64,000 nucleotides of DNA, taken from contig JAISEL010000004.1 of assembly GCA_031264185.1 (NCBI GenBank), forward strand, positions 1-64,000, in the 5' to 3' direction. The notes under the pieces were generated by a model. It was given only the letters and a program-made list of their open reading frames with translations. It was not told the origin of the DNA and made no database searches. The position numbers and the translations under genes were made by a program. Position 1 is the stretch's first letter; each line of letters begins with the position of its first letter. This document shows, piece after piece, positions 1 through 64,000 of this stretch. This DNA is from Deltaproteobacteria bacterium. GTDB taxonomy: Bacteria > Desulfobacterota > Desulfarculia > Adiutricales > Adiutricaceae.

Positions 1-1246
1 CTCTGTCCCAGTCTTTCGCTTCCCCGGCCGGCATGCGCAGCTTGCCCATGATCAGGCCGCCGTCGAATCTCCAGTAAAAGTTTTTGGAAAACATAGTTGT
101 CCAGTTTTCGTAAGTCAGACCTAAACGGGCCGAGACGCTGCTCTTTTTCTCTTCATATTGAAAGGCTTCCATTTCGTCTTCCAATTTCTTGTAGAAAAGA
201 CCCAGGCTGAAGGTCAGATTGCGGTCAGTCGAACGAATTACGGGGTAGCTGATCGTGCCGGAGACAATGTTCGAAGTGCCTGTGGCGTCAATATCCTTAA
301 ATTCCTTGCCTAATTCGTAACGGACGTGGGAAAAGCCGATTTCGAAATTAAGTCCGCTGCCGAAACGCGGAAAAGCGTAGGTAAGCGATACGTTGCCCAG
401 ATCGCCGTTTTCGGTGATCAGGCCGAAGAACGACAGCTTGTCGCCGAAGCCGGTGAGAGAGTTGACGTCCAGCCCGGCTCCGAAACGCCAGCGGCCGGTG
501 TAGCGGGAGCCCATGTTGTCAAGCATGAAAAAGCCGGCCAGCTGTTTGTCCGGGAAGACTTCGGCGAAGAAATCGGATGTTCCCGGTTTTTCTCCGATGT
601 CCATGTTGAGGCGGGGGGTGACGGTTCCGGGAATGTCGCTGATGAGCAGGGCCGTCCGCTCCAGAGCCTTCAGAGTGACCGGCTCGCCTTCCGGCATATT
701 GGACCGCAGGGCGGCATTGATGCGGCTGTCCCTGACCAGGGAGTCGTTCTGCAAAGATAAGCCTCCGAACCGGCCCACCAGAACCTCCAGAAGGATGATG
801 CCGTCCTGCGAGTTTTGCGTCGGCAGATAGGCTCTGGTCAGGAGGTAGCCTTTTTTTCTGTACAGCTCGGAGACCTGATCGGCCGCATCCTCAAGCTGCT
901 CTATGGTCAGATTGCGGTTGGCGTATGGAGCCAGAGCGGCTTGAACTTCTGCCTGTTTCAGGAAGGGCGGATTGTCCAGCCGGAAACCGGCGACAAATAT
1001 GGTCGGATCGCCTGGTCTGGCCTGGATCGGCTCCGTACGGGACTCATCAGGCAGGAAGCCAGGGTCCTCCCGCCTGGGCTGAGCCTGAGGTCTGGCCCCT
1101 TCCACCTCCTGAACGGCCGAACCTATGTTGGGGGCTCCTATCGGCGGACGCTGCTGGGCCAGAGAAGACCCGGCCGGATAAAGCAACCAGGCCAAAGCCA
1201 GACAGAACAGGAAGAGTGAAGATCTTCTTAAAATGGAACATTTCAT
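1..1246 (-). CDS. TpsB-type outer-membrane transporter (ShlB/FhaC/HecB family), 3' end cut by window
   Basis: The first 415 codons are in the window and the C-terminal part of the barrel lies beyond position 1. The family is a two-partner secretion (type Vb) outer-membrane pore that recognises the TPS domain of a partner exoprotein in the periplasm and exports it. Residues 1-30 form a signal peptide ending in SSLA before QQ. A proline-rich linker follows, then a POTRA domain of the ShlB type from about residue 82 (start TIFVAGFRLDN), then alternating beta strands of the barrel with family-like stretches such as GFFMLDNMGSRYTGRW. The ATG at 1246 is chosen because GGAGC lies about 9 nt upstream; the ATG 8 nt further upstream meets a stop after two codons. 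The same-strand TpsA at 2898-6731 is the obvious substrate, although about 1.65 kb separates them, so tpsB may have its own promoter. Family assignment is confident; pairing with this TpsA is inference. Confidence 0.9.
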   Translation of the reverse strand, partial: MKCSILRRSSLFLFCLALAWLLYPAGSSLAQQRPPIGAPNIGSAVQEVEGARPQAQPRREDPGFLPDESRTEPIQARPGDPTIFVAGFRLDNPPFLKQAEVQAALAPYANRNLTIEQLEDAADQVSELYRKKGYLLTRAYLPTQNSQDGIILLEVLVGRFGGLSLQNDSLVRDSRINAALRSNMPEGEPVTLKALERTALLISDIPGTVTPRLNMDIGEKPGTSDFFAEVFPDKQLAGFFMLDNMGSRYTGRWRFGAGLDVNSLTGFGDKLSFFGLITENGDLGNVSLTYAFPRFGSGLNFEIGFSHVRYELGKEFKDIDATGTSNIVSGTISYPVIRSTDRNLTFSLGLFYKKLEDEMEAFQYEEKKSSVSARLGLTYENWTTMFSKNFYWRFDGGLIMGKLRMPAGEAKDWDR

Positions 1247-2274
1247 TTTTTCATAGCTCCGAGCAGCAAAAAATCGGCTCCCGAATAATAGCCGCAGAAC
1301 GCAACTGCAGAAGAGCAGGCCGCAGTTTTTCATTTTTAAAGATTGGGGAACTTCGGCCGGATTCCGGCGCCTTGCCTCTCCGCATTGGCCGAATTACCTT
1401 CATTTGAGCAGGAAAAAGGGGCCTCAGCCTTCACCCTGACCGTGACGGATTATTGAAGCTCCCCTGAGTTAAGGGGCAGCCGGTAAATTAAAGTTCGGTC
1501 CGGAAAGCGTATCCTGCCGGGAATATCCCGGCTGAATCGCCTAAGAACCCGGCCTGCTACCGCAGGTCAGCGCTTTCAGCAGGTTCGGAATCAATGCGTT
1601 CAGCCACGGCAGGCAGTCCGTTCAGCCGCATGACCTTATCTGAAGTTCAGCCGGTCCAAGAGCCATCGCTGATTTCATCATTGAGTCGGATAAAGATCAT
1701 TTCTATAATTTTCAATAATTCCGCTGGCGCAGCTTTAAACTGTCCGCTCCGAACCTGCATTAAAGCTTCTGCCGGAATCATATTGTCCGCTTCGTTTATT
1801 TTCTGTCAGTCTAATGACCTTAGCATGAAGCAAATTTGCTTGTCAATACCAATGAAAGCAGAATGTAAGCGTTCAAAGGCTTATATTATCTCCGGCATCG
1901 GCTTTTAATTAGGGCTTCAGGATTTCCCTCCCCGGCGGCGCTGAGTTAATTTGATCCAAAGCTGTACATTATGGACTTTAATCGGCTAATAGTGTCTAAA
2001 TTCGGCAGATCAATGCAGTCGTCAAGCCGTCAGCGGCAGCTTCTGGGAATTCGGATCGAGGGATGGCCGATGTCGGCAGGAAGGGAAGATCTGAGACAAG
2101 TTCGGCCGCATCGCAAGTCAGGTCTGAGTTTTACGGCCTGCGTGTCCGGCTTGCAGCCGGTTTCCATCGTCCTAATCAAGAATTGCTGCAAAAAAACGGG
2201 GAAAACTGATGCCTGGAACTTCGGGAAAATTGATGCGGAATAAGGCTTCCCGCAGTTCACGGCATCCGTCCCGC

Positions 2275-2304
2275 CATGCCATGCCATGCCATGCCATGCC
2301 ATGC
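2275..2304. repeat. Pentanucleotide tandem repeat (CATGC)x6
   Basis: Six perfect head-to-tail copies of CATGC. A 5-bp unit can change by slippage and would shift a reading frame, but no credible gene runs through it; it lies about 1 kb upstream of tpsB and 0.6 kb downstream of tpsA. Confidence 0.9.
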
Positions 2305-2816
2305 TCACAGAAAGCGTTTGGGGAGCTGAACCGGGAAGTCAAGCCAGGGCAGGGAACTAAAGATCCAATCGGAATCCGATACCTCAGGCTGAACCGAAAT
2401 CCGAGCCGCAGCCGTTGGCCTGGCAGTTCGGATAAGCCGGACAATTGCCTGTCAGGCCACTGATCGCAGGATCTTCCGGTAATGCGAGGCGCAGGTGAGG
2501 CGGATGAAAGGAATATGAGGCTTATTGCCCTGATTTAAGCCGCTAATTTAATGTTTTGAGCCCGAGCTTTCGCTTCCCTGTCTTTTTCTTCTTCAGCCTT
2601 GGCTGTCAAGTCAGCCTTGCGCTTGTCCGGGTTTCCTTGACGGCCTTTTCACGATTTGACAGTACAGCAATGCGGCCTCTTTCCCTCCGACAGCTGTCGG
2701 AGCTTCAGCGGCATCCTGGGCTGGCGGCATGAGGCCCTTTTGTCCGCAGCCAAGCCCCAAACACGCTTAATCAAGCAGTCTCGATGGTTTTTTGCAGAAA
2801 ATCCGAACAGAGAAGC

Positions 2817-2852
2817 AATGCGCCCGGCGAAACGATTTCATCCGGGCGCATT
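2817..2852 (-). terminator. Strong hairpin downstream of tpsA
   Basis: AATGCGCCCGG at 2817-2827 pairs perfectly with CCGGGCGCATT at 2842-2852 (11-bp stem, 14-nt loop), 45 nt after the tpsA stop. In the minus direction only a weak T-rich stretch follows (TTCGGATTTT), so it may be a terminator or an mRNA-stabilising hairpin. Confidence 0.6.
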
Positions 2853-2897
2853 CCGAGATCAGAAAAGGGAAGAGCAGCTTAAGCCGGGCCAGCTCGC

Positions 2898-5800
2898 CTA
2901 CTCATCCTCTTCCTGAGCCGAATCTTCACTGCCGGAGGATGAAATTCCTCCGGAGTCCGCTCCTTCCCGAGCCGAATTTTCACTGCGGGAGAGGGAAAAT
3001 CCGCCGGACTCCACAGTCCTGATATCGGCGGAAAAGGAAGCGTCATTGAATTTAGGCTCTGTCATCGAAATCCCATTGGCGTCCACTAAAGCGGCGGCTA
3101 AGGAACTTCTCGGAGGGTCAGCTCTGGAAGGACTCTGGAAGCTGACCTGCAAGATCTGACCTTTAGTCGGAGAAGAGGCGGAATTTATGCTCACCGAACG
3201 GACTATTGCCTCTCGAGCGACTTCGGCCAGACGATTTTCTTCAGCCCTGATGGCTTCCTGGCGTTCATTTTCAATGCGTATGGCCTCAAGGCGTTCATTT
3301 TCAATGCGTATAGCCTCAAGGCGTTCATTCTCAAGGCGTTCATTTTCAATGCGTATGGCCTCAAGGCGTTCATTCTCAAGGCGTTCATTTTCAATGCGTA
3401 TGGCCTCAAGGCGTTCATTCTCAAGGCGTTCATTTTCAATGCGTATAGCCTCAAGACGTTCATTCTCAAGGCGTTCATTTTCAATGCGTATAGCCTCAAG
3501 ACGTTCATTCTCAAGGCGTTCAGCTTCAATGCGCTGGTTGCGTGTGTCGGTCGCACTATCGAAAGTTTGGCCTTCGCGAATATAACCGCCAACTTCACTG
3601 TCAAGAGTGGCTACGTCTACAGCCCTGGAATTTTCAAAAGCAATCGGTTCTCTGTTTCCGCTGTAACCTGCTTCTCCATTTTCCTGATTCCAGTAACTGT
3701 TTGAGATAGACGTACCAACACCAGAATTATTGCCGATAAGACCGCCTTGATTCGTCTGGCCGGTCGTAATTCCTGTGGTGTATGAGTTTTTGATTGTTGT
3801 GGTACCAGTAACAAAACCAACTAATCCTCCAACATTCGTAGTTCCTGACACGCTACCAGTCGAGTAGGACCCGTCTATCATGGAGGTAGAGGCAAAATAT
3901 CCTATCAAGCCGCCTACATCTTGGATGCCATTGACAGTGCCGGTGGCATATGAATTTGAGGTAGTCGCGTATGCGGAACTTCCGATTAAACCGCCTGTGC
4001 GCGATGATGCGTTGGTGGAATAACTCGTAACATCGCCTGTGGCATAAGAATTAAGGATAGTTGAGCCTCTTGTTCCCCCTACGCTACCAAGCAATCCACC
4101 AATAAAACCACGTCCTGATACGTTACCGGTGGCATAACAATTTTCCAAAGTTCCCATAGTTAAAGAACCTATCAACCCGCCAACATAATCAGAAATTTTA
4201 ACGGGATCTTGCTCTTCAATAATGACATTGCCATCCGCATGTGCGTTTTTGATTACAACCGTTGATGTAGCGGCTGCATTAGTAGCGTTTTGTAAAAAGC
4301 CAATTAAACCGCCAACATAATTTAATTGTACGGTTCCAGCCTTAACGGTTACATCGCCTTTGGCGTAGACTCTGTCAAAAGAAAGTTTGTCACTACTTCT
4401 TGTACTGGCAAAGCTAGCATAACCAATCAGCCCTCCTACTCCCTCAGCAGATAATGCGCCAGCGATTTGAACGTTGACTTTTCCCAGCGCGTAAGAATTG
4501 ATTAGAGCAAAAGAGCCGCCGCTTGCAATACTAATAGAACCTATAAGTCCACCAGCCGCTGATTGGGCGTAAACGTCCCCTGTGGCGAAAGAATCCTCAA
4601 TCCTGGAATTTAAGGAACTTACTATAAAGCCAACCAGGCCTCCTACATTTTTATGCTGAGCTGTTTCTTCAATAATAACTGCTCCTGAGGCGTAGGAATT
4701 TAAAATAGCTGGTCCTGATATATAACCAACCAGACCACCTATATTAATGTCCAATTGGGCTATCTTATTAGATATCACTTTTCCGGTTGAGTGAGCGTTG
4801 GTGATTTTAAACGCATTACTGTCAAAGGGGGCAGAAAACGAAGTAATGTAGCCGACTAACCCTCCGGTATTTGAACCTCCGGTCACGTATGCTGAAGAAA
4901 AGACATCAGTAAGGGTAGCCAAAAAGTTTTCATTACCTTCCGTCCTCCCGATCAATCCTCCAATAAACGTATCTCCTGCCGATATCTCTCCGCCTAGGAC
5001 ATAAGCGTTTTTGATGGAAGCTTGATTCAATCCGACCAATGCTCCAACGTTACGTGAAGAACTTCCACCTGTAATTTGCGGGGCGATTATACCGATGTCG
5101 CGGAGATAAGTGTCTACGCCGCCAGTTCCACCAGATACTAAAGTATTAGTATTACCAAAAAGACCAACATTTGATTCTTCTGTAGCAATTACAAGGTTCT
5201 TGACCGTGTGGCCCAAACCGGTAAAAATTCCGCCTTTGTTCAGAATTGTGACTACGGCGGCGTCAAAAATTTGGCTATTTAAATCCAGATCATTAACCAG
5301 GGCGAAACGTCCGTTTTGAGAAGTGGAGCTTATTGCCACCATTTCCTCAAGAGTCCGAATCAGTTCATAGTCAACTCCAGCAATATTTAAGCTGCCGCCG
5401 GTCGGTCCAAAGTTTATGCTGCCGTAAACTCCGCCGCTGGTGTCTTGCTTTGCTACCGGGTAGCCGTCGACTGGGGAGAGGACTGTGCCGCTGAAGGAAG
5501 CTGGAGTCAGAATATTATAATCGTTGCCAAAGATTAAGACGAGTCTGCCGTTGCCATTGACGTTTATAGCGTTATTGATGTTAATGTCATGGTAGGCATC
5601 AAGAGTCAGGACGGAATCAGAAGACCAGGTTATAACGTCGTTGACATTAATGTCGCCATTAACGCCGCCCTTTGTCCCTTCAGAGGATAAGATAATTTGT
5701 CCATTTTTATCCAGTATACTACTTAGGTCCGAACCGGTCATGTCTCCGCCGCTTTTAGCTATGGTGAAGTCGACGGGATCAATCAGCCAGGTTCCGGCTT

Positions 5801-6731
5801 TACCCTTGGGAGCGGCGGTGGTGATGACTGCGGTCTCGGCGATTTTAACGCTGTCGCCGCTGGTCTCAATGAAGCCGCCGTCGCCTTTAGGGGCGGAAGC
5901 GTCCAGAACGCCGTCAACGCCGACTGCGCCGCCGTAAGCGTAGAGCCTTATGTCGCCCTTGAGCTGGCCGACGGTCTGAGCCTGGATCAGGCCGTCATTG
6001 TTGACTCTGGAAGACACCGCATCATTAGCCGCTTTGGCCGTCAGGATCACCTGTCCGCCGTCGGCGTAGACGGCTCTTTTGTTTTCGACCAGAGCGCTGA
6101 CCGCGCCTTTGTCCAGCATGACATTGACTAAGGAGTCTCCGTTGAAGTTCAGGGTGACTTTATCGGCCCCGTTCAAGGAAACCGTCCCCTGCCGGGCCAC
6201 TATCACGCCGCTGTTGATCGCCTGCTCTCCCAGCATGACAACAAAGCCGCCGTCGGGAACGGCAATCCGGCCCATGTTGACAACCTTACCGCCCCGGCCA
6301 TTGAATTCGTACCGCCCGGCCGTAAAGTCGTCATCGCCTATGTCCAAAGTTGAGGCCACCAGTCCGCCGACATTGACGCTGGCCCCCTGGCCGAACAGAA
6401 CTCCGTTGGAATTGACCAGAAAAACCTTTCCGTTGGCGTTAAGGGCCCCGTCAATCACGCTTCTTTCGTTCCCTACTACCCGGTTAAGGGTCATTGACGA
6501 GCGGGAAGGCTGATTGAAGTTGACCGTCTCGTGCCCGGCGATTGAAAATCCCTGCCAGTTGATGCTTGAGTTCGGCGTCTTCTGATTGATGTTAGTGACT
6601 GGGCCTTCCTTGATTATAGTGGCGGTCCCGCTTGCTACTTTACCTCCATAAGGCGCCGCTGCGGCCAGAGAAGGAAAAATGAGAAAGAGCAACATCACGG
6701 AGAAGAAATGGGTTCTCGTGTAAAATAGCAT
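2898..6731 (-). CDS. TpsA-type exoprotein: filamentous-haemagglutinin N-terminal domain, GLUG repeats, coiled-coil repeat tail
   Basis: 1277 residues. A signal peptide (residues 1 to about 25, ending SLAAAA) is followed by a TPS/haemagglutinin activity domain at about 30-260, with the family landmarks [10 protein letters not shown] (57-66) and NSNGVLFG (107-114, a variant of the NPNG motif). A beta-helix-like region follows, then many GLUG-type repeats (GGLIGY, GGLVGF) at about 530-1020. Next come Glu/Arg-rich 15-residue repeats at about 1060-1180 that should form a long charged helix, and a Ser-rich acidic C-terminus. The ATG at 6731 has CAGGAG about 7 nt upstream. It is secreted by TpsB across the outer membrane and probably acts as an adhesin; that role is inferred. 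It overlaps the upstream binding-protein gene by 92 nt, so the two are probably cotranscribed. Confidence 0.88.
3230..3540 (-). repeat. 45-bp tandem repeats coding the charged coil of TpsA
   Basis: About five copies of a 45-nt unit coding [15 protein letters not shown], followed by shortened 30-nt units ([20 protein letters not shown]). Units are nearly identical at DNA level and all multiples of 3, so copy number can vary without breaking the frame. Confidence 0.9.
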
Positions 6732-7710
6732 TCGGGACTCCTGAAGGTAATGAATGAGATGCGACAGACGGGAACAATGATAAAAATGGGCTGGCGTTTA
6801 ATTTTCCAGTTTTTTTGGTAGGGAGAGAATAGCAATAACTATCTACTAATTTATCTCGGACATCAGTATTATTTAAGATGTAGTCAAGCAGCGTCTGTGC
6901 TCCAGTTGTCGCAGGAGCCCCATGTTGCGATTTCAAGGTCACTGCGGCTTGTTGAAGTTGTTTGTAATAGCTTTGATTCACCATCCATATGTGCGGATCA
7001 TCAGGATTATCTACGTAGCGACCGCAAATATCCGAGGCCGCAACGAACCCAAGAGGATAGGTTGTGCCTCCATTAAGTACTGTTGTGTAAACCTGTCCTA
7101 TGTCACTAACCACAGTAATTAGACCGGTAAGAGCGCCAGCTGCAGTGACATACTGATTATTAATGTTAATATTCGGCTTCATCAAAACCTCTTTGGCGGC
7201 AGCGCCATAAGGTGCTTTGTCAGTGTCAGCGACAACAATGTCCCCGCTAAAACTATCGGCGCTCAAAGCCGTAACAGCATCGGTATCATCGGGTCCAATA
7301 ACAGGGCCGGAATTGTTGGAGAATAAGGCCAATCTTCCAAAAACATAAGTTGTAGACGAACCAACGCTAAATCCTTTAGTCTCCAATTCATCTGGCGCCT
7401 CTTTATTGGCGGCAAAAAGTATGTCATAGGGTGAATTGCCAATGCCGGCGTTCTCTATTTCAGTGAGAAAATTTCCTGTGGCGCCGGAGCAGAGGTCAAA
7501 TTTATAAGCGCTTGCGTATGTGGGGACCGTGAAAAAGTAATTCTCAATGATGTCGGCAATCGGCTTTGCAAAATTGGCTGCCACGGCCAATTCGACCATT
7601 TGGGCGCCGTCACCGACGACCGTGCACTGGCTATGGGCCGGTCCCGACAAAAACCCTAAAAAGATAAGGGCAATGATGGGAATAAAATAAATTCCATTTT
7701 TTTTACTCAT
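6640..7710 (-). CDS. ModA-like periplasmic substrate-binding protein
   Basis: 356 residues from the ATG at 7710, which has GGAGG 8 nt upstream; the frame stays open further upstream but without a signal sequence at its front. Residues 1 to about 27 are a signal peptide ending AHS. The body matches the molybdate-binding ModA type: [20 protein letters not shown] near the start, the ligand-loop region [15 protein letters not shown], then [16 protein letters not shown] and [11 protein letters not shown]. No ModB permease or ModC ATPase is encoded nearby, so it is an orphan binding protein whose ligand is unknown. About 45 residues past the normal ModA end are Ser/Pro/Phe-rich and overlap the start of tpsA by 92 nt, which suggests the original stop was lost by an indel. 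Its position as first gene of a tpsA operon is unusual. Confidence 0.8.
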
Positions 7711-7960
7711 GATTAAATCCTCCAATCGACTCCGTATAGGAGCGAATTGAGAAAAACTTAGAGAATGATTTTCTAATGTTCCAGTTTGTGCGACCCTCAT
7801 TCCAGTCTCCTGACGCCTCAAGGTAGGACCGATTCCAGTGACTGGCAGGCCGGAACCGGCCAAAAGGAATTCTTCCAAATGTAAGATTATCTTCACAATC
7901 CCCCTCCTTAAACAGACAGGCATGAACGGATTTATTGAGCATGTCCGTTTATGGCGCCCG
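7711..7960 (-). promoter_or_regulatory. Leader of the modA-like/tpsA operon
   Basis: AT-rich and noncoding in the chosen model. The minus strand carries a good Shine-Dalgarno (GGAGG) before 7710. The part above 7882 belongs to the large inverted duplication. No clear sigma70 promoter could be fixed. Confidence 0.4.
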
Positions 7961-8974
7961 TCATGGTTAGTTAATCTGCCGGACCGGCACTGCTGCCCGA
8001 GCGGTGCCGGTGCTTTATTTTGAAGATTAGACTCTCCTAAAGAGAACTCATTGGAACCTTAAATACCTGCCAATAGCCTACAGTTAAAGAAGATTTAATT
8101 GCGGGTATAATTACAGGTATATTCAAAAATAAAATTAGAAAAAATATAATAAAATAAATTACTTGACTTCTGACTTTATATCCCATTATGCGCCGCACGG
8201 CCAACAGCATCTCCACACAGTCGAACAGCTGATGAACAGTTACTATTTGACCAAATAATCTTTATTCCCATCATCCAGTTACAAAGAGTAACCAACAGAA
8301 TAATAAGTGCCAAATCCAACGCAAATTGGTCAAACGTCTAGAGTATATCAAAATTACTTTATTTTAATACGTCTGACATTAATAATTCAAAAGATCAGTC
8401 TTAGTTCCGTAGTCATTACTAGTATCGTCATGGTTTGACAATTCATTTATCATCACTAGGATAACTTTAATGGCTTAAATTTTGTAAAATTAATCCTTTG
8501 TGTTATTTCATACCGTTTAGACTTTTAAAAATTAGTTCTGCCATTTTTTTATTTCTTTTTTATCGCCTTTTTTTATGGATGTCAAGAAGAAAATTTTATT
8601 TCATGATTTATATTTTTGGAATGGCTGGCTGAAATGGGGTGGCGCGGGGTGTGAGGGTATAGGGCCATAATGGGATATAAAGTCAGAATATAAGCATTTT
8701 ATTTTATTACGTTTTTTTGAATTATACTGTTGAATATACCCGCAATTATACCCGCAATTATACCCGCAATTAAATCTACTTTAACTGTAGGCTACTGGCA
8801 GGCGTTTAGGCCCCTAAAGAGATGTCTTTAAGAGAGTTTAATCGCTAAAATTAACTATTACTCGGGCAGAGGCGGCCCGACCCGGCTGATTAACTGACCA
8901 TGATGGGCGCCCGAACGGACCATTGAATCTGTCTTAGCTTGTCTATTAATAAGGGGATTGTGAAGATGACCTTA
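7882..8974. repeat. Large imperfect inverted repeat, arms about 310 bp
   Basis: The left arm (7882-8190) and the reverse complement of the right arm (8666-8974) align along their length with scattered differences. Anchors: the outer ends share ATCTTCACAATCCCC; the middle shares a GGCGCCC...TCATGGT...GTTAATC block, CTGCCCGAG, and AGCCTACAGTTAAAG followed by AGATTTAATTGCGGGTATA; the inner ends are a perfect 21-bp match (8170-8190 and 8666-8686, core TTATATCCCATTATG). The AT-rich loop (8191-8665) has no gene that I can see. The left arm is the leader of the modA-like/tpsA operon; the right arm is its mirror copy pointing towards the traK-like gene. Confidence 0.85.
8736..8771. repeat. 12-bp iterons ATACCCGCAATT x3
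   Basis: Three perfect tandem copies in the right arm of the inverted repeat. The left arm (8097-8120) has one copy plus a degenerate one in the opposite orientation. The array looks like a protein-binding site; the reverse strand reads GCGGGTATAATT, which contains a TATAAT-like hexamer. Confidence 0.85.
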
Positions 8975-9026
8975 ACTGAGCCTTACTTTATTCAGTCATA
9001 GTTTTGAACTTTATAAAAATAAGAAA

Positions 9027-9842
9027 TTAATCTTCTTTTTGATCTTCGCCGACAAGACGCTTATAAAGTTCTATGCCTTCAGGATCAGCAGGCATATTAG
9101 CAGAAGCCAGATAATCGTTGTTTTTCTTTAAAATCGCTTCATATTCCGCCTGACGCCGGCCTTTCGTAGCTTTATGTCTCTCCAGATTTAAGCGGCCCAG
9201 TTCCTCACGTTCGTTTTCAGCAATGGTCTTACAATATTGTTTTTTAGATAAAAAACTATATCTTTCCTGAGAAAAAGTTGTCTTTTGGAGGTCAGTTCGA
9301 GGCTCAGGCAAAGAGGAAGAAAGAGCCGGAGGCGGAACGTTGGAGGCTTGCTGAACGGCTGCTGAAGTTGAAACTGAAGGGTTGCCGGTTGTTTGCTCAT
9401 CGGAGCGGATAGAATATTTAATTTCTTTATTTATAAGGTTATATTTATTTATATGATAAAGAAAATTTCTATATGAAAAAGATATTTTACTTTCATCGAA
9501 AAGAACTTTATAAATATTTTTTAAATTAGAACCATTTTCTAATTCCAGCTTTATAAAGTTAAGCTGCTGATAAATTTTTGGAAGACACTTAGAACTGGAT
9601 CTCTTTACAGAATTGCGGTTTTTGGCCTCTCCGGCAACATTATTTTTTTTATCCGCTTCAGATTTTTTAATAATATGATACCGCAATGAATTATAAGAGA
9701 CTGATAATTTTCCTTCATTGAAAAGCGACAAATAAATGGATTTTAAAGTGTATCCTTTTCTTAACTGAGAAGTTATAAAATCATAAAAATGACAAATTTC
9801 ATGCCATCCTCTCTTTTTATGTTTAAGTGTCATGCTATTCAC
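9027..9842 (-). CDS. TraK-like relaxosome accessory protein (DUF5338-like), duplicated domain
   Basis: 271 residues, lysine-rich and predicted DNA-binding. Two similar units lie at about 18-60 (RKGYTLKSIYLSLFNEGKLS followed by SYNSLRYHI) and 92-134 (ENGSNLKNIYKVLFDESKIS followed by SYRNFLYHI). Each resembles the helical core of TraK/DUF5338 proteins, which bind near oriT and help shape the relaxosome. Most of the family I know carry this unit once. A low-complexity linker and a charged helical C-terminus follow. The gene is divergent from the MobC and relaxase genes with the candidate oriT between them, the same arrangement as traK-oriT-traJ-traI of RP4. The ATG at 9842 lacks a strong Shine-Dalgarno; MTLKH four codons in is an alternative start. 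Confidence 0.65.
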   Translation of the reverse strand: MNSMTLKHKKRGWHEICHFYDFITSQLRKGYTLKSIYLSLFNEGKLSVSYNSLRYHIIKKSEADKKNNVAGEAKNRNSVKRSSSKCLPKIYQQLNFIKLELENGSNLKNIYKVLFDESKISFSYRNFLYHINKYNLINKEIKYSIRSDEQTTGNPSVSTSAAVQQASNVPPPALSSSLPEPRTDLQKTTFSQERYSFLSKKQYCKTIAENEREELGRLNLERHKATKGRRQAEYEAILKKNNDYLASANMPADPEGIELYKRLVGEDQKED

Positions 9843-9924
9843 CAGACTCCAAAGTTTGCGGCTTGCCTGTCCTTTCGGCGAATTTTTTTAAGTCAGAGCC
9901 ATTTTGCCCCCGATTAAGGCGGTT

Positions 9925-10946
9925 TCATCTTCCGGCCTGAGATTTTCTCTCATTACGGGATGGGGGCTGAACGGGCTTGTCTTGCGGATTATTGGCGAAA
10001 TCAACGCACTGACGAGTCTTTTCAGCGGCCAGGCCGGACAGGCATCTCACGAATTGTCCCAGGCCGCCCTTATCGGCCAGGTCCAAGGAATCAATGTATT
10101 CGCCTTTGCGAGCCGCCGTGGCCACGGGCGGGAAAAATCCCGCCTTGATGCAGATATGCGCAGCCGATGCTCCGGCGCCCTCCCATTGACGTCCTGGAAA
10201 GGGCGGATCCGGACGAAGCGGCGATGAAGCCAGGCGGCCTCTTTGTCAGGCGGAACTTTGCCTTCCGTATGTGTCCGTGCATCCGAAAAAGTCTTTCCGT
10301 CCCGCTTCCCGCGTGTTCCGGCGGACAATACCGATGAATCGCCCCGTACTTTGTCATCGGATTGTTGGGCCGCTTCTTGCATACCCCTCTCAGCATGGGC
10401 ATACGCGTTCGCTTGCCGCCAGGCAGGACGGCGGCGGCAAAATCCTGGCTCTCAGCGAAAGCCGCATATAAAGACCTGAGGCATTGGGAGTGAGCGGCCA
10501 GCCGCGCTTGATATCCTCATGATTAAGGAATTGATAACATCGAAACGGCTTTCAATTATGAGCAAGGGCTCTGTCCCGCCCGGACCGTTTGACTGACGGC
10601 CATGTTCGACTGAATTCAAACTTTCCTCGATCAATGTTTTGGTCATGCTGCCGTCAACGCGGCATACCCTTTCGACCTTGCCGGTTTCGACCGCCCACTC
10701 CCGCACTGGCATATTCCTGAATCCGTCCGGCAAGGACGTCCTTATCCGTTCCCTGGCCGGCCGCCATTCCTTGAACAAACTTATGGACGATGGCTCCGAC
10801 AGCCCGGGACAATCATCGGGCAAATCCGCTGCAGGTTCCCATTTGCGACATATTTCAGGCGTTTCATATCCCGCATGAAGGCTAATTCTAAGGGAGAGGT
10901 TCCAAAGCGATAAAATTAAGCGGCCATATTCGATGGCGCCCGTCAA
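9925..10946 (-). pseudogene. Decayed Fic-family AMP-transferase gene
   Basis: Conserved Fic-protein pieces appear in order on the minus strand but in different frames. Around 10600-10760 there is VREWAVETGKVERV and then MTKTLIEESLNSVEHG, typical of the region before the Fic core. Around 10300-10400 is KKRPNNPMTKYGAIHRYCPP. Around 10170-10230 is AAWLHRRFVRIRPFQDVNGR, and around 9950-10110 is EYIDSLDLADKGGLGQFVRC. At least three frame changes separate them. The catalytic motif HPFxDGNGR has become RPFQDVNGR, so the essential His and a Gly are lost. Fic proteins transfer AMP to target proteins, often as toxins or effectors; this copy cannot. Family recognition is confident; exact ends are uncertain. 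Confidence 0.8.
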
Positions 10947-11439
10947 AAGTATAAAATCACCGGATAATCCACAAAAGCAAAAAAATATACAAAAAACAGG
11001 GCGAATTAAATAATTTATAAAATCAAGAATATAAGTTGGGGCATAACCGAAAAATTGATTCCGGCCTGTTAAATATTCTGAACAATAAGTAGATTTCTGT
11101 CAAGTCTAATTTTATGTTAAGATTGCAGACGGGTATAAAAATAAAGTTAAAAATAGGATACATCAGACATCAGACTTTAAATTTTTGAGGATATTTTTAC
11201 TGATCGGGTTATGATAGCGTTAGGAGGGACAAAACAAGCTTTTCAATTTAAATTTAGCCTCAACGTAAAGTTAAACATGTAAAAACTTAAAATTTCTTAT
11301 TTTGACGGCGCCGATGAAAAATTGAATATGTAAATATTTAAATTCTATCCTTCAAATGGCATCGGCGAAAAGAAAAGATTAAATTTTTTAGATTTTTTCA
11401 ATTCCATTTGTCGTTGGAGCAATCAAAAAATAGTACGGA
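10947..11439. other. AT-rich intergenic part of the relaxosome region
   Basis: No gene seen. An 8-bp inverted repeat (CGCCGATG near 11307, CATCGGCG near 11362) flanks an AT-rich stretch. AT-rich, bendable DNA beside oriT is usual for TraK or IHF binding. Confidence 0.4.
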
Positions 11440-11515
11440 TTGAGGCAGGAAGGGTAAAGTGGTGCTACTGCCGCCGTCCCATTTACTGCCTGCCCCCCTT
11501 AAAAAGGGGGGAAGA
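11440..11515. other. Candidate origin of transfer (oriT) with IncP-like nic site
   Basis: An inverted repeat (GGCAGGAAGGGTAAA at 11444-11458; TTTACTGCCTGCC at 11482-11494) lies just upstream of the mobC-like gene. The minus strand reads CTTTACCCTTCCTGCC, close to the RP4 nic region TTCACCTATCCTG|CC, predicting a nick between 11446 and 11445 on the minus strand. Placement between divergent traK-like and mobC/relaxase genes supports this. It is a prediction from similarity, not proof. Confidence 0.55.
11493..11511. terminator. Perfect GC hairpin upstream of mobC
   Basis: CCCCCCTT, a 3-nt AAA loop, then AAGGGGGG. It sits about 50 nt upstream of the mobC-like start, so it could be an attenuator, a terminator for transcripts entering from oriT, or part of oriT. 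Confidence 0.5.
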
Positions 11516-11559
11516 CTTATTCGCCTTCCGGCTCAACGTATGGAAGGAGGAGTCGCCAC

Positions 11560-11880
11560 ATGCCCTGCCCTGACAAACTGACGGTCAAAGCTTATGTCAC
11601 CCCTGAAGAATTCGCTGAAATTCAGGAGTACGCCAAAGATTCAGGGTTATCTTTGTCCGCCTATGCTAAAGAAATGTGCTTGCGAGGGGAAGTAAAAAGC
11701 AAATTGGATAAGGCGCTCATCCTTGAATTATCGAAAATATCGGCAGATTTAGGGAGAATTGGCGGTTTATTGAAATTAGGTTTATCAGAAGGAAAACTGG
11801 AAAGAAAAAGAGGCAACGAACTTTACTATGAGATTCAAGAATTAAAACGGGAAATGGCAGTGAAAATCAGGGATCTTTAA
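11560..11880 (+). CDS. MobC/TraJ-like relaxosome accessory protein
   Basis: 106 residues. The N-terminal half (VKAYVTPEEFAEIQEYAKDS, then GLSLSAYAKEMCLRG) is a ribbon-helix-helix-like fold as in MobC and TraJ proteins that bind next to nic and recruit the relaxase. The C-terminal half (ISADLGRIGGLLKLGLSEG) matches the usual helical tail containing a LxRIGxLLK pattern. The ATG at 11560 is preceded by a strong GGAAGGAGGAG. It lies 39 nt before the relaxase and almost certainly forms an operon with it. Confidence 0.85.
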   Translation: MPCPDKLTVKAYVTPEEFAEIQEYAKDSGLSLSAYAKEMCLRGEVKSKLDKALILELSKISADLGRIGGLLKLGLSEGKLERKRGNELYYEIQELKREMAVKIRDL

Positions 11881-11919
11881 ATTTAAACGATACTACAATG
11901 AGGTAAAATAGGACACTAA

Positions 11920-13617
11920 ATGATAGCAAAAATAATAGAACGAAAAGCAGCTAACGATAACTATAAAGCTCTGGCCAACTATATAAATGATGCTAAAAGC
12001 AGAAAGCCCGATGAGGAATCAGGAGAAAAAGTTCTAGTCAGCTGGCATGAGGGATGTAATTTTGACGAATACGATTTGGCCGTAAAAGAGGCTGAAGCTG
12101 TTCAGGCAATGAATACCAGGTCTAAGCGAGCTAAGACTTTTCACTTGGTGATAAGTTTCAGGCCGGAAGATGAGGCGAAACTAACCCCTGAAATTTATAA
12201 GAACATAGAGAAGGAAATAGCTGCGGCATTAGGTTTTGAAAATCATCAGAGGCATTGCGGAGTTCACAAGAACACGAATAATGTACATCTTCATATAGCA
12301 TACAATATGATAAATCCTAAGAAATACAACCGTTACGAACCATATCAGAGCAAAAGAAAGATATTGGAGGTTTGCCGTAATTTAGAAAAAAAATACGGAC
12401 TGACAGTGGATAACGGCATGGAAGCTGCCGATAACTCCAAAGAAAAAGTAAATGCCAAAGCCAAAAATTTAGAAGCCCACCGGCAGGAACAATCTTTTAA
12501 TAGTTATATTTTAAGCAAAAAGGAATATATTTTTAATAAATTAGCTGTATCTGCCAATTGGGCCGAATTTCAAATTCATTTGGCCAGAGTTGGAATTGAG
12601 GCCAAACTTAGAGGCCGAGGTCTGATATTTAAAGATATTAACGGAAAATCAATGATTAAAGGCAGCGATATCGACCGTGGATTAAGCTTAGATAATTTAA
12701 CAAAAAAAATTGGTTATTTTATAGAAAACTTACAAATTAATTCAATTGAAATCAATGTAATAGATAAATATAAGGCGAAACCAATTCATAAAGGCAGTGA
12801 AAACTCTTCGTTATATGAGGAATTCCAAAGACAATTAGCCTACAGAAACGAAAGTTTAGATGACATTAAGAGAACTGAAGCGGAGGCTTACCGGGCTAAC
12901 AGGACAAAATGGTCCGAATTGATGGAAGGGACACGGACAGGCAAAAATTGGCCGGTAATGAATTACCAGCAGCGGCGGCGGCTGGAAGATTGGGCTAAAG
13001 CAAAAGAAGCGGCCGAATTGACGGAAAACCGAAAAAAGCTGGCCGAGGCCCGAAAGAAGATTCGAGAAGAAATTCCTTATACGAGTTGGTCTAAATTTCT
13101 TACATTTAAGGCCGACAATGGAGATGAAGAGGCTCTGGCCTATCTTCGTTCGAAATCCGAAACTGGAAATTACACGCCGGAAAAAATTGAGGCGGTTTCG
13201 ACTGAATTTGACGACAGACGACTAAAAGAATTGGAAATTGATGACAATATAATAAAAAAGCAGGAAGAATTATCTAAAAATGGACTATTAAATAGTAAAC
13301 AAAGAAAAGTTTTAGGCAGTGCGCTTAAAATGGAGCAGGTGATTAATAAGATAAATTTGGACAGCCCAAGCCCCGGCAAGAGAATTAGCTTTAAAAGCGC
13401 TATCTCTAACCGGGGCTCGATTATATATAATTTTAACCAAAAACATTACGGGACTATCAGAGATAACGGTCAGGAAATATTTTTTAGCAATTCAAATGAT
13501 TGTCAAGTTATAGCGGAGAAGTATGCTGCCGCAAGGTGGGGAAAAAATATTGAAGTCCGGGAAAATAAATTTTGCCTGTCAAAAAGTACAAAAGCACAGA
13601 ATTTGACTGTAAATTAA
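11920..13617 (+). CDS. TraI/VirD2-like relaxase (MobP, IncP type)
   Basis: 565 residues. This relaxase cleaves one strand at nic in oriT, stays covalently bound to the 5' end and is delivered by the coupling protein TraG. Motif I is LANYIND with the likely nucleophile Tyr21 (equivalent to Tyr22 of RP4 TraI). Motif II is KTFHLVISF (72-80). Motif III is HQRHCGVHKNTNNVHLHIA (109-127), giving His116, His123 and His125 as metal/acid-base residues; it aligns closely with RP4 TraI. The lysine-rich C-terminal part contains a helical region with WSELMEGTRTGKNWPVMNYQ and a small domain near the end that may bind DNA; its role is unknown. AGGA lies 6 nt before the ATG. It is shorter than RP4 TraI (732 residues), so the tail differs. 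Confidence 0.93.
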   Translation: MIAKIIERKAANDNYKALANYINDAKSRKPDEESGEKVLVSWHEGCNFDEYDLAVKEAEAVQAMNTRSKRAKTFHLVISFRPEDEAKLTPEIYKNIEKEIAAALGFENHQRHCGVHKNTNNVHLHIAYNMINPKKYNRYEPYQSKRKILEVCRNLEKKYGLTVDNGMEAADNSKEKVNAKAKNLEAHRQEQSFNSYILSKKEYIFNKLAVSANWAEFQIHLARVGIEAKLRGRGLIFKDINGKSMIKGSDIDRGLSLDNLTKKIGYFIENLQINSIEINVIDKYKAKPIHKGSENSSLYEEFQRQLAYRNESLDDIKRTEAEAYRANRTKWSELMEGTRTGKNWPVMNYQQRRRLEDWAKAKEAAELTENRKKLAEARKKIREEIPYTSWSKFLTFKADNGDEEALAYLRSKSETGNYTPEKIEAVSTEFDDRRLKELEIDDNIIKKQEELSKNGLLNSKQRKVLGSALKMEQVINKINLDSPSPGKRISFKSAISNRGSIIYNFNQKHYGTIRDNGQEIFFSNSNDCQVIAEKYAAARWGKNIEVRENKFCLSKSTKAQNLTVN

Positions 13618-13630
13618 TTAATGTAATGAC

Positions 13631-13710
13631 GAAAGGCAGTTAACTTCCGGAAGACATTAAGCGATGGGAGTTGCCTGATAATTCAGGTCGAACGGCAATC
13701 CGTTGCATGA
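13631..13710 (+). pseudogene. Remnant of an ankyrin-like repeat gene
   Basis: A short stretch after the relaxase translates, with one stop, as LPEDIKRWELPDNSGRTAIR, which matches one 27-residue unit of the genes downstream. It is probably the oldest, most eroded member of the array. Confidence 0.6.
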
Positions 13711-13787
13711 ATAATGAATTATATAATTTTATTATTATAGTATTATAATATAAAATATAATTTTATTTAAAATCATAAGTATATTTC

Positions 13788-14353
13788 ACGACAAAGGATA
13801 TCAATGAATTTCTAAAAGCGGCTGTGACAGGTCGTCTCCCGAAAGATTTTGACCAATGGAGTCCGGCCGATAAATGGGGCTGGACTGTGGCCCTTGCGGC
13901 TGCGGCTGCTGGCCATCTTCCAGAAAAATTTAACCGGTGGGAACTGGCCGATCAGGATGGCTGGACTGTGCCAATGAAGTAGCAAGAGAAAGACATCTTC
14001 CTCAAAAATTTGATCAGTGGGAGCTGGCTGGTAACGATGGCTGGACTGCGGCCCGTGTGGCGGCGGCAACTGGTCATCTGCCCGAAGACTTTAATCATTG
14101 GGGCTTAACCGATAAAAAAGGCAGGGCAGCGGCCCGTCAGGCGGCAGTCGGAGGACATCTGCCGAAAGATTTTGACAGATGGAATTCGGCTGACAATGGA
14201 GGCCGGACGGCGGCCCATACGGCAGCAATATTCGGGCACCTTCCGGAAAATTTTACCCTATGGAATCTGGCCGATAATGAAGGGCGAATCGTGGCCAATG
14301 CCGCAGCGGAAAACGGTCGCTTGCCGGAAACGCTCCGGAAAAAGCCAGCTTAA
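13788..14353 (+). pseudogene. Ankyrin-like repeat protein, copy A (start lost, frameshifted)
   Basis: Comparison with copy C shows that the expected ATG of the N-terminal TKDI sequence is ACG at 13788. After about two repeats a single base is missing near 13970 (GTGCCAATGAA instead of a GTGGCCCATGAA-like sequence), which shifts the frame; six to seven further units continue in the new frame to the stop at 14353. The repeats follow the pattern FDxWxLADxxGxTVAHxAAxx and then GHLPxx. The last unit ends with PETLRKKPA, as in the intact copies. No operator-like palindrome was found upstream of this copy. Both lesions make a functional product unlikely, although translation from a downstream ATG at 13937 cannot be excluded. 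Confidence 0.8.
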
Positions 14354-14408
14354 AAGGACAATTCATTGGGCCGGTAAAAATTAGGCTGGCTAACCGTTAC
14401 CAAATCTC

Positions 14409-14425
14409 ACACTAAAATTAATGTT
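14409..14425. promoter_or_regulatory. Palindromic promoter/operator module, copy 1
   Basis: ACACTAAAATTAATGTT, an imperfect form of ACACTAAAATTAGTGTT, upstream of ankyrin-like copy B. The -35 region is poorly conserved here. Confidence 0.55.
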
Positions 14426-14530
14426 CAAAAAGTTATTAGTCCATTAAGATTGAATTAACTTATGAAACATAAGATTGATCATGTATTAAGTCAGTTTAAC
14501 TTTTTAATTGCAGATTTATGAGTTTATTTT

Positions 14531-15937
14531 ATGATAAAAAATATATCTGACATTTTAATGGCAGCGAAAACTGGCCAACTTCCGGCAAATTTCGATAAAT
14601 GGAATCTCAAAGTTGACAGCATAAGCCGGACCGTAGCTCATGTAGCTGCCAGAAACGGCCATTTGCCGGATAACTTTGACAAATGGAATCTGGCCGACAA
14701 GAACGGCCGGACCGTGGCCCATGAAGCGGCAGAGTACGGTCATCTTCCGAAAAATTTTGACCAATGGAATCTGGCCGACAAGAACGGCCGGACCGTTGCC
14801 CATGCGGCAGCTGATTTCGGACATCTTCCGAAAAATTTTGACCAGTGGGATTTAGCCGACAATAGAGGCTGGACTGTGGCTCATCAGACAGTCCAAAACA
14901 ACAGATTGCCTGAAGAATTCGGCCGCTGGGAACTGACCGACAACTATGGCTGGACCGCTGCCCATGTGGCGGCAGAGTACGGTCATCTTCCGAAAAATTT
15001 TGACCGATGGCATTTAGCCGACAATAACGGCTGTACTGTGGCCCATATTGCGGCCAGACATGGTCATCTTCCAGAAAACTTTACGCGCTGGGAGCTGGCC
15101 GACAATGACGGCCGGACTGTGGCCCATATTGCGGCCAGACATGGTCATCTTCCAGAAAACTTTACACGCTGGGAGCTGGCCGACAATGACCGCCAAACGG
15201 TGGCCCATGAGGCCGCCCGTGGAGGAAATCTTCCTAAAGACTTTGACCGCTGGGAGCTGGCTGATGATAATGGCTTCACAGTCGCCCATGTGGCGGCCTT
15301 ATACGATAGGAAATTACCTGAAAAATTTGATCGCTGGGATTTGACTGCAAAGGGCGGCTGCACCGTGGCCCATATAGCGGCGAGAGGCGGACATCTGCCT
15401 AAAAGTTTTACAGGCTGGAATTGGACGGATAATAAAGGCAGGACCGTGGCTCATATGGCGGCCATTGGAGGACATCTTCCTGAAAATTTTGAGCATTGGA
15501 ACTGGGCCGACAGCAAAGGCAGGACTGTGGCTCATATGGCGGCCATTGGCGGACATCTTCCTAAAAATTTTGAGCATTGGGAGTGGACCAATAATTTGGG
15601 CTGGACTGTGGCCCATGAGGCGGCAATTCGAGGACATCTGCCGGAAAAATTCAGTCAGTGGAAGCTGGCCGATAAAAAAGGCAGGACAGTGGCCCATGTG
15701 GCAGCGTGGGGAGGTCATCTTCCGAAAAATTTTGACCGCTGGGACCTGGCCGATAACAAAGGCTGGACAGTGGCTCACGAAGCTGCCAGAGAAGGGCATC
15801 TGCCGGACAAGTTTAGCCAGTGGAATCTGGCCGATAATGAAGGCCAAACCGTGGCCCAAGTGGCAGCAAAAAACGGCCGCTTGCCGGAAACACTCCGGAA
15901 AAAGCCAGTTCGAAGAGGAACTTCATTAGGCCGGTAA
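14531..15937 (+). CDS. 27-residue ankyrin-like repeat protein, copy B
   Basis: 468 residues made almost wholly of about 16 tandem units of 27 residues with the consensus NFDxWxLADxxGxTVAH and AAxxGHLPx. The GxTxxHxAAxxGH core is that of an ankyrin helix-turn-helix, but the unit is six residues shorter than the canonical 33, with FDxW in place of the usual second-helix and beta-hairpin part. There is no signal peptide, membrane segment or catalytic domain, so a cytoplasmic or secreted protein-binding scaffold is the simplest reading; function is unknown. The N-terminus (MIKNISDILMAAKTGQLPANF) and C-terminus (LPETLRKKPVRRG) act as caps shared with its paralogues. The start has a weakened ribosome site (TTATGAG where copy C has TTAGGAG). 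A palindromic promoter module lies about 105 nt upstream. Confidence 0.85.
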   Translation: MIKNISDILMAAKTGQLPANFDKWNLKVDSISRTVAHVAARNGHLPDNFDKWNLADKNGRTVAHEAAEYGHLPKNFDQWNLADKNGRTVAHAAADFGHLPKNFDQWDLADNRGWTVAHQTVQNNRLPEEFGRWELTDNYGWTAAHVAAEYGHLPKNFDRWHLADNNGCTVAHIAARHGHLPENFTRWELADNDGRTVAHIAARHGHLPENFTRWELADNDRQTVAHEAARGGNLPKDFDRWELADDNGFTVAHVAALYDRKLPEKFDRWDLTAKGGCTVAHIAARGGHLPKSFTGWNWTDNKGRTVAHMAAIGGHLPENFEHWNWADSKGRTVAHMAAIGGHLPKNFEHWEWTNNLGWTVAHEAAIRGHLPEKFSQWKLADKKGRTVAHVAAWGGHLPKNFDRWDLADNKGWTVAHEAAREGHLPDKFSQWNLADNEGQTVAQVAAKNGRLPETLRKKPVRRGTSLGR

Positions 15938-15995
15938 AAATAGCGATTCTAAAAAAGTAACCAGCAAATTGGCTGGACAGCCATTTTTAAGTGTT

Positions 15996-16012
15996 ACACT
16001 AAAATTAATGTT
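15996..16012. promoter_or_regulatory. Palindromic promoter/operator module, copy 2
   Basis: ACACTAAAATTAATGTT with a TGGACA-like -35 box and TACACT -10 box (15-nt spacer) just before it, upstream of ankyrin-like copy C. The flanking 150 bp are nearly identical to those of copy 4. Confidence 0.6.
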
Positions 16013-16155
16013 CAATAATTTTTTTGTGTTTTAAATTTTTAATTTATAAAAATAAAAGTTCAGCAGTTCGCAAAGGTACGATTTGCCTATGAAACAACAA
16101 ATTAATCTTGTTTCCAGACAGCTCAAATTTTAAGCGCAGATTAGGAGTTAATTTT

Positions 16156-16989
16156 ATGACAAAGGATATTTTTAACATTTTTAAGGCAGCGGAAAATGGC
16201 GAACTTCCGGTAGATTTTGATAATTGGGATTTGGCCGATAAAAACGGCAAGACAGTGGCCCATGTGGCGGCGGAATACGGGCATTTGCCGGAAGGTTTTG
16301 ACCGGTGGGATTTGGCCGATAAAAACGGCAGGACAGTGGCCCATGAAGCGGCCTGGAAAGGCCATCTGCCTGAAAATTTTGATCGCTGGGAACTGGCCGA
16401 TATCTATGGTCGGACTGTTGCCCATACGGCGGCCATAAGTGGGCACCTTCCGGAAAAATTCAACCAGTGGGATTTGGCCGATAAAAATGGCTTTACAGTC
16501 GCCCATGCGGCAGCCCGTGGAGGCTGTCTCCCGAAAAATTTTGAACAATGGGAACTGGCTGATAAAGACGGCAGGACTGTAGCTCACGAAGCGGCGCACA
16601 AGGGATGTTTACCGGAAACTTTTGCTAGGTGGGAATTGGCTGATAACAAAGGCCATACTGTAGCTCATCAGGCAGCGGAAAGCGGACATCTTCCAGAAAA
16701 TTTTAATCGGTGGGACCTGGCCGATGAAGGAGGTTGGACTGTCGCCCATTCAGCGGCCTGGTTCGGTCATCTGCCGAAAGGTTTTAACCGCTGGGAGATA
16801 GCCAATATAAACGGCTGGACAGTGGCCCATGCGGCGGCGGAACATGGGCATCTGCCGGAAGGTTTTGACCGGTGGGATTTGGCCGACAACAATGGGCTAA
16901 CTGTGGCCAACGTAGCGGCGAAAAACGGTCACTTGCCGGAAATACTCCAGAAAAAGCCTGCCCGAAAAGGCCTCTCATTAGGCCTTTAA
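16156..16989 (+). CDS. 27-residue ankyrin-like repeat protein, copy C
   Basis: 277 residues from the ATG at 16156, which has TTAGGAG 8 nt upstream (an in-frame ATG at 16108 has none). It begins MTKDIFNIFKAAENGELPVD and carries nine to ten 27-residue units of the form FDxWxLADKNGxTVAHxAA with GHLPxx, ending LPEILQKKPARKG. Residues identical across units (Trp, Asp, Gly, His, Ala-Ala, Leu-Pro) suggest strong structural constraint, while other positions vary. It is a sister of copy B, with about six fewer units, consistent with unequal recombination. It appears intact and is probably expressed from the promoter module at about 15970-16012. No function can be given beyond likely protein-protein binding. 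Confidence 0.87.
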   Translation: MTKDIFNIFKAAENGELPVDFDNWDLADKNGKTVAHVAAEYGHLPEGFDRWDLADKNGRTVAHEAAWKGHLPENFDRWELADIYGRTVAHTAAISGHLPEKFNQWDLADKNGFTVAHAAARGGCLPKNFEQWELADKDGRTVAHEAAHKGCLPETFARWELADNKGHTVAHQAAESGHLPENFNRWDLADEGGWTVAHSAAWFGHLPKGFNRWEIANINGWTVAHAAAEHGHLPEGFDRWDLADNNGLTVANVAAKNGHLPEILQKKPARKGLSLGL

Positions 16990-17087
16990 TAATAGGCCTT
17001 TAATAATTTAATAATATTGACGCTATGGAAAAATTAACCAGGAAAGAAATTATAAGGCTTTGGGTCGGTAAACAGATTTTTAGCGAT

Positions 17088-17104
17088 ACACTAAAATTAG
17101 TGTT
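17088..17104. promoter_or_regulatory. Palindromic promoter/operator module, copy 3
   Basis: ACACTAAAATTAGTGTT: arms ACACTAA and TTAGTGT around AA. It overlaps the -10 hexamer TACACT. Upstream of truncated copy D. Confidence 0.65.
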
Positions 17105-17143
17105 CAATAATTTTTAAGTGTTTTTGTTTTTTAATTCATATTT

Positions 17144-17405
17144 ATGGCAAAAGATACTTTTAGCTTTTTAAAGGCAGCGGAGGCCCATGTGGTAGCGAGT
17201 CGTAGACAACTTCCGAAAGAATCTAATCGCTGGGGCCTGGCCGATAACAAGGGCTGGACAGTGGCTCACGAAGCTGCTTTAACCAGCGGAATCCAACCGA
17301 CAATGAAGGCCAAACTGGCGCCCAATTGGCAACGTCAAATGGACAGTTGCCGGAAACGTTCCAAAAAAGTCAGTTCGAAGAGGACATTCATTAGGCCGGT
17401 AAAAA
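17144..17405 (+). pseudogene. Ankyrin-like repeat protein, copy D (internally deleted, frameshifted)
   Basis: It starts MAKDTFSFLKAAEAHVVASR and keeps one good unit (NRWGLADNKGWTVAHEAA). Near 17280 it jumps in another frame to what would be the last unit of a full copy (DNEGQTGAQLATSNGQLPET, then a degraded cap). The in-frame reading instead ends in an unrelated basic tail at 17425. It looks like a full gene that lost most repeats by recombination and then drifted. No clear ribosome site precedes the ATG. Confidence 0.75.
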
Positions 17406-17461
17406 TAGCGATTCTAAAAAAGTAACCAGCAAATTGGCTGGACAAACCATTTTTAAGCGTT

Positions 17462-17478
17462 ACACTAAAATTAATGTT
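17462..17478. promoter_or_regulatory. Palindromic promoter/operator module, copy 4
   Basis: ACACTAAAATTAATGTT preceded by TGGACA, a 16-nt spacer and TACACT. It lies upstream of the copy E remnant; the surrounding 150 bp duplicate the copy 2 context. Confidence 0.6.
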
Positions 17479-17569
17479 CAATAATTTTTTTGTGTTTTAA
17501 ATTTTTAATTTATAAAAATAACAGTTCAGCAGCTCGCAAAAGTCCGATTCGCCTGTGAAACAACATAAA

Positions 17570-17690
17570 TATTGCCAAACTGGCGGCTCAGGTAACGGCG
17601 AAGTATGGGCATCTGCCTAAAAGCCTTAACCAAGCAGCAGCAAAAAACTGTAACTTACCGGACACTTTCGGCCCGGAAAAAATAATGACC
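17570..17690 (+). pseudogene. Remnant of ankyrin-like repeat gene, copy E
   Basis: It translates as AKLAAQVTAKYGHLPKSLNQ followed by AAAKNCNLPDTFGPEK, that is, one degraded 27-residue unit and the end cap. There is no start codon context and no intact repeat. Confidence 0.6.
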
Positions 17691-17728
17691 CTGAAAATTC
17701 TCCAAGGGAAAAATTATACGGATTTTGG

Positions 17729-17768
17729 TTGACAAAACATTTTCAAGTGGTACACTAAAATTAGTGTT
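17729..17768 (+). promoter_or_regulatory. Promoter with overlapping palindromic operator, upstream of parA
   Basis: TTGACA (17729-17734), a 16-nt spacer, TACACT (17751-17756), and the perfect-arm dyad ACACTAA-AA-TTAGTGT starting at 17752, so the operator covers the -10 box and the likely start site. A bound repressor would block the polymerase. It is the best of the five copies and lies 94 nt before the parA-like start. Confidence 0.7.
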
Positions 17769-17861
17769 CAATAAATTTAAATTTAATTAGTTCAAAAATT
17801 CAAGGAAACGAAAAAACGGATGTTCAATAGTTCGGGAGTAAAATAACGAGGAGAGCAATCA

Positions 17862-18467
17862 ATGAGCGAAATTGTGACCTTTATCAATTCCAAGGGCGGC
17901 CAGGGCAAAACCACATTAGCAGTTAATTACGCTTTATATAATAACTGTCACTATCATACTAATGATTATTTAGTTACTTCTGCTCTCTTTAAGGCTTATT
18001 TTCCTGATAATTTTTTTCATGAAATTACTCCGAATATGGTTCAAATGGAAATGGACGGTGAAGTCGATGCGGTTATTGATTTCGGCGGCTATATTGACAA
18101 TAAGATGCCGGACATAATCAAAGCCTCAAAACTTTGCGTAATTCCCATTTATTATCTGTCTCAATCGGATCTTTTAACGTTACACATGATATTGGAACAA
18201 ATAGCTAGAATTAACAACAATATCGCAATAGTAATAAACAATACTAGTCCTTCATTCATAGCTCCATTAAGCGAGGCCCTTAAACGCGACTACCAATATG
18301 AGATCAAGATTATAAAACCCTCTTCTTATATGACTTATCTGGTCAATCATGGGCTGACACCATTTAACATCCGTGATATGAAGGGCGCCGCCAAAAAACC
18401 TCTGGAACAGCTGCGAGCCCAATTGACGGAGCTGTTTTCTTTCATAAACGAGTATCAACCCCACTGA
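17862..18467 (+). CDS. ParA/VirC1-like partition ATPase
   Basis: 201 residues, on the short side for ParA. The deviant Walker A motif is SKGGQGKTTLA (10-20, signature lysine Lys11). A Walker B-like AVIDFGGYID follows near residue 70, shorter than usual because the region between is reduced. Such ATPases bind the nucleoid and segregate plasmids, or, as VirC1, help relaxosome assembly. Small ParA proteins of this kind typically repress their own promoter or work with a small DNA-binding partner. GGAGAG lies before the ATG. It is followed after 12 nt by an unrecognised basic protein that could be that partner. The palindrome over its promoter is a plausible autoregulatory site (inference). Confidence 0.85.
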   Translation: MSEIVTFINSKGGQGKTTLAVNYALYNNCHYHTNDYLVTSALFKAYFPDNFFHEITPNMVQMEMDGEVDAVIDFGGYIDNKMPDIIKASKLCVIPIYYLSQSDLLTLHMILEQIARINNNIAIVINNTSPSFIAPLSEALKRDYQYEIKIIKPSSYMTYLVNHGLTPFNIRDMKGAAKKPLEQLRAQLTELFSFINEYQPH

Positions 18468-18479
18468 GGATTATGTATT

Positions 18480-18869
18480 ATGGCCAAGGGAAATTTTGAC
18501 AATCTGAAAGAGACTGTTAACGGTCAGAATAAGGTCATTGTTTTTGGCGAGGTAACGAACCGGTCTGCCGGGGAAGGTTCGGAAGTAAAAAATGATCATC
18601 CCAGTAGTTTTATCCGGACCGAGGACAAAAAAATTCGGACCTCAAATTCAGGATCCAAAAAAGAAGGCCAAAATAAGGAATTAGCCAAAAACCGGATAAG
18701 CATAGCACTGACTGACAGCGAGCTGGCCAAATTGAATACCGCTATCCGGGAAGACATCAAAACTAAAATTGACCAGGAAGAACATTTAGGTGTTCTGTCT
18801 TTGGGTGGCTGGGCTAAAAGATTTATGTTTTTTGGCATTGAGTCCGAGAAGAGGACCAAAAAACCATAA
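18480..18869 (+). CDS. Unrecognised basic protein, possible ParA partner
   Basis: 129 residues. The first about 75 are polar and probably disordered, rich in Lys, Ser and Asn. The C-terminal part (NRISIALTDSELAKLNTAIR and then LSLGGWAKRFMFFGIES) looks like a beta strand followed by helices, as in ribbon-helix-helix repressors, so DNA binding is possible. It lies 12 nt after parA with GAGG ahead of the ATG, in the usual position of a centromere-binding protein. I do not recognise a named family; the partner role is inferred from position and shape. Confidence 0.6.
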   Translation: MAKGNFDNLKETVNGQNKVIVFGEVTNRSAGEGSEVKNDHPSSFIRTEDKKIRTSNSGSKKEGQNKELAKNRISIALTDSELAKLNTAIREDIKTKIDQEEHLGVLSLGGWAKRFMFFGIESEKRTKKP

Positions 18870-19062
18870 AAGATTGATAAATATTAATCAACAGACATAA
18901 GTTGAGCATCTTGACTATGTTTAGTTAATGCTTATTTTAATAAAAGCGATACCAAACAGTACCTTAGCCGGTCTGGTCTGACAGATTATTTCACATCGGA
19001 CAAATAGTTCAGGCCGCCTTTGGGGAGTATTTGCTATTCTTTAACCAATGGAGGAAACGACT
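18870..19062. promoter_or_regulatory. Gap with a dyad-symmetric site
   Basis: TTGATAAATATTAATCAA near 18874-18891 is a near-palindrome shortly after the preceding stop. It could be an operator or centromere element; only one copy is seen. Confidence 0.3.
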
Positions 19063-19269
19063 ATGGCTGAAGAGCTTTGGAAAAAAGACGAAGAAACCTT
19101 AAATTACTACAAAGCTGCGGCCCAGGCAGTCCTGGAACAGGCCGCCCTCAATCCGGATATCGGCGTACCGGTTGATCCTGATGTGGCCGAATTTATGGGG
19201 GCTTTTGAAGATCCCTGTTTAACTAATGAAGACTGGTATAATCCAGGCCCAGCCATGACTGAGGATTAA
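19063..19269 (+). CDS. Small acidic protein of unknown function
   Basis: 68 residues. The start at 19063 is chosen because GGAGG lies 8 nt upstream; the ATG at 19048 overlaps that site. The sequence is acidic, with an N-terminal helix (EELWKKDEETLNYYKAAAQA) and a Pro/Asp-rich middle (DIGVPVDPDVAEFMGAFEDP). No transmembrane segment or cysteine motif. I do not recognise a family. A good ribosome site and clean codon use suggest it is real. It may belong to the par region; a terminator follows about 230 nt later. Confidence 0.6.
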   Translation: MAEELWKKDEETLNYYKAAAQAVLEQAALNPDIGVPVDPDVAEFMGAFEDPCLTNEDWYNPGPAMTED

Positions 19270-19496
19270 AAATCCTGGACACAAAAAAACCGGTCTAACA
19301 TGTGTTACTTAGTCTTATCTGCTTTTCTACTTTGGTTATTTCACGCTTATAAGGTGAAGAACTTCAAGCTGAATAGTCTTGATGTAGAATGTAGACTAAA
19401 AAATTCTTTCTTTTTTTAAGTAAGATGGAATTGACTTTCGGTTCAACAAATGATAAATTTCTTGAAAACCATCTAACTGTTCCTTTTGGCTATCTG

Positions 19497-19530
19497 CCGA
19501 CCGAGAACCACATCCTCTCGGTCGGTTTTA
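19497..19530 (+). terminator. Rho-independent terminator
   Basis: CCGACCGAGA (19497-19506), 9-nt loop, TCTCGGTCGG (19516-19525), then TTTTACTT. A perfect 10-bp GC-rich stem followed by a T run. It closes the par-side transcription before the methylase gene; the 19270-19496 gap otherwise shows nothing clear. Confidence 0.85.
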
Positions 19531-19628
19531 CTTAAGTCGGCAAAAATCCGGTTATTAAAAGAGAAATGTGTAGAGGCCGAAATTTGGCTGCACTCCTTAA
19601 ACAATAAAAAATCAGGAGAAAACAATAA

Positions 19629-22124
19629 GTGGCTAATAGGATTATTGATTATATTTCTGGCATAGAAATTCCTGCTACAATAGAGGAAATAGAAGCTACG
19701 CAAGTTTTTTCCAAAATACTTGTTGAGGATTACCAATATCCAAAATCACATATTCATACGCGTCCTCAATTTAGGGTTAAAGTTAGGCCTTCGGATAAGA
19801 AAAAAGAATACCCAGTGGATATTGCGGTTTTTACCAGCGAAACACACAATGATGATGATTTGTATATCGTTGTTGAGTGCAAAAAGAAAAGCCGTAAAGA
19901 CGGCATTACTCAATTGAAAGACTATCTTCGTCTTTCCCGTGCATCCCTAGGGGTATGGTTCAACGGCAATGAAACGCTCTATTTGCGGAAATTCGAAGTA
20001 AAAGGGCGAATCGAATTCAGAGAAATTCCTAATATTCCTCTTTTCAGCCAGAGAGTCAACGATATAGGTCTGTTCAAAAGGCGTGACCTTCAAAACACAC
20101 ACAACCTTAAACCAATATTCAAAAATATACGGAACTATTTGGCAGCAAATAACACCGGCAAAACGCTGGATATAGAGTTCGTGCCGCAGCTTATCAATAT
20201 GATTTTCTGTAAAATATACGATGAACGGTTTACTAAACCGAATGATATGGTTAGTTTCAGAATAGGCATTGACGAGGACGAAAAAGAAGTAAATAAGCGC
20301 GTACAATCGCTCTTTTCACAGGTCAAAGATAAATATCCGGATGTTTTTGAAGAAGCTGACAAAATCAGTCTTTCGCCTAATTCAATTATTTATATAGTTG
20401 GTGAATTGCAGCAATATTGTCTGATAGACAGCGAACGAGATGTTATTTCAGATGCTTTTGAAACATTCATTTTTCCATCCTTACGTGGAGGTCAAGGACA
20501 ATTCTTCACACCCAGAAATGTTGTAAAATTATTGCTGTCCATCGTAAATCCAAACGAAAAAGATCGCATCATAGATCCTGCATGTGGTTCTGGTGGATTT
20601 CTGGTCGAAGCGATAAGACATGTATGGCGACGCATTGATGAACTTGGAATGAAATTGGAATGGCCGGAAAATGAAATTCAGGCCGAAAAGCAAAATATTG
20701 CAATACGGAACTTTCGAGGCATTGATAAAGAAAATTTTCTAAGCAAAACTACCAAAGCATATATGGCCATACTAGGCGATGGACGCGGTGGAATTTTTTG
20801 TGAAAACAGTCTTGAAAATACAAACAACTGGTCAACAGAAGCGAAGAATGACGTCCAAGATAACAGTTTTGATGTTGTTCTTACTAATCCGCCTTATGGC
20901 GCAAAACTGAAAATTGATGACACAACAATTCTTTCACTTTACTCATTAGGTCACAGGTGGGAAAAAAACAAAAATTCTGATGCTCAAAAAAATACCTCTT
21001 CTTTGTTGGACGCTCAAACTCCGCAAGTCCTGTTTATTGAAAAATGCTTAAAACTTCTAAAAGAGGGTGGTCGGTTAGGCATTGTCGCGCCTGAAAGCAT
21101 GTTTTGCAATCCAAGCCACAAATACATCATGAATTTTGTCGAACATTATGCTAGAATTGATACAATAATTTCAATGCCGGAAGAATTGTTCCAACCCAAT
21201 ACGCACGCAAAAACATGTCTTGTTATGATGACTAAGTACGGAAGAAAAGTTCGAAAGAATTGTGATTACAAAATATTTATGGCCGTAGCCAAAAGATGCG
21301 GTCATGATTCTCGCGGTCTTGAAATACCTTTTGATGACTTGCCGCTTATTGGTGAACGATTTAAGAAATATACCGAAGATGGGACTATTGATTATGATCA
21401 TCTAGGTTTCACCGTAATGAAATCGGAAATAATAGACAATATTTTTCTTCCTATATATTACAATCCAGAAATAAAGCGGCGATTAATGGGCCTGCGTAAA
21501 CATTACAATTTAGTGACGTTCGGCGATTTAGTCAACGATGGATTAATTTCTGTTGCAATCGGTGGTGAAGTGGGCAAACTGTCTTACGGTTCTGGCCAGA
21601 TACCATTTATCCGTACATCTGACATCGCTAATTGGGAGATCAAACTTGACCCAAAGCAAGGAGTAAGCGAAGCTATTTATGAGGCCAATAAAGACAAACA
21701 AGATGTCAGGCCATTGGACATACTAATGGTCAAAGACGGTACATATTTAGTCGGCACTTGTGCGATGATTTCCGAAAATGAGACAAAAATGGTGTATCAA
21801 AGCCATCTGTATAAAATTAGGAGTAACGACCACAATAAAGTCAATCCTTGGCTTCTATTGGCTCTTCTAACTTCGCCTGTTGTCAAACAGCAAATACGCG
21901 CAAAACAATTTACTCAGGACATAATAGATACCCTAGGGAGACGAATTCATGAATTAGTTTTGCCGTTCCCTAAAAACATGGCAAAGAAAGATGAAATCAT
22001 CAATAATGTAAGGTCTGTATTTTCCCGTAGAAAAGAGGCGAAAGAAATTATGAGAAATACTCTGTTGGGGATAACTCCTGTTCATAATTTTAATGAGGAT
22101 GGCAATTTTTTGACGCTAGTATAA
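19629..22124 (+). CDS. Single-chain restriction-modification protein: HsdR-N nuclease, N6-adenine methylase, specificity domain
   Basis: 831 residues starting at GTG, with AGGAGA upstream. Residues 1-130 form an HSDR_N_2-like PD-(D/E)xK nuclease (Asp64 in YPVDIAVF, Glu83 and Lys85 in VVECKKK). A helical linker leads to an HsdM-type methylase with GQFFTPRNVVKLL, the SAM-binding DPACGSGGF (316-324) and the catalytic NPPY (420-423). The C-terminal part from about 620 resembles a type I specificity/target-recognition domain (IPFIRTSDIANWEI, DILMVKDGTYLVG). It would methylate adenine in its target and cut unmethylated DNA, like type IIG enzymes; no separate HsdR helicase or HsdS is encoded here. 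A PglX-like role in another defence system is an alternative but partner genes are missing. It probably protects the element and penalises its loss. Confidence 0.82.
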   Translation: MANRIIDYISGIEIPATIEEIEATQVFSKILVEDYQYPKSHIHTRPQFRVKVRPSDKKKEYPVDIAVFTSETHNDDDLYIVVECKKKSRKDGITQLKDYLRLSRASLGVWFNGNETLYLRKFEVKGRIEFREIPNIPLFSQRVNDIGLFKRRDLQNTHNLKPIFKNIRNYLAANNTGKTLDIEFVPQLINMIFCKIYDERFTKPNDMVSFRIGIDEDEKEVNKRVQSLFSQVKDKYPDVFEEADKISLSPNSIIYIVGELQQYCLIDSERDVISDAFETFIFPSLRGGQGQFFTPRNVVKLLLSIVNPNEKDRIIDPACGSGGFLVEAIRHVWRRIDELGMKLEWPENEIQAEKQNIAIRNFRGIDKENFLSKTTKAYMAILGDGRGGIFCENSLENTNNWSTEAKNDVQDNSFDVVLTNPPYGAKLKIDDTTILSLYSLGHRWEKNKNSDAQKNTSSLLDAQTPQVLFIEKCLKLLKEGGRLGIVAPESMFCNPSHKYIMNFVEHYARIDTIISMPEELFQPNTHAKTCLVMMTKYGRKVRKNCDYKIFMAVAKRCGHDSRGLEIPFDDLPLIGERFKKYTEDGTIDYDHLGFTVMKSEIIDNIFLPIYYNPEIKRRLMGLRKHYNLVTFGDLVNDGLISVAIGGEVGKLSYGSGQIPFIRTSDIANWEIKLDPKQGVSEAIYEANKDKQDVRPLDILMVKDGTYLVGTCAMISENETKMVYQSHLYKIRSNDHNKVNPWLLLALLTSPVVKQQIRAKQFTQDIIDTLGRRIHELVLPFPKNMAKKDEIINNVRSVFSRRKEAKEIMRNTLLGITPVHNFNEDGNFLTLV

Positions 22125-22477
22125 AAATTATTGACGTTACAGAAACTAGAAAACAGAGTATTAAGTAGCGAATAAAATAATCACTTGTTTAAAAAAATAA
22201 TACTAAGTCCGCTAAATAAAATCAAAACAACGAAGAGTCAATCCAATAAGACAAAAAAGTATTCCATCCAAACAATATCAAAAGATGTGAACAAGATATT
22301 GACAGAGGATAAAAAGTCCTGGATCAAACAATAAGCCCCAGCAGATTTTTGTATCTGTCCGGGGGGGGTCTTATTAGCAGTCTAATTTTTTTATTTAGTC
22401 AAAAAAGAAGCCGCTGTAGTTTTTAAACCAAAAATCAGGATAAGCTCATCATTCGAAGGCTGTCCCAGATAAGTCAA
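22125..22477. other. Convergent intergenic region
   Basis: No gene seen. It separates the methylase (plus) from the autotransporter (minus) and contains one hairpin at 22331-22374 followed by a plus-strand T-rich stretch. Confidence 0.6.
22331..22374 (+). terminator. Putative terminator hairpin
   Basis: ATAAGCCCCAGCAGA pairs with TCTGTCCGGGGGGGGTCTTAT with small bulges; ATTTTTTTATTT follows on the plus strand. It probably ends the methylase transcript, and may serve both directions. Confidence 0.5.
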
Positions 22478-25400
22478 TTAAAAGCTGAATTCAAGACCAA
22501 TAGCGGCGTTGTGGCTGACATAACCGCTGGCAGCATCAAGATCATAATTCACAAAAACATTGAGATTATCCATAACTTTGACCTGCACACCCGCTCCCGC
22601 CTGGAATTTGGGGCTGCTGGCTTTAATCCCATTAATAGTCATCCGACTGTCATAACCGATTAAACCGACATTCAATTTGCTGTCCGGTTTTTTAGCGGTC
22701 ATGACTACGCCAAGTCTCAGTTCCGGTAAAATTTGAGCCTCTCCGACACTTAAATCGGCGTTGACTTTGACTTGAACCGGAATCTCTAAAGTTTTATCCT
22801 TCTTATTTTCAAAAAAGTTTCGTATGGCAAAAGGAGAGCCTGAAAATTTTTCTGAAAAAGCTTTTTGGTGAGCTGACAAATACCGAAGGCCTACAGAAGG
22901 CGTAATCCGGAAGTCTCCGTAAGCTAAAACCAATCCGGTCCGGACCCCGAATTGCCAATAGCTGAGGTCAAAATTGGCCAGTTTTGAGCCGCCGTAGGCC
23001 TGAATTTTTGATTCATTTTTTGATTTTCCATAATCGACTGCGGCATCCAGGAAGAAGCCGTTGTCAAAGATATAGCTGCCGTAAAGGCCAAAATCAATGG
23101 AATCTACATCTATAGAAGCATAGCCTGCATTGCTTTTTACCTCTCCAGAAGATAAAGATCCATTGAAGCCCAAAGTCAAACTCGGTACAGATTCAACCAT
23201 ATAGTCATAGCCTAAGTTGATGCCCCGTCCGTTGTAATCAAAACCGTAAACCGAGTTATGATTTTTTTGTTTTGACCAGGAACCGATAAAATTAACCCAA
23301 AGACGGGAATTAAAATCAGAATCACCGAAAGAAGGCGGATCAGATAAAGTAATAGCACCGCGAAGGCCATCCAGCCGACTGTAGACAGCTTTCTGGACTT
23401 TAGAGGCAAAGTCCTCAGTAGGATAAAAGGCGTTAAGCAGCAGTTCCCCGGAATTCTGGACTAAAAATCTTTTAAAAATATCCGTATTGCCAGAATTTAC
23501 AGCTAACTGATAGTGATAATTCCAAGCCTTAAAAATTCCCTCAAATAAAGGCCATAGCGGACCATTATCTTCAAATTTGCTCTTATCTTCTTTGGCTTGA
23601 TATTCCAAAGCTGTAATTAAATTAACTAATTTATGGCCGTTTCCAGAAGAATTTTTGATTATATTATCAAACCATGTGTCATTGGAATTATTTCCGCTGC
23701 CGTTACCAATTCCAGCAAGCAAAAAGTTATCAATATAAATGGATTTACCTTCATTGCCCAAAATTAAAGTAAAGAATTCGGAAAAAAATGAATCAAAATA
23801 ATTTGCTACAGAAGTTCCGGCAGTGATAAGAGGCTGAGAATCATCCGGCAAATTGTTAAAGTTAGCATCAATTTTTACCGACCCATTAGTGGTTAATGAC
23901 CCAGTGACAGTCAGTCGGCCTTGGCTGCCGGTCTGAGATAAATCAGAGGCTGATTTAGAAATGACCATGACAGCCTGGTCACCAAAAATAAAATCACCGT
24001 CAACCAAAAGCTGATGGGCGGCCAGGGAAAGTCTGCCGCCTACAGTCAAACCATTAGAGCCAGCAAAAGAAATTTTTGAATGTCCGGTTAAAGAAATTTT
24101 TGATAATCTGTCAAGAATAAAGCCCTGATTAAAATGCAAATCAGTATTTTCATTAAAATAAAAATTACTGTTAGTCGATTTGATATCATTATCAGACATA
24201 ATTGACTGTCCGGTAACGGTAAAATAATTATCACTGGAATCAAAACTTAATTCCGAAGCGCTGATATTGCCATTGAACCTATTGGCTCCGCCGGTCACAT
24301 TAACTGAACCGCTGGCCAGCAAATCGTCATTAAAAGTATTTTTGCCCTTCTTAATGTCCAAATCATTGACATCAGTCAGTCCGTTGATCGCGGTAACAGA
24401 ATTATTTATAAGGAAGTAATCCCGAGAAGTGATATCGCCTTCGACTTGAACTTGACCGGCCTGAAAGCAGATGTCATTGGACATCAGACTATTTTCATAG
24501 ATATTGTTGCCGCCAGTCACATTGATAGCGGCGGAGGCTTCGACAGACTCTTTAAAAATATTATTGCCGCCGGTTAGCTGAAGAGTTCCGACTTCGACTA
24601 TTCCGTCCACGGCATTGTCTCCGCCTTCCAAATTAAGGGTCAAAGCCGACACATTGGCATAGGAATTGTTGCCGCCGGTCACGCTGACCTGGCCGCTGGC
24701 CGTCAGATTGCCCTTGAAAGTATTTTCGCCCTTCCGGATATCCAAATCATTAGCAGTCGTCAGCCCATTGATGGCTGTAACCGTGCTGTTCATCAAAAAA
24801 TAGCCGGTTGATATGACATCACCCAGAACCTCGGCCTCGTCGGCCTGAAGATAAATATCCGCCGCCTTGAGGCTTTTTCCGTAGGCATTAGTTCCGCCGG
24901 TCACATTGATGGCGGCAGAGGCTTCGATATCCTCTTTAAAGGTATTATTGCCGCCGGCCAGATGCAGGGTGCCTACCTCGGCTGTTCCGTCTACGGCATT
25001 GTCCCCGCCTTCCAAACTGAAGGCCGAAGCCGAAACATTGGCATAGGAATTGTTTCCGCCGGTCACGCTGACCAGGCCGCTGGCTGTCAAGCTGCCCTTA
25101 AAAGCATTTTCGCCCTTCCGGATATCCAAGTCATTGGCAGTCGTCAGCCCGTTGATGACTGTAGCGGTGCTGTTAACCAAAAAATAGCCGGTTGACAGGA
25201 CATCGCCAAGAACCTCGGTCTCACCGGCCTGAAGATAAATGTCTGCGGCCTTAAGGCTTTTTTCGTAGGCATTAGTTCCGCCGGTCACACTGATGGCGGC
25301 AGAGGCTTCGATATCCTCTTTAAAGGTGTTATTGCCGCCGGCCAGCTGAAGGGTGCCGACCTCGGCTGTTCCTTCTACGGCATTGTTTCCGCCTTCCAAA

Positions 25401-27364
25401 CTGAAGGCCGAAGCCGAAACATTGGCGTAGGAATTGTTTCCGCCGGTCACATTGACCAGGCCGCTGGCTGTCAGGCTGCCCTTAAAAGCATTCTCGCCCT
25501 TCCGGATATCCAAGTCATCAGCGGTCGTCGGCCCGTTGACGGTCACAGCGGCGCTGCTGGCCAGGAAATAGGCTGCTGAAGCGATGCTTCCGTCAATTTC
25601 ATTAGTCCCGCCCCGGAAATAGATGTTTTCAGCGGAAAGGCTGCTTTTATAGGCATTAAGGCCGTCAGTCACATTCACCGTATTGGCGGCTTCTACAGCC
25701 TCATTAAAGGTGTTATTGCCGCCGGCCAGATGAAGAGCGCCAATGTCGGCGGTTCCGGCCACGGTGTTGCTTCCGCCTTCAAAAATAAGGGTCTCCGCTG
25801 AAATGTTTACATAGGAGTTACTGCCGCCACAGGCACTGATCAGGCCATCGGCCAAGGTCAAATTTCCAAAGGAGTTTCCGCCGGAGATCAGATAAATCTT
25901 GGAGGAATCGGCCAGTTCAATCGTTTTATCAGTGCTGAAGCCGGCGCCGCTGATACTAAAAGTCGCATTGGAACCGGAGATGGCCGTTCCCGAATAGTCA
26001 AACTTTTGATTCGAACCGTTAAAAGTATTGGCGCTATCCTTGAAAACCGCGTTGTCGCCGGTAATATTCCCGGAAAACGTATTATTTCCCCCGGAAACGT
26101 CAAAGCTTACCGCTGCCGTTACATTGTCAATGAAAACATTGGTTCCTCCGGAAATTTTCAAGGAATCGGCCTCGGCACTCCCGTAAACTGAATTCAGGCC
26201 GTCTGAAATATTGACCAGTTCCACTTCAACAATGTTATTGAAAGCATTATTGCCGCCGGACAGACTGATTCCGCCCACCGCCGCGCCAAGAATATCTTTG
26301 ACAAAAGCATTGCTGCCGCCGGATACATCAACGGAAGCTTTAACTCCGCTGATATTGTCAATAGTATTGCTGCCGCCACTTATCTTAATTTGATTATCAG
26401 TGACTATAAGGTCTAGACTATTGATGCCGCCGGATATATCCACTAAAGCGCCGCTGCCGTTAATGGTCTCAATGTTGTTATTTCCATCGGAAATTTTGAT
26501 CGAATTATTGGCAAAAATCATTTCAAATGAATTACTGCCTCCGGCGATATCAACTAAAACCTCGCTGCCGCTGACAATTCCTATGCTGTTGCTGCCGTCA
26601 GCTATTCGGACAGCATTATTAGTGATGATGCTGTCTAAATAATTATTCCCGCCTGTCATACTGACGAAAGCGCCACTGCCGTTGACAAGACTAATGACAT
26701 TGTCGCCGTCGGATATCTTGACGGAACTGTTAGCATTAATGACTCCAATATTATTGCGTCCGCCGGACAATTCTACCGATCCAATATTTACAATAGTCAA
26801 ATCAGCTATGTTGTTTATTATGCCGCCACTTATCTTTATATCTCCGCTGACCTTAAAGTCACCGTCAAAATTATTTGTCCCGCCGGAGATGATCAGATCA
26901 TTTGCTACGGTTATTGTCGCCGGATATCCGCTTCCGCCGTTTATGGCATTCCGGCCGTCATTCACTGACATGCTGGCCAGAGTCAGAGCTGAGGCCTGAT
27001 CGGAAATAAAAGAATTGATGCCTCCGTACAGCCGCAGTTCGCCTGTACTGACTGTCAGGCCGGTTTGACCGGAAAATAAAGCTGTCCCGCCGTAAATGTA
27101 CATATTATTGGCAGCTGCCGAAGCCGCGCCTGCTGAACTGACGGTCAAAGTCCCGCCGTACGCTATCAAATCACCGGACACGCTCAAAGGTTCGACAGTT
27201 TCATCATCGGAAGAAGTCATCACCAAATTTTGAGCCGAAGCCGCCGGTAAAGCCAGGACCACTGCCAGCCAGGCGGCCAATATCGCTCCTGAAACGGCCG
27301 TTTTAAAGGAAATAATTGATTGGATTGACTTTCGGCCCTTTGAAGGAATTGCAGGCAGCCTCAT
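22478..27364 (-). CDS. Type Va autotransporter with GGNN beta-helix repeats
   Basis: 1628 residues. ATG at 27364 is preferred over the GTG nine nt upstream because AAGGTGG then sits 5 nt ahead. A long signal sequence (residues 1 to about 45) has a basic front and ends ALPAASA. The passenger, to about residue 1250, is built of short repeats with the core SGGxNxF / TGGNNxY, alternating with hydrophobic strands, which predicts a right-handed beta-helix. It includes four near-identical 128-residue blocks. The C-terminal about 280 residues are an autotransporter barrel: alternating strands and a final phenylalanine (AIGLEFSF). Few cysteines, as usual. It would display or release an adhesin-like passenger; no protease or other catalytic motif was seen. 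The upstream leader resembles that of the next gene. Confidence 0.9.
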   Translation of the reverse strand: MRLPAIPSKGRKSIQSIISFKTAVSGAILAAWLAVVLALPAASAQNLVMTSSDDETVEPLSVSGDLIAYGGTLTVSSAGAASAAANNMYIYGGTALFSGQTGLTVSTGELRLYGGINSFISDQASALTLASMSVNDGRNAINGGSGYPATITVANDLIISGGTNNFDGDFKVSGDIKISGGIINNIADLTIVNIGSVELSGGRNNIGVINANSSVKISDGDNVISLVNGSGAFVSMTGGNNYLDSIITNNAVRIADGSNSIGIVSGSEVLVDIAGGSNSFEMIFANNSIKISDGNNNIETINGSGALVDISGGINSLDLIVTDNQIKISGGSNTIDNISGVKASVDVSGGSNAFVKDILGAAVGGISLSGGNNAFNNIVEVELVNISDGLNSVYGSAEADSLKISGGTNVFIDNVTAAVSFDVSGGNNTFSGNITGDNAVFKDSANTFNGSNQKFDYSGTAISGSNATFSISGAGFSTDKTIELADSSKIYLISGGNSFGNLTLADGLISACGGSNSYVNISAETLIFEGGSNTVAGTADIGALHLAGGNNTFNEAVEAANTVNVTDGLNAYKSSLSAENIYFRGGTNEIDGSIASAAYFLASSAAVTVNGPTTADDLDIRKGENAFKGSLTASGLVNVTGGNNSYANVSASAFSLEGGNNAVEGTAEVGTLQLAGGNNTFKEDIEASAAISVTGGTNAYEKSLKAADIYLQAGETEVLGDVLSTGYFLVNSTATVINGLTTANDLDIRKGENAFKGSLTASGLVSVTGGNNSYANVSASAFSLEGGDNAVDGTAEVGTLHLAGGNNTFKEDIEASAAINVTGGTNAYGKSLKAADIYLQADEAEVLGDVISTGYFLMNSTVTAINGLTTANDLDIRKGENTFKGNLTASGQVSVTGGNNSYANVSALTLNLEGGDNAVDGIVEVGTLQLTGGNNIFKESVEASAAINVTGGNNIYENSLMSNDICFQAGQVQVEGDITSRDYFLINNSVTAINGLTDVNDLDIKKGKNTFNDDLLASGSVNVTGGANRFNGNISASELSFDSSDNYFTVTGQSIMSDNDIKSTNSNFYFNENTDLHFNQGFILDRLSKISLTGHSKISFAGSNGLTVGGRLSLAAHQLLVDGDFIFGDQAVMVISKSASDLSQTGSQGRLTVTGSLTTNGSVKIDANFNNLPDDSQPLITAGTSVANYFDSFFSEFFTLILGNEGKSIYIDNFLLAGIGNGSGNNSNDTWFDNIIKNSSGNGHKLVNLITALEYQAKEDKSKFEDNGPLWPLFEGIFKAWNYHYQLAVNSGNTDIFKRFLVQNSGELLLNAFYPTEDFASKVQKAVYSRLDGLRGAITLSDPPSFGDSDFNSRLWVNFIGSWSKQKNHNSVYGFDYNGRGINLGYDYMVESVPSLTLGFNGSLSSGEVKSNAGYASIDVDSIDFGLYGSYIFDNGFFLDAAVDYGKSKNESKIQAYGGSKLANFDLSYWQFGVRTGLVLAYGDFRITPSVGLRYLSAHQKAFSEKFSGSPFAIRNFFENKKDKTLEIPVQVKVNADLSVGEAQILPELRLGVVMTAKKPDSKLNVGLIGYDSRMTINGIKASSPKFQAGAGVQVKVMDNLNVFVNYDLDAASGYVSHNAAIGLEFSF
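24350..25700 (-). repeat. 384-bp tandem repeats in the autotransporter passenger
   Basis: Four blocks spaced 384 nt apart, recognisable by the recurring LDIRKGENAFKGSLTASG (and LDIKKGKNTF in the most divergent copy) near 24353, 24737, 25121 and 25505. DNA identity is high in the middle copies. In-frame recombination could add or remove blocks. Confidence 0.85.
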
Positions 27365-27611
27365 ATTTTCCACCTTGTTTTAAGAAAATGAATTTTTTAT
27401 ATATCCCGCCGGAGACAAGGAAATAAAGACAGCTCACTGATATTTATAGACTAATTATAATCTTTTAACAATGATTTTTAATAATAAAAATAATTATCTG
27501 ATATATTTTAATATTTTTTAAAACTATTCAGTAATTTCTAGAAAAATCAGAAAAAATTGGGAAGCCTTTCGGAAAGATACCATGGCCCTGAACGGACGGC
27601 TGGCAATCAGG
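27365..27611 (-). promoter_or_regulatory. AT-rich leader of the autotransporter gene
   Basis: Very AT-rich. Bases 27441-27547 resemble 33560-33637 upstream of the inverse autotransporter: both have TTTTAATAATAAAA, TATATTTTAA, AATTTCTA and AAAATCAG in the same order. A shared promoter or regulator site is likely; no single sigma70 promoter could be assigned. Confidence 0.5.
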
Positions 27612-27981
27612 CGTAAATGAGCTGGCTGAAATTGTTGTCCCTGGCGGAACTGCTTTCTGGAAAGCTGCAGGATTAGTTCCTGCTAATATAATATTACAGG
27701 CATCCCGGCTGCGGAATGGAGTGAATTTGATATATCTGCGCCGGACTTATTTGCGGACGGTGTTCCGGCCGTTATTCAGAGCGATCCGTACGATCCGGGA
27801 ACAATAGCATTTTCTGAACATTACCGGCGCGGATCCGGCCCGATATTGCAACGGAAATCTGCGAGATCGCGGACTGCCCTTTTATTTTGAGGACATGGAA
27901 ATAAACCGAACGGAGTTTAATTATAGAGATATGCCAGACCGGCCCCCGGAACTGGGACTGGCCTGGGTTAAAAAGCCGTAG
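27612..27981 (+). pseudogene. Degenerate unrecognised coding remnant
   Basis: Several gene-like stretches occur in different plus-strand frames: VNELAEIVVPGGTAFWKAAG near 27614, GIPAAEWSEFDISAPDLFAD and PAVIQSDPYDPGTIAFSEHY at about 27700-27830, then NGNLRDRGLPFYFEDMEINR and MPDRPPELGLAWVKKP before a stop at 27981. Codon patterns look like a once-functional protein with at least two frameshifts. I do not recognise the family. It abuts the 3' end of the invasin-like gene. Confidence 0.45.
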
Positions 27982-27985
27982 GCTA

Positions 27986-30900
27986 CTAATCTTTAATTTT
28001 GTAGATTTCGACAGTTACATCTGTATATGAATGATATGCTCCATTGCACCTGTACTCAAACCAAACAGATTGATCGATGCTGGACTGGATTCTGTCTGGA
28101 AGGGCATCAACCGATATTTGCTGATTATTTACCCTTATCACGCCCCAGACTTGTCCGGATCCGGATCCTGTAGAGCAAACAGGATCCTTATAGTATACGC
28201 CGTATAAACCTGTTGCATTAGGCATATCTATCCATGGGTCGCCGTGGGAGTTGTCTGTGACCAGGACCTGAGAATTTATCAGCGTTCCGCTCCCATACGG
28301 ATATGAGGTTTCATCTTCATCCGATACCGCTACATGCAGGGACAAATTCTTCTGAACAACAGCCGCTGCGCTGTCTGACAGCCTGACATTCACGGTGAAC
28401 GTTCCGGAGGCCGAGGGGGTTCCCGAAATGACTCCCGCCGAACTCATGGTCAGACCAGCCGGGAGGCCTGCAGCTGACCAAGTGTAAGCCGGGACTCCTC
28501 CGGAGCCTGCAACGGTTGCCGAATAGGCTGAACCTTGGGCGCCGCCAGGCAAAGAGGCGGTGGAAATAATCAGATCCGGCGCCGCTATGGCCAGGCTCAA
28601 GACCTTCTGGACCTGGGCCGACAGGGTGTCCTGCAGGGTGACGGTCACCGGGAAGGTTCCGTTTGCAGAGGGTGTCCCGCTGATAGCTCCGGTCGAGCTG
28701 CTCATAGTCAACCCGGCAGGCAGGCCGGAAGCCGACCAGATGTAGGCGGGGACACCGCCGGAACCGGATACGGCAGCGGAATAAGCTGATCCTTCCTTGC
28801 CGCCCGGCAAAGATGAGGTGTTGATGGCTAAAGCCGGAACGGAAACTGTCAGGGAAACCGAATTGCTGGTCAGACCGAAGCTTTTGGCCTGGATGTTCAG
28901 CGGCCCCATAGCCTGAGCTTCAGCGTTGGCTGCGGTCACAAGGCCGCCGGAGGCTGTAGTCGGTGTGGCGGGAATATTGCCGAGTCCGGAGCCGGGCACC
29001 AGCTGAACTGAAATCCCGGCAGGCAGAGCTGCGCCGTTGTACTTGACGGTCAGGACCAAAGAAGCGGCCGTCAGATACGGCAAAGTCGTGGGATTGGCTT
29101 CCAGAGTCAGGCTGCCGGTTATGTTGACTGTCAGGCTGACCTGGTTGCTGGCTAACCCGAAGCTCCGAACCTGAATTTTCAGAGGCCCCGCGGCCTGGGC
29201 GGAGACGTTGGAAAGGCTGACGACTCCGCCGGACCCGGCAGGAGAGGATGCCGGAACTCCGGCCAGGCCGGAGCCGGCCTGAATGGAGACCTGCGTTCCG
29301 CCGGGCACGGTTTTTCCGTTGAATTTGACCGTCAGAGCCAGATTTGCTGGTGTCAGAAGGTCTAAGGCCGTCGGATCGGCTTCCAGAGTCAAATTGCCGA
29401 CTGCGGCGACTGTTAAGCTGACCTGATTGCTGGTTAAACCGAAGCTCCGGACCTGGATTTTCAGAGGTCCAAGAGTATGGGCCGCTACCTGGGAAAGGCT
29501 GACCGAGCCTCCGGCCCCGGCGTTCACTGAGCCCGGGACGTTGGCTAAGCCGGCATCGGCCGATATGTTAACGGCTGCGCCTTGAGGCAGATTATGTCCG
29601 TTGAACTTGACTGTCAGATCTAAGTCGGCGGGGTCCAAAAGGTTTAAGGTCACCGGGTTGGCGGCTAAAGTCAAATCGCCGATGGCCGTAACGGTAAAGC
29701 TGGCCTGGTTGCTGGTCAGTCCGTAACTTCTGACCTGAATATTCAGAGGCCCTAAAGCTTCGGCGGAAACATTGGATAAGGAAATTCTGCTCCCCGGCGA
29801 AATCGTGCCTGAACCGGCAACTCCGGCCAGACCGGGACCCGGCAGGAGTTCAACCGCTGTTCCTGCCGGCAGGCTTACGCCGTTATATTTAACCGTCAAG
29901 GTGACGTTAGTCGGCGTCAGAAGATTCAAGGCGGACGGATCGGCGGTTAAAGTCAAAGTTCCGGAATTCGTCGAAACATCCAGACCGACTTGATTGCTGG
30001 TCAGGCCGAGGCTTACTGCCCGGACATTCAGAGGCCCTAAGTTCTGAGCCATGACGTGGGGCAGGCTGATGACCCCGCCGGAACCGGCTGTCGTTGAAGC
30101 GGGAATATTGACTAAACCGGAATCGGCCTGGATCTCTACCTGAGTTCCGGCTGGCAGGTCATTGCCGTTATATTTGACCGTCAGGTTCAAGCTAGTCGGG
30201 GTCAGGAGTTCCAAAGCGGCCGGATTGGCCGACAAGGTCAGAGTCCCGCCGGCGGTCGAAACGGCCAGACCGGCCTGGTTGCTGGTTAGGCCAAGGCTCT
30301 TGACCTGAACATTCAAAGGTCCCATGCTTTGGGCCGTAACATTGGTAAGGCTGACGATTCCGCCGGCTGCGGCGGTAACTGAACCCGGAACCCCGGTCAG
30401 ACCGGCGGAGGCCAGAATTTGGACCTGGGCGCCGACTGGCAGGTCATAGCCGTTATACTGAACCTTAAGAGTCAAATCGGTCGGTTCCAGAAAGCTTAAA
30501 GTGTCCGGCAAGGCCGTCAGAGTCAGGCTGCCGGAACCGGCCGTCACAGCCAGACCGGCCTGGTTGCTGGTTAAACCGAAGCTTTGGACCCGGACTTTCA
30601 GGGGCCCTAAAGTTTGAGCCGTTACATCGGAAAGGTCTATTACTCCGCCGGGCCCGGCTGTCGTTGAAGCCGGAACTCCGGCCAGACCGGCATCGGCCTG
30701 GATATCGACCGGGGTTCCGGCGGGTAGAGCCCGGCCGTTGAATTTGACGGTCAGAGCCACATCAGTTGGGGTCAGAAGCTCTAAACTTTCCGGCGAGGCG
30801 GACAGAGTCAGACTGCCTGAACTTGTCGTCACGGCCAGGCCGACCTGATTGCTGGTTAAATTATAGCTCCTGACCTTTATGTTCAGAGGTCCCAGAGTTT

Positions 30901-33457
30901 GGGCCGTCACACCAGGAAGGCTGATAATCCCGCCTGCTGCGGCGGCGGCGGCGGCCGGAACTCCGTCCAGGCCGGAGTCGGCTATTATTTCGACCAGGGT
31001 TCCGGCAGGCAGAGCATTGCCGTTGAATTTGACGGTCAGAGCTGCGTCAGCTGGGGTCAGAAGCTCTAAGCTCTCCGGCGAAGCGGACAGGCTGAGACTG
31101 CCGGAACCGGTATCGACCGTCAGACTGACCTCATTGCTGGTCAAGCCGAGGGCATTGACCTGAATTTTTAAAGTTTCCAGAACCTGGGCGGTAACGCCGG
31201 ATAAGCTGATTTGGCCGTTTTCTTCGGCAGTCGCTGACGAAGGAATTCCGGTCAATCCGGAGGCGGCTATTATTTCAACTGGCACACCAGCCGGAAGCGG
31301 CTGGCCGTCCAGCTTGACGGCCAGTTTCAGATCAGTTGGAGTCAGAAGGTTCAGGGCGTCCCGATCAGCGGTTAGAATTAAATTGCCGTTCCCTAATCCT
31401 CCGTTGGCATCAACAGTTAAGGTGACCTCGTTGCTGGTCAGTTCCAAGCTTTTGACCAGGATTTTTTTAGGCTCCAAGGTCTCGGCGACTATCCGGGTCA
31501 GATTTATGATGCCGCCGGAGCCGACGGCGGCCGCTGCCGGAATTCCGGTCAGACCGGCCCCGGCTTCAATCGCTGCGGCTGTTCCGGCGGGCAGGTCGCG
31601 GCCGTTAAGCTTGACATGAAGAGCTAAAGGCACAGGAGTCAGTAAATTTAAAACTTCTGGCCGGACTGTCAGGTTTAAGACTCCTCCTTCGGTTTCAACG
31701 GTGAAGCTGACCGGATTGCTGACTTCATCATCCTTTTTGACCTGAATATCCAGGCCATCCAAACCGCCGGCCACAACATCTTCCAGAACGATTTTACCGT
31801 CTTCCTGAACTGCAGCCGTATCCGGCAGATTATCCCAGCCGTCGCCGCCTATGATCTCCACTGTTTCGCCGGGAGTCAGCGGCAAACCATTTTCTGTAAT
31901 AGTCAGAACTATTTCCTGGGGCTGACCGAATTCAACGGAATCCTCTTCCGAAGAAAGAACCAGCTTTCCGGTTCCGGCGCTGCCGCCCGGATTGCCATGG
32001 CCGGGATTGGTTTGTCCGTCACCGTCCAAGTCAACCTCAAATGTGACTTCTGATCCTCCGGCGGAGACTGTCGCCTCAACGGTCGCATCTTCCGGAGACT
32101 GGAAAACAACTTCCAGACAGCCGTTTTCATCGGTGAGAAAATCGGTCCTTGGCTGCATGGTACTTGGATCTAAAATAGAGACAATCGGATTGGATACAGT
32201 TACATTGACCGGATAATTGGCCAAAGGCTGACGGAAACCGTTGGTCACCATGAATATGTAATGGCCGTCCCCCGGTCCTTTAACGACTCGGATTATGACC
32301 ATATTATGGCCGTCGCTTTTGTAAGCCAGGGGCACCGTATAGTCGCGGTCCACAAAATCATGCCTGGAGGCGGCCGGGCTGGCGGCGATAACCTGATCTT
32401 CCAGAGGTATTCCGGGTCTGTAATTGAAGGTCAAGCAGAAATTAGTCTGAGTCCTGGAGCCCTGGCCTCGGGTCTGGCTGACCGATGCGGTCAGAAACGG
32501 CCATGGCGACCAGTTCAGACCGTAAGAATACTGAAGCTTCGGGTTATGGCCGTCAGGAGAAAAGGAGCCGGCCTGTTGGCCCCGCCACTTTTCTAGTCCG
32601 CCGGTTAAAGCTAAGGAAGGCGCGAAAGGCAGCCGTCCGATGGCTCGAACGTCCCAACCGCTGGCGGCTTTTTCAAAAACCGGCCAGTCGGGGTAATCCT
32701 CGGAAGGCCGCCACGGGCCGATTCCTTCATAATAGTTGCCGGCCAGCTTTAAGTTATGAATCCATAACTCCAGGCCGACTCCCGCCCGGTAGTGATCCCT
32801 TTTCAGGTCGCCGTCCAAAAAGGCGTTCCAGCCTAAAGCCCATTCATCTTCAGGGAAGAATCTCTGGCCTAATCCCAAATGAGCCAAAATTCGGCTGTCG
32901 TGACCGGCGCTTATCCCGCCCTGGCCGAAGAAAAGGGTCTGGCCGGAATCAAAGAACGGATAAAGGTAATCCGCGCCGCCCATGAAGCGGCCTTCATGGT
33001 CCGCGCTGATTCTGGACCGCCACTGGCCGTAAGCCGAAAGAATCCCGCCCACAGCTGATCCGAAATAGTTCAAAGTCCCGGACAGGGCCCTGGACACAAA
33101 ATCCGATTCGCCGACGGAAGAAGGGGTTAAATATCGGATCGCCTGATTGATAATGGAAGAGTCTTCTTTATTCCCTTCGACCTGAGTTTGAGGCGGCAAT
33201 TTGAAGGAAGATTCGGCTGGTGATGCGGGAGAGGCCAAATTTTGGCTGTCACCGGCCTGGACTGCGGGTGTCCGGCCCTGAGCGTGAGGCTTAATCACAT
33301 GGGTTGAACAGCCGGAATAAATGCAGAAACAAAGAAAAAGAAAGGTAATCAGGAGGCTGGGTTTCAAGAAAGGCAGATGAGACCCGAACGGAAAGCCTGT
33401 GCTTCTGAGGTCAGTTTTTGGAATTCGTCCCTGGAAAAAATTTGTTTGCGGCCTCAT
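27986..33457 (-). CDS. Giant inverse autotransporter (intimin/invasin family, type Ve)
   Basis: 1823 residues from the ATG at 33457 (AGGTG 6 nt upstream; the GTG at 33481 is less likely). The N-terminal hydrophobic segment ends IYSGCS, a lipobox-like sequence, which is unusual for this family. After a low-complexity stretch comes an inverse-autotransporter barrel at about 110-370, with landmarks ISADHEGRFMGGADYLYPF, GQRFFPEDEWALGWNAFLDG and LAGNYYEGIGPWRPS. Then follow about fourteen bacterial Ig-like units of some 95 residues (LTLSASPESLELLTP ... GLTSNQVSLTV), two He_PIG-type Ig units (LPAGLTMSSSTGAISGTP) and a short C-terminal domain with three cysteines that may be the binding tip. The barrel anchors the protein and the Ig rod projects outward; an adhesin role is inferred from the family. 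Confidence 0.92.
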   Translation of the reverse strand: MRPQTNFFQGRIPKTDLRSTGFPFGSHLPFLKPSLLITFLFLCFCIYSGCSTHVIKPHAQGRTPAVQAGDSQNLASPASPAESSFKLPPQTQVEGNKEDSSIINQAIRYLTPSSVGESDFVSRALSGTLNYFGSAVGGILSAYGQWRSRISADHEGRFMGGADYLYPFFDSGQTLFFGQGGISAGHDSRILAHLGLGQRFFPEDEWALGWNAFLDGDLKRDHYRAGVGLELWIHNLKLAGNYYEGIGPWRPSEDYPDWPVFEKAASGWDVRAIGRLPFAPSLALTGGLEKWRGQQAGSFSPDGHNPKLQYSYGLNWSPWPFLTASVSQTRGQGSRTQTNFCLTFNYRPGIPLEDQVIAASPAASRHDFVDRDYTVPLAYKSDGHNMVIIRVVKGPGDGHYIFMVTNGFRQPLANYPVNVTVSNPIVSILDPSTMQPRTDFLTDENGCLEVVFQSPEDATVEATVSAGGSEVTFEVDLDGDGQTNPGHGNPGGSAGTGKLVLSSEEDSVEFGQPQEIVLTITENGLPLTPGETVEIIGGDGWDNLPDTAAVQEDGKIVLEDVVAGGLDGLDIQVKKDDEVSNPVSFTVETEGGVLNLTVRPEVLNLLTPVPLALHVKLNGRDLPAGTAAAIEAGAGLTGIPAAAAVGSGGIINLTRIVAETLEPKKILVKSLELTSNEVTLTVDANGGLGNGNLILTADRDALNLLTPTDLKLAVKLDGQPLPAGVPVEIIAASGLTGIPSSATAEENGQISLSGVTAQVLETLKIQVNALGLTSNEVSLTVDTGSGSLSLSASPESLELLTPADAALTVKFNGNALPAGTLVEIIADSGLDGVPAAAAAAAGGIISLPGVTAQTLGPLNIKVRSYNLTSNQVGLAVTTSSGSLTLSASPESLELLTPTDVALTVKFNGRALPAGTPVDIQADAGLAGVPASTTAGPGGVIDLSDVTAQTLGPLKVRVQSFGLTSNQAGLAVTAGSGSLTLTALPDTLSFLEPTDLTLKVQYNGYDLPVGAQVQILASAGLTGVPGSVTAAAGGIVSLTNVTAQSMGPLNVQVKSLGLTSNQAGLAVSTAGGTLTLSANPAALELLTPTSLNLTVKYNGNDLPAGTQVEIQADSGLVNIPASTTAGSGGVISLPHVMAQNLGPLNVRAVSLGLTSNQVGLDVSTNSGTLTLTADPSALNLLTPTNVTLTVKYNGVSLPAGTAVELLPGPGLAGVAGSGTISPGSRISLSNVSAEALGPLNIQVRSYGLTSNQASFTVTAIGDLTLAANPVTLNLLDPADLDLTVKFNGHNLPQGAAVNISADAGLANVPGSVNAGAGGSVSLSQVAAHTLGPLKIQVRSFGLTSNQVSLTVAAVGNLTLEADPTALDLLTPANLALTVKFNGKTVPGGTQVSIQAGSGLAGVPASSPAGSGGVVSLSNVSAQAAGPLKIQVRSFGLASNQVSLTVNITGSLTLEANPTTLPYLTAASLVLTVKYNGAALPAGISVQLVPGSGLGNIPATPTTASGGLVTAANAEAQAMGPLNIQAKSFGLTSNSVSLTVSVPALAINTSSLPGGKEGSAYSAAVSGSGGVPAYIWSASGLPAGLTMSSSTGAISGTPSANGTFPVTVTLQDTLSAQVQKVLSLAIAAPDLIISTASLPGGAQGSAYSATVAGSGGVPAYTWSAAGLPAGLTMSSAGVISGTPSASGTFTVNVRLSDSAAAVVQKNLSLHVAVSDEDETSYPYGSGTLINSQVLVTDNSHGDPWIDMPNATGLYGVYYKDPVCSTGSGSGQVWGVIRVNNQQISVDALPDRIQSSIDQSVWFEYRCNGAYHSYTDVTVEIYKIKD
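28860..31740 (-). repeat. Tandem Ig-domain repeats, about 285-bp units
   Basis: Consecutive units share the frame VKFNGxxLPAGTxVxI and GxGGxISLxxVxAQxLGPLxI then GLTSNQ. Neighbouring units are similar at DNA level, suggesting recent duplication and length variation of the rod. Confidence 0.85.
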
Positions 33458-33876
33458 CTTCAACACCTTTTTGAAGAACACGAAAAATGTTTTGTCCGTT
33501 TGCCTTCGGACTAAGACAAAAAATAAAGAGAATTAAATAGTATTAATATATTAAATCTAGATATTTATCAAAGAATTTTAATAATAAAATTTATTATTTA
33601 ATATATTTTAAGTCTGTTTAAGAATTTCTAAAAAAATCAGGGAGAAATAAAGGGGATTCAGGAAAAATTTTTTGACTGAAAACGGACTGATGGCGGACTG
33701 ACATAAGTAAAGGCACAAAAAATAATCTAGAAATTACTGTTACTCCAAAAATAAAATTAACGGTGATGTATGAATTTCATTGACAAGGGTGATTTTTTCT
33801 GTTGAACTGAAGCCAGTCAGAAATTTTTCTCAATGAGGCTAACAACCAACGGTCGATCTCAGTCATTTTTCCTGCC
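33458..33876 (-). promoter_or_regulatory. AT-rich leader of the inverse autotransporter gene
   Basis: No gene. The 33560-33637 part matches the leader of the autotransporter. A short hairpin GTCCG-TTTGCCTT-CGGAC lies at about 33495-33512 in the 5' untranslated region. Confidence 0.45.
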
Positions 33877-34740
33877 AAAATCTGGAATGCCAGCTATTTA
33901 ATATAGCTGGTTCTGGTAATATAGCTGTACGCGCTCACTATGGCCCAAAACAAACAACGAACTTTACTCTATTGTAAAGTGTGTGGCAAAATATTTGCTG
34001 CTACTTCAGGTACAGCTCTATCTGGATCTCATTTAGATACAGAAATTATCCATCAAATAATTCATCATACGGCTGAAGGTGTCGGCGTAAGAGCAACATC
34101 AAGACTTTTAAATATCTCAAAAGAAACTGTTAATAATGTAATATAGAGAGTAGGTCTTTATTGCGCTAATTTACTTTCTGAGATGATTAGAAAATTAGAG
34201 TTCAATGAAATCCAATTAGACGAATTGTGGTCCTTTATAAAAAAAAGAATGTAACGAGCTATCTTCAGAAACGCCTCCGCAAGGTGAGGACAAGGGAGAA
34301 GACAACCAAGGAACAGTCTGGATCTGGACATCAATAGACACTAAATCGCGATCAATAATTAGTCATTGGATTGGGAAAAAGCACCTTAATGATGCAAGAC
34401 ATTTTTTATCTGATTTATCAGACTGTATTATTGGGAAACCGCTTTCTATATCTAGTGAATTATGCTATTATAAATTAATTTCAGGTGAAATTTATATCTA
34501 TAAGCATGTTTTAAAACCAAGTAGAAAGTATAGTTGCCATAAAAAGCTATTATATAATTAATGATAGTCTTTTATATGCTATAGCTCATAAAATAATAAA
34601 AATCGCCTAATTATACAGATTGAAAAAAATGTAATTTATGGAATTCAAGATAAAATTAATGATAAGATATCTAATTCTCTAAGTAATACTATTAATACTT
34701 CCTATACTAAGCGATTAAATGCTAATTTACATCTTTGAGA
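33877..34740 (+). pseudogene. Degenerate IS1-like transposase
   Basis: The plus strand gives, across several frames, a zinc-finger start (CQNLECQLFNIAGSGNIAVR, then LLYCKVCGKIF), a helix-turn-helix (GVGVRATSRLLNISKETVNN) and a catalytic-domain-like segment (FNEIQLDELWSFIKK; GTVWIWTSIDTKSRSIISHW). This order is that of IS1-family InsA/InsB proteins. There are frame changes near 33950 and 34245 (the latter at a run of eight A) and a TAG at 34144, plus many stops after 34550. No terminal repeats could be fixed, so element ends are unknown. Inactive. Confidence 0.7.
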
Positions 34741-35079
34741 TTTATATTAAGAAATAAAATCATATATTTTTGATAAATTATTTAGCTTATTGACAACTAA
34801 AATAATAGTTAATATTGTTTTTTATAATTTTAGTAAGTTATATAGGACATTAAGTACTTATAAAGATAAAGTAAATAATAAAATTATATATAAAATACAG
34901 CACCAGCGATGGTTTGCAATATTACAGACCATCCTTGGTCTATTTCGGAGTTATTAGATCTCCCTTTTTATCGTTCGAAAAGTACAGCCTAGTCTTGTTA
35001 ATTAAAATTATACAGCACCTAAAAATCACTTAATCCTTAATATATCCCCCAAAAAAAATCATACAAAACAAACTTTATC
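34741..35079. other. AT-rich gap between the IS1-like remnant and the defence module
   Basis: Stop-rich in all frames. It contains a short dyad (ACCATCCTTGGTC region near 34930) and two TACAGCACC repeats (34902, 35012). It may include the eroded right end of the IS1-like element. Confidence 0.4.
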
Positions 35080-35109
35080 TTGATCTTTAAGATATGCCTG
35101 TGCTATAAT
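35080..35109 (+). promoter_or_regulatory. Promoter of the defence operon
   Basis: TTGATC (35080-35085), an 18-nt spacer and TATAAT (35104-35109), 56 nt before the Xre start. A second TTGAAC/TATAAC pair downstream is spaced too closely to be likely. Confidence 0.55.
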
Positions 35110-35164
35110 ACGTTTATGATATAATTTTGAACAATTAAGACTATATAACGTGGAAGTTTGAAAA

Positions 35165-35386
35165 ATGACGATAAGCCATAATATATTATGGAAATTACTG
35201 ATTGATAAGGATATAAAGAGAACGGAACTAAAAACGTTGGCAGGGATTAGCACAAACGCAATCGCCAAATTGGGCAAGAATGAAACCGTTGCTTTAGAAA
35301 CGTTGGCCAAGATATGCGCCGCGCTTAAATGCGAATTATCAGACATTATAGAAGTAACAAGCGATAGAGATGACGGAGGCAAATGA
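35165..35386 (+). CDS. Xre/Cro-type HTH regulator
   Basis: 73 residues, essentially one HTH_26-like domain: TISHNILWKLLIDKDIKRTE, then LKTLAGISTNAIAKLGKNE as the HTH and LETLAKICAALKCELSDII as the following helices. Small regulators of this type repress the promoter of the defence or toxin operon they head. It overlaps the next gene by 4 nt (start at 35383), so the two were one transcriptional unit and it probably controls the module from the promoter at 35080-35109. Family assignment is confident; its target is inferred. Confidence 0.88.
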   Translation: MTISHNILWKLLIDKDIKRTELKTLAGISTNAIAKLGKNETVALETLAKICAALKCELSDIIEVTSDRDDGGK

Positions 35387-36476
35387 AGATTAAACTTCAC
35401 GAGATATCAGTTAGCGAGGGCGTCAATGACTACGTTGAAAGCGTAGAGGGCGGCGTGGTGGGCTACGGAGGCAAGCTGAACATTCACCCTGCATTTCAGC
35501 GAGAGTTTATCTACAAAGACAAACAACGCGCTGAGGTTGTCCGCACGGTTCAAAAAAATTTCCCGTTCTAATGTTATGTACTGGGTATTGTCCGACGACG
35601 GCAATTTTGAAGTGTTGGATGGGCAGCAGCGCACAATAAGCCTTTGCCAGTACGTCAGCGGCGATTTTTCCATTGACCATATGGGCTTTGGCAACCTGAC
35701 GCAGACCGAGCGCGGACAGATTTTAGACTATCCCCTTATGATTTACATTTGTGAGGAGACGGACAAGGAGAAATTAGACTGGTTTGAAATCGTCAATATG
35801 GTATGTGAACAGCTATCCGCGCAGGAGAGACGCAACGCCATTTATACGGGCGAGTGGCTAACCGAGGCAAAGAAGTATTTCAGTAAAACGGCTTGCCCAG
35901 CTTATGCCATAGCCAGCGATTATCTGAACGGTTCGCCGATACGCCAAAACTACCTTGAAACCGCTATACGCTGGATTGCAGCGCGTGACAGCAAGGAAAT
36001 TGAGGATTACATGTCGGCACACCAACACGACACAAACTGCAATGAAATATGGCTTTATTTTCAGACTGTTATAAATTGGGTTAAGGCGACATTCCCTAAT
36101 TGTCGTTAAAGAAATGAAAGGCCTTGAATGGGGCGTATTCTATAACAAATTCGGCGTGGGTAAGTATGACCCAAAACAGCTTGAAGCGCGTATAGTTGAC
36201 CTTATGGAAGATGAGGATGTCACTAAAAATTCAGGTGTATACGAATATCTGCTTGACAACGACGAAAGGCATTTGAGCATACGCGCTTTCACCCCAAAAA
36301 TGGCGCGGATGGCATATGAGCGGCAAAAAGGGATATGCCAGATGTGCAATAGATATTTTGACATAGACGGTATGCAAGCCGACCATATAACCCCGTGGAG
36401 CAAGGGTAGCAAGACAGCACTGGAAAATTGTAAAATGCTCTGCGCCGATTGCAATCGCCGTAAGAGCAATCTTTAA
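35383..36476 (+). pseudogene. DUF262-HNH (GmrSD-like) protein, two single-base frameshifts
   Basis: Three consecutive frames restore one protein of about 360 residues. It has the DUF262 N-terminal part (HPAFQREFIYKDKQRAEVVR, then FEVLDGQQRTISLCQY with the DGQQR motif) and a C-terminal HNH nuclease (GICQMCNRYFDIDGMQADHI, then CKMLCADCNRRKSN). DUF262 proteins with HNH include the type IV restriction enzyme GmrSD, which uses NTP to cut modified phage DNA. The first break is one extra base near 35570 (CCGTTCTAATGTT), the second one extra T near 36105 (TGTCGTTAAAGAAATG). Either alone inactivates the gene unless it is a sequence error. It stands between the Xre regulator and the CD-NTase, so it may be a separate defence gene in the same island. 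Confidence 0.78.
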
Positions 36477-36511
36477 TCACTACTATATAACAGGGGGAGG
36501 ATAAGGAATAA

Positions 36512-37318
36512 ATGAGCTATCCGGTAAAGAAGCATGGCGAAGTAATTTCTCAGGACACGAGAAGTCTTATATCCAAACGATATAAGACTGTAACGAGTGC
36601 AGTCAATCAGATGTTCTGGGGGACATCAAGCGAAACTTCAAACAGCCTGTATGTTGGCTCGTATGGACGTGGCACGGCGATTGACACGAGCGATGTTGAT
36701 ATTCTTATCGACTTGCCTCAAACTGAATACGAACGCTACGATGCCCAAACAAGCAATGGGCAATCACGCCTATTACAGGCGTTGAAAAGTGCGTTGCTGA
36801 CACCTTACCCGCGCAGCAATATCAGAGCAGATGGGCAAGTGGTCAAGATTGATTTCAGCGATGGAATGATGTTTGAGGTACTCCCCGGCTTCCGTAATTG
36901 GGACGGAACATACAAGTACCCTGATACCAATATGGGTGGGAACTGGCTTTCGACAAACCCTAAAGCTGAACAAACAGCAATGCGGGACAAGAACAGCAAC
37001 AGTAGTAGCAATGGGTTGTTATTCGACACCTGTATGCACTTCCGCCGCGTCCATAACGACTATTACAGTAGTTACAAACTATCTGGCATTGTCATTGACA
37101 GCTTTGTATATACGGCTATGGCCGGCTGGAAATGGCTCAATGTTGGCGAAACATCAACATCAGCTACTGGTGATTATGAGAATATCCTGCTCAACTACTA
37201 CCTGCAAAATAAGACTTGGTTGGACTATGCTCTTTTGGCACCTGGGAGTAATGAAACATTAGAATCAAACAGTAGCCTTGTGTGCTTGGAGAAAGTTCTG
37301 AGGTACATAGCGGAATGA
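36512..37318 (+). CDS. CD-NTase (SMODS nucleotidyltransferase), CBASS-like
   Basis: 268 residues. The nucleotidyltransferase core is GSYGRGTAIDTSDVDILIDL (49-67), giving the GS motif and the first two metal ligands Asp61 and Asp63; the third is likely Glu122 in MMFEVLPGF. This is the SMODS/OAS-like layout of bacterial cGAS-like enzymes that make cyclic di- or trinucleotides on phage infection. The remaining C-terminal helical part is typical. A good AAGGA precedes the ATG. Its stop overlaps the start of the SLATT gene in an ATGA, which indicates translational coupling and points to a CBASS-type pair. The nucleotide product cannot be predicted. No Cap2/Cap3 or HORMA/TRIP13 genes are present, so it would be a minimal (type I) system. 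Confidence 0.88.
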   Translation: MSYPVKKHGEVISQDTRSLISKRYKTVTSAVNQMFWGTSSETSNSLYVGSYGRGTAIDTSDVDILIDLPQTEYERYDAQTSNGQSRLLQALKSALLTPYPRSNIRADGQVVKIDFSDGMMFEVLPGFRNWDGTYKYPDTNMGGNWLSTNPKAEQTAMRDKNSNSSSNGLLFDTCMHFRRVHNDYYSSYKLSGIVIDSFVYTAMAGWKWLNVGETSTSATGDYENILLNYYLQNKTWLDYALLAPGSNETLESNSSLVCLEKVLRYIAE

Positions 37319-37890
37319 ACGTTTTGTGGTGGCAACTCAAAGATGAGTATGCTCGGTGTAAATGGTCGGAGCAATGTCACATCAGCGCATCATCGCGTTG
37401 GTTTGGTAAATATGGCAGACTGCTGTTAGGCGGCATATGCTTAACGACTATTTCTTCTGTGGGAATAATGAGCATCGTAGAAAATATATCTCCAATTGCT
37501 GGACAGGTCATAATCTGCATAAGCCTTATCGTTTCAATATTATCGTGGGCAACAGACCAACAATATTCAGCGAGGTTGCACAATGACGCTGCTGATTGTT
37601 ACTACGCTTTAGAGCAACAGTATATCACGCTGATGTTGAGGATAAAAAGCAAAACGATTGACTTATCACACGCAGTTGAAGAACACAATCGCCTTGCGGC
37701 TGAACAGTATCGCATAGCGTGCAAATACCCAAAGACGGGCGATCGCGACTATGCGAATGCCAAGAAAATAATAATGGAAGGAAAGGTTACATTTGGCGAA
37801 CATCAGGTTATGACTGTTCCTGCCCAATCGAAGAAAACCGAGTTGGACGTGTGGTTTAGTCCCGAACTCTTGGGCGATATAGACGAATAA
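37315..37890 (+). CDS. SLATT-domain 2TM protein, likely CBASS effector
   Basis: 191 residues from the ATG that overlaps the CD-NTase stop (ATGA). Two transmembrane helices lie at about 36-57 (LLLGGICLTTISSVGIMSI) and 63-81 (AGQVIICISLIVSILSWA). A soluble helical part follows, with YSARLHNDAADCYYALEQQY and AAEQYRIACKYPKTGDRDY. This is the layout of SLATT proteins, 2TM effectors repeatedly linked to SMODS nucleotidyltransferases; they are thought to permeabilise the inner membrane when triggered by the cyclic nucleotide and so kill the infected cell. Effector function is inferred from family and coupling. The alternative upstream ATG at 37282 lies inside the CD-NTase and is unlikely. Confidence 0.85.
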   Translation: MNVLWWQLKDEYARCKWSEQCHISASSRWFGKYGRLLLGGICLTTISSVGIMSIVENISPIAGQVIICISLIVSILSWATDQQYSARLHNDAADCYYALEQQYITLMLRIKSKTIDLSHAVEEHNRLAAEQYRIACKYPKTGDRDYANAKKIIMEGKVTFGEHQVMTVPAQSKKTELDVWFSPELLGDIDE

Positions 37891-37905
37891 CCTACGTGTG
37901 AAGGT

Positions 37906-38067
37906 ATGGGAATGGAAGACAAATACAAAAAGTGTCCGCTTTGTGGACGCAAAGACGTGACATATTCATTGCACAATCTGGCGATAACCTATTTACCTAT
38001 TTTAATATGGATATCACGGCACGGTATCCAGCCCAATAACATTTTAGCGGATAATCTTTGTACCTAG
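37906..38067 (+). CDS. Possible small zinc-ribbon ORF, perhaps truncated
   Basis: 53 residues: a CPLCG motif near the N-terminus and DNLCT at the very end, with a hydrophobic middle (LAITYLPILIWISRHG). A CxxC and a late Cys suggest a zinc-binding module that has lost its last cysteine, so this may be the front end of a longer gene cut off. AAGG lies directly upstream. It starts 16 nt after the SLATT stop and could be a fourth member of the operon. I do not recognise it. Confidence 0.4.
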   Translation: MGMEDKYKKCPLCGRKDVTYSLHNLAITYLPILIWISRHGIQPNNILADNLCT

Positions 38068-38657
38068 CCCGGATTGGCTCTTTGTCAATCAGTACGTCCA
38101 GAATCATTTTCAGCTGAATTTTCCGGACCGCAAAACTTCTAATAATCAAAAAATGGACATAAAGCTGATAAACTAAATAAATTTTATCAAACTAGCGGCA
38201 AAAAATCAAACAACTCTTTGGGCATTCAGCAATTCTAATTTTGCCGATGAAGTTGGGATCTAGCTATTTTTTTCCACGGGAGAGAGATTAATTGTGGCTA
38301 ATTGAGGTTGATTAATGAAGATTTTGAGCTACTCTACAGTAGTCCATCGGCCAAAATTAGAATTGCTGTTGGGCATTTGGGCAAAATATTATTTGCCAGA
38401 CTGTAACCGTTCAGGCCCCGTTTTTAACCCCTAAGTGCGCTACGTCCAGCTCTAAGTCTCCAGATTCCGTCCAGTGTTCAACCATAAGGCTACCGAACCT
38501 TAATCCCAAAATTTAATGGAGCCGACCGGTCGCCCGGCTGGCTCCGCCTTCCAGAGAGACTATTAGCCCGGCGGATAATTATGATAAAAGAGTTTATCCT
38601 TTGTTTCTTCAGTCTTTAGCATACTCAAAGATTTATGTAGCTTCTATAATCTGTTTG
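38068..38657. other. Intergenic region with element-end-like inverted repeats
   Basis: No gene seen. Contains the inverted repeat 38227-38368, a GGAGCC...GGCTCC hairpin at about 38518-38544, and the left copy of the inverted repeat flanking the IS630 element (38563-38585). Confidence 0.5.
38227..38368. repeat. Inverted repeat, 23/24-bp arms
   Basis: CAGCAATTCTAATTTTGCCG plus ATG at 38227-38249 is mirrored, with one extra G, at 38345-38368. The 95-nt loop is noncoding. Size and AT-rich loop suggest a MITE-like element or the scar of one. Confidence 0.65.
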
Positions 38658-39897
38658 TATTACCACGGCACGAAACTCTGAGAATGATGCAAACCATTGC
38701 CGTTGCATCATTTTAGCTGGTACCCTTTGGCATAACCGACTTTGTCGTGGTCAAATATTTTCTTGATTTTCTTTGAATCAGTTTGCACTTGTTTAAGAAT
38801 TTTGTGGATATTTGAATTAAGCTCCTCCTGTTCATGAGGTTGCGGTAACTTACGCAGCTCACCCTTTAATATATTGTTTAGATATTCATCAGGGTTTAAC
38901 TCCGGTGAATATGGAGGCAGATAAAAAATTTCAATTCTTTCATGATGCTCTTTCAGCCATGCAGTAACCTTTGTAGAATGATGGGCCTTAAGGTTATCGA
39001 CTGCAAGAAAAACTTTCCTTGATGATCTGGCGATAAGTTGCCCATAAAACCGATAAACTTATCTATTTTAATTGATTCCAAAGATGTCGAGTAAAACATT
39101 TTGCCAACAGCCGAAACAGCGGATATGATGTTCAGAGCAAGACGCTTCCCTGTAACCATTATGGTCGGTGTATTACCCTTAGGAGCGTAAGAATGGGGGC
39201 TTGGATTTTCTGACTTTACGCCAGTTTCATCGGCAAAATATATGTCTGCCTTTTCTTCCAATGCTCTTTTGTGTATTTCCCTGAAGTCTTCAAGCCATTG
39301 TGCTACTTTATCGGGATCCTGTTCGTGAGATTTTTTCAATGGCTTTTGCTTTGAAAAGTTCCACAATTTCAGATATTTACCGACAGTGGTGACAGCTATG
39401 TCGATATCAAACTTTTTCTTAATGAGTTCAGAAATACCCTTGCGTTGCCACGTTGAATAGTTAAGTCCTATGTCAGTTGGCACTTGTTTTATGAGGATAT
39501 CAATAATGACAGCTTCTTGTTCAGGAGAGAGTTTTCTCCCGGACCCTTGCGGTCTGCCAGTTTTTTTGGGGATCAGCCCATCATTACCTTGCTGTTTAAA
39601 GCCATTCCACCAGCGGTAGACGGTTGCGAGGCTTACTAAAAGGTAAAGCGAGATTGCTTGGATTGATTCCTTAGCCAGTAAGTGTGTTAGGAATTGAGTT
39701 CTCGTTTTAAGCGGATACGTATGGGTTATGGTGTTGAGTGATTGACTGTTCATGCATCTATTATGCAATGATAATTATGCAATGTCAAGTTTTTTATTTG
39801 GTATAAGGGGAAAAAAATTAAATTTTTTAATAGTCCAATAATAATAAGCTGTTTGATGCTGCAATAATTATTCTCAGAGTTTCGTGCCGTGGTAATA
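38658..39897 (-). mobile_element. IS630-family insertion sequence
   Basis: Ends are perfect 28-bp inverted repeats starting TATTACCACGGCACGAAACT at 38658-38685 and, reversed, at 39870-39897. The outermost TA on each side fits the TA target duplication of IS630/Tc1-type elements. Just inside the left end, TGATGCAA...TTGCATCA forms a hairpin that can terminate the transposase transcript. One transposase gene, frameshifted. Confidence 0.88.
38708..39768 (-). pseudogene. IS630-family transposase, frameshifted
   Basis: The first 260 or so residues are open: an N-terminal HTH region (KESIQAISLYLLVSLATVYR), the winged helix part (GRPQGSGRKLSPEQEAVIID), and the DDE domain with IYFADETGVKSENP. Near 39010-39030 the frame changes by one base. 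The second frame then gives KVFLAVDNLKAHHSTKVTAW and IEIFYLPPYSPELNPDEYLN, the remaining catalytic residues, ending YAKGYQLK at 38708. Either the gene is dead or it uses frameshifting; some IS630 members do, but no clear slippery run is visible at the junction. Confidence 0.82.
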
Positions 39898-39975
39898 GTA
39901 TGGATAGACAATTATTATACCGTGATCGTATATAAATAATAAGGAATATCAGATCTATCATAATTATCCGCCGGG

Positions 39976-42141
39976 TTAATATTTCTTAGCCGGAAAATCC
40001 GGCTTGCCGTATTCGGTTTGATAAGTCTTACCGCACTTTTTGTTTGAGCAGGCAAAAAAATCGTAATCTTTACCTGTTTTAGCACTGTGACCTTTTCGGC
40101 GGAAAAGAGGACTTTTACACGATTGACACTTGAAATCGGAAAATCCGGCCTTAACGCTCATTGCCCCAGGCTGGCCGTCAGCATCTTCAAATCTGGCCCC
40201 GCATTTATCCCGGTCAGAACAGGCCCAGAAATTGAATCCGTTTGGGCCTTCTTTGATCAAATGCTTCAGCGGCTGGCCGCAGACAGAACACTTGAAGTCC
40301 GGCAGACTGAACTGAAGAGGAATAATTTTCTCGCCAGGCTGACCGTCAGCATCCTTGAATTTGGCTCCGCATTTTTCCCGGTCCGAACAGCCCCAGAAAT
40401 TATAGCCGCCGGTCCCTGTTTTAATCAGGCGCTTTAAAGGCTGGCCGCAATCGGGACAATTCCGGACATTGGCATCTTGAAAAACTTTCAGCTCATTTTT
40501 AAGGTTTTCGTGGAGAATCGTGATCACTGTCAGGTAATCATTTTTTCCTTCGGCTATTTCGTCCAGATGATCTTCCATCTTTTTAGTGTACTCGTAGTCC
40601 AGGAAGCCGAAATTCGTCTTCAGAGCCGCAATCAGCTCGCAGCCGACAGGCGTAGATACCATCATCCTTTTCTCATTGGGCCTTATGTACCCTCGGGTCA
40701 GGATATTGTCCAAAATGGAGGCGTAAGTGGAAGGCCGGCCAATGCCTCTTTTTTCCAATTCCCTGATTAAAGCCGCTTGAGTAAACCGGGAAGGCGGAAC
40801 GGTCTTTTTAGTCTTTACCTCCCCGCTGGCCGCCCAAACCTGGCTTCCGACCTGAAGAACAGGCACAGGACTGTTTAAGGCATCCTCTTCCTTCTCTTCG
40901 TCGTCCGCATTGGCCTGGTCGTCAGCGGTCAGAATTTTCCAGCCCGGAGCAAGCTGCCGACGTCCCTTCGCCTCCAAAAAGACATCTTTGCCGTCCAATT
41001 CAGAACGCAATACGGCCTTGACTGTGGCAAAGCGAGCTTCCTCTAACTGGCTGGCAATTGCCCTTAACCGAATCATCTTATAAAGAGCAATCTCACCGCT
41101 GGTCTCCCCGGCGCTTTCCGCCTCAACATGAGTCGGTCTGACGGCCTCATGAGCCTCCTGAGCCCCGGCCTTGGATTTCCAGGTTCTTGGTTTAGGCGGA
41201 ACCGGCCAGTCATTTTGGGAAGCCAAAGCCCTTATATCGGCGATGGCTTCAGCGGAAAGATTAGGGCTGTCTGTTCTCATATAGGTGATATGGCCATCCT
41301 CATAGAGCTTTTGAGCTAAAACCATGGTCCGTTTCGGATCAATTTTAAGAGCGTTGCTGGCCGCCTGCTGAAGGGTGGAGGTCGTGAACGGAGCCGGCGG
41401 GGCTTGCCTGGCTTCCCCTTCCTCATAGATCAGAACTGTAAAATTCTGGAGAGCGGCTATTTGTTCAGCAGCCGATTTGTCCAGAAAACAATCCTGGCCC
41501 TCCTGGAGCCAGTTTTTGTTGTTCCAGGCCGCCTTCCAGCCCGGCGAAACATTCGGGATAGCATCAAAAGTTATTTCAGCCCCAAAATGGGTCGTCTGCC
41601 TGAAACTCTTGATCGCTTCATCGCGCTCGACCACCAGCTTCAAAGCCGGCGACTGAACCCGACCGGCGGATAGAAACTGACCGACCGTTGAAACCAAGAC
41701 CGGAGATACCAGGTATCCGACTAAGCGGTCTAAAACCCTGCGGGCCTCCTGGGCCTGGACTAAATTCTTATCAATCTTTCTGGGCTTGCCTATGGCCTTT
41801 AAAACCGCCGTTTGGGTAATCTCGGTATAAGTTATCCGTTCCGGATCAGTCAGACCAAGAGCATCCTGAAGATGCCAGGCTATAGCCTCGCCTTCCCGGT
41901 CAGGATCGGTAGCCAGATAAACCTGGCTGGCCTGGGCCGCCAGCTTCCTTAAGCCGGAAATAATTTTATGACCCCGGTCCGTTTCTACGTATCGGGGCTT
42001 AAAATTAGGCGGGGAAACTCCGATCTCCTTGAGCGGCAAATCCCGGACATGCCCGACACTGGCCGCAACTTTCCAGCCATTACCTAAAAAGCCCTGAATT
42101 TTCTTTACTTTACCCGGAGATTCAACGATCAGGAGATTCAT
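39976..42141 (-). CDS. topA: Type IA DNA topoisomerase (topoisomerase I, plasmid type)
   Basis: 721 residues. It relaxes negatively supercoiled DNA by single-strand passage. The Toprim domain carries Glu7 (IVESPGK) and DPDREGE (79-85). The catalytic tyrosine is Tyr287 in HITYMRTDSP. PPSRFTQAALIRELEKRGIG and GRPSTYASIL are the conserved core. Three four-cysteine zinc ribbons end the protein (CPDCGQPL, CSVCGQPL, CQSCKSPL). It is shorter than E. coli TopA (865), as for topoisomerases carried on conjugative elements. It starts 3 nt after the transglycosylase stop in the same operon; position at the end of a transfer operon suggests it handles plasmid or transfer DNA rather than replacing the chromosomal enzyme (inference). 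Confidence 0.93.
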   Translation of the reverse strand: MNLLIVESPGKVKKIQGFLGNGWKVAASVGHVRDLPLKEIGVSPPNFKPRYVETDRGHKIISGLRKLAAQASQVYLATDPDREGEAIAWHLQDALGLTDPERITYTEITQTAVLKAIGKPRKIDKNLVQAQEARRVLDRLVGYLVSPVLVSTVGQFLSAGRVQSPALKLVVERDEAIKSFRQTTHFGAEITFDAIPNVSPGWKAAWNNKNWLQEGQDCFLDKSAAEQIAALQNFTVLIYEEGEARQAPPAPFTTSTLQQAASNALKIDPKRTMVLAQKLYEDGHITYMRTDSPNLSAEAIADIRALASQNDWPVPPKPRTWKSKAGAQEAHEAVRPTHVEAESAGETSGEIALYKMIRLRAIASQLEEARFATVKAVLRSELDGKDVFLEAKGRRQLAPGWKILTADDQANADDEEKEEDALNSPVPVLQVGSQVWAASGEVKTKKTVPPSRFTQAALIRELEKRGIGRPSTYASILDNILTRGYIRPNEKRMMVSTPVGCELIAALKTNFGFLDYEYTKKMEDHLDEIAEGKNDYLTVITILHENLKNELKVFQDANVRNCPDCGQPLKRLIKTGTGGYNFWGCSDREKCGAKFKDADGQPGEKIIPLQFSLPDFKCSVCGQPLKHLIKEGPNGFNFWACSDRDKCGARFEDADGQPGAMSVKAGFSDFKCQSCKSPLFRRKGHSAKTGKDYDFFACSNKKCGKTYQTEYGKPDFPAKKY

Positions 42142-42144
42142 AAT

Positions 42145-42891
42145 TCATTCGCTCCTCAAATGGTGTTTAACGGCTACTTTCATGGATGTCCCGCTGGAAG
42201 CCGCTTTCATGGACATATCGCTGACCAGGACCGCTGACGGCCCGATAACCAGAATAGGAGCCTTAAGGGCTTCTTCCGGATGGTTCCTGGGAACAGCCGG
42301 CTTGATTTTAAGCTCAGGAACCTTATTTCTTTTGGCCGGTTTATTGTCCGGAACCGGACCTTTTTCCAAAGCCGCCAAAACGGCCTGAACATATTTTTTC
42401 GCCTTTTTCGGCGAAGGGGAATGATAAGCTCCTACAGCTGAATTCATGTCCCCCAGGCGCCGGAATTCCTGATTCAGAATCCAGCCGCCGAAGTGAACAT
42501 TAGCCGCCGGATCAAGAGCCGCTTCGGGCGAAATGCCGTATTTATCCAGCCAGTAGGAGTTAACCTGCATGAGGCCGGAATCGAAGGATTTCCCGGCGAT
42601 CCGCGCCTCGGAAATTTTGGCCAAAGCCTCCTCTTTGGCATCATAAATGAAAGCCTGGCCCTCAACATTGACAGCCCAAGGGTTAAAGCCGCTTTCCACT
42701 TCGGAGACAGCCATAAGAAGCGATTTGGAGAGATTATAGGTTTCGGCAGGTTCGATAAATAAGTCCGCTGTCGGAATATTATCTTCGGACAATAATGCCT
42801 CTGAATCCGTAACTTCATAGGCCTGAATCAGTTCGACGGTCGAGCCGAAATTGAATAGAAAGATAAAGGCCGTGAGGAAAAATCGCGCCAT
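42145..42891 (-). CDS. VirB1-like lytic transglycosylase
   Basis: 248 residues with an N-terminal signal peptide (ending about residue 24). The SLT domain contains LLMAVSEVESGFNPWAVN with catalytic Glu66, SFDSGLMQVNSYW, and a region AALDPAANVHFGGWIL typical of family 1 transglycosylases. It cuts peptidoglycan glycan strands in the periplasm so that the type IV secretion channel can assemble. The C-terminal tail (about 180-248) is Lys/Pro-rich, then Ser/Met-rich, and probably disordered. It lies between the ArdC-primase and topA genes in one operon, 3 nt before topA. Confidence 0.9.
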   Translation of the reverse strand: MARFFLTAFIFLFNFGSTVELIQAYEVTDSEALLSEDNIPTADLFIEPAETYNLSKSLLMAVSEVESGFNPWAVNVEGQAFIYDAKEEALAKISEARIAGKSFDSGLMQVNSYWLDKYGISPEAALDPAANVHFGGWILNQEFRRLGDMNSAVGAYHSPSPKKAKKYVQAVLAALEKGPVPDNKPAKRNKVPELKIKPAVPRNHPEEALKAPILVIGPSAVLVSDMSMKAASSGTSMKVAVKHHLRSE

Positions 42892-42962
42892 AATAGCCCT
42901 TCATTAAAAATATAAAATAATCCCCGCAACCCTTAAAGCTGCGGTGGAATTGGATTAAAGAC

Positions 42963-45900
42963 TTACAGACCGCTGGTTTTCGCCTGACTTTTACTGGTGA
43001 CTGCCTCAAAAGAAGCAGTACGGGCCAAGTCTTTTTGAATCTGCTCTGACCCCTGTATCACGCCGCGTGAACAGACGAAATCATTAAAGTCAGTTAATCC
43101 ATCCTCCAGCTCTTTTTGATTAAAACTCGGCGTAAAAACTATTCCGCCTACTTCCTTGGCCGCTTCAGCCGCTTTTGCCAGCCCGACATTTTTTTCCGTT
43201 TTGAAATCATTGTCAGCGCAAATAATGATGGAAGCCTCTGGATAAGCTTCCTTCAGGCTTCGGCTGACCGGAGCCAAATTGCCGGAATCAAAAGCGCAGG
43301 CTACCGGCAAGCCGGTCGCCTTATGAAGGCTGACCGCTGTGGCGTAACCTTCAGCCACTAGAATTTTAGGCTTTTCGGTTTTTTTTGAGGCTGACTCAGG
43401 AGTTTCATAAGCCTCGTACTGTTCCTTCACAGAATCGGGAAATAATTCGACCAGGTGCAGAGCCCCGGTTTTGGGACAGCCTTTTTCAAAAAATTTGCCC
43501 CCGGAAGGCGTGATAGTTTGAGCCGTCTGAAGCTCTAAAGTCCGGTCTTTATTAAGCTTGTAGCCTGGGATAATAAGGTTTATCCGCTTATCCGTCTGCT
43601 CCAGCATAATGCCGGCAGTAGCCGAAATGCGCTTCTTCAGCAGATACTGATGCTTGAATCCATGCTCAAATTCAACGGAATCAGCGGCTCGAATATTGGG
43701 AAACTGAAGCTTATCCGTAAGTTCGCTGACAGCGACCTTTTGAGCAGTTGCCGCAGCCAGACTTTTCTCGGCCATTTTTTGTTCAGAAGTTTGGCGAAGA
43801 GCCTCTATCTCGGCGGAACTCATCTGCTGGCCGGTAAAGACCCACTTAATTTTTTCACCGGATTTGTAATTGCGAATCCAACCGTTTGGCCGGCCGTCAG
43901 AATAGGCCAGGTAAGAGCCGGATTTATCATGCGGCTTGGAATCAGCCGCCGACACCCTCTGAATAGTCCCATCCATGACCGGCTCACCGTCCAAAACCAA
44001 TCCGGCGGCGTAAATCATATTTTTAAGTTCCTCAGCCGGAGACAAGACTTGAGGAGCCGAATTTATCGGTTCTGACTTCTGATTTTCAGGAAACCACTGC
44101 TCAAATTTGGCCGCATCAAGCCCCTCCGGCACATGCCAGACTTTATTGTCCGAATCCCATTTCGCCCCAAGTTCCTTAGCCGCATCCTTCTCCTTAAAAG
44201 GAACTTTCAAAACAGTAGTCCCTGGCTGACTTTTTTGTTCAGCCGCCGGTTCAGTTTCAGGCTGAGAGGCGGTCCTGCCGGGGCTAAAATTTTTGAGGGC
44301 ATCCTGGTCTTGCTCGCGGTCATAGGCAACTCCTCTTCTTTGGAGTCCGCCCCAAGCATAATCCTTGCCCAGACTCGACCCTCTTAATTCCGTGCCGTCA
44401 ACGGCAAAGGAAAATCCGTTCATCCTGCCGGTGGAGGTTACGTTAGGCCGGACTTCAACCCCATTATCCTTTAAATGCTGACAGAGCTGGATTACGTTTG
44501 AGCCTTTATCTACAGCCTCATCAATCAGTTTTTGGAGTTTTTCCTTCGGCTGGGCCCCAGCAGGAGCAGTCCTGGCTGATTCCTTAACCGCCCACCGCTC
44601 AAATTTATCAGTCTCCAGGCCCTCCGGCACATACCAGACCTTGCTGTCCGGATCCCACTTGGCCCCTAGTTCCCTGGCTGCCTCCTTTTCCTCGAAAGGA
44701 ACCTTTAAAATAGTACCCGGAACAACTGCCGGCACAGTTTTCAAGGCCGGAGCCGGAGGCTTAACCGCCCACTGCTCAAATTTATCAGTCTCCAGGCCTT
44801 CCGGCACATACCAGACTTTGTTGTCCGAATCCCACTCGGCCCCAAGTTCCTTGACTTTATCTTTGTCCTCAAAAGGAACGTCAAGAGACGTGCCAAGAGG
44901 AGTTTGAGGAATGGGCTTGGGAACTTTTTGGAAGTTTTTTTCCGGCCACTGTCCGAATCCGTTCAAATCCAGACCCTTGGCCACGAACCAGGCCTTTTTT
45001 GCCGGATCCCATCTAGCCCCCGAAACCTTAGCCTTAGCCCGCTCCTCAAAAGGAACGTCCAAATAGGTCACTTTTTCAGCGGTTCTGGGTGATTTTTTAA
45101 GCTGGCCGGCCAAATCGCTTCCGGCGGATTCGGCAAAATTTTCGGCCAATTTATTCAGTATCCCGGAGAAAGGCGTCTGGTTAAGCTCCGATGAAATAAA
45201 AGGGTATTTAGGAACAGCCCGAAACTTGCCGTCCTTGTCCAGCCCGAAAATTAAAGTCTGCTTTTCAAAATACTCAGGCCGATCCGATGCCGAAGACGAA
45301 AGGCTGATCTCATTGAATTCGACAATATCTTTAACCCGGAACTTTTGATTAAGAGCCACATAGGCCGGAGGCAGGGCCGTCAAAGTTACGTCTCTGCCTA
45401 AATCCGGAGATAAGCGGACAGTCTGATCGGGAACGGCCCCGGAATCCAATATCTCCAGTTTTCGGTTCAGGGCCATCTCGCGGAGAGAGGCAAGCGCTTT
45501 AGAATCCTCTGAACTGAATTCGGGCAGTTGGCCGGCCTGATACCACGGCCAATATTTGGCCCCATGTCTCCGATACTCTCCAGGATCGATTTTATTGTGA
45601 TCCAGATAATTAAGGCGGACTTCGTCAAACAGGCGTTCAGTAAATTTTCTGACATCGGACGGCCTGTTATTGCTGTCACAAAAATTGTACTTTAACTGAG
45701 CTGCCGTTTTTAAACTGGCTTCACTGAAAAAAACATCCCCGGTTTTAGCCACATCAAAAGTCAAATCCACAGTCTCATCGCCGTAAGGCTTTAAGATCAT
45801 CCGAATGCGCTTATCCAGCCACAAAGACTCTTCCGGAGTCAGAACATCGGATGGAATTTCACAGACCGTCAAATTATCCCGGCTGAAAGACTCCGGGGAG

Positions 45901-48824
45901 AAAAAATGAGTCGGCTGCTGAAAATCTGTATCCGGATGTTCGGAACGGCCAATGGCCGCATCATTCATAATCCGGTCAAAAATTTGCCGGGTTTGGCCAA
46001 TCAAAGGGAAAGAAGGAGTTGGACTGTCGAAGGCCGAACGGATAATTTCCTCAGCCTGCCGCAATTCTTCAGGGGAATACGTTCCCGATACCAAGCTGAA
46101 ATTATCCGGAACCGCTAAAGAATTGCCGGGAACAGCCGCAGGCTGACCGGGCAGGCCAGCCGTCGGCTGACCGACAGGATTCGGTTCAGCCGGGCTGATC
46201 TGATTATGCTCGACATAATTATCCCGGAGTTCCGAAAAGAGATTCCGGAGAAAAGGAACTGTATCGGCGGCAGTATAGCCGTATTGCTCTTTAACCCGGT
46301 CATTGGCCTCCATATTGCCGACAAAGACATCGCCGGTCTTAGCGACCCCGAACTCAATCTGAACGGCAGAATCATCAGCCGGAGACAGCCCGGTCGGCTT
46401 AAAGGTCAGATAAACATGCTTATCCAGCCACTTTAAATCAGAAGCCGAGCCCATCAATGCGCCGATAACGGAAATTACACTCAGATCATTGCGGCTGAAA
46501 GTCGGAACCGGATAAGGCTCAGACGAAACATTGGCCGCTCCTAATTCTTCAGCGCGGCCGTAAGCGTTGTCAATCATCATCCGTTCGAAAAGCTGCCGGC
46601 AGTCATCAGGCAGAGGCAAAAAGAAATTGGTATCAATCAGGCTTGACCTGTCCCGGGCAATTTCAGCCGATAATTCGAGTTCATCCGGCGAATAGGCGCG
46701 GCTTACCAGGCTGAAGCCGTCAGGTAACGGCAATGGCAGCTGACTGATGACCGCAGGGGACTCAACGCCCGGAGCTTCCATCGCGAATTCGGATACAGGC
46801 CGGCCAGGATTTTCGGAATTGCCGGAAACCGGAGAATTTTCCTGAGCGGCCTTAACGGAACCGTTCAATTCATGGAATTTATGCCAAGTCTGCTTTGGCA
46901 GAACGATACGATCAAAAGAAATCCGGCTGTCATTATAATCGCAGATGAAAATATGACCTTCAGAATACTGGCCATCGTTTTCCAGCCCTTCAATTTCCGG
47001 CCTGTACTCTTCAGGAATTTTAAATGATATCCTATAGTCCTGGGAAATTACGCTGGAGTCAATCGGATTGACATTAAGGCCCAAATAAGTCACATTAATG
47101 TCATCCCAAGGCGAAACAGCCTCTGAATCGGAATTTAAGAATATAGGATTATTAATAATCCGAACATTAGGGCCGTCGCTTAATTTGGAAGTGTAATCGG
47201 CCATAATCCGGTCTACGGCCAGGCGGCCGTCACCGGATATAAGCGATGTATTGGGATTGGCGAATGAATTGCTGATTAAAGTTAAAACCGGCGGTCCTGA
47301 CTGACTATTTTTTTCCTTAAGCTCCCTGGCTTTGTCCTGACCCAGCGACCACCGGCTTACAATCTCTTCTCTTTCAGCAGTTAAGTCCGGATAAACAAAT
47401 TCATCGGAAGGAGCGTCCCGGCCTCTCAGCTGTTGTCTGATCTGAAGAAATTTTGTCCACAATAAAGAGGGAACGGCCACAGAATCATAAGTAATTTTAC
47501 CGTCCTCATGAATCCCGAAAGTTATGGAGCCCTGGACTAGTTTGCCGTCATGAAGAAGTTTAAAATCAAGCCTTTCCTGGCGATCCAAAGTGTCTGACGG
47601 CGTTCCCGGACTGTCATAGTCGGTGACGGAAGTAAGGGTTATGGAGTCAGGGAAATGGCTGTCCAGGGAAACCGGCTGCCGATAAGGCTGATTGTCCTGA
47701 ATTTCCTGATCTCTTAATTTTTCGGCGGCTTGACGGATATCCGTCACAATATTTAAAACATTGGCCGAAACTTCGCGGGTATCGCCTGTTCCGTTAGCCG
47801 CTAAATCATTTAAAATCGCCTCAATCGGCGTTAACTGACCGTCAGGGCCGGGCCTTAAAAGCTCCGATTCGGACCGCACTTCCGCAGTTTGATTTCGACC
47901 TGCTTCCATGGCGTATTTATTTCCCCTTTCGACCATATAGTCGCTGACATCATCTGCAACTTTAATCGCCCGGCGAATCTCTTCCGGATTGTTTTGCAGA
48001 TATGACAGCCAATCCTTTAGGTAAGCGGCGTGATTTTGAGGCTTAAAGGCCATTCCGGTCTTAACAGCAACTAACCAGGCAGAAATTTCAGCTATCAGCT
48101 CTTCACGGGCATAAGCTTCAGAATGCATATTTCCGGCGCTGGAAGGGCGGTTCAATCTTGATTCATGCTGCGTTGCATGAGCCAATTCATGGTTAACAGT
48201 GGAGTAATAATCATCAGTGGAAAAAAAAGAGCTTTTCGGAGTTAAATGGACTTCATCCTGAGTCCGGATATAATAATTTCTGTTTTCCTGATCGTGCTTA
48301 ATGGCAACTCCAAAGCCATTGATGATATTTTCACCAGTTTCAACAGGGGTAAAAAATCTATTCTCACCTCGATCCCTAAGCGGTTCATACGGAGGCAGCG
48401 GTTCACCGTCAGCCAGAGTCAGTTGAGCAGCATTGAAAAGGAAAAAACGCTTATGAACAGGGCGTTCCAGCCTTACCTCTTCTTTTTCCGGTTTGCCGTC
48501 AGGGCCGATAATTTCATTGCCGTTCTGATCCAATTTCGGAACAAGTTCAGTAGTTTTCCAAAATTCTCCAGGAGAACCCTTGGTGCCCCTGGGAACTTTA
48601 TAACCGCTGGAAAGGGCATTATTAAAGGTAAACCACCGGGGATCAGAATATCCGGCACTAAATAAAGAAATCATATTAATGCCGGAATACTGGGTTTTAG
48701 TGACCGGATTAAAAGGCGCCATCACAGAAGCGGAGGCCGCCCATGGTTTTTGCCAAGGTGCATCCGATTCCTGAATCTTTTTCAGAATAGACTCGGCAAT
48801 AGTATCCAATCTTTTGTCTACCAT
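42963..48824 (-). CDS. Giant ArdC-metalloprotease/DUF5710/Toprim primase polyvalent protein
   Basis: 1953 residues. Residues 1-130 match the ArdC-type ssDNA-binding domain (ESDAPWQKPWAAS, YSGINMISLF). A zincin-like protease domain follows, with HELAH at 212-216. The middle (about 690-1110) holds repeated modules of the form FSLVSGTYSPEELRQAEEII ... DVAKTGDVFF. At about 1250-1570 there are four or five DUF5710 units (LDVPFEEKDKVKELGAEWDS, then VWYVPEGL). A module with GEPVMDGTIQRV and GSYLAYSDGRPNGWIRNYKS precedes a Toprim domain (ILVAEGYATAVSLH near 1815, CADND near 1870), the active domain of TraC-type primases. AGGAG lies 8 nt upstream. Such proteins enter the recipient with the T-strand to protect it from restriction and prime the second strand; for this protein that is inference. 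Confidence 0.85.
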   Translation of the reverse strand: MVDKRLDTIAESILKKIQESDAPWQKPWAASASVMAPFNPVTKTQYSGINMISLFSAGYSDPRWFTFNNALSSGYKVPRGTKGSPGEFWKTTELVPKLDQNGNEIIGPDGKPEKEEVRLERPVHKRFFLFNAAQLTLADGEPLPPYEPLRDRGENRFFTPVETGENIINGFGVAIKHDQENRNYYIRTQDEVHLTPKSSFFSTDDYYSTVNHELAHATQHESRLNRPSSAGNMHSEAYAREELIAEISAWLVAVKTGMAFKPQNHAAYLKDWLSYLQNNPEEIRRAIKVADDVSDYMVERGNKYAMEAGRNQTAEVRSESELLRPGPDGQLTPIEAILNDLAANGTGDTREVSANVLNIVTDIRQAAEKLRDQEIQDNQPYRQPVSLDSHFPDSITLTSVTDYDSPGTPSDTLDRQERLDFKLLHDGKLVQGSITFGIHEDGKITYDSVAVPSLLWTKFLQIRQQLRGRDAPSDEFVYPDLTAEREEIVSRWSLGQDKARELKEKNSQSGPPVLTLISNSFANPNTSLISGDGRLAVDRIMADYTSKLSDGPNVRIINNPIFLNSDSEAVSPWDDINVTYLGLNVNPIDSSVISQDYRISFKIPEEYRPEIEGLENDGQYSEGHIFICDYNDSRISFDRIVLPKQTWHKFHELNGSVKAAQENSPVSGNSENPGRPVSEFAMEAPGVESPAVISQLPLPLPDGFSLVSRAYSPDELELSAEIARDRSSLIDTNFFLPLPDDCRQLFERMMIDNAYGRAEELGAANVSSEPYPVPTFSRNDLSVISVIGALMGSASDLKWLDKHVYLTFKPTGLSPADDSAVQIEFGVAKTGDVFVGNMEANDRVKEQYGYTAADTVPFLRNLFSELRDNYVEHNQISPAEPNPVGQPTAGLPGQPAAVPGNSLAVPDNFSLVSGTYSPEELRQAEEIIRSAFDSPTPSFPLIGQTRQIFDRIMNDAAIGRSEHPDTDFQQPTHFFSPESFSRDNLTVCEIPSDVLTPEESLWLDKRIRMILKPYGDETVDLTFDVAKTGDVFFSEASLKTAAQLKYNFCDSNNRPSDVRKFTERLFDEVRLNYLDHNKIDPGEYRRHGAKYWPWYQAGQLPEFSSEDSKALASLREMALNRKLEILDSGAVPDQTVRLSPDLGRDVTLTALPPAYVALNQKFRVKDIVEFNEISLSSSASDRPEYFEKQTLIFGLDKDGKFRAVPKYPFISSELNQTPFSGILNKLAENFAESAGSDLAGQLKKSPRTAEKVTYLDVPFEERAKAKVSGARWDPAKKAWFVAKGLDLNGFGQWPEKNFQKVPKPIPQTPLGTSLDVPFEDKDKVKELGAEWDSDNKVWYVPEGLETDKFEQWAVKPPAPALKTVPAVVPGTILKVPFEEKEAARELGAKWDPDSKVWYVPEGLETDKFERWAVKESARTAPAGAQPKEKLQKLIDEAVDKGSNVIQLCQHLKDNGVEVRPNVTSTGRMNGFSFAVDGTELRGSSLGKDYAWGGLQRRGVAYDREQDQDALKNFSPGRTASQPETEPAAEQKSQPGTTVLKVPFKEKDAAKELGAKWDSDNKVWHVPEGLDAAKFEQWFPENQKSEPINSAPQVLSPAEELKNMIYAAGLVLDGEPVMDGTIQRVSAADSKPHDKSGSYLAYSDGRPNGWIRNYKSGEKIKWVFTGQQMSSAEIEALRQTSEQKMAEKSLAAATAQKVAVSELTDKLQFPNIRAADSVEFEHGFKHQYLLKKRISATAGIMLEQTDKRINLIIPGYKLNKDRTLELQTAQTITPSGGKFFEKGCPKTGALHLVELFPDSVKEQYEAYETPESASKKTEKPKILVAEGYATAVSLHKATGLPVACAFDSGNLAPVSRSLKEAYPEASIIICADNDFKTEKNVGLAKAAEAAKEVGGIVFTPSFNQKELEDGLTDFNDFVCSRGVIQGSEQIQKDLARTASFEAVTSKSQAKTSGL

Positions 48825-48840
48825 CAGCTTTTCTCCTTTT

Positions 48841-48864
48841 CACATTTTCACATTTTCACATTTT
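48841..48864 (-). repeat. 8-bp tandem repeat directly upstream of the ArdC-primase ribosome site
   Basis: Three perfect copies of CACATTTT (minus strand AAAATGTG), 4 nt from the Shine-Dalgarno at 48833-48837. Slippage would alter promoter or leader spacing by 8 bp. Confidence 0.85.
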
Positions 48865-48890
48865 CAGTGAGCATAAGATAAGTTTTTTCA

Positions 48891-49720
48891 TCATGCCAAA
48901 TTATTCAGCTCTTCATCGCCTTCCCGTCTGCGCTTTGATCTGAGACCTCTGATGCCCATCGGGCTGTTAGGTTCGAATTTCTGAAGACTAATAGCCTCAA
49001 TCGGTTCAGTTTTTAATGTTGATTCCTTAGTTTGGAAACTGACTTCGCTTTCAGGCTTTTCTGTGACTTGACCGGAATAAAGCCAAGCCAGTCTCTGTCC
49101 GGTCTTAAAACTGCTAATCCAGCCTTGATTTGAAGCATCTGCCTGAACTTGATAAGAACCGGACTTTCGGCTGCCTGTACCGCCTTCAGCGCAGATTTTA
49201 TGAATTTTTCCGTCCATAACCGGACCGCCTTCCAAAATAAGACCAAGCTCTTTGATTTTAATCTTGAATTCATTTTCCGGTGAAAGAATGGCCGAAGCTG
49301 GCTTCCGGTTAAATTCAGGCAGCCGGCGGCTGAACAATTCGGGATTTAAGTTTTTATGGACAAACCGCCCATTTTGTACTGGCATTTGGCCCCAAGCTCC
49401 CTGGCCTCTTCCTTTTCATTGAAAGGAACATTTAACTCAATAATATCAATGTCAAATAGCTTTTTTGCAGATTCAGGCCCAAAAACAGGCAGCTGCGCTT
49501 CGCCGCCTTACTTGGAAGGCAAATCAACACTAGAATTTTCATCCTGACAATCTTTATTCCAGGCAAAATCTAAAGCCAAATCCCTTACAGCATCTGTCTT
49601 CAAATAATCACCCGCGTCAAATTCGCGGAGTCGATTCGCTTCAATTGACTTATTTTCCTCTTCATCCGGAGTCTCATCAGGAAAATTGCCTTGGATTTGC
49701 TCCGCTTGCCTTTAAGCCAT
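48891..49720 (-). pseudogene. Decayed polyvalent paralogue (DUF5710 plus primase-associated module)
   Basis: The ATG at 49720 has GGAGAG upstream but the third codon is TAA; an otherwise coding stretch runs on (QAEQIQGNFPDETPDEEENK and AVRDLALDFAWNKDC) to another in-frame stop at about 49507. A DUF5710 start (ELNVPFNEKEEARELGAK) then shifts frame near 49385. The last open part (48891-49385) carries the module GGPVMDGKIHKI...SGSYQVQADASNQGWISSFK that is shared with the ArdC-primase. All pieces belong to one former gene that resembles its neighbours. The final 160 residues could still be translated from an internal start, but no ribosome site was seen. Confidence 0.72.
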
Positions 49721-49776
49721 CCGATCTCTCCTTAACGGCCAGTTTGCTTTTGGCCATTGAGGCATTTATTCTTTTC

Positions 49777-51921
49777 TCACCGGCTCAGCCCAAATTCGGG
49801 CAGGTCTTTTCTTGCAGTTTCCGGCTGTTTAGCCGCACTAACGTTATCAGCTGCCATTGATTCCGCCTCAATTCCGGCAGTCAGCTGCTGTCCGGCCAAA
49901 TTCAATTCATGTTTGCAATGTGAATCAGGCTTATTCGCAATTTGGCCGACATAAGCCCAATCAAACTTTTCACCGGTCTTGAAGTTACGAATCCAGCCTT
50001 CAGCTTGTCCGTCCGCAGAAATCCGGTAGGAACCGGATTTTTGATTCGGGAATTTATCTCCTTGAACCTTAACTTTTTGAACAGTCCCGTCCATGACCGG
50101 TTCGCCTTCGAAAACAAAACCCATATCCTTCATTTTAATTTTCACCTCTTCAGCCGGAGACAGCGCTTTATTCTTTTCCAACAGCCGGTCGTAAGCAGCC
50201 GGATCAATGTGATTATATTCCAGGTAGTTTCGGCGAAAGTCGGCGAAAATTCTTTTTACGGCATCCTTTACCGGCGGCCTATTTTGAACGGATTCAGTCA
50301 TGTCATATTTGGCCAGACCCTCTTCATTGAGCTTCGCCCCCCGGAAAAAGACATCCCCGGTTTTAGCCACATCAACAAACACATGGCCTATTTTAGAAGC
50401 TATATTGACGCATTTGTCGATAAAAGGAACGCCGGTTAACTTTTTACTGTTTAATGACGATAATTCAGAAATAGATATCTGACCGGAGCTGAAAGATTCA
50501 GGAGAAAAAGAGTTAATCGGATTACGGTCAGCAATTTCAGCGGATTCAGCCCTGCCAACGGCCGTGTCAGTCATCATCTGCTCAAAGATTTGTCTGGACT
50601 TTTCGTCTAAAGGGAAATACCCGGCATTTTGGCCGTTTTTCAGAAAAGATGAAATTTGTTCTTTTGTTTCAGTCAATAACGAAGCGGAATAGAAGCCGGA
50701 TACCAAATGATAGTTTTCAGGCGGAGACAAAGGTTTGTTGTAACGGGTTTCAGGTTGGGAACTCTGAACTTTTTCCCTTGAAATTCGACGTTGACCAAAT
50801 TCATTGCCGGTAATTTTCCGGTAATCGGAGGACAAGTTTTCCAGCAATACGGAAGAAGTCCTGTAAGCAGCGTCAGGCGAATGAAAACTCCGCAGCGGAA
50901 TGGACCTGTAATGACCTTCTTTATCAAGACCGACAAGCATGGAAAATTTGCCGCCGTTTCGGCCGGAATTAACAGAGGAAAGATTTTGAAAGCTGATCTT
51001 CCCGAATTCCACGATATTTTTGTCACTGAAACCATAGTTGATGGCTACGCATTCCGGACAAAGAGGAACATAAGAAGTTCTTTGCCCGAATTCATGCGGT
51101 AACTTTACGCCAATAGCTCCAGTCGCCCGGTCAGTAAATAAATTCGAATCGCCTTCAGCTAAGTCACTGGTTTTGTCCCGGATAGCAGTTATAAACCCTG
51201 ACACTCCGGAATTGAACTCAGGCAGCTGATTAGTCTCATTCTGATTCCGGTATTTTTCCCCATTTTTAAGGTATTCGATTGGATCTATGCCATTGTGCCG
51301 CAGATAGTTCTGCTGGACTTCGGCTAACATAAACTCGACAGGCCTGCTCAATTCTTCCTTCGAAAAACTGTATGTTCCGTCGTTTATTTTGAAATTATCA
51401 TTTAAAGTAACTTTGTTAATAAAAATTTGTCCATTTTTGGCCACATCAAATAAAGCGGAACCTGCCGATGATCTCAAAGCAATCCGTTTGTCCAGCCATT
51501 TTAAATCTTCCGGATTTTTATTTGATATCGCATGTTCAGTAACGGTCATCTTGTCATGAAAAAAAGAATCAGCAGAATAGGCAGGACCTGTAGGGCCAAG
51601 TTCCTGATCATCATTGCGATACTCGGGTTTGGCTCTCTCAATAGCCGTATCAATTAATATCTGTTCAAAAATTTGACGGGAATTCGCCGGTAAAGGAGTA
51701 AGTTTATTGGAATCGGCTGAAGAAGAACGGATAAACTCATCCGCTTCAGCCAATTCCCTCGGAGAATACGAACCATGAACCAAGCTGTAGTTTTCAGCCG
51801 GCTCCAAGGGTTTATTGTAGGCAGTCGCTCTATTTTCCCATTCGCCAAGTCCGTAGTCATAGGCTTTAACCCTGGATTCCTGTGATTCTGAGGCGTCACC
51901 GGTTTTTAATTCGTCAGCCAT
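49777..51921 (-). CDS. Polyvalent protein paralogue (LPD-like repeats, primase-associated module)
   Basis: 714 residues, acidic. It has two copies of the module also found in the ArdC-primase: YSLVHGSYSPRELAEADEFI ... LFDVAKNGQIFINK (about 45-225) and YHLVSGFYSASLLTETKEQI ... FVDVAKTGDVFFRG (about 405-600). Between them is a region with KNIVEFGKISFQN and VGLDKEGHYRSIPL. Near the end is GEPVMDGTVQKVKVQGDKF with SGSYRISADGQAEGWIRNFK. It lacks the ArdC, protease, DUF5710 and Toprim parts. Function unknown; the shared modules suggest it acts with, or arose from, the ArdC-primase, possibly as a protein delivered during conjugation. Start ATG begins MADELKTGDA. It lies 10 nt after its upstream paralogue's stop. 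Confidence 0.75.
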   Translation of the reverse strand: MADELKTGDASESQESRVKAYDYGLGEWENRATAYNKPLEPAENYSLVHGSYSPRELAEADEFIRSSSADSNKLTPLPANSRQIFEQILIDTAIERAKPEYRNDDQELGPTGPAYSADSFFHDKMTVTEHAISNKNPEDLKWLDKRIALRSSAGSALFDVAKNGQIFINKVTLNDNFKINDGTYSFSKEELSRPVEFMLAEVQQNYLRHNGIDPIEYLKNGEKYRNQNETNQLPEFNSGVSGFITAIRDKTSDLAEGDSNLFTDRATGAIGVKLPHEFGQRTSYVPLCPECVAINYGFSDKNIVEFGKISFQNLSSVNSGRNGGKFSMLVGLDKEGHYRSIPLRSFHSPDAAYRTSSVLLENLSSDYRKITGNEFGQRRISREKVQSSQPETRYNKPLSPPENYHLVSGFYSASLLTETKEQISSFLKNGQNAGYFPLDEKSRQIFEQMMTDTAVGRAESAEIADRNPINSFSPESFSSGQISISELSSLNSKKLTGVPFIDKCVNIASKIGHVFVDVAKTGDVFFRGAKLNEEGLAKYDMTESVQNRPPVKDAVKRIFADFRRNYLEYNHIDPAAYDRLLEKNKALSPAEEVKIKMKDMGFVFEGEPVMDGTVQKVKVQGDKFPNQKSGSYRISADGQAEGWIRNFKTGEKFDWAYVGQIANKPDSHCKHELNLAGQQLTAGIEAESMAADNVSAAKQPETARKDLPEFGLSR

Positions 51922-51931
51922 TTTTTCTGCC

Positions 51932-53434
51932 TCATCGTGCCATCGGCACCTTAGATGGTGATTTTTTTAAGTTTGACAGCCGTTCAGCCGAATTTTCCTC
52001 AACATTGCCTGTCTTTAAATCCGTTCCGGCCCTCAGTTCATCATTTCTCATGCCTGAATCAATTGCAGGCCGATTCAATATCTGCCCGGAATACGCCCAG
52101 TCTGTCTTTTTGCCGTTCTTAAAATTGCGAATCCGGCCGTTAGTCCGATCTTCCGAATCAACCTGATAAGAGCCGGATTTTTGATTCCTGAAATTATCGC
52201 CGTCAACCTTAACTTTTTGAATCCTGCCGTCCATAATCGGTTCGCCTTCTAAAATCAGTCCCAATTCCCGGGCTCTGACTTTAAATTCCTCGGCTGGGGA
52301 CAGAATCTTTTTTTTTACAGAATCAGCCAGGCTTTGACCTGTAGCCGATTGATGCTTCATGGCCATATTTCGGATAAATATTGAGGAAAGACCGGCTGTC
52401 CGCTCCATATTCAGCGGAATCCGGATATCATCATAGTTGGCCGGAATATCAGGTATAATTCGGTATTTATTATCTTTATCTACACCAAAAGTAACGGATT
52501 CAATTGTAGTCTGAGTTTCTAGTGTTTCCAATGAATGCAATGATGGAATTTCATACCGGAGAATATTAAATTCGACAATATCTTTAACTCTGAACTTTTG
52601 GATGTCATCGACAAATTCCGGCCTGAAAGTATTCAGCATAGCGTTATAGCCGAATTCTCCCGGCAGATATATATTGCTTTATCCGCCGTTTTTCATACTA
52701 TTTTCATGGGCCAGTTCCCTGACAGCGGTCAGGAACATCGAATCTTCTGGATTAAACTCAGGCAGCTGACCGGCTTTGAACAAAAAATTATATTTCTCCC
52801 CTTTTTTGGCGTACTCGATAGGATCAGCTCAATTATGTTCCAGATAATTTTTTTTGACTTCAGAGAACAATTTCTGTTCAAGGTCCCTTAAATGAAAGCA
52901 ATTGCATTTTTGAGCAGGAAAATTATATTTTTTCCTAGCTTCCTCATTTAAGCCGACTTTATGAAGAAACACATCGCCGGTTTTAGCGATATCACATGTC
53001 AATTTTATATTTTTTTCCCCGTTATCAGGATTAAAATTCAAGGAAAGCCGTTTATCCAGCCAGATTCTTTCTTCGGTTGACAATAAAGGCTTCGGATATT
53101 CGATTACACTGACATTGTCACGGCTGAAGAGCCTCGGATAAGCAGGAATTTCCTGATTCCGCTGAACAGCGATGTCAGACGATTCAGAGCGGGCAACTCT
53201 TGAATCGCTTATTATTTGCTGAAATATTTGCCTGCAGTTTGAAGCTAACGGAAGATATCCCGGAGTACGCTCGGCATTAAAATTCCTAATAATATTTTTG
53301 ATTATTTCTTCCGCTGACCTCAATTCAAAGGCCGAATATTTTCCTGAAACTAAGTCCGGGGGATCGGAAAACTTCTTCTGATAAATCTTTTCCTTGGAAT
53401 CTAATGCATCGTCAGCATTCAGTGCATCAGTCAT
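51932..53434 (-). pseudogene. Polyvalent paralogue interrupted by two nonsense codons
   Basis: One continuous frame of about 500 codons from ATG 53434 (MTDALNADDALDSKEK, with GGTGAT upstream), broken by TGA at about 52829 (after KKNYLEHN) and TAA at about 52680 (after ENSMKNGG). The sequence between the stops still aligns with its relatives (DPIEYAKKGEKYNFLFKAGQ, LPEFNPEDSMFLTAVREL). Domain order is the VSGKYSAFELRSAEEIIKN module, IAKTGDVFLHK, then KFRVKDIVEFNILRYE and the GEPIMDGRIQKVKVDGDNF module. Relatives have Gly, His or Lys codons where the TGA stands, so it is a plain nonsense mutation rather than recoding. Confidence 0.75.
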
Positions 53435-53497
53435 TTTAATCACCATATTTTTATTATAAAGACTTAAATCAGCTATTTTTATACTATTAAACCTAAT

Positions 53498-54052
53498 TTA
53501 AAGATAAAAATTAAGAATTAATTCAACTTTTAATAAATAAATTTCGTCTATTAAACCAAAATAGCGGCTATCAAAGCCTGTATTCATATTTAACCCAGAC
53601 ATAACAAGACACATACCTGGCTTAATTATACTCCAATTATTCCAAATTAACAATGATTCCGGCATAGGCCGTCCTCGGCTGTCGGCCGCTCTCCAGGCCG
53701 AATAAGCCAAAAAATGTCTGTTCACCCTGATATACTGCGGTGTGGCTGCGATATAATCGCCTGTTCCGGCCACTAGCCGCTTTAAAAGCGGTTTGAGCCC
53801 GTTAGGGCAGGAGCCCTGACCTAAATATTTTCGCTCTTTGGCTAAAACCGAAAAGGGATTGCTGGAAGCCAAGCAAAAAACCACCCAGTCGCCTTTTTGA
53901 GGTTTTTCCTCTGATATTCTGTAAAGGCCTATCGGAGCGGATTTTGTAAAATTAAAGCGGTATCCTTCGTTATAAAAATATTCAGCAGCGATTGCCAAAT
54001 CTGATAAAATAATAACTAAGGACGATGCTGCTAAAACTTTACGCAGCTTCAT
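53498..54052 (-). CDS. traF: TraF-like conjugal transfer peptidase (S26 family)
   Basis: 184 residues from the ATG at 54052 (MKLRKVLAAS); the frame is open 20 codons further upstream but those overlap traG more deeply. Residues 10-28 are a membrane anchor. The signal-peptidase-like dyad is Ser in TKSAPIGLYRI and Lys in LLKRLVAGTGDYIAA. In RP4, TraF processes and cyclises the TrbC pilin in the periplasm. GRPMPESLLIWNNWSIIKPG and GFDSRYFGLI near the end are conserved in the family. It overlaps the traG stop by 14 nt, the same gene pair as in RP4. No trbC lies in the window; it would be expected beyond the right edge. Confidence 0.88.
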   Translation of the reverse strand: MKLRKVLAASSLVIILSDLAIAAEYFYNEGYRFNFTKSAPIGLYRISEEKPQKGDWVVFCLASSNPFSVLAKERKYLGQGSCPNGLKPLLKRLVAGTGDYIAATPQYIRVNRHFLAYSAWRAADSRGRPMPESLLIWNNWSIIKPGMCLVMSGLNMNTGFDSRYFGLIDEIYLLKVELILNFYL

Positions 54053-56147
54053 TGGCAGCATCAATATCCAAATTATTCTTTTGCATTTCAACAAGCCTGT
54101 CAAATTCGGCATTACTGGTTAATAATGGAGCTTCTTTCTTATTTTCTTCTTTTTTCCTGTCGGAAATCCTCTCATGATATCCGTTTTGAGGAATCGGCAT
54201 GGCCCAATAAAGAGAATGAGAAAGGCCCCGGCTCACGCCCTTAATAATTCCCGGAGCCTGATATTTGGCCCGATGAGAAAAAATCGGATCAATAAAATAA
54301 AGAATCTGCCGACCGTAAATCGGCGGATTGCCGGCGGTAATAATCAGCATATCGCCGGGTGTAATCGCGCCTTCCTTGCTTTTAGCCATTCCAGGCAGAG
54401 TCATGCATTCACCTGGAGTTAAAAGGGCCCTGGAAATTTCCGAAACGCTGACTGACCTGGAAGCCCCGCCTTTACTTTTGGAAATGGAAGCTTTTTGGTC
54501 CACCACCGTAGTTTGGCCCAACATTTTGGAAAGATAGTCGGCTGTTTCGGCTAAGTTAGGCGCATAGGCAATTCTAATGTGGCAATTGGCCATCAGAGCG
54601 TTATCCTGGCCGTAAGCCTGGCTTAACTGTTTAGTGTCCTGGACAATAAAATAACCCTTGACCCCGTACCCGGCCATATAGGCGATAGCGCGTTCCACGA
54701 TGGGAATCTTTCCCAGGGATGTAAATTCGTCCAATAGCAGAAGAAGACGATGTTTATATTTGGCGGACGGGGCTCCGTTTTCAAAGTCCATCCGTCCGGT
54801 CAGCTTATTAAGGAGCTGGGCCACAAAAATTCTAAGCAGCGGCCTCATCCGGTCAATGTCGGCCGGAGAAACAACCAGATAAAGATTGACCGGTCCGCTG
54901 CAATTCATCAAATCATTAAGCCGAAAATCACACCGGCAGGTATTCAGGCCGACTATCGGATCTTTATATAAAGCCAAATTGGAGGTAGCCGTGTTAACCA
55001 CTCCGGACAGCTCCGAATCGGCTTTGGAAAGCATCCCAGCCGCCGCCGATCCGACAAAATTATGACAGCTTAACCGCCAGGCATCCGGCATATCCGGAAA
55101 TAATTCTTTAAGCTTTTCAGCATGTTCATATTCAAGCATTTCTTTAAAAACAGCAGATTTATCAATTTCTTCGTCAGGAACAGGATTTCCTTTATCATCA
55201 AATTTTTGCGGTCCGCTGTCTTTTATCTTAGGATCTTCCAGCATCATAGCTATATCATAAAAAGTGGCCGCCCTTTTCTGCTCGAACCGGGTCTTAATCA
55301 GACAATGAAGCAGAGCGCCGCCGAAGAAGCCGAAAGCCGCCTTATTCCAGTAATCCTCCAAGCCCTTCCCTTGAGGGTCCATAATCATGGAAGAAATTCT
55401 TTGAACATCCGGAATGCACATAGGTGAATTCAGCTCTATCTCCTCGAAAGGGTTGAAAGCCGCTGAAGTTCCGTCGGCATCAGAAGGATCGAATCTCAAT
55501 ATGGTATGACCGAGATTAGCCAGCCACCCGGAGGTCAAAGCAAAATTCTCGCCTTTAATATCCAGAACCACCGAAGAATGCTGCCAGGCCAAAAGAGTCG
55601 GAATGATGAGCCCGACCCCTTTTCCGGACCTGGTCGGCGCAAACACTAAAACGTGTTCCGGACCGTTATGCCTGAGATAATAATGTTTGTCTTTCTTGTT
55701 ATCAAACCAGCCGCCGACATAAACGCCGTCATCGGAAAAATAGCCCATATTTTTAATGTCTTCAAAATTAGCCCATTTAGCCGACCCATGGAGGTCATCA
55801 CGGCCTTTTAAGCTGTTCATGGAGGCCATATAAACCAAAAGAAGAATCATCGGCAGTCCCATGGCAGCCATATAAGTCTGGTCGGAAATTTTTTTTATCT
55901 CTGTATCGTTTTTATATTTATCGCCCCATTCAAAAAATTTGTACGGCGAATAAACCGGATACCCGGAAACATGAATAATGGGAGACCCGAAAGAACGGTG
56001 AAAACTATAGCGCCGGGCTATCCGACAGGCTCCCCAGCACATAGCGGAACAGAACCAAAGACCCAAAACAGCGAATATAATCAATGATTTAGTCCGGCTT
56101 TTTCTAGTTTTTGGCCTTCTTTGCTGGCCATACGTTTTATCAGCCAT
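54039..56147 (-). CDS. traG: TraG/VirD4-type coupling protein
   Basis: 702 residues. Two membrane helices lie near the N-terminus (about 23-45 and 92-110), followed by the cytoplasmic ATPase. GSAKWANFEDIKNMG is the conserved lead-in; Walker A is FAPTRSGKGVGLIIPT (about 168-183) and Walker B LLLLDEFTSLGKIP (about 466-480). VQDTKQLSQAYGQDNALMAN and RIAYAPNLAETADYLSKM are further family motifs. The hexameric ATPase links the relaxosome to the Trb channel and pumps DNA. Length is close to RP4 TraG (635) with a charged C-terminal extension. It starts 2 nt after the trbI stop and is the only coupling protein in the window. Confidence 0.94.
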   Translation of the reverse strand: MADKTYGQQRRPKTRKSRTKSLIIFAVLGLWFCSAMCWGACRIARRYSFHRSFGSPIIHVSGYPVYSPYKFFEWGDKYKNDTEIKKISDQTYMAAMGLPMILLLVYMASMNSLKGRDDLHGSAKWANFEDIKNMGYFSDDGVYVGGWFDNKKDKHYYLRHNGPEHVLVFAPTRSGKGVGLIIPTLLAWQHSSVVLDIKGENFALTSGWLANLGHTILRFDPSDADGTSAAFNPFEEIELNSPMCIPDVQRISSMIMDPQGKGLEDYWNKAAFGFFGGALLHCLIKTRFEQKRAATFYDIAMMLEDPKIKDSGPQKFDDKGNPVPDEEIDKSAVFKEMLEYEHAEKLKELFPDMPDAWRLSCHNFVGSAAAGMLSKADSELSGVVNTATSNLALYKDPIVGLNTCRCDFRLNDLMNCSGPVNLYLVVSPADIDRMRPLLRIFVAQLLNKLTGRMDFENGAPSAKYKHRLLLLLDEFTSLGKIPIVERAIAYMAGYGVKGYFIVQDTKQLSQAYGQDNALMANCHIRIAYAPNLAETADYLSKMLGQTTVVDQKASISKSKGGASRSVSVSEISRALLTPGECMTLPGMAKSKEGAITPGDMLIITAGNPPIYGRQILYFIDPIFSHRAKYQAPGIIKGVSRGLSHSLYWAMPIPQNGYHERISDRKKEENKKEAPLLTSNAEFDRLVEMQKNNLDIDAANEAA

Positions 56148-56149
56148 AA

Positions 56150-57439
56150 TTACTCCCGAACATTAACCGGCGCCCAATTGGGCCCTAAATCTTTGGTCAG
56201 GCTCCCGGCCGGAGCGTAAGGAGTCCTGAAAATAACATCTTTAATGGCAGTAATATTAAATCTTAAGCCCTGTCTGATTTCCAGAGTAGGTTTAATGTTA
56301 AGATTCTTTTCCAGAAGTTTAGCCGTTGTTTGGCCCAATTGAGCCCCAAGAGCGGCTGTCATCTCGTCCTTCATGGATGTGCCGTTTTCCGAATTGGAGG
56401 AACTGCCCCCGGCATTATCCATCACATAAGCCGAACTGCCCGTAATCAAACTCATGAGAACCGCTGACCCGAAGACTCTTAAGTAATGGTTATCCACCTT
56501 ATCGGCGAACCCGGCCTGACCGGCCATATCCGTTCCGGGCATTGCCCCTAAAGAGACTGATGTTCCGTCAGGAAAAATGACTCTGTTCCAGGCGATCAGG
56601 ACTCTTTCCTGGCCGTAAACGATTCTGGAGTCATATGCTCCGTAAAGCTTCGAACCTTGAGGAATCAAAAGATATTTTCCGGTGGCCGAATCAAAGACAT
56701 TTTGGGAAACCTGAGCGATTACAGACCCCGGCAAATCAGAATTGACTGCCGTTATAAGAATGCCGGGTATAACCGAGCCGGTTTTAATCTCATACGGGTG
56801 ACCATTTTCTCTGGTATACGGCGACAGCCAAGTGTCGGATTCAGTTCTTTGAAGAAACTGTTCCTTATCTCGGTCAGCTGCCGGGTCATACTCGCCGGTC
56901 ACTGATACTTCCGATTTTTCTGTTTCTCCCTTTTCCTGATAATTGGAGCCGGAATAAGCTGCCGAGTCCCGAGCCGCATTGGCGCTGGCCGGAACCAGAA
57001 TTCGGGAGTTTAAAGCCGCAAAATGGGCTTCTCTTTTACGCCTTCTTTCATCGGCCTCATTTCGTTTTCTTTCCTCTTCCAAGGGATCGACTTGAGGCGG
57101 ACCGACAACGACCACCCCTTGTTCTTCCGGCGGAATAATTGATTTTTCTTCAGAGGGCGCAACCCCGGATCTATTTTCAGGCGGTTTGGGAAAAAGGTTC
57201 AGGCCCTGGCGGGAATCGCCTGGCAAGAGTCTTCTGGAATCCGGCTCAAACGTTGTCTGGCTGGAATTACTGTCTTCATCCTTTTTTCCGGAATTCATGA
57301 TTGAAACCATTAAAATGCAAGCTAAAGCCGCTATGACCATAACGATTTTATTAAACGCCTTCCGGCTGGAAGCCCCGCTAGGCTGGACAGGAGTAAAGCT
57401 GCCAGGACTGGCATTAGGATTTGCAGAGCTGTCAGCCAT
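56150..57439 (-). CDS. trbI: TrbI/VirB10 channel protein
   Basis: 429 residues. One membrane helix (about 31-48, IVMVIAALACILMVSIM) follows a short cytoplasmic N-terminus. A Pro/Glu/Arg-rich periplasmic linker leads to the conserved TrbI domain from about 215 (YEIKTGSVIPGILITAVNS, LIPQGSKLYGAYDSRIVYGQ, RVIFPDGTSVSLGAMPG). VirB10 proteins span from inner to outer membrane and gate the type IV channel. The C-terminal RFNITAIKDVIF is typical. It begins immediately before the trbH stop in one operon. Confidence 0.93.
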   Translation of the reverse strand: MADSSANPNASPGSFTPVQPSGASSRKAFNKIVMVIAALACILMVSIMNSGKKDEDSNSSQTTFEPDSRRLLPGDSRQGLNLFPKPPENRSGVAPSEEKSIIPPEEQGVVVVGPPQVDPLEEERKRNEADERRRKREAHFAALNSRILVPASANAARDSAAYSGSNYQEKGETEKSEVSVTGEYDPAADRDKEQFLQRTESDTWLSPYTRENGHPYEIKTGSVIPGILITAVNSDLPGSVIAQVSQNVFDSATGKYLLIPQGSKLYGAYDSRIVYGQERVLIAWNRVIFPDGTSVSLGAMPGTDMAGQAGFADKVDNHYLRVFGSAVLMSLITGSSAYVMDNAGGSSSNSENGTSMKDEMTAALGAQLGQTTAKLLEKNLNIKPTLEIRQGLRFNITAIKDVIFRTPYAPAGSLTKDLGPNWAPVNVRE

Positions 57440-57922
57440 TTAAAAAGCTCCTTGAGAAAGAAGGCCGACCGGCTTCAAAATCTTTCCGTCAAAATCATAG
57501 ACTCTGGCGAAACGGTACCCGCTGCTAAGGCTGACCGTCAGATACCAAGTCCTTTCATCAATTTTATCAAGCCGAAAGGCGACATTTACAGCGTCATCCT
57601 GAGGTTGAGGCAAAATTGCAAAGCCTCTGGTTCGGAGGATATCTTCCACAGCTTGATTCAGCTGCCCTTTGCCGCGGCCCACTAAATAAACAGTCAGATG
57701 CAGTTTAGTCTGTCCGGGAGGATAGCCTCCTTCAAGGCGTTCGGCAATGTCAGCGGCTATTTGGCCGTTCAAAGCCGAGGGAAAATCATCGGCTGCGTAA
57801 GTTTCCATGATTGATTTGGAGCCGGAAGATGAACCCCTGAAAACATTACTGAATTCGGCGCATCCGGGCATAGCTGAGAAGGCCAAAAATATAATTCCCA
57901 TTAATAACAGCCGGCGGCGCAT
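57440..57922 (-). CDS. trbH: TrbH-like lipoprotein
   Basis: 160 residues with a lipoprotein signal (LAFSAMPGCAEF, lipid Cys21). The mature part has ALNGQIAADIAERLEGGYPP and YDFDGKILKPVG, in line with TrbH of P-type systems, the outer-membrane lipoprotein that works like VirB7 with TrbG/VirB9. It overlaps trbG by one base at its start and adjoins trbI at its end. Position between trbG and trbI supports the name more than sequence alone. Confidence 0.82.
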   Translation of the reverse strand: MRRRLLLMGIIFLAFSAMPGCAEFSNVFRGSSSGSKSIMETYAADDFPSALNGQIAADIAERLEGGYPPGQTKLHLTVYLVGRGKGQLNQAVEDILRTRGFAILPQPQDDAVNVAFRLDKIDERTWYLTVSLSSGYRFARVYDFDGKILKPVGLLSQGAF

Positions 57923-58830
57923 TATTTTTTGCCCTCATCCTTGGCTGCAGCGGCGATTCTGAGGTCTCTGGCAATGTCTATTTTTTCCTGTTTGCGGCCC
58001 ACACCGGCTACCAGAAGAACGTGATCAAAGATTCCATCAACTTCGAAGGTGTTATACCGGAGCCGATAGTTGACCAAAGTATTTTCCCTGCCTTGCCGGA
58101 CTAAAAGAACCGGAACTTCACTCCGCCGGGCAGACTCCGGCAGGCGGATATACATTTTCAGGCCGTCGTCATAAACCATAACCGGCTTCCAGGGACCTGA
58201 ACCTTTGACCGAATAGCGGAAATTAAGATTTGACATATCAACCGGCTGTCCGCCGTCAACAAGAGCGGTTCTCCATTCCCTTTCCCGAGCGTCTTTTTTA
58301 AGAACCGGCTGAAGCTGAGATGAATATAAAAATCCGATATAAGGCGTAAAGCCGTAAGTTCTGGAAATTAGCTGCAAATGATAAACCCTTTTATTGGTGG
58401 TGACAGCCAGAGATGTTTCCAGGCCCACATCAACCGGCTTAACAAAAACATGCTGAATTCCTGTTCCGGAAGTCCCCGACTCAACCAGCCAGCGAGCTGA
58501 ATCGCCGACCAGAATTTCATTGACAGTTTCGCCTGTTTCCAGCTCAATGTCCGTGATCATGAAGGGGGAACCGATAATGGCCGGAACAGTGCTGCCGAAA
58601 ACGTACATAATTTGGCCGTCCCGGCCGCGAACAGGCTTAATGGGATGATTATTAAATTCATGGGCCAGGCGGAGAACTTCCTCTTCTTTGGCCGAAAGGG
58701 GCTTGTCAAGATAGGTCGGATCATCAGTTAAATCCAGACCTCCAGCATAAGGGCCATCTGCCTTTATTTCTTCAGCAGTCATTAAAGAAATCAGAAAAGC
58801 CGATAAAATCAGCAGACAAATATTTTTCAT
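57922..58830 (-). CDS. trbG: TrbG/VirB9 outer-membrane complex protein
   Basis: 302 residues, signal peptide 1-24. VLRLAHEFNNHPIKPVRGRD is at the front; the VirB9-like core has GETVNEILVGDSARWLVESG, HVFVKPVDVGLETSLAVTTN, KRVYHLQLIS, and the C-terminal NLNFRYSVKG and VDGIFDHVLLVAGVG region that contacts VirB7/VirB10. It forms the periplasmic and outer-membrane ring with TrbH and TrbI. It overlaps the trbF stop by 4 nt. Confidence 0.93.
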   Translation of the reverse strand: MKNICLLILSAFLISLMTAEEIKADGPYAGGLDLTDDPTYLDKPLSAKEEEVLRLAHEFNNHPIKPVRGRDGQIMYVFGSTVPAIIGSPFMITDIELETGETVNEILVGDSARWLVESGTSGTGIQHVFVKPVDVGLETSLAVTTNKRVYHLQLISRTYGFTPYIGFLYSSQLQPVLKKDAREREWRTALVDGGQPVDMSNLNFRYSVKGSGPWKPVMVYDDGLKMYIRLPESARRSEVPVLLVRQGRENTLVNYRLRYNTFEVDGIFDHVLLVAGVGRKQEKIDIARDLRIAAAAKDEGKK

Positions 58831-59564
58831 ATATCCCCTTCCGGTTCAGCATTAATTTCAGAATTTGGAATTTGAAAATTTGGACTGGACTGAGTTAAGA
58901 CTCTGGAATAGGAAAGCTCTGTGACCCGGATGCCGCCCGGATTAGACATAATCTGAGCGTCAGTTGCCGGCGGGATTATGCTGATTCTCATAGTGGCCTC
59001 ATAGGCAGCGGCCGTAATGAATGCTCCGGTGTGATTCCTGACGGTTTCAGTCCATTCAACCCGCCAGCTTTCATTGGAAACCGGCAGAGGCAATCCTTTA
59101 ACATCAATTTGAACTAATTTATTGTCTTTGGCCACTGAGTACGGATTATTATTCTGAAACCATTCAGTGATGAAACCTTGAGCCGGACCGGCCACGAAAT
59201 GACTCAACCGGTCAACCATCCGGCGTTGTAAGTCCATATCAGCGGTAACCGTTCTCCAATCAACAATAATTCTGGCTAAATCACTTTGGATTATGGCCCT
59301 GGGTATGGGAGCGGCCACATCGGCTCTTCCGACCGCCAGAGCATTTCCCAGCTTATCTATCTCGACAACATAAGGCACAATTTTATTTTGTTTGGCCTGA
59401 TAGACATTGCCGTACACAGAAATAATGGATATAATCAGACACAAAAAGGCCACGATTCGCCAGAGAAAAGCCTGATGAACATAGCTGCCGAACATTTCCT
59501 GCCATTCGATATGACCGTCAATGTAAGGATTGTTGGTTTTTCTATTTTTTTTGAAAAGGCTCAT
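58827..59564 (-). CDS. trbF: TrbF (VirB8-like) inner-membrane protein
   Basis: 245 residues. A short cytoplasmic N-terminus (NPYIDGHIEWQEMFGSYVHQ), one membrane helix (about 36-55) and a periplasmic VirB8-like domain with IVPYVVEIDKLGNALAVGRA and WRVEWTETVRNHTGAF. It is a structural part of the inner-membrane platform of the conjugation channel. It follows trbL by 31 nt and overlaps trbG, so it is in the same operon. Confidence 0.93.
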   Translation of the reverse strand: MSLFKKNRKTNNPYIDGHIEWQEMFGSYVHQAFLWRIVAFLCLIISIISVYGNVYQAKQNKIVPYVVEIDKLGNALAVGRADVAAPIPRAIIQSDLARIIVDWRTVTADMDLQRRMVDRLSHFVAGPAQGFITEWFQNNNPYSVAKDNKLVQIDVKGLPLPVSNESWRVEWTETVRNHTGAFITAAAYEATMRISIIPPATDAQIMSNPGGIRVTELSYSRVLTQSSPNFQIPNSEINAEPEGDI

Positions 59565-59595
59565 CTTATGATCCTGTCTCCGGTTAATTCAGCTT

Positions 59596-61203
59596 TCAGG
59601 CAGTTTTCCTGTTTTCCAGCTGATCCTGTAAAGAACCGCTTTTAGGCCCGGAATTTGACGAATCGCCTGCTGCAGCGACAGGCGAAGAAGATTTTACAGC
59701 TCCGCCGACTGAGGCTAATTTCTCAGCAGTTGTCGGTTCAGCGGCCCCGCCTTTAACCGCTAACTTATCGGCTGCCGAGGAAGCCGGACTTTTAGAAGAA
59801 CTTCCTGTTTCCTGGCCGGCAGAAGAAGATGCCGGAGATGCCGTCGTTCGGGCAGGCGGCAGTTTTTGACCTCCGCCGCCGGAAACAGACGGAGCGGCAG
59901 AAAAAGACTGACCGCCGCTGTCACCGCCGCCGCCGGAAACAGGCGGAGTTGCCGGAGAAGTCTGACCTCCTCCAGAAGAAGGAGGCCAGCTGGCATTTCC
60001 GGAGTTAGCCGCAGGGCTTGATTCAGTGGAAGACGATGTCCCGGCGGCTCTGCTCATTCTTTGCTGTTCTAAAGCGGCCGCTCGTTGGCCGTTGAGCTGG
60101 CCTTTGAGGGTATTTTGATTCGAAAAAGAACTGGCGGCGCTTTTAGCTTCCTGGTAATTCTGATTAGCTTGCCGGAATCTGTTAAGGCCGGCAGCCCCCT
60201 GAATTCCAGCGGTTTTATAGGCTGAAGCCCGGCCGGCCACTCCTTGGGCCGCTTTCATAACACCCTGACCGACTCCGGCGACTCCTTTGCTGGCGGCTCC
60301 GCCTGCCAGCCCGAGAATTACATTGCCGCCGCCGGCCTGGGCGCCCTGCAGGAGTCCGGAAACAGCATTGGGCAAAGCATAAGCCAGAAAAGCCATCAAT
60401 AACGAAGCGGCAATGGCCACTAAAAGGGTGCCGTAAAGTCCGCCTCCGCCGGAAGCTATTCTGCCTTCGAGATTCAAGTTATCAATCAAATTAATGCATG
60501 ATTGTACAACTAAATTCAGAACGAAAAACTTGATGCCCAAACTTAGAATGTATTTCATCACATTAATGGCATAGTCTTTAAAAATTTTGGAGCCGCCCAA
60601 ACCCAGCAATATAATGCCGGCGTTGCCCAAAATTATAAATTCAGCCTGCAAAAGCAGCATGAAACAGCTAATGATGAGGAAAACTATTAAAACTATGGCC
60701 CCGGCTGTCAGCAGCATGAAAGCCAGTACAATTTCCGTAATGCCGCTCACCCCAGTAGCCTCTTTTAAAATTACATCGACTAAACGGCCGCCGAGCTCAA
60801 AGGGCTCAGATACTCCCTTAACGTCTAATCCGCCCAGTTGGCCCAGCCCGTTGAAAACAAAATCGCTCCATTCAGCATAATTATTAATGACAGCAAATAT
60901 GAATGCCGCAAAAATTAAAATGGAAACGAATTCGCCGATTATTTCTTGAATTTGCGATTTTTTAAGCGCAATCCTGATGCCAAAAATACCCAATTCGAGA
61001 GTTAAAGTCAGTTTAAACAAATTTTTGGCCTGGTCAAACAGAGTCCGCTTAACTCCCTCTATCGCATTTTGAAGCTGCATAAAAATTGACGAGACAAAAC
61101 CTGTTTCAACATTATTTTGCGCTGACGCTGCATTATCCTCTAAAAACAGAAAAATAAGCGCAAAAAAAGATACAGGCAATATTCTTTTAATTATTGCGGT
61201 CAT
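59596..61203 (-). CDS. trbL: TrbL/VirB6 polytopic inner-membrane protein
   Basis: 535 residues. After a signal-like first helix there are about five to six membrane helices between 30 and 310 (for example IVLAFMLLTAGAIVLIVFLI and LVAIAASLLMAFLAYALPN). The last 190 residues are a soluble low-complexity tail rich in Ser, Gly, Ala and Pro, with repeated SGGGGxxxxxAxP patterns. TrbL forms the inner-membrane pore region. The conserved core NAIEGVKRTLFDQAKNLFKL is at the start of the mature protein. No trbK (entry exclusion lipoprotein) lies in the 35-nt gap from trbJ, where RP4 has it. Confidence 0.92.
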   Translation of the reverse strand: MTAIIKRILPVSFFALIFLFLEDNAASAQNNVETGFVSSIFMQLQNAIEGVKRTLFDQAKNLFKLTLTLELGIFGIRIALKKSQIQEIIGEFVSILIFAAFIFAVINNYAEWSDFVFNGLGQLGGLDVKGVSEPFELGGRLVDVILKEATGVSGITEIVLAFMLLTAGAIVLIVFLIISCFMLLLQAEFIILGNAGIILLGLGGSKIFKDYAINVMKYILSLGIKFFVLNLVVQSCINLIDNLNLEGRIASGGGGLYGTLLVAIAASLLMAFLAYALPNAVSGLLQGAQAGGGNVILGLAGGAASKGVAGVGQGVMKAAQGVAGRASAYKTAGIQGAAGLNRFRQANQNYQEAKSAASSFSNQNTLKGQLNGQRAAALEQQRMSRAAGTSSSTESSPAANSGNASWPPSSGGGQTSPATPPVSGGGGDSGGQSFSAAPSVSGGGGQKLPPARTTASPASSSAGQETGSSSKSPASSAADKLAVKGGAAEPTTAEKLASVGGAVKSSSPVAAAGDSSNSGPKSGSLQDQLENRKTA

Positions 61204-61238
61204 AAAGCCGGCCCTATAATATCATTGAAATCATGCAA

Positions 61239-62015
61239 TTATTTGAACTGCTGGCTTAGGATTTCGCTCGCGCCCGTAAATTTTCGCCAATTTTCGTTAG
61301 CCAATTGCTCCTGTTTTTCTTTCTTGGCCGAATCGGCCGTTGCGCCCTGAATGGAAGCGGCCATCAAGCCTCTCAATTTTTGAGCCTCAGCGATTTGAAT
61401 GGCCGCCAGATTATTGCCGGCGGAAATAGCCTGCATTTGACCTTCAGGTGAATTCAGCAGTCTGGTTATGTGATCATCCAATGAATCGGAATTTTCGGCT
61501 AAATCTTTTAACTGCATGGCTGAAAGCTGAAATGTGGCCTGGGCCGCCCGATCCGATTCTTTGGACCAACTGTCCCAGATCTCGTGAATAGACTGATTTC
61601 GGCCGCCTGCCATGCCTTTAATAATGTCCAGTCCAGGATAAACGGAATCAAAAACTTGCCCTATGGCCATGTAATCACCCTTCAGAACATTCAATTCGAC
61701 CGTATTTTTAGCCAAATCGCCTAAAGACCTTTTTAAATTACTGACCATCTGGTCCGGCAAAGTTTTTGTATTCAGAAGCATATTATCCAATTGCCGAATA
61801 TTATTTTGAACTAAGGAGATTTGCTGCTGAGTCTGCTGAATATCTTCCCTGTATTGATTCATGGCCGTTTGCAGCTTTTCCAAATTGGTCGCCCGTTCAA
61901 TGATTTCCATGGCCTTGCTGGAACAAGTCGGACAGCTTACCACCAAGGCGAAAGAGGCGGCGGAATCAAGGCAGACCGCAGCTAAAGATAGGAGGAACAC
62001 AAGAAATTTAACCAT
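61239..62015 (-). CDS. trbJ: TrbJ (VirB5-like) conjugation protein
   Basis: 258 residues from the ATG at 62015, chosen because it starts a normal signal peptide (VKFLVFLLSLAAVCLDSAAS); the frame stays open upstream but without a ribosome site, and this start also lacks a strong one. A CPTCSSKAMEI motif follows. The rest is largely helical and glutamine-rich (YREDIQQTQQQISLVQNNIR), as in TrbJ, a periplasmic or pilus-associated component. It sits between trbE and trbL, the expected P-type order apart from the missing trbK. Confidence 0.87.
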   Translation of the reverse strand: MVKFLVFLLSLAAVCLDSAASFALVVSCPTCSSKAMEIIERATNLEKLQTAMNQYREDIQQTQQQISLVQNNIRQLDNMLLNTKTLPDQMVSNLKRSLGDLAKNTVELNVLKGDYMAIGQVFDSVYPGLDIIKGMAGGRNQSIHEIWDSWSKESDRAAQATFQLSAMQLKDLAENSDSLDDHITRLLNSPEGQMQAISAGNNLAAIQIAEAQKLRGLMAASIQGATADSAKKEKQEQLANENWRKFTGASEILSQQFK

Positions 62016-62135
62016 GTCATTTGTTACGCCAAGGAATCCCTCAGCTCTCCCTTCCATATGATGGAATAAATAACCCCTCAGGGTTAATTTCAAAACATAA
62101 GGCCTAAAACAGGCCGGTTAACTCCAAAAAATAAA

Positions 62136-64000
62136 TCAGCAGCCTTTTTCGGCAAGCCATGTTTCCGGCCATTTGGGCCCATGAAGAAGTTCCAGTTCCT
62201 TTATTCTGGCGATGTCCTCTTTGGAGGATGACCCTAAAAAAGCTAATTGTTTTTTGTTAAGGGTCAATTGAAACTGACGGCGGCCGGACGGATTTGTAAT
62301 GTAATAGTCCTGTTTTGGAATAGACGATCTAATTATATCAATTTGGGCATCATTCAAATTAAGTCCATAGTAATGAGGCTGCTGGGTGCTGCTGTTAGCC
62401 TGAAAATTCGGCAGAAAAATCTTAGACGGACAGGATTCTTCCAATACATGCATGATCCCTGAATCCGCCGCATCGGCTAAACTCTGGGTAGCCATGACCA
62501 CGATGCAGTTGGCCTTACGCATTGTTTTCAGCCATTCTCGAATTTCCGACCGAAAAACCGGATCTCCTAACATAATCCAGGCTTCATCCAGGATGATCAT
62601 AGCTGGCTGACCGTAAAGAGCTTTTTTAATGCGGCGGAACAGATAAGTCAGAACAGGAATTAAATTTTCATTACCCGTTTCCATCAAACTTTCTATTTCA
62701 AAAACCGAAAACTTAGACAGCCTCAAATTGTCGGTTTTAGAGTCCAGCAGACGGCCCATCGGCCTGTTTCCGGTATAGATTTCAATAGCCTGTTTCAGTG
62801 TCTTATCCTGAAGATAAAGACAAAAAGCGGTCAGAGATCTGTTTTCAGGCGGCTGACTGCGTAATGTATTCAGAGCATCATCTACGGCTTGCTTATGATT
62901 AGGCAGCATTTCAAATTTTTGAAGGGATGCGAGAGCATTAATCCAATTGGCGGCCCAACTGTATTCCTCATCCGATTCGTCGATTTGCTGGAGAGGCGCG
63001 AAAGAAAGACTGGAATCCCCGCCCAATTGATAATGGTCGCCGCCGGCCGCCGCACAGAGAGGATAAAGCGACATTCCCTTATCAAAAGCAAATATTGAGG
63101 CTTCCGGATACCGTCTGAAGGAAGCGGCTATTAAAGCCAGAAGAGCGGACTTGCCCGAACCTGTCGGCCCAAATATCAGGGTATGGCCTAAATCGCCGTA
63201 ATGAAGGTTTAAGCGGAACGGGGTGGAGCCGTCCGTAGTGCAGATCATTAGAGGCGGTGAATTTTGAGGGTAAAGCTGGCATGGGCACATTTCGCTGCCT
63301 GACCAGACACCGGCCAAAGGCAGGAGATGAGGCAAATTATTGGTCGTAATTACCGGTCGTCTGATATTAGCCAGACCGTTTCCGGGGTGGGAGCCCAGCC
63401 AGGCTTCCATTGTATTGAAGGATTCGTATCTGGCCGTAAAACCCCGGCTCTCTATTTCGGAAATTAAATCAAGAGCGTTGCGCCTCAAAGACTCCAATTC
63501 CTTACCGTATAACAGAATCACTGAGGTCATATAGCCGAACCTGGCTTCCCCGCTTCTTAGCTCGGTTAAGGCATCGTCTGCGTCCGCTGCCATATTGACA
63601 GCGTCATGATTGATTTTTGGATTCGGTCTTTCAAAATATTTATCCATGAAGGACATAGTTTGCTGAGCCCAGCCTTTTTGCGAGTCTATTATCTTTTTCC
63701 GGGCATCAAACCGGTCCATAAAGATAAACCGGGAATTGAAACGGTAAGTCAAAGGAAATTTGTCAAGAATTCCCAGCATATCCGGCCGGCTGGCTCCAGG
63801 CAATCCGTCTATGGAAACCGCTTTAATGTAATTTTCGCCTAAAAGCAGATTCTCCCCTACTGCCAAATCTTCGGAACCAAGAATGAAATCCAGGCAGTTA
63901 TAGGGCATCTCCTGACCGTTTGGCCCTTCCGGCATCAGCATCGGATGAAATTTGCCGGTAATGCACCGCTGAATATAGCTCAAAAATGTTGAGAAAACGT
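62136..64000 (-). CDS. trbE: TrbE/VirB4 secretion ATPase, 5' end cut by window
   Basis: The frame is open to the window edge, so the N-terminal part (about 200 residues if it matches RP4 TrbE) is missing; the TTG at 63983 is not the real start. Visible features: LSYIQRCITGKFHPM and YNCLDFILGSEDL of the N-terminal domain, Walker A FGPTGSGKSALLALIA near 63160, Walker B AMIILDEAWIMLGDP near 62590, and VMATQSLADAADSG. VirB4-type ATPases power pilus assembly and substrate transfer at the inner membrane. Ends MAEKGC-like with a short Cys-containing tail at 62136. It lies about 120 nt before trbJ. Confidence 0.93.
   Translation of the reverse strand, partial: VFSTFLSYIQRCITGKFHPMLMPEGPNGQEMPYNCLDFILGSEDLAVGENLLLGENYIKAVSIDGLPGASRPDMLGILDKFPLTYRFNSRFIFMDRFDARKKIIDSQKGWAQQTMSFMDKYFERPNPKINHDAVNMAADADDALTELRSGEARFGYMTSVILLYGKELESLRRNALDLISEIESRGFTARYESFNTMEAWLGSHPGNGLANIRRPVITTNNLPHLLPLAGVWSGSEMCPCQLYPQNSPPLMICTTDGSTPFRLNLHYGDLGHTLIFGPTGSGKSALLALIAASFRRYPEASIFAFDKGMSLYPLCAAAGGDHYQLGGDSSLSFAPLQQIDESDEEYSWAANWINALASLQKFEMLPNHKQAVDDALNTLRSQPPENRSLTAFCLYLQDKTLKQAIEIYTGNRPMGRLLDSKTDNLRLSKFSVFEIESLMETGNENLIPVLTYLFRRIKKALYGQPAMIILDEAWIMLGDPVFRSEIREWLKTMRKANCIVVMATQSLADAADSGIMHVLEESCPSKIFLPNFQANSSTQQPHYYGLNLNDAQIDIIRSSIPKQDYYITNPSGRRQFQLTLNKKQLAFLGSSSKEDIARIKELELLHGPKWPETWLAEKGC

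What the first reader, a model, noticed from the sequence alone, without database searches (positions are those of the whole stretch)
13631..17690. Tandem family of 27-residue ankyrin-like repeat genes in all stages of decay
Six related units lie head to tail: an eroded scrap, a frameshifted copy with ACG for ATG, two intact genes (about 16 and 9-10 repeats), an internally deleted copy and a final scrap. The repeat FDxWxLADxxGxTVAHxAA + GHLPx is six residues shorter than canonical ankyrin, so it may be a distinct solenoid. Expansion and loss on a conjugative element suggest a variable, possibly host- or phage-interacting protein.
Basis: partly seen in the sequence, partly recalled or inferred. 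Interest (0 to 1): 0.75.

Follow-up and report, generated by a model that had tools for sequence, protein, structure and literature searches.

The report
Tandem short-ankyrin genes on conjugative element
A mobile DNA element of an insect-gut bacterium carries a row of duplicated and decaying genes for a protein built from 27-residue repeats, an abridged ankyrin repeat predicted to lack its second helix, whose most variable surface positions match those used in designed ankyrin binders, so these are probably variable binding proteins of unknown target.

Summary
Observation confirmed. Six related units (A-F) lie head to tail between a MobP relaxase and a ParA-like cassette on a trb/VirB-type conjugative element: a scrap, a copy with ACG start and frameshift, intact genes of 16 and 9 repeats, an internally deleted copy, a scrap. 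The 27-residue period is strict (600 of about 650 spacings in relatives). AlphaFold2 (pLDDT 95.5 with alignment, 89.5 single-sequence) gives one helix per repeat: an ankyrin-derived stack whose second helix is gone. Nearest solved folds are ankyrins (TM 0.71-0.73), so it is a variant ankyrin class, not an unrelated solenoid. The class also occurs in termite-gut Desulfobacterota (hugely expanded), Acidithiobacillus, a Deferribacter plasmid gene array and a tailed phage. Hypervariable positions coincide with the DARPin paratope (pN/pS 1.15 there, 0.19 in the core). New: units C-F and the ParA gene share a promoter block with a palindrome over the -10 box. Most likely: cytoplasmic variable protein-binding solenoids in birth-and-death, co-regulated with the element's partition cassette. 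Target unknown: gut flagellate or insect proteins, or rival elements and phages. New variant of a known kind.

The parts
13626..13712 (+). unit A: scrap of an ank gene N-terminus
   Evidence: frame reads MTKGS*LPEDIKRWELPDNSGRTAIR
13788..14353 (+). unit B: pseudogene, ACG in place of ATG, net -1 frameshift near 13970
   Evidence: translations in two frames
14531..15937 (+). unit C: intact gene, 468 aa, 16 repeats of 27 residues
16156..16989 (+). unit D: intact gene, 277 aa, 9 repeats
17144..17425 (+). unit E: internally deleted, frame-broken copy; 17170-17565 is 81.6% identical to 15677-16099
17562..17690 (+). unit F: terminal scrap
   Evidence: third-frame reading
14409..14424 (+). palindrome copy upstream of C (ACACTAAAATTAATGT)
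15996..16011 (+). palindrome copy upstream of D
17088..17103 (+). palindrome copy upstream of E, perfect ACACTAA-AA-TTAGTGT
17462..17477 (+). palindrome copy upstream of F
17752..17767 (+). palindrome copy upstream of the ParA-like gene, perfect
17729..17756 (+). sigma-70-like promoter TTGACA-16-TACACT of the ParA-like gene; its -10 box overlaps the palindrome
17862..18467 (+). ParA-like ATPase, 201 aa
   Evidence: NCBIfam ParA_partition 1.4e-7, below cut-off; 45% identical to a Smac51 plasmid protein
18480..18869 (+). small partner gene, ribbon-helix-helix-like C-terminal half by eye; no Pfam hit
   Evidence: fold is inference
11920..13617 (+). MobP relaxase that borders the array
   Evidence: NF041893 3e-109

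Best explanation
C and D encode cytoplasmic, all-repeat binding proteins made of a 27-residue ankyrin-derived unit in which the second ankyrin helix is replaced by a short LPxxFxxW turn. The units stack into a curved solenoid; hairpin tips and the exposed face of the single helix (unit positions 13, 14, 16, 24, 25) form a variable binding face like that of a DARPin, on a fixed framework. Binding specificity changes by duplication of 81-bp units, by point changes at those positions, and by duplication of whole promoter-plus-gene units, leaving live and dead copies side by side. Expression is probably tied to the element's partition cassette, because units C-F carry the same promoter/palindrome block as the ParA-like gene. 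Shown: array, decay, strict 27 period, shared block, position-specific variability. Predicted: fold. Inferred: binding, regulation. Open: target. I rank it as eukaryotic proteins of gut flagellates or the insect about 0.4, bacterial or mobile-element proteins (defence, counter-defence, element competition) about 0.4, other about 0.2.
For: Fold: pLDDT 95.5, pTM 0.89, one helix per repeat; same pattern single-sequence, pLDDT 89.5. Ankyrin descent: Pfam Ank_4 1.6e-30; PDB sequence match to consensus ankyrin with a 6-residue gap after GHL; Foldseek espin1 and ankyrin-1/AnkB. Strict period in loci, in Deferribacter, phage and Acidithiobacillus copies. Variable face: entropy 3.3-3.8 bits at 13, 14, 16, 24, 25 against 0.4-0.9 at most framework positions; pN/pS 1.15 (95% CI 0.82-1.69) at DARPin-equivalent positions, 0.71 at other variable surface positions, 0.19 in the core, 55 independent pairs. 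Unit duplication: neighbours in C up to 83% identical in DNA. Regulation: 5 palindromes, 0.02 expected, over the -10 box of the ParA-like gene; 88-bp block 77.5% identical upstream of E and of ParA.
Against: No binding partner is known. pN/pS of 1.15 does not exceed 1 significantly, so relaxed constraint explains the variable positions as well as diversifying selection does. Neighbour genes differ between loci. No transcript data; more units of this array are broken than intact.
Confidence: 0.6

Rival explanations
1. Effectors delivered to gut flagellates or the insect, in the manner of the Ank effectors carried on the Orientia RAGE element: cargo of a conjugative element that acts on eukaryotic proteins. 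(Overlaps the best explanation; it specifies the target.)
For: Many of the expanded loci come from MAGs of lower termites, which house flagellates (Glyptotermes Gx485, Roisinitermes Roe453, Neotermes Nm470, PMC11707648); up to 146 first-look candidates per genome in the family. RAGE carries Ank effectors and decayed copies (PMC10732058). C and D end in a basic tail (RKKPVRRGTSLGR).
Against: No signal peptide; basic tails are not conserved in the family. The same class occurs in Acidithiobacillus ferrivorans, Deferribacter desulfuricans, Desulfacinum hydrothermale and a tailed phage, where no eukaryotic host is known. Sampling is dominated by one termite sample.
Confidence: 0.25
2. Element or phage warfare proteins: variable binders that neutralise defence systems or competing elements inside the bacterium. 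(Overlaps the best explanation; it specifies the target.)
For: Located on a conjugative element, next to integrase, primase and VRR nuclease in L063 and phage-like replication genes in L044, on a tailed-phage contig and a megaplasmid; carry the promoter block of the partition cassette.
Against: No hit in PADLOC; other copies lie beside metabolic genes.
Confidence: 0.25
3. Immunity proteins of polymorphic toxins (tandem ankyrin immunity array).
For: Tandem, variable, cytoplasmic repeat proteins resemble such arrays (own knowledge).
Against: No toxin domain found beside the array or consistently beside relatives; only single Fic and ADP-ribosylglycohydrolase neighbours.
Confidence: 0.05
4. Ordinary ankyrin-derived genes that drifted by neutral repeat slippage, without a selected binding role; the array is on its way out.
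For: Four of six units are broken; pN/pS near 1 at variable positions.
Against: Core pN/pS 0.19, two long intact frames, and a framework kept over distant phyla.
Confidence: 0.15

Closest known systems
Ankyrin repeat (Pfam PF12796, PF13637), consensus ankyrins and DARPins
   Same: GxTVAHxAAxxGH matches GxTPLHLAAxxGH; stack of repeats with hairpin and helix A; variable positions coincide with the DARPin randomised set 2, 3, 5, 13, 14 (set from own knowledge, Binz et al. 2003)
   Different: 27 instead of 33 residues; no second helix in the predicted fold; near-invariant LPxxFxxW
27-residue TVAH repeats of the Deferribacter desulfuricans megaplasmid pDF308
   Same: same period, tandem gene array on a plasmid; gapless profile match over 208 columns, probability 99.9%
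   Different: WITEDKEILKLAD in place of LPxxFxxWxLAD; a C-terminal region of its own
Orientia RAGE with Ank cargo (PMC10732058)
   Same: conjugative element carrying many ankyrin genes, intact and decayed
   Different: different bacteria; secretion into a eukaryote is reported for some Orientia Anks and is only a possibility here
Wolbachia ankyrin gene families (PMC3563639)
   Same: high numbers of ankyrin genes in arthropod-associated bacteria (abstract only read)
   Different: genomes here are mostly 3-7 Mb and not reduced; repeat class differs

Membership tests
Ankyrin repeat family | sequence match to the Ank profiles above the curated cut-off | tested here: met
   C: PF13637 104.9 bits (cut-off 22.7), PF12796 87.7 (27.3); D likewise
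Ankyrin repeat family | ankyrin-like stacked fold | tested here: met
   Foldseek best hits are all ankyrins, TMq up to 0.73, rmsd 4.4-4.6
Canonical ankyrin repeat | period of about 33 residues | tested here: not met
   27 in 600 of about 650 spacings
Canonical ankyrin repeat | two antiparallel helices per repeat | tested here: not met
   one helix per repeat in both models; a prediction, not an experiment
Type IV secreted Ank effectors | translocation into eukaryotic cells | not testable with these tools
   only that no conserved tail or signal peptide was seen
Polymorphic-toxin ankyrin immunity proteins | linked toxin gene | tested here: not met
ParA/RHH partition cassette (bordering genes) | ParA ATPase followed by a small RHH DNA-binding protein with operator upstream | tested here: inconclusive
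   P-loop and weak ParA hits; RHH only by eye; the two-gene layout recurs on the Smac51 plasmid

The most novel reading that the evidence does not exclude
A natural DARPin-like system: a class of single-helix ankyrins used by bacteria, plasmids and phages as a rapidly diversifying repertoire of binders, here wired to the operator of a plasmid partition cassette, and expanded to dozens or more stretches per genome in termite-gut bacteria.
Probability: 0.25. Interest if true: 0.8.

Novelty: new variant of a known kind. Interest (0 to 1): 0.55.

Why it matters
A 27-residue single-helix ankyrin would be an unusually short ankyrin-type scaffold and could serve as a compact binder scaffold. If the variable face binds partners, the very high copy numbers in lower-termite gut bacteria would point to an unstudied layer of bacterium-flagellate or element-element interaction. 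The array also shows gene birth and death with the promoter block travelling along, next to a partition cassette.

Tried and rejected
The relaxase and the palindrome were sought in relatives to compare arrays between strains: no close relaxase, and no palindrome outside this array apart from one site with two mismatches. NCBIfam hits such as MTB12 and MoaD-like are composition artefacts of repeats, far below cut-off. PADLOC gave nothing for C or D. A conserved basic secretion tail was considered and dropped. Polymorphic-toxin immunity was considered and dropped. A first estimate of pN/pS near 2 at variable positions fell to 1.15 with independent pairs and position 11 added and is not used as proof of positive selection. 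Searching the Acidithiobacillus family failed on a handle rule. A literature search for 27-residue ankyrin repeats found nothing relevant.

Full report
Observation. C (14531-15937) has 16 repeats and D (16156-16989) nine, at a period of 27 with two 28s. B has ACG where D has ATG and a net -1 shift near 13970. E is a fusion of an N-terminus with the 3' end of a C-like gene, and its similarity to 15677-16099 (81.6%) runs on through the C 3' flank into the D promoter region, so whole units including promoter were duplicated. A and F are scraps.

Place. The array lies between a MobP relaxase (NF041893, 3e-109) and a ParA-like gene with a small partner. The window carries TraG, TrbI, TrbG/CagX, VirB8, TrbL and TrbE homologues, so the conjugative-element reading is right. 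The host is a 4.4-Mb genome in 166 contigs. Relatives that could be named are gut Deltaproteobacteria, several from lower termites, and the cockroach isolate Smac51, whose plasmid carries a 45% identical ParA-like protein.

Promoter block. ACACTAAAATTA[AG]TGTTCAA occurs five times, upstream of C, D, E, F and the ParA-like gene, and nowhere else in the genome except one site with two mismatches. The core ACACTAA-AA-TTAGTGT is a perfect inverted repeat in two copies and has one change in three. Upstream of ParA it overlaps the -10 box of TTGACA-16-TACACT. The same block upstream of the ank units has less consensus-like -35 boxes. Related ParA cassettes on the Smac51 plasmid and in G006 have TTGACA promoters but no such palindrome, and no ank genes were seen beside them. 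This suggests that the ank units took over the promoter of the partition cassette rather than the reverse; the direction is inference. The partner protein resembles a ribbon-helix-helix regulator by eye only (no Pfam hit).

Repeat class. A unit profile built from C and D found the period to be exactly 27 in 600 of about 650 spacings in related loci. The same period holds in a Deferribacter megaplasmid array of tandem genes, in Acidithiobacillus ferrivorans and in a contig with tail-sheath and other phage genes. The Deferribacter group lacks LPxxFxxW but matches gaplessly over 208 columns. In the phylum the class is rare (4 of 395 genomes), but in the window's family it is common and in some genera very numerous, with up to 146 first-look candidates per genome and frames up to 2038 residues.

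Fold. AlphaFold2 on D with 41 rows gives pLDDT 95.5, pTM 0.89, and one seven- to eight-residue helix per repeat. C without any alignment gives the same pattern at pLDDT 89.5. Foldseek finds ankyrins first (espin1 TMq 0.71-0.73; ankyrin-1 and AnkB for C). The sequence alignment with the four-repeat consensus ankyrin opens a six-residue gap just after GHL, where the second helix of ankyrin runs. Hence: ankyrin descent, second helix lost.

Variable face. Over 591 units, framework positions are nearly fixed (L1, P2, F5, W8, G15, A19, H20, A22, A23) and the most variable are 13, 25, 27, 24, 14 and 16. In the register G15-x-T-V-A-H = ankyrin G4-x-T-P-L-H, positions 13, 14, 16, 24 and 25 are the DARPin positions 2, 3, 5, 13 and 14 (own knowledge of the DARPin design). 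pN/pS in 55 independent close pairs is 1.15 (0.82-1.69) at these and position 11, 0.71 (0.53-1.00) at other variable surface positions, and 0.19 (0.14-0.25) in the core. So the equivalent of the binding face is the least constrained part; positive selection is not proven.

Function. No signal peptides, no constant neighbour, no conserved tail. One relative is fused to an ASCH domain. Cytoplasmic protein binding is the only function the anatomy argues for. The eukaryote-directed reading gains from the lower-termite expansions and from the RAGE precedent (PMC10732058) but loses from occurrences in free-living bacteria and a phage; the element-warfare reading gains from mobile-element locations. 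Sequence alone cannot separate them.

Limits. One metagenome-style assembly; tandem arrays may be collapsed or broken in such assemblies; strain comparison was impossible; the structure is predicted; termite sampling is uneven.

Noticed in passing
36114-37890: HNH nuclease, CD-NTase (PADLOC oligonucleotide cyclase 8.4e-122) and 2TM effector: a compact CBASS-like cluster on the same contig.
   Followed up: partly
19629-22124: Large DNA methylase with a specificity-like C-terminal part, close to the array.
   Followed up: partly
22478-27373: Large autotransporter-like protein with a 384-bp internal tandem repeat.
   Followed up: no
27986-33481: Inverse-autotransporter/intimin-like protein with many Ig-like repeats, by eye.
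   Followed up: no
2898-6731: Filamentous-haemagglutinin-like gene (by eye) with a coiled [10 protein letters not shown] repeat region made of a 45-bp tandem repeat at 3285-3533, 97% matches.
   Followed up: no
L046:12139-13191: 27-residue repeats fused to an ASCH domain, next to further short ank genes.
   Followed up: partly
L063:262-14554: Seven small ank genes in an element with Prim-Pol primase, VRR nuclease and tyrosine integrase.
   Followed up: partly
L049:10090-16228: Deferribacter megaplasmid array of tandem 27-residue repeat genes, annotated as hypothetical proteins, one as a histidine triad protein.
   Followed up: yes
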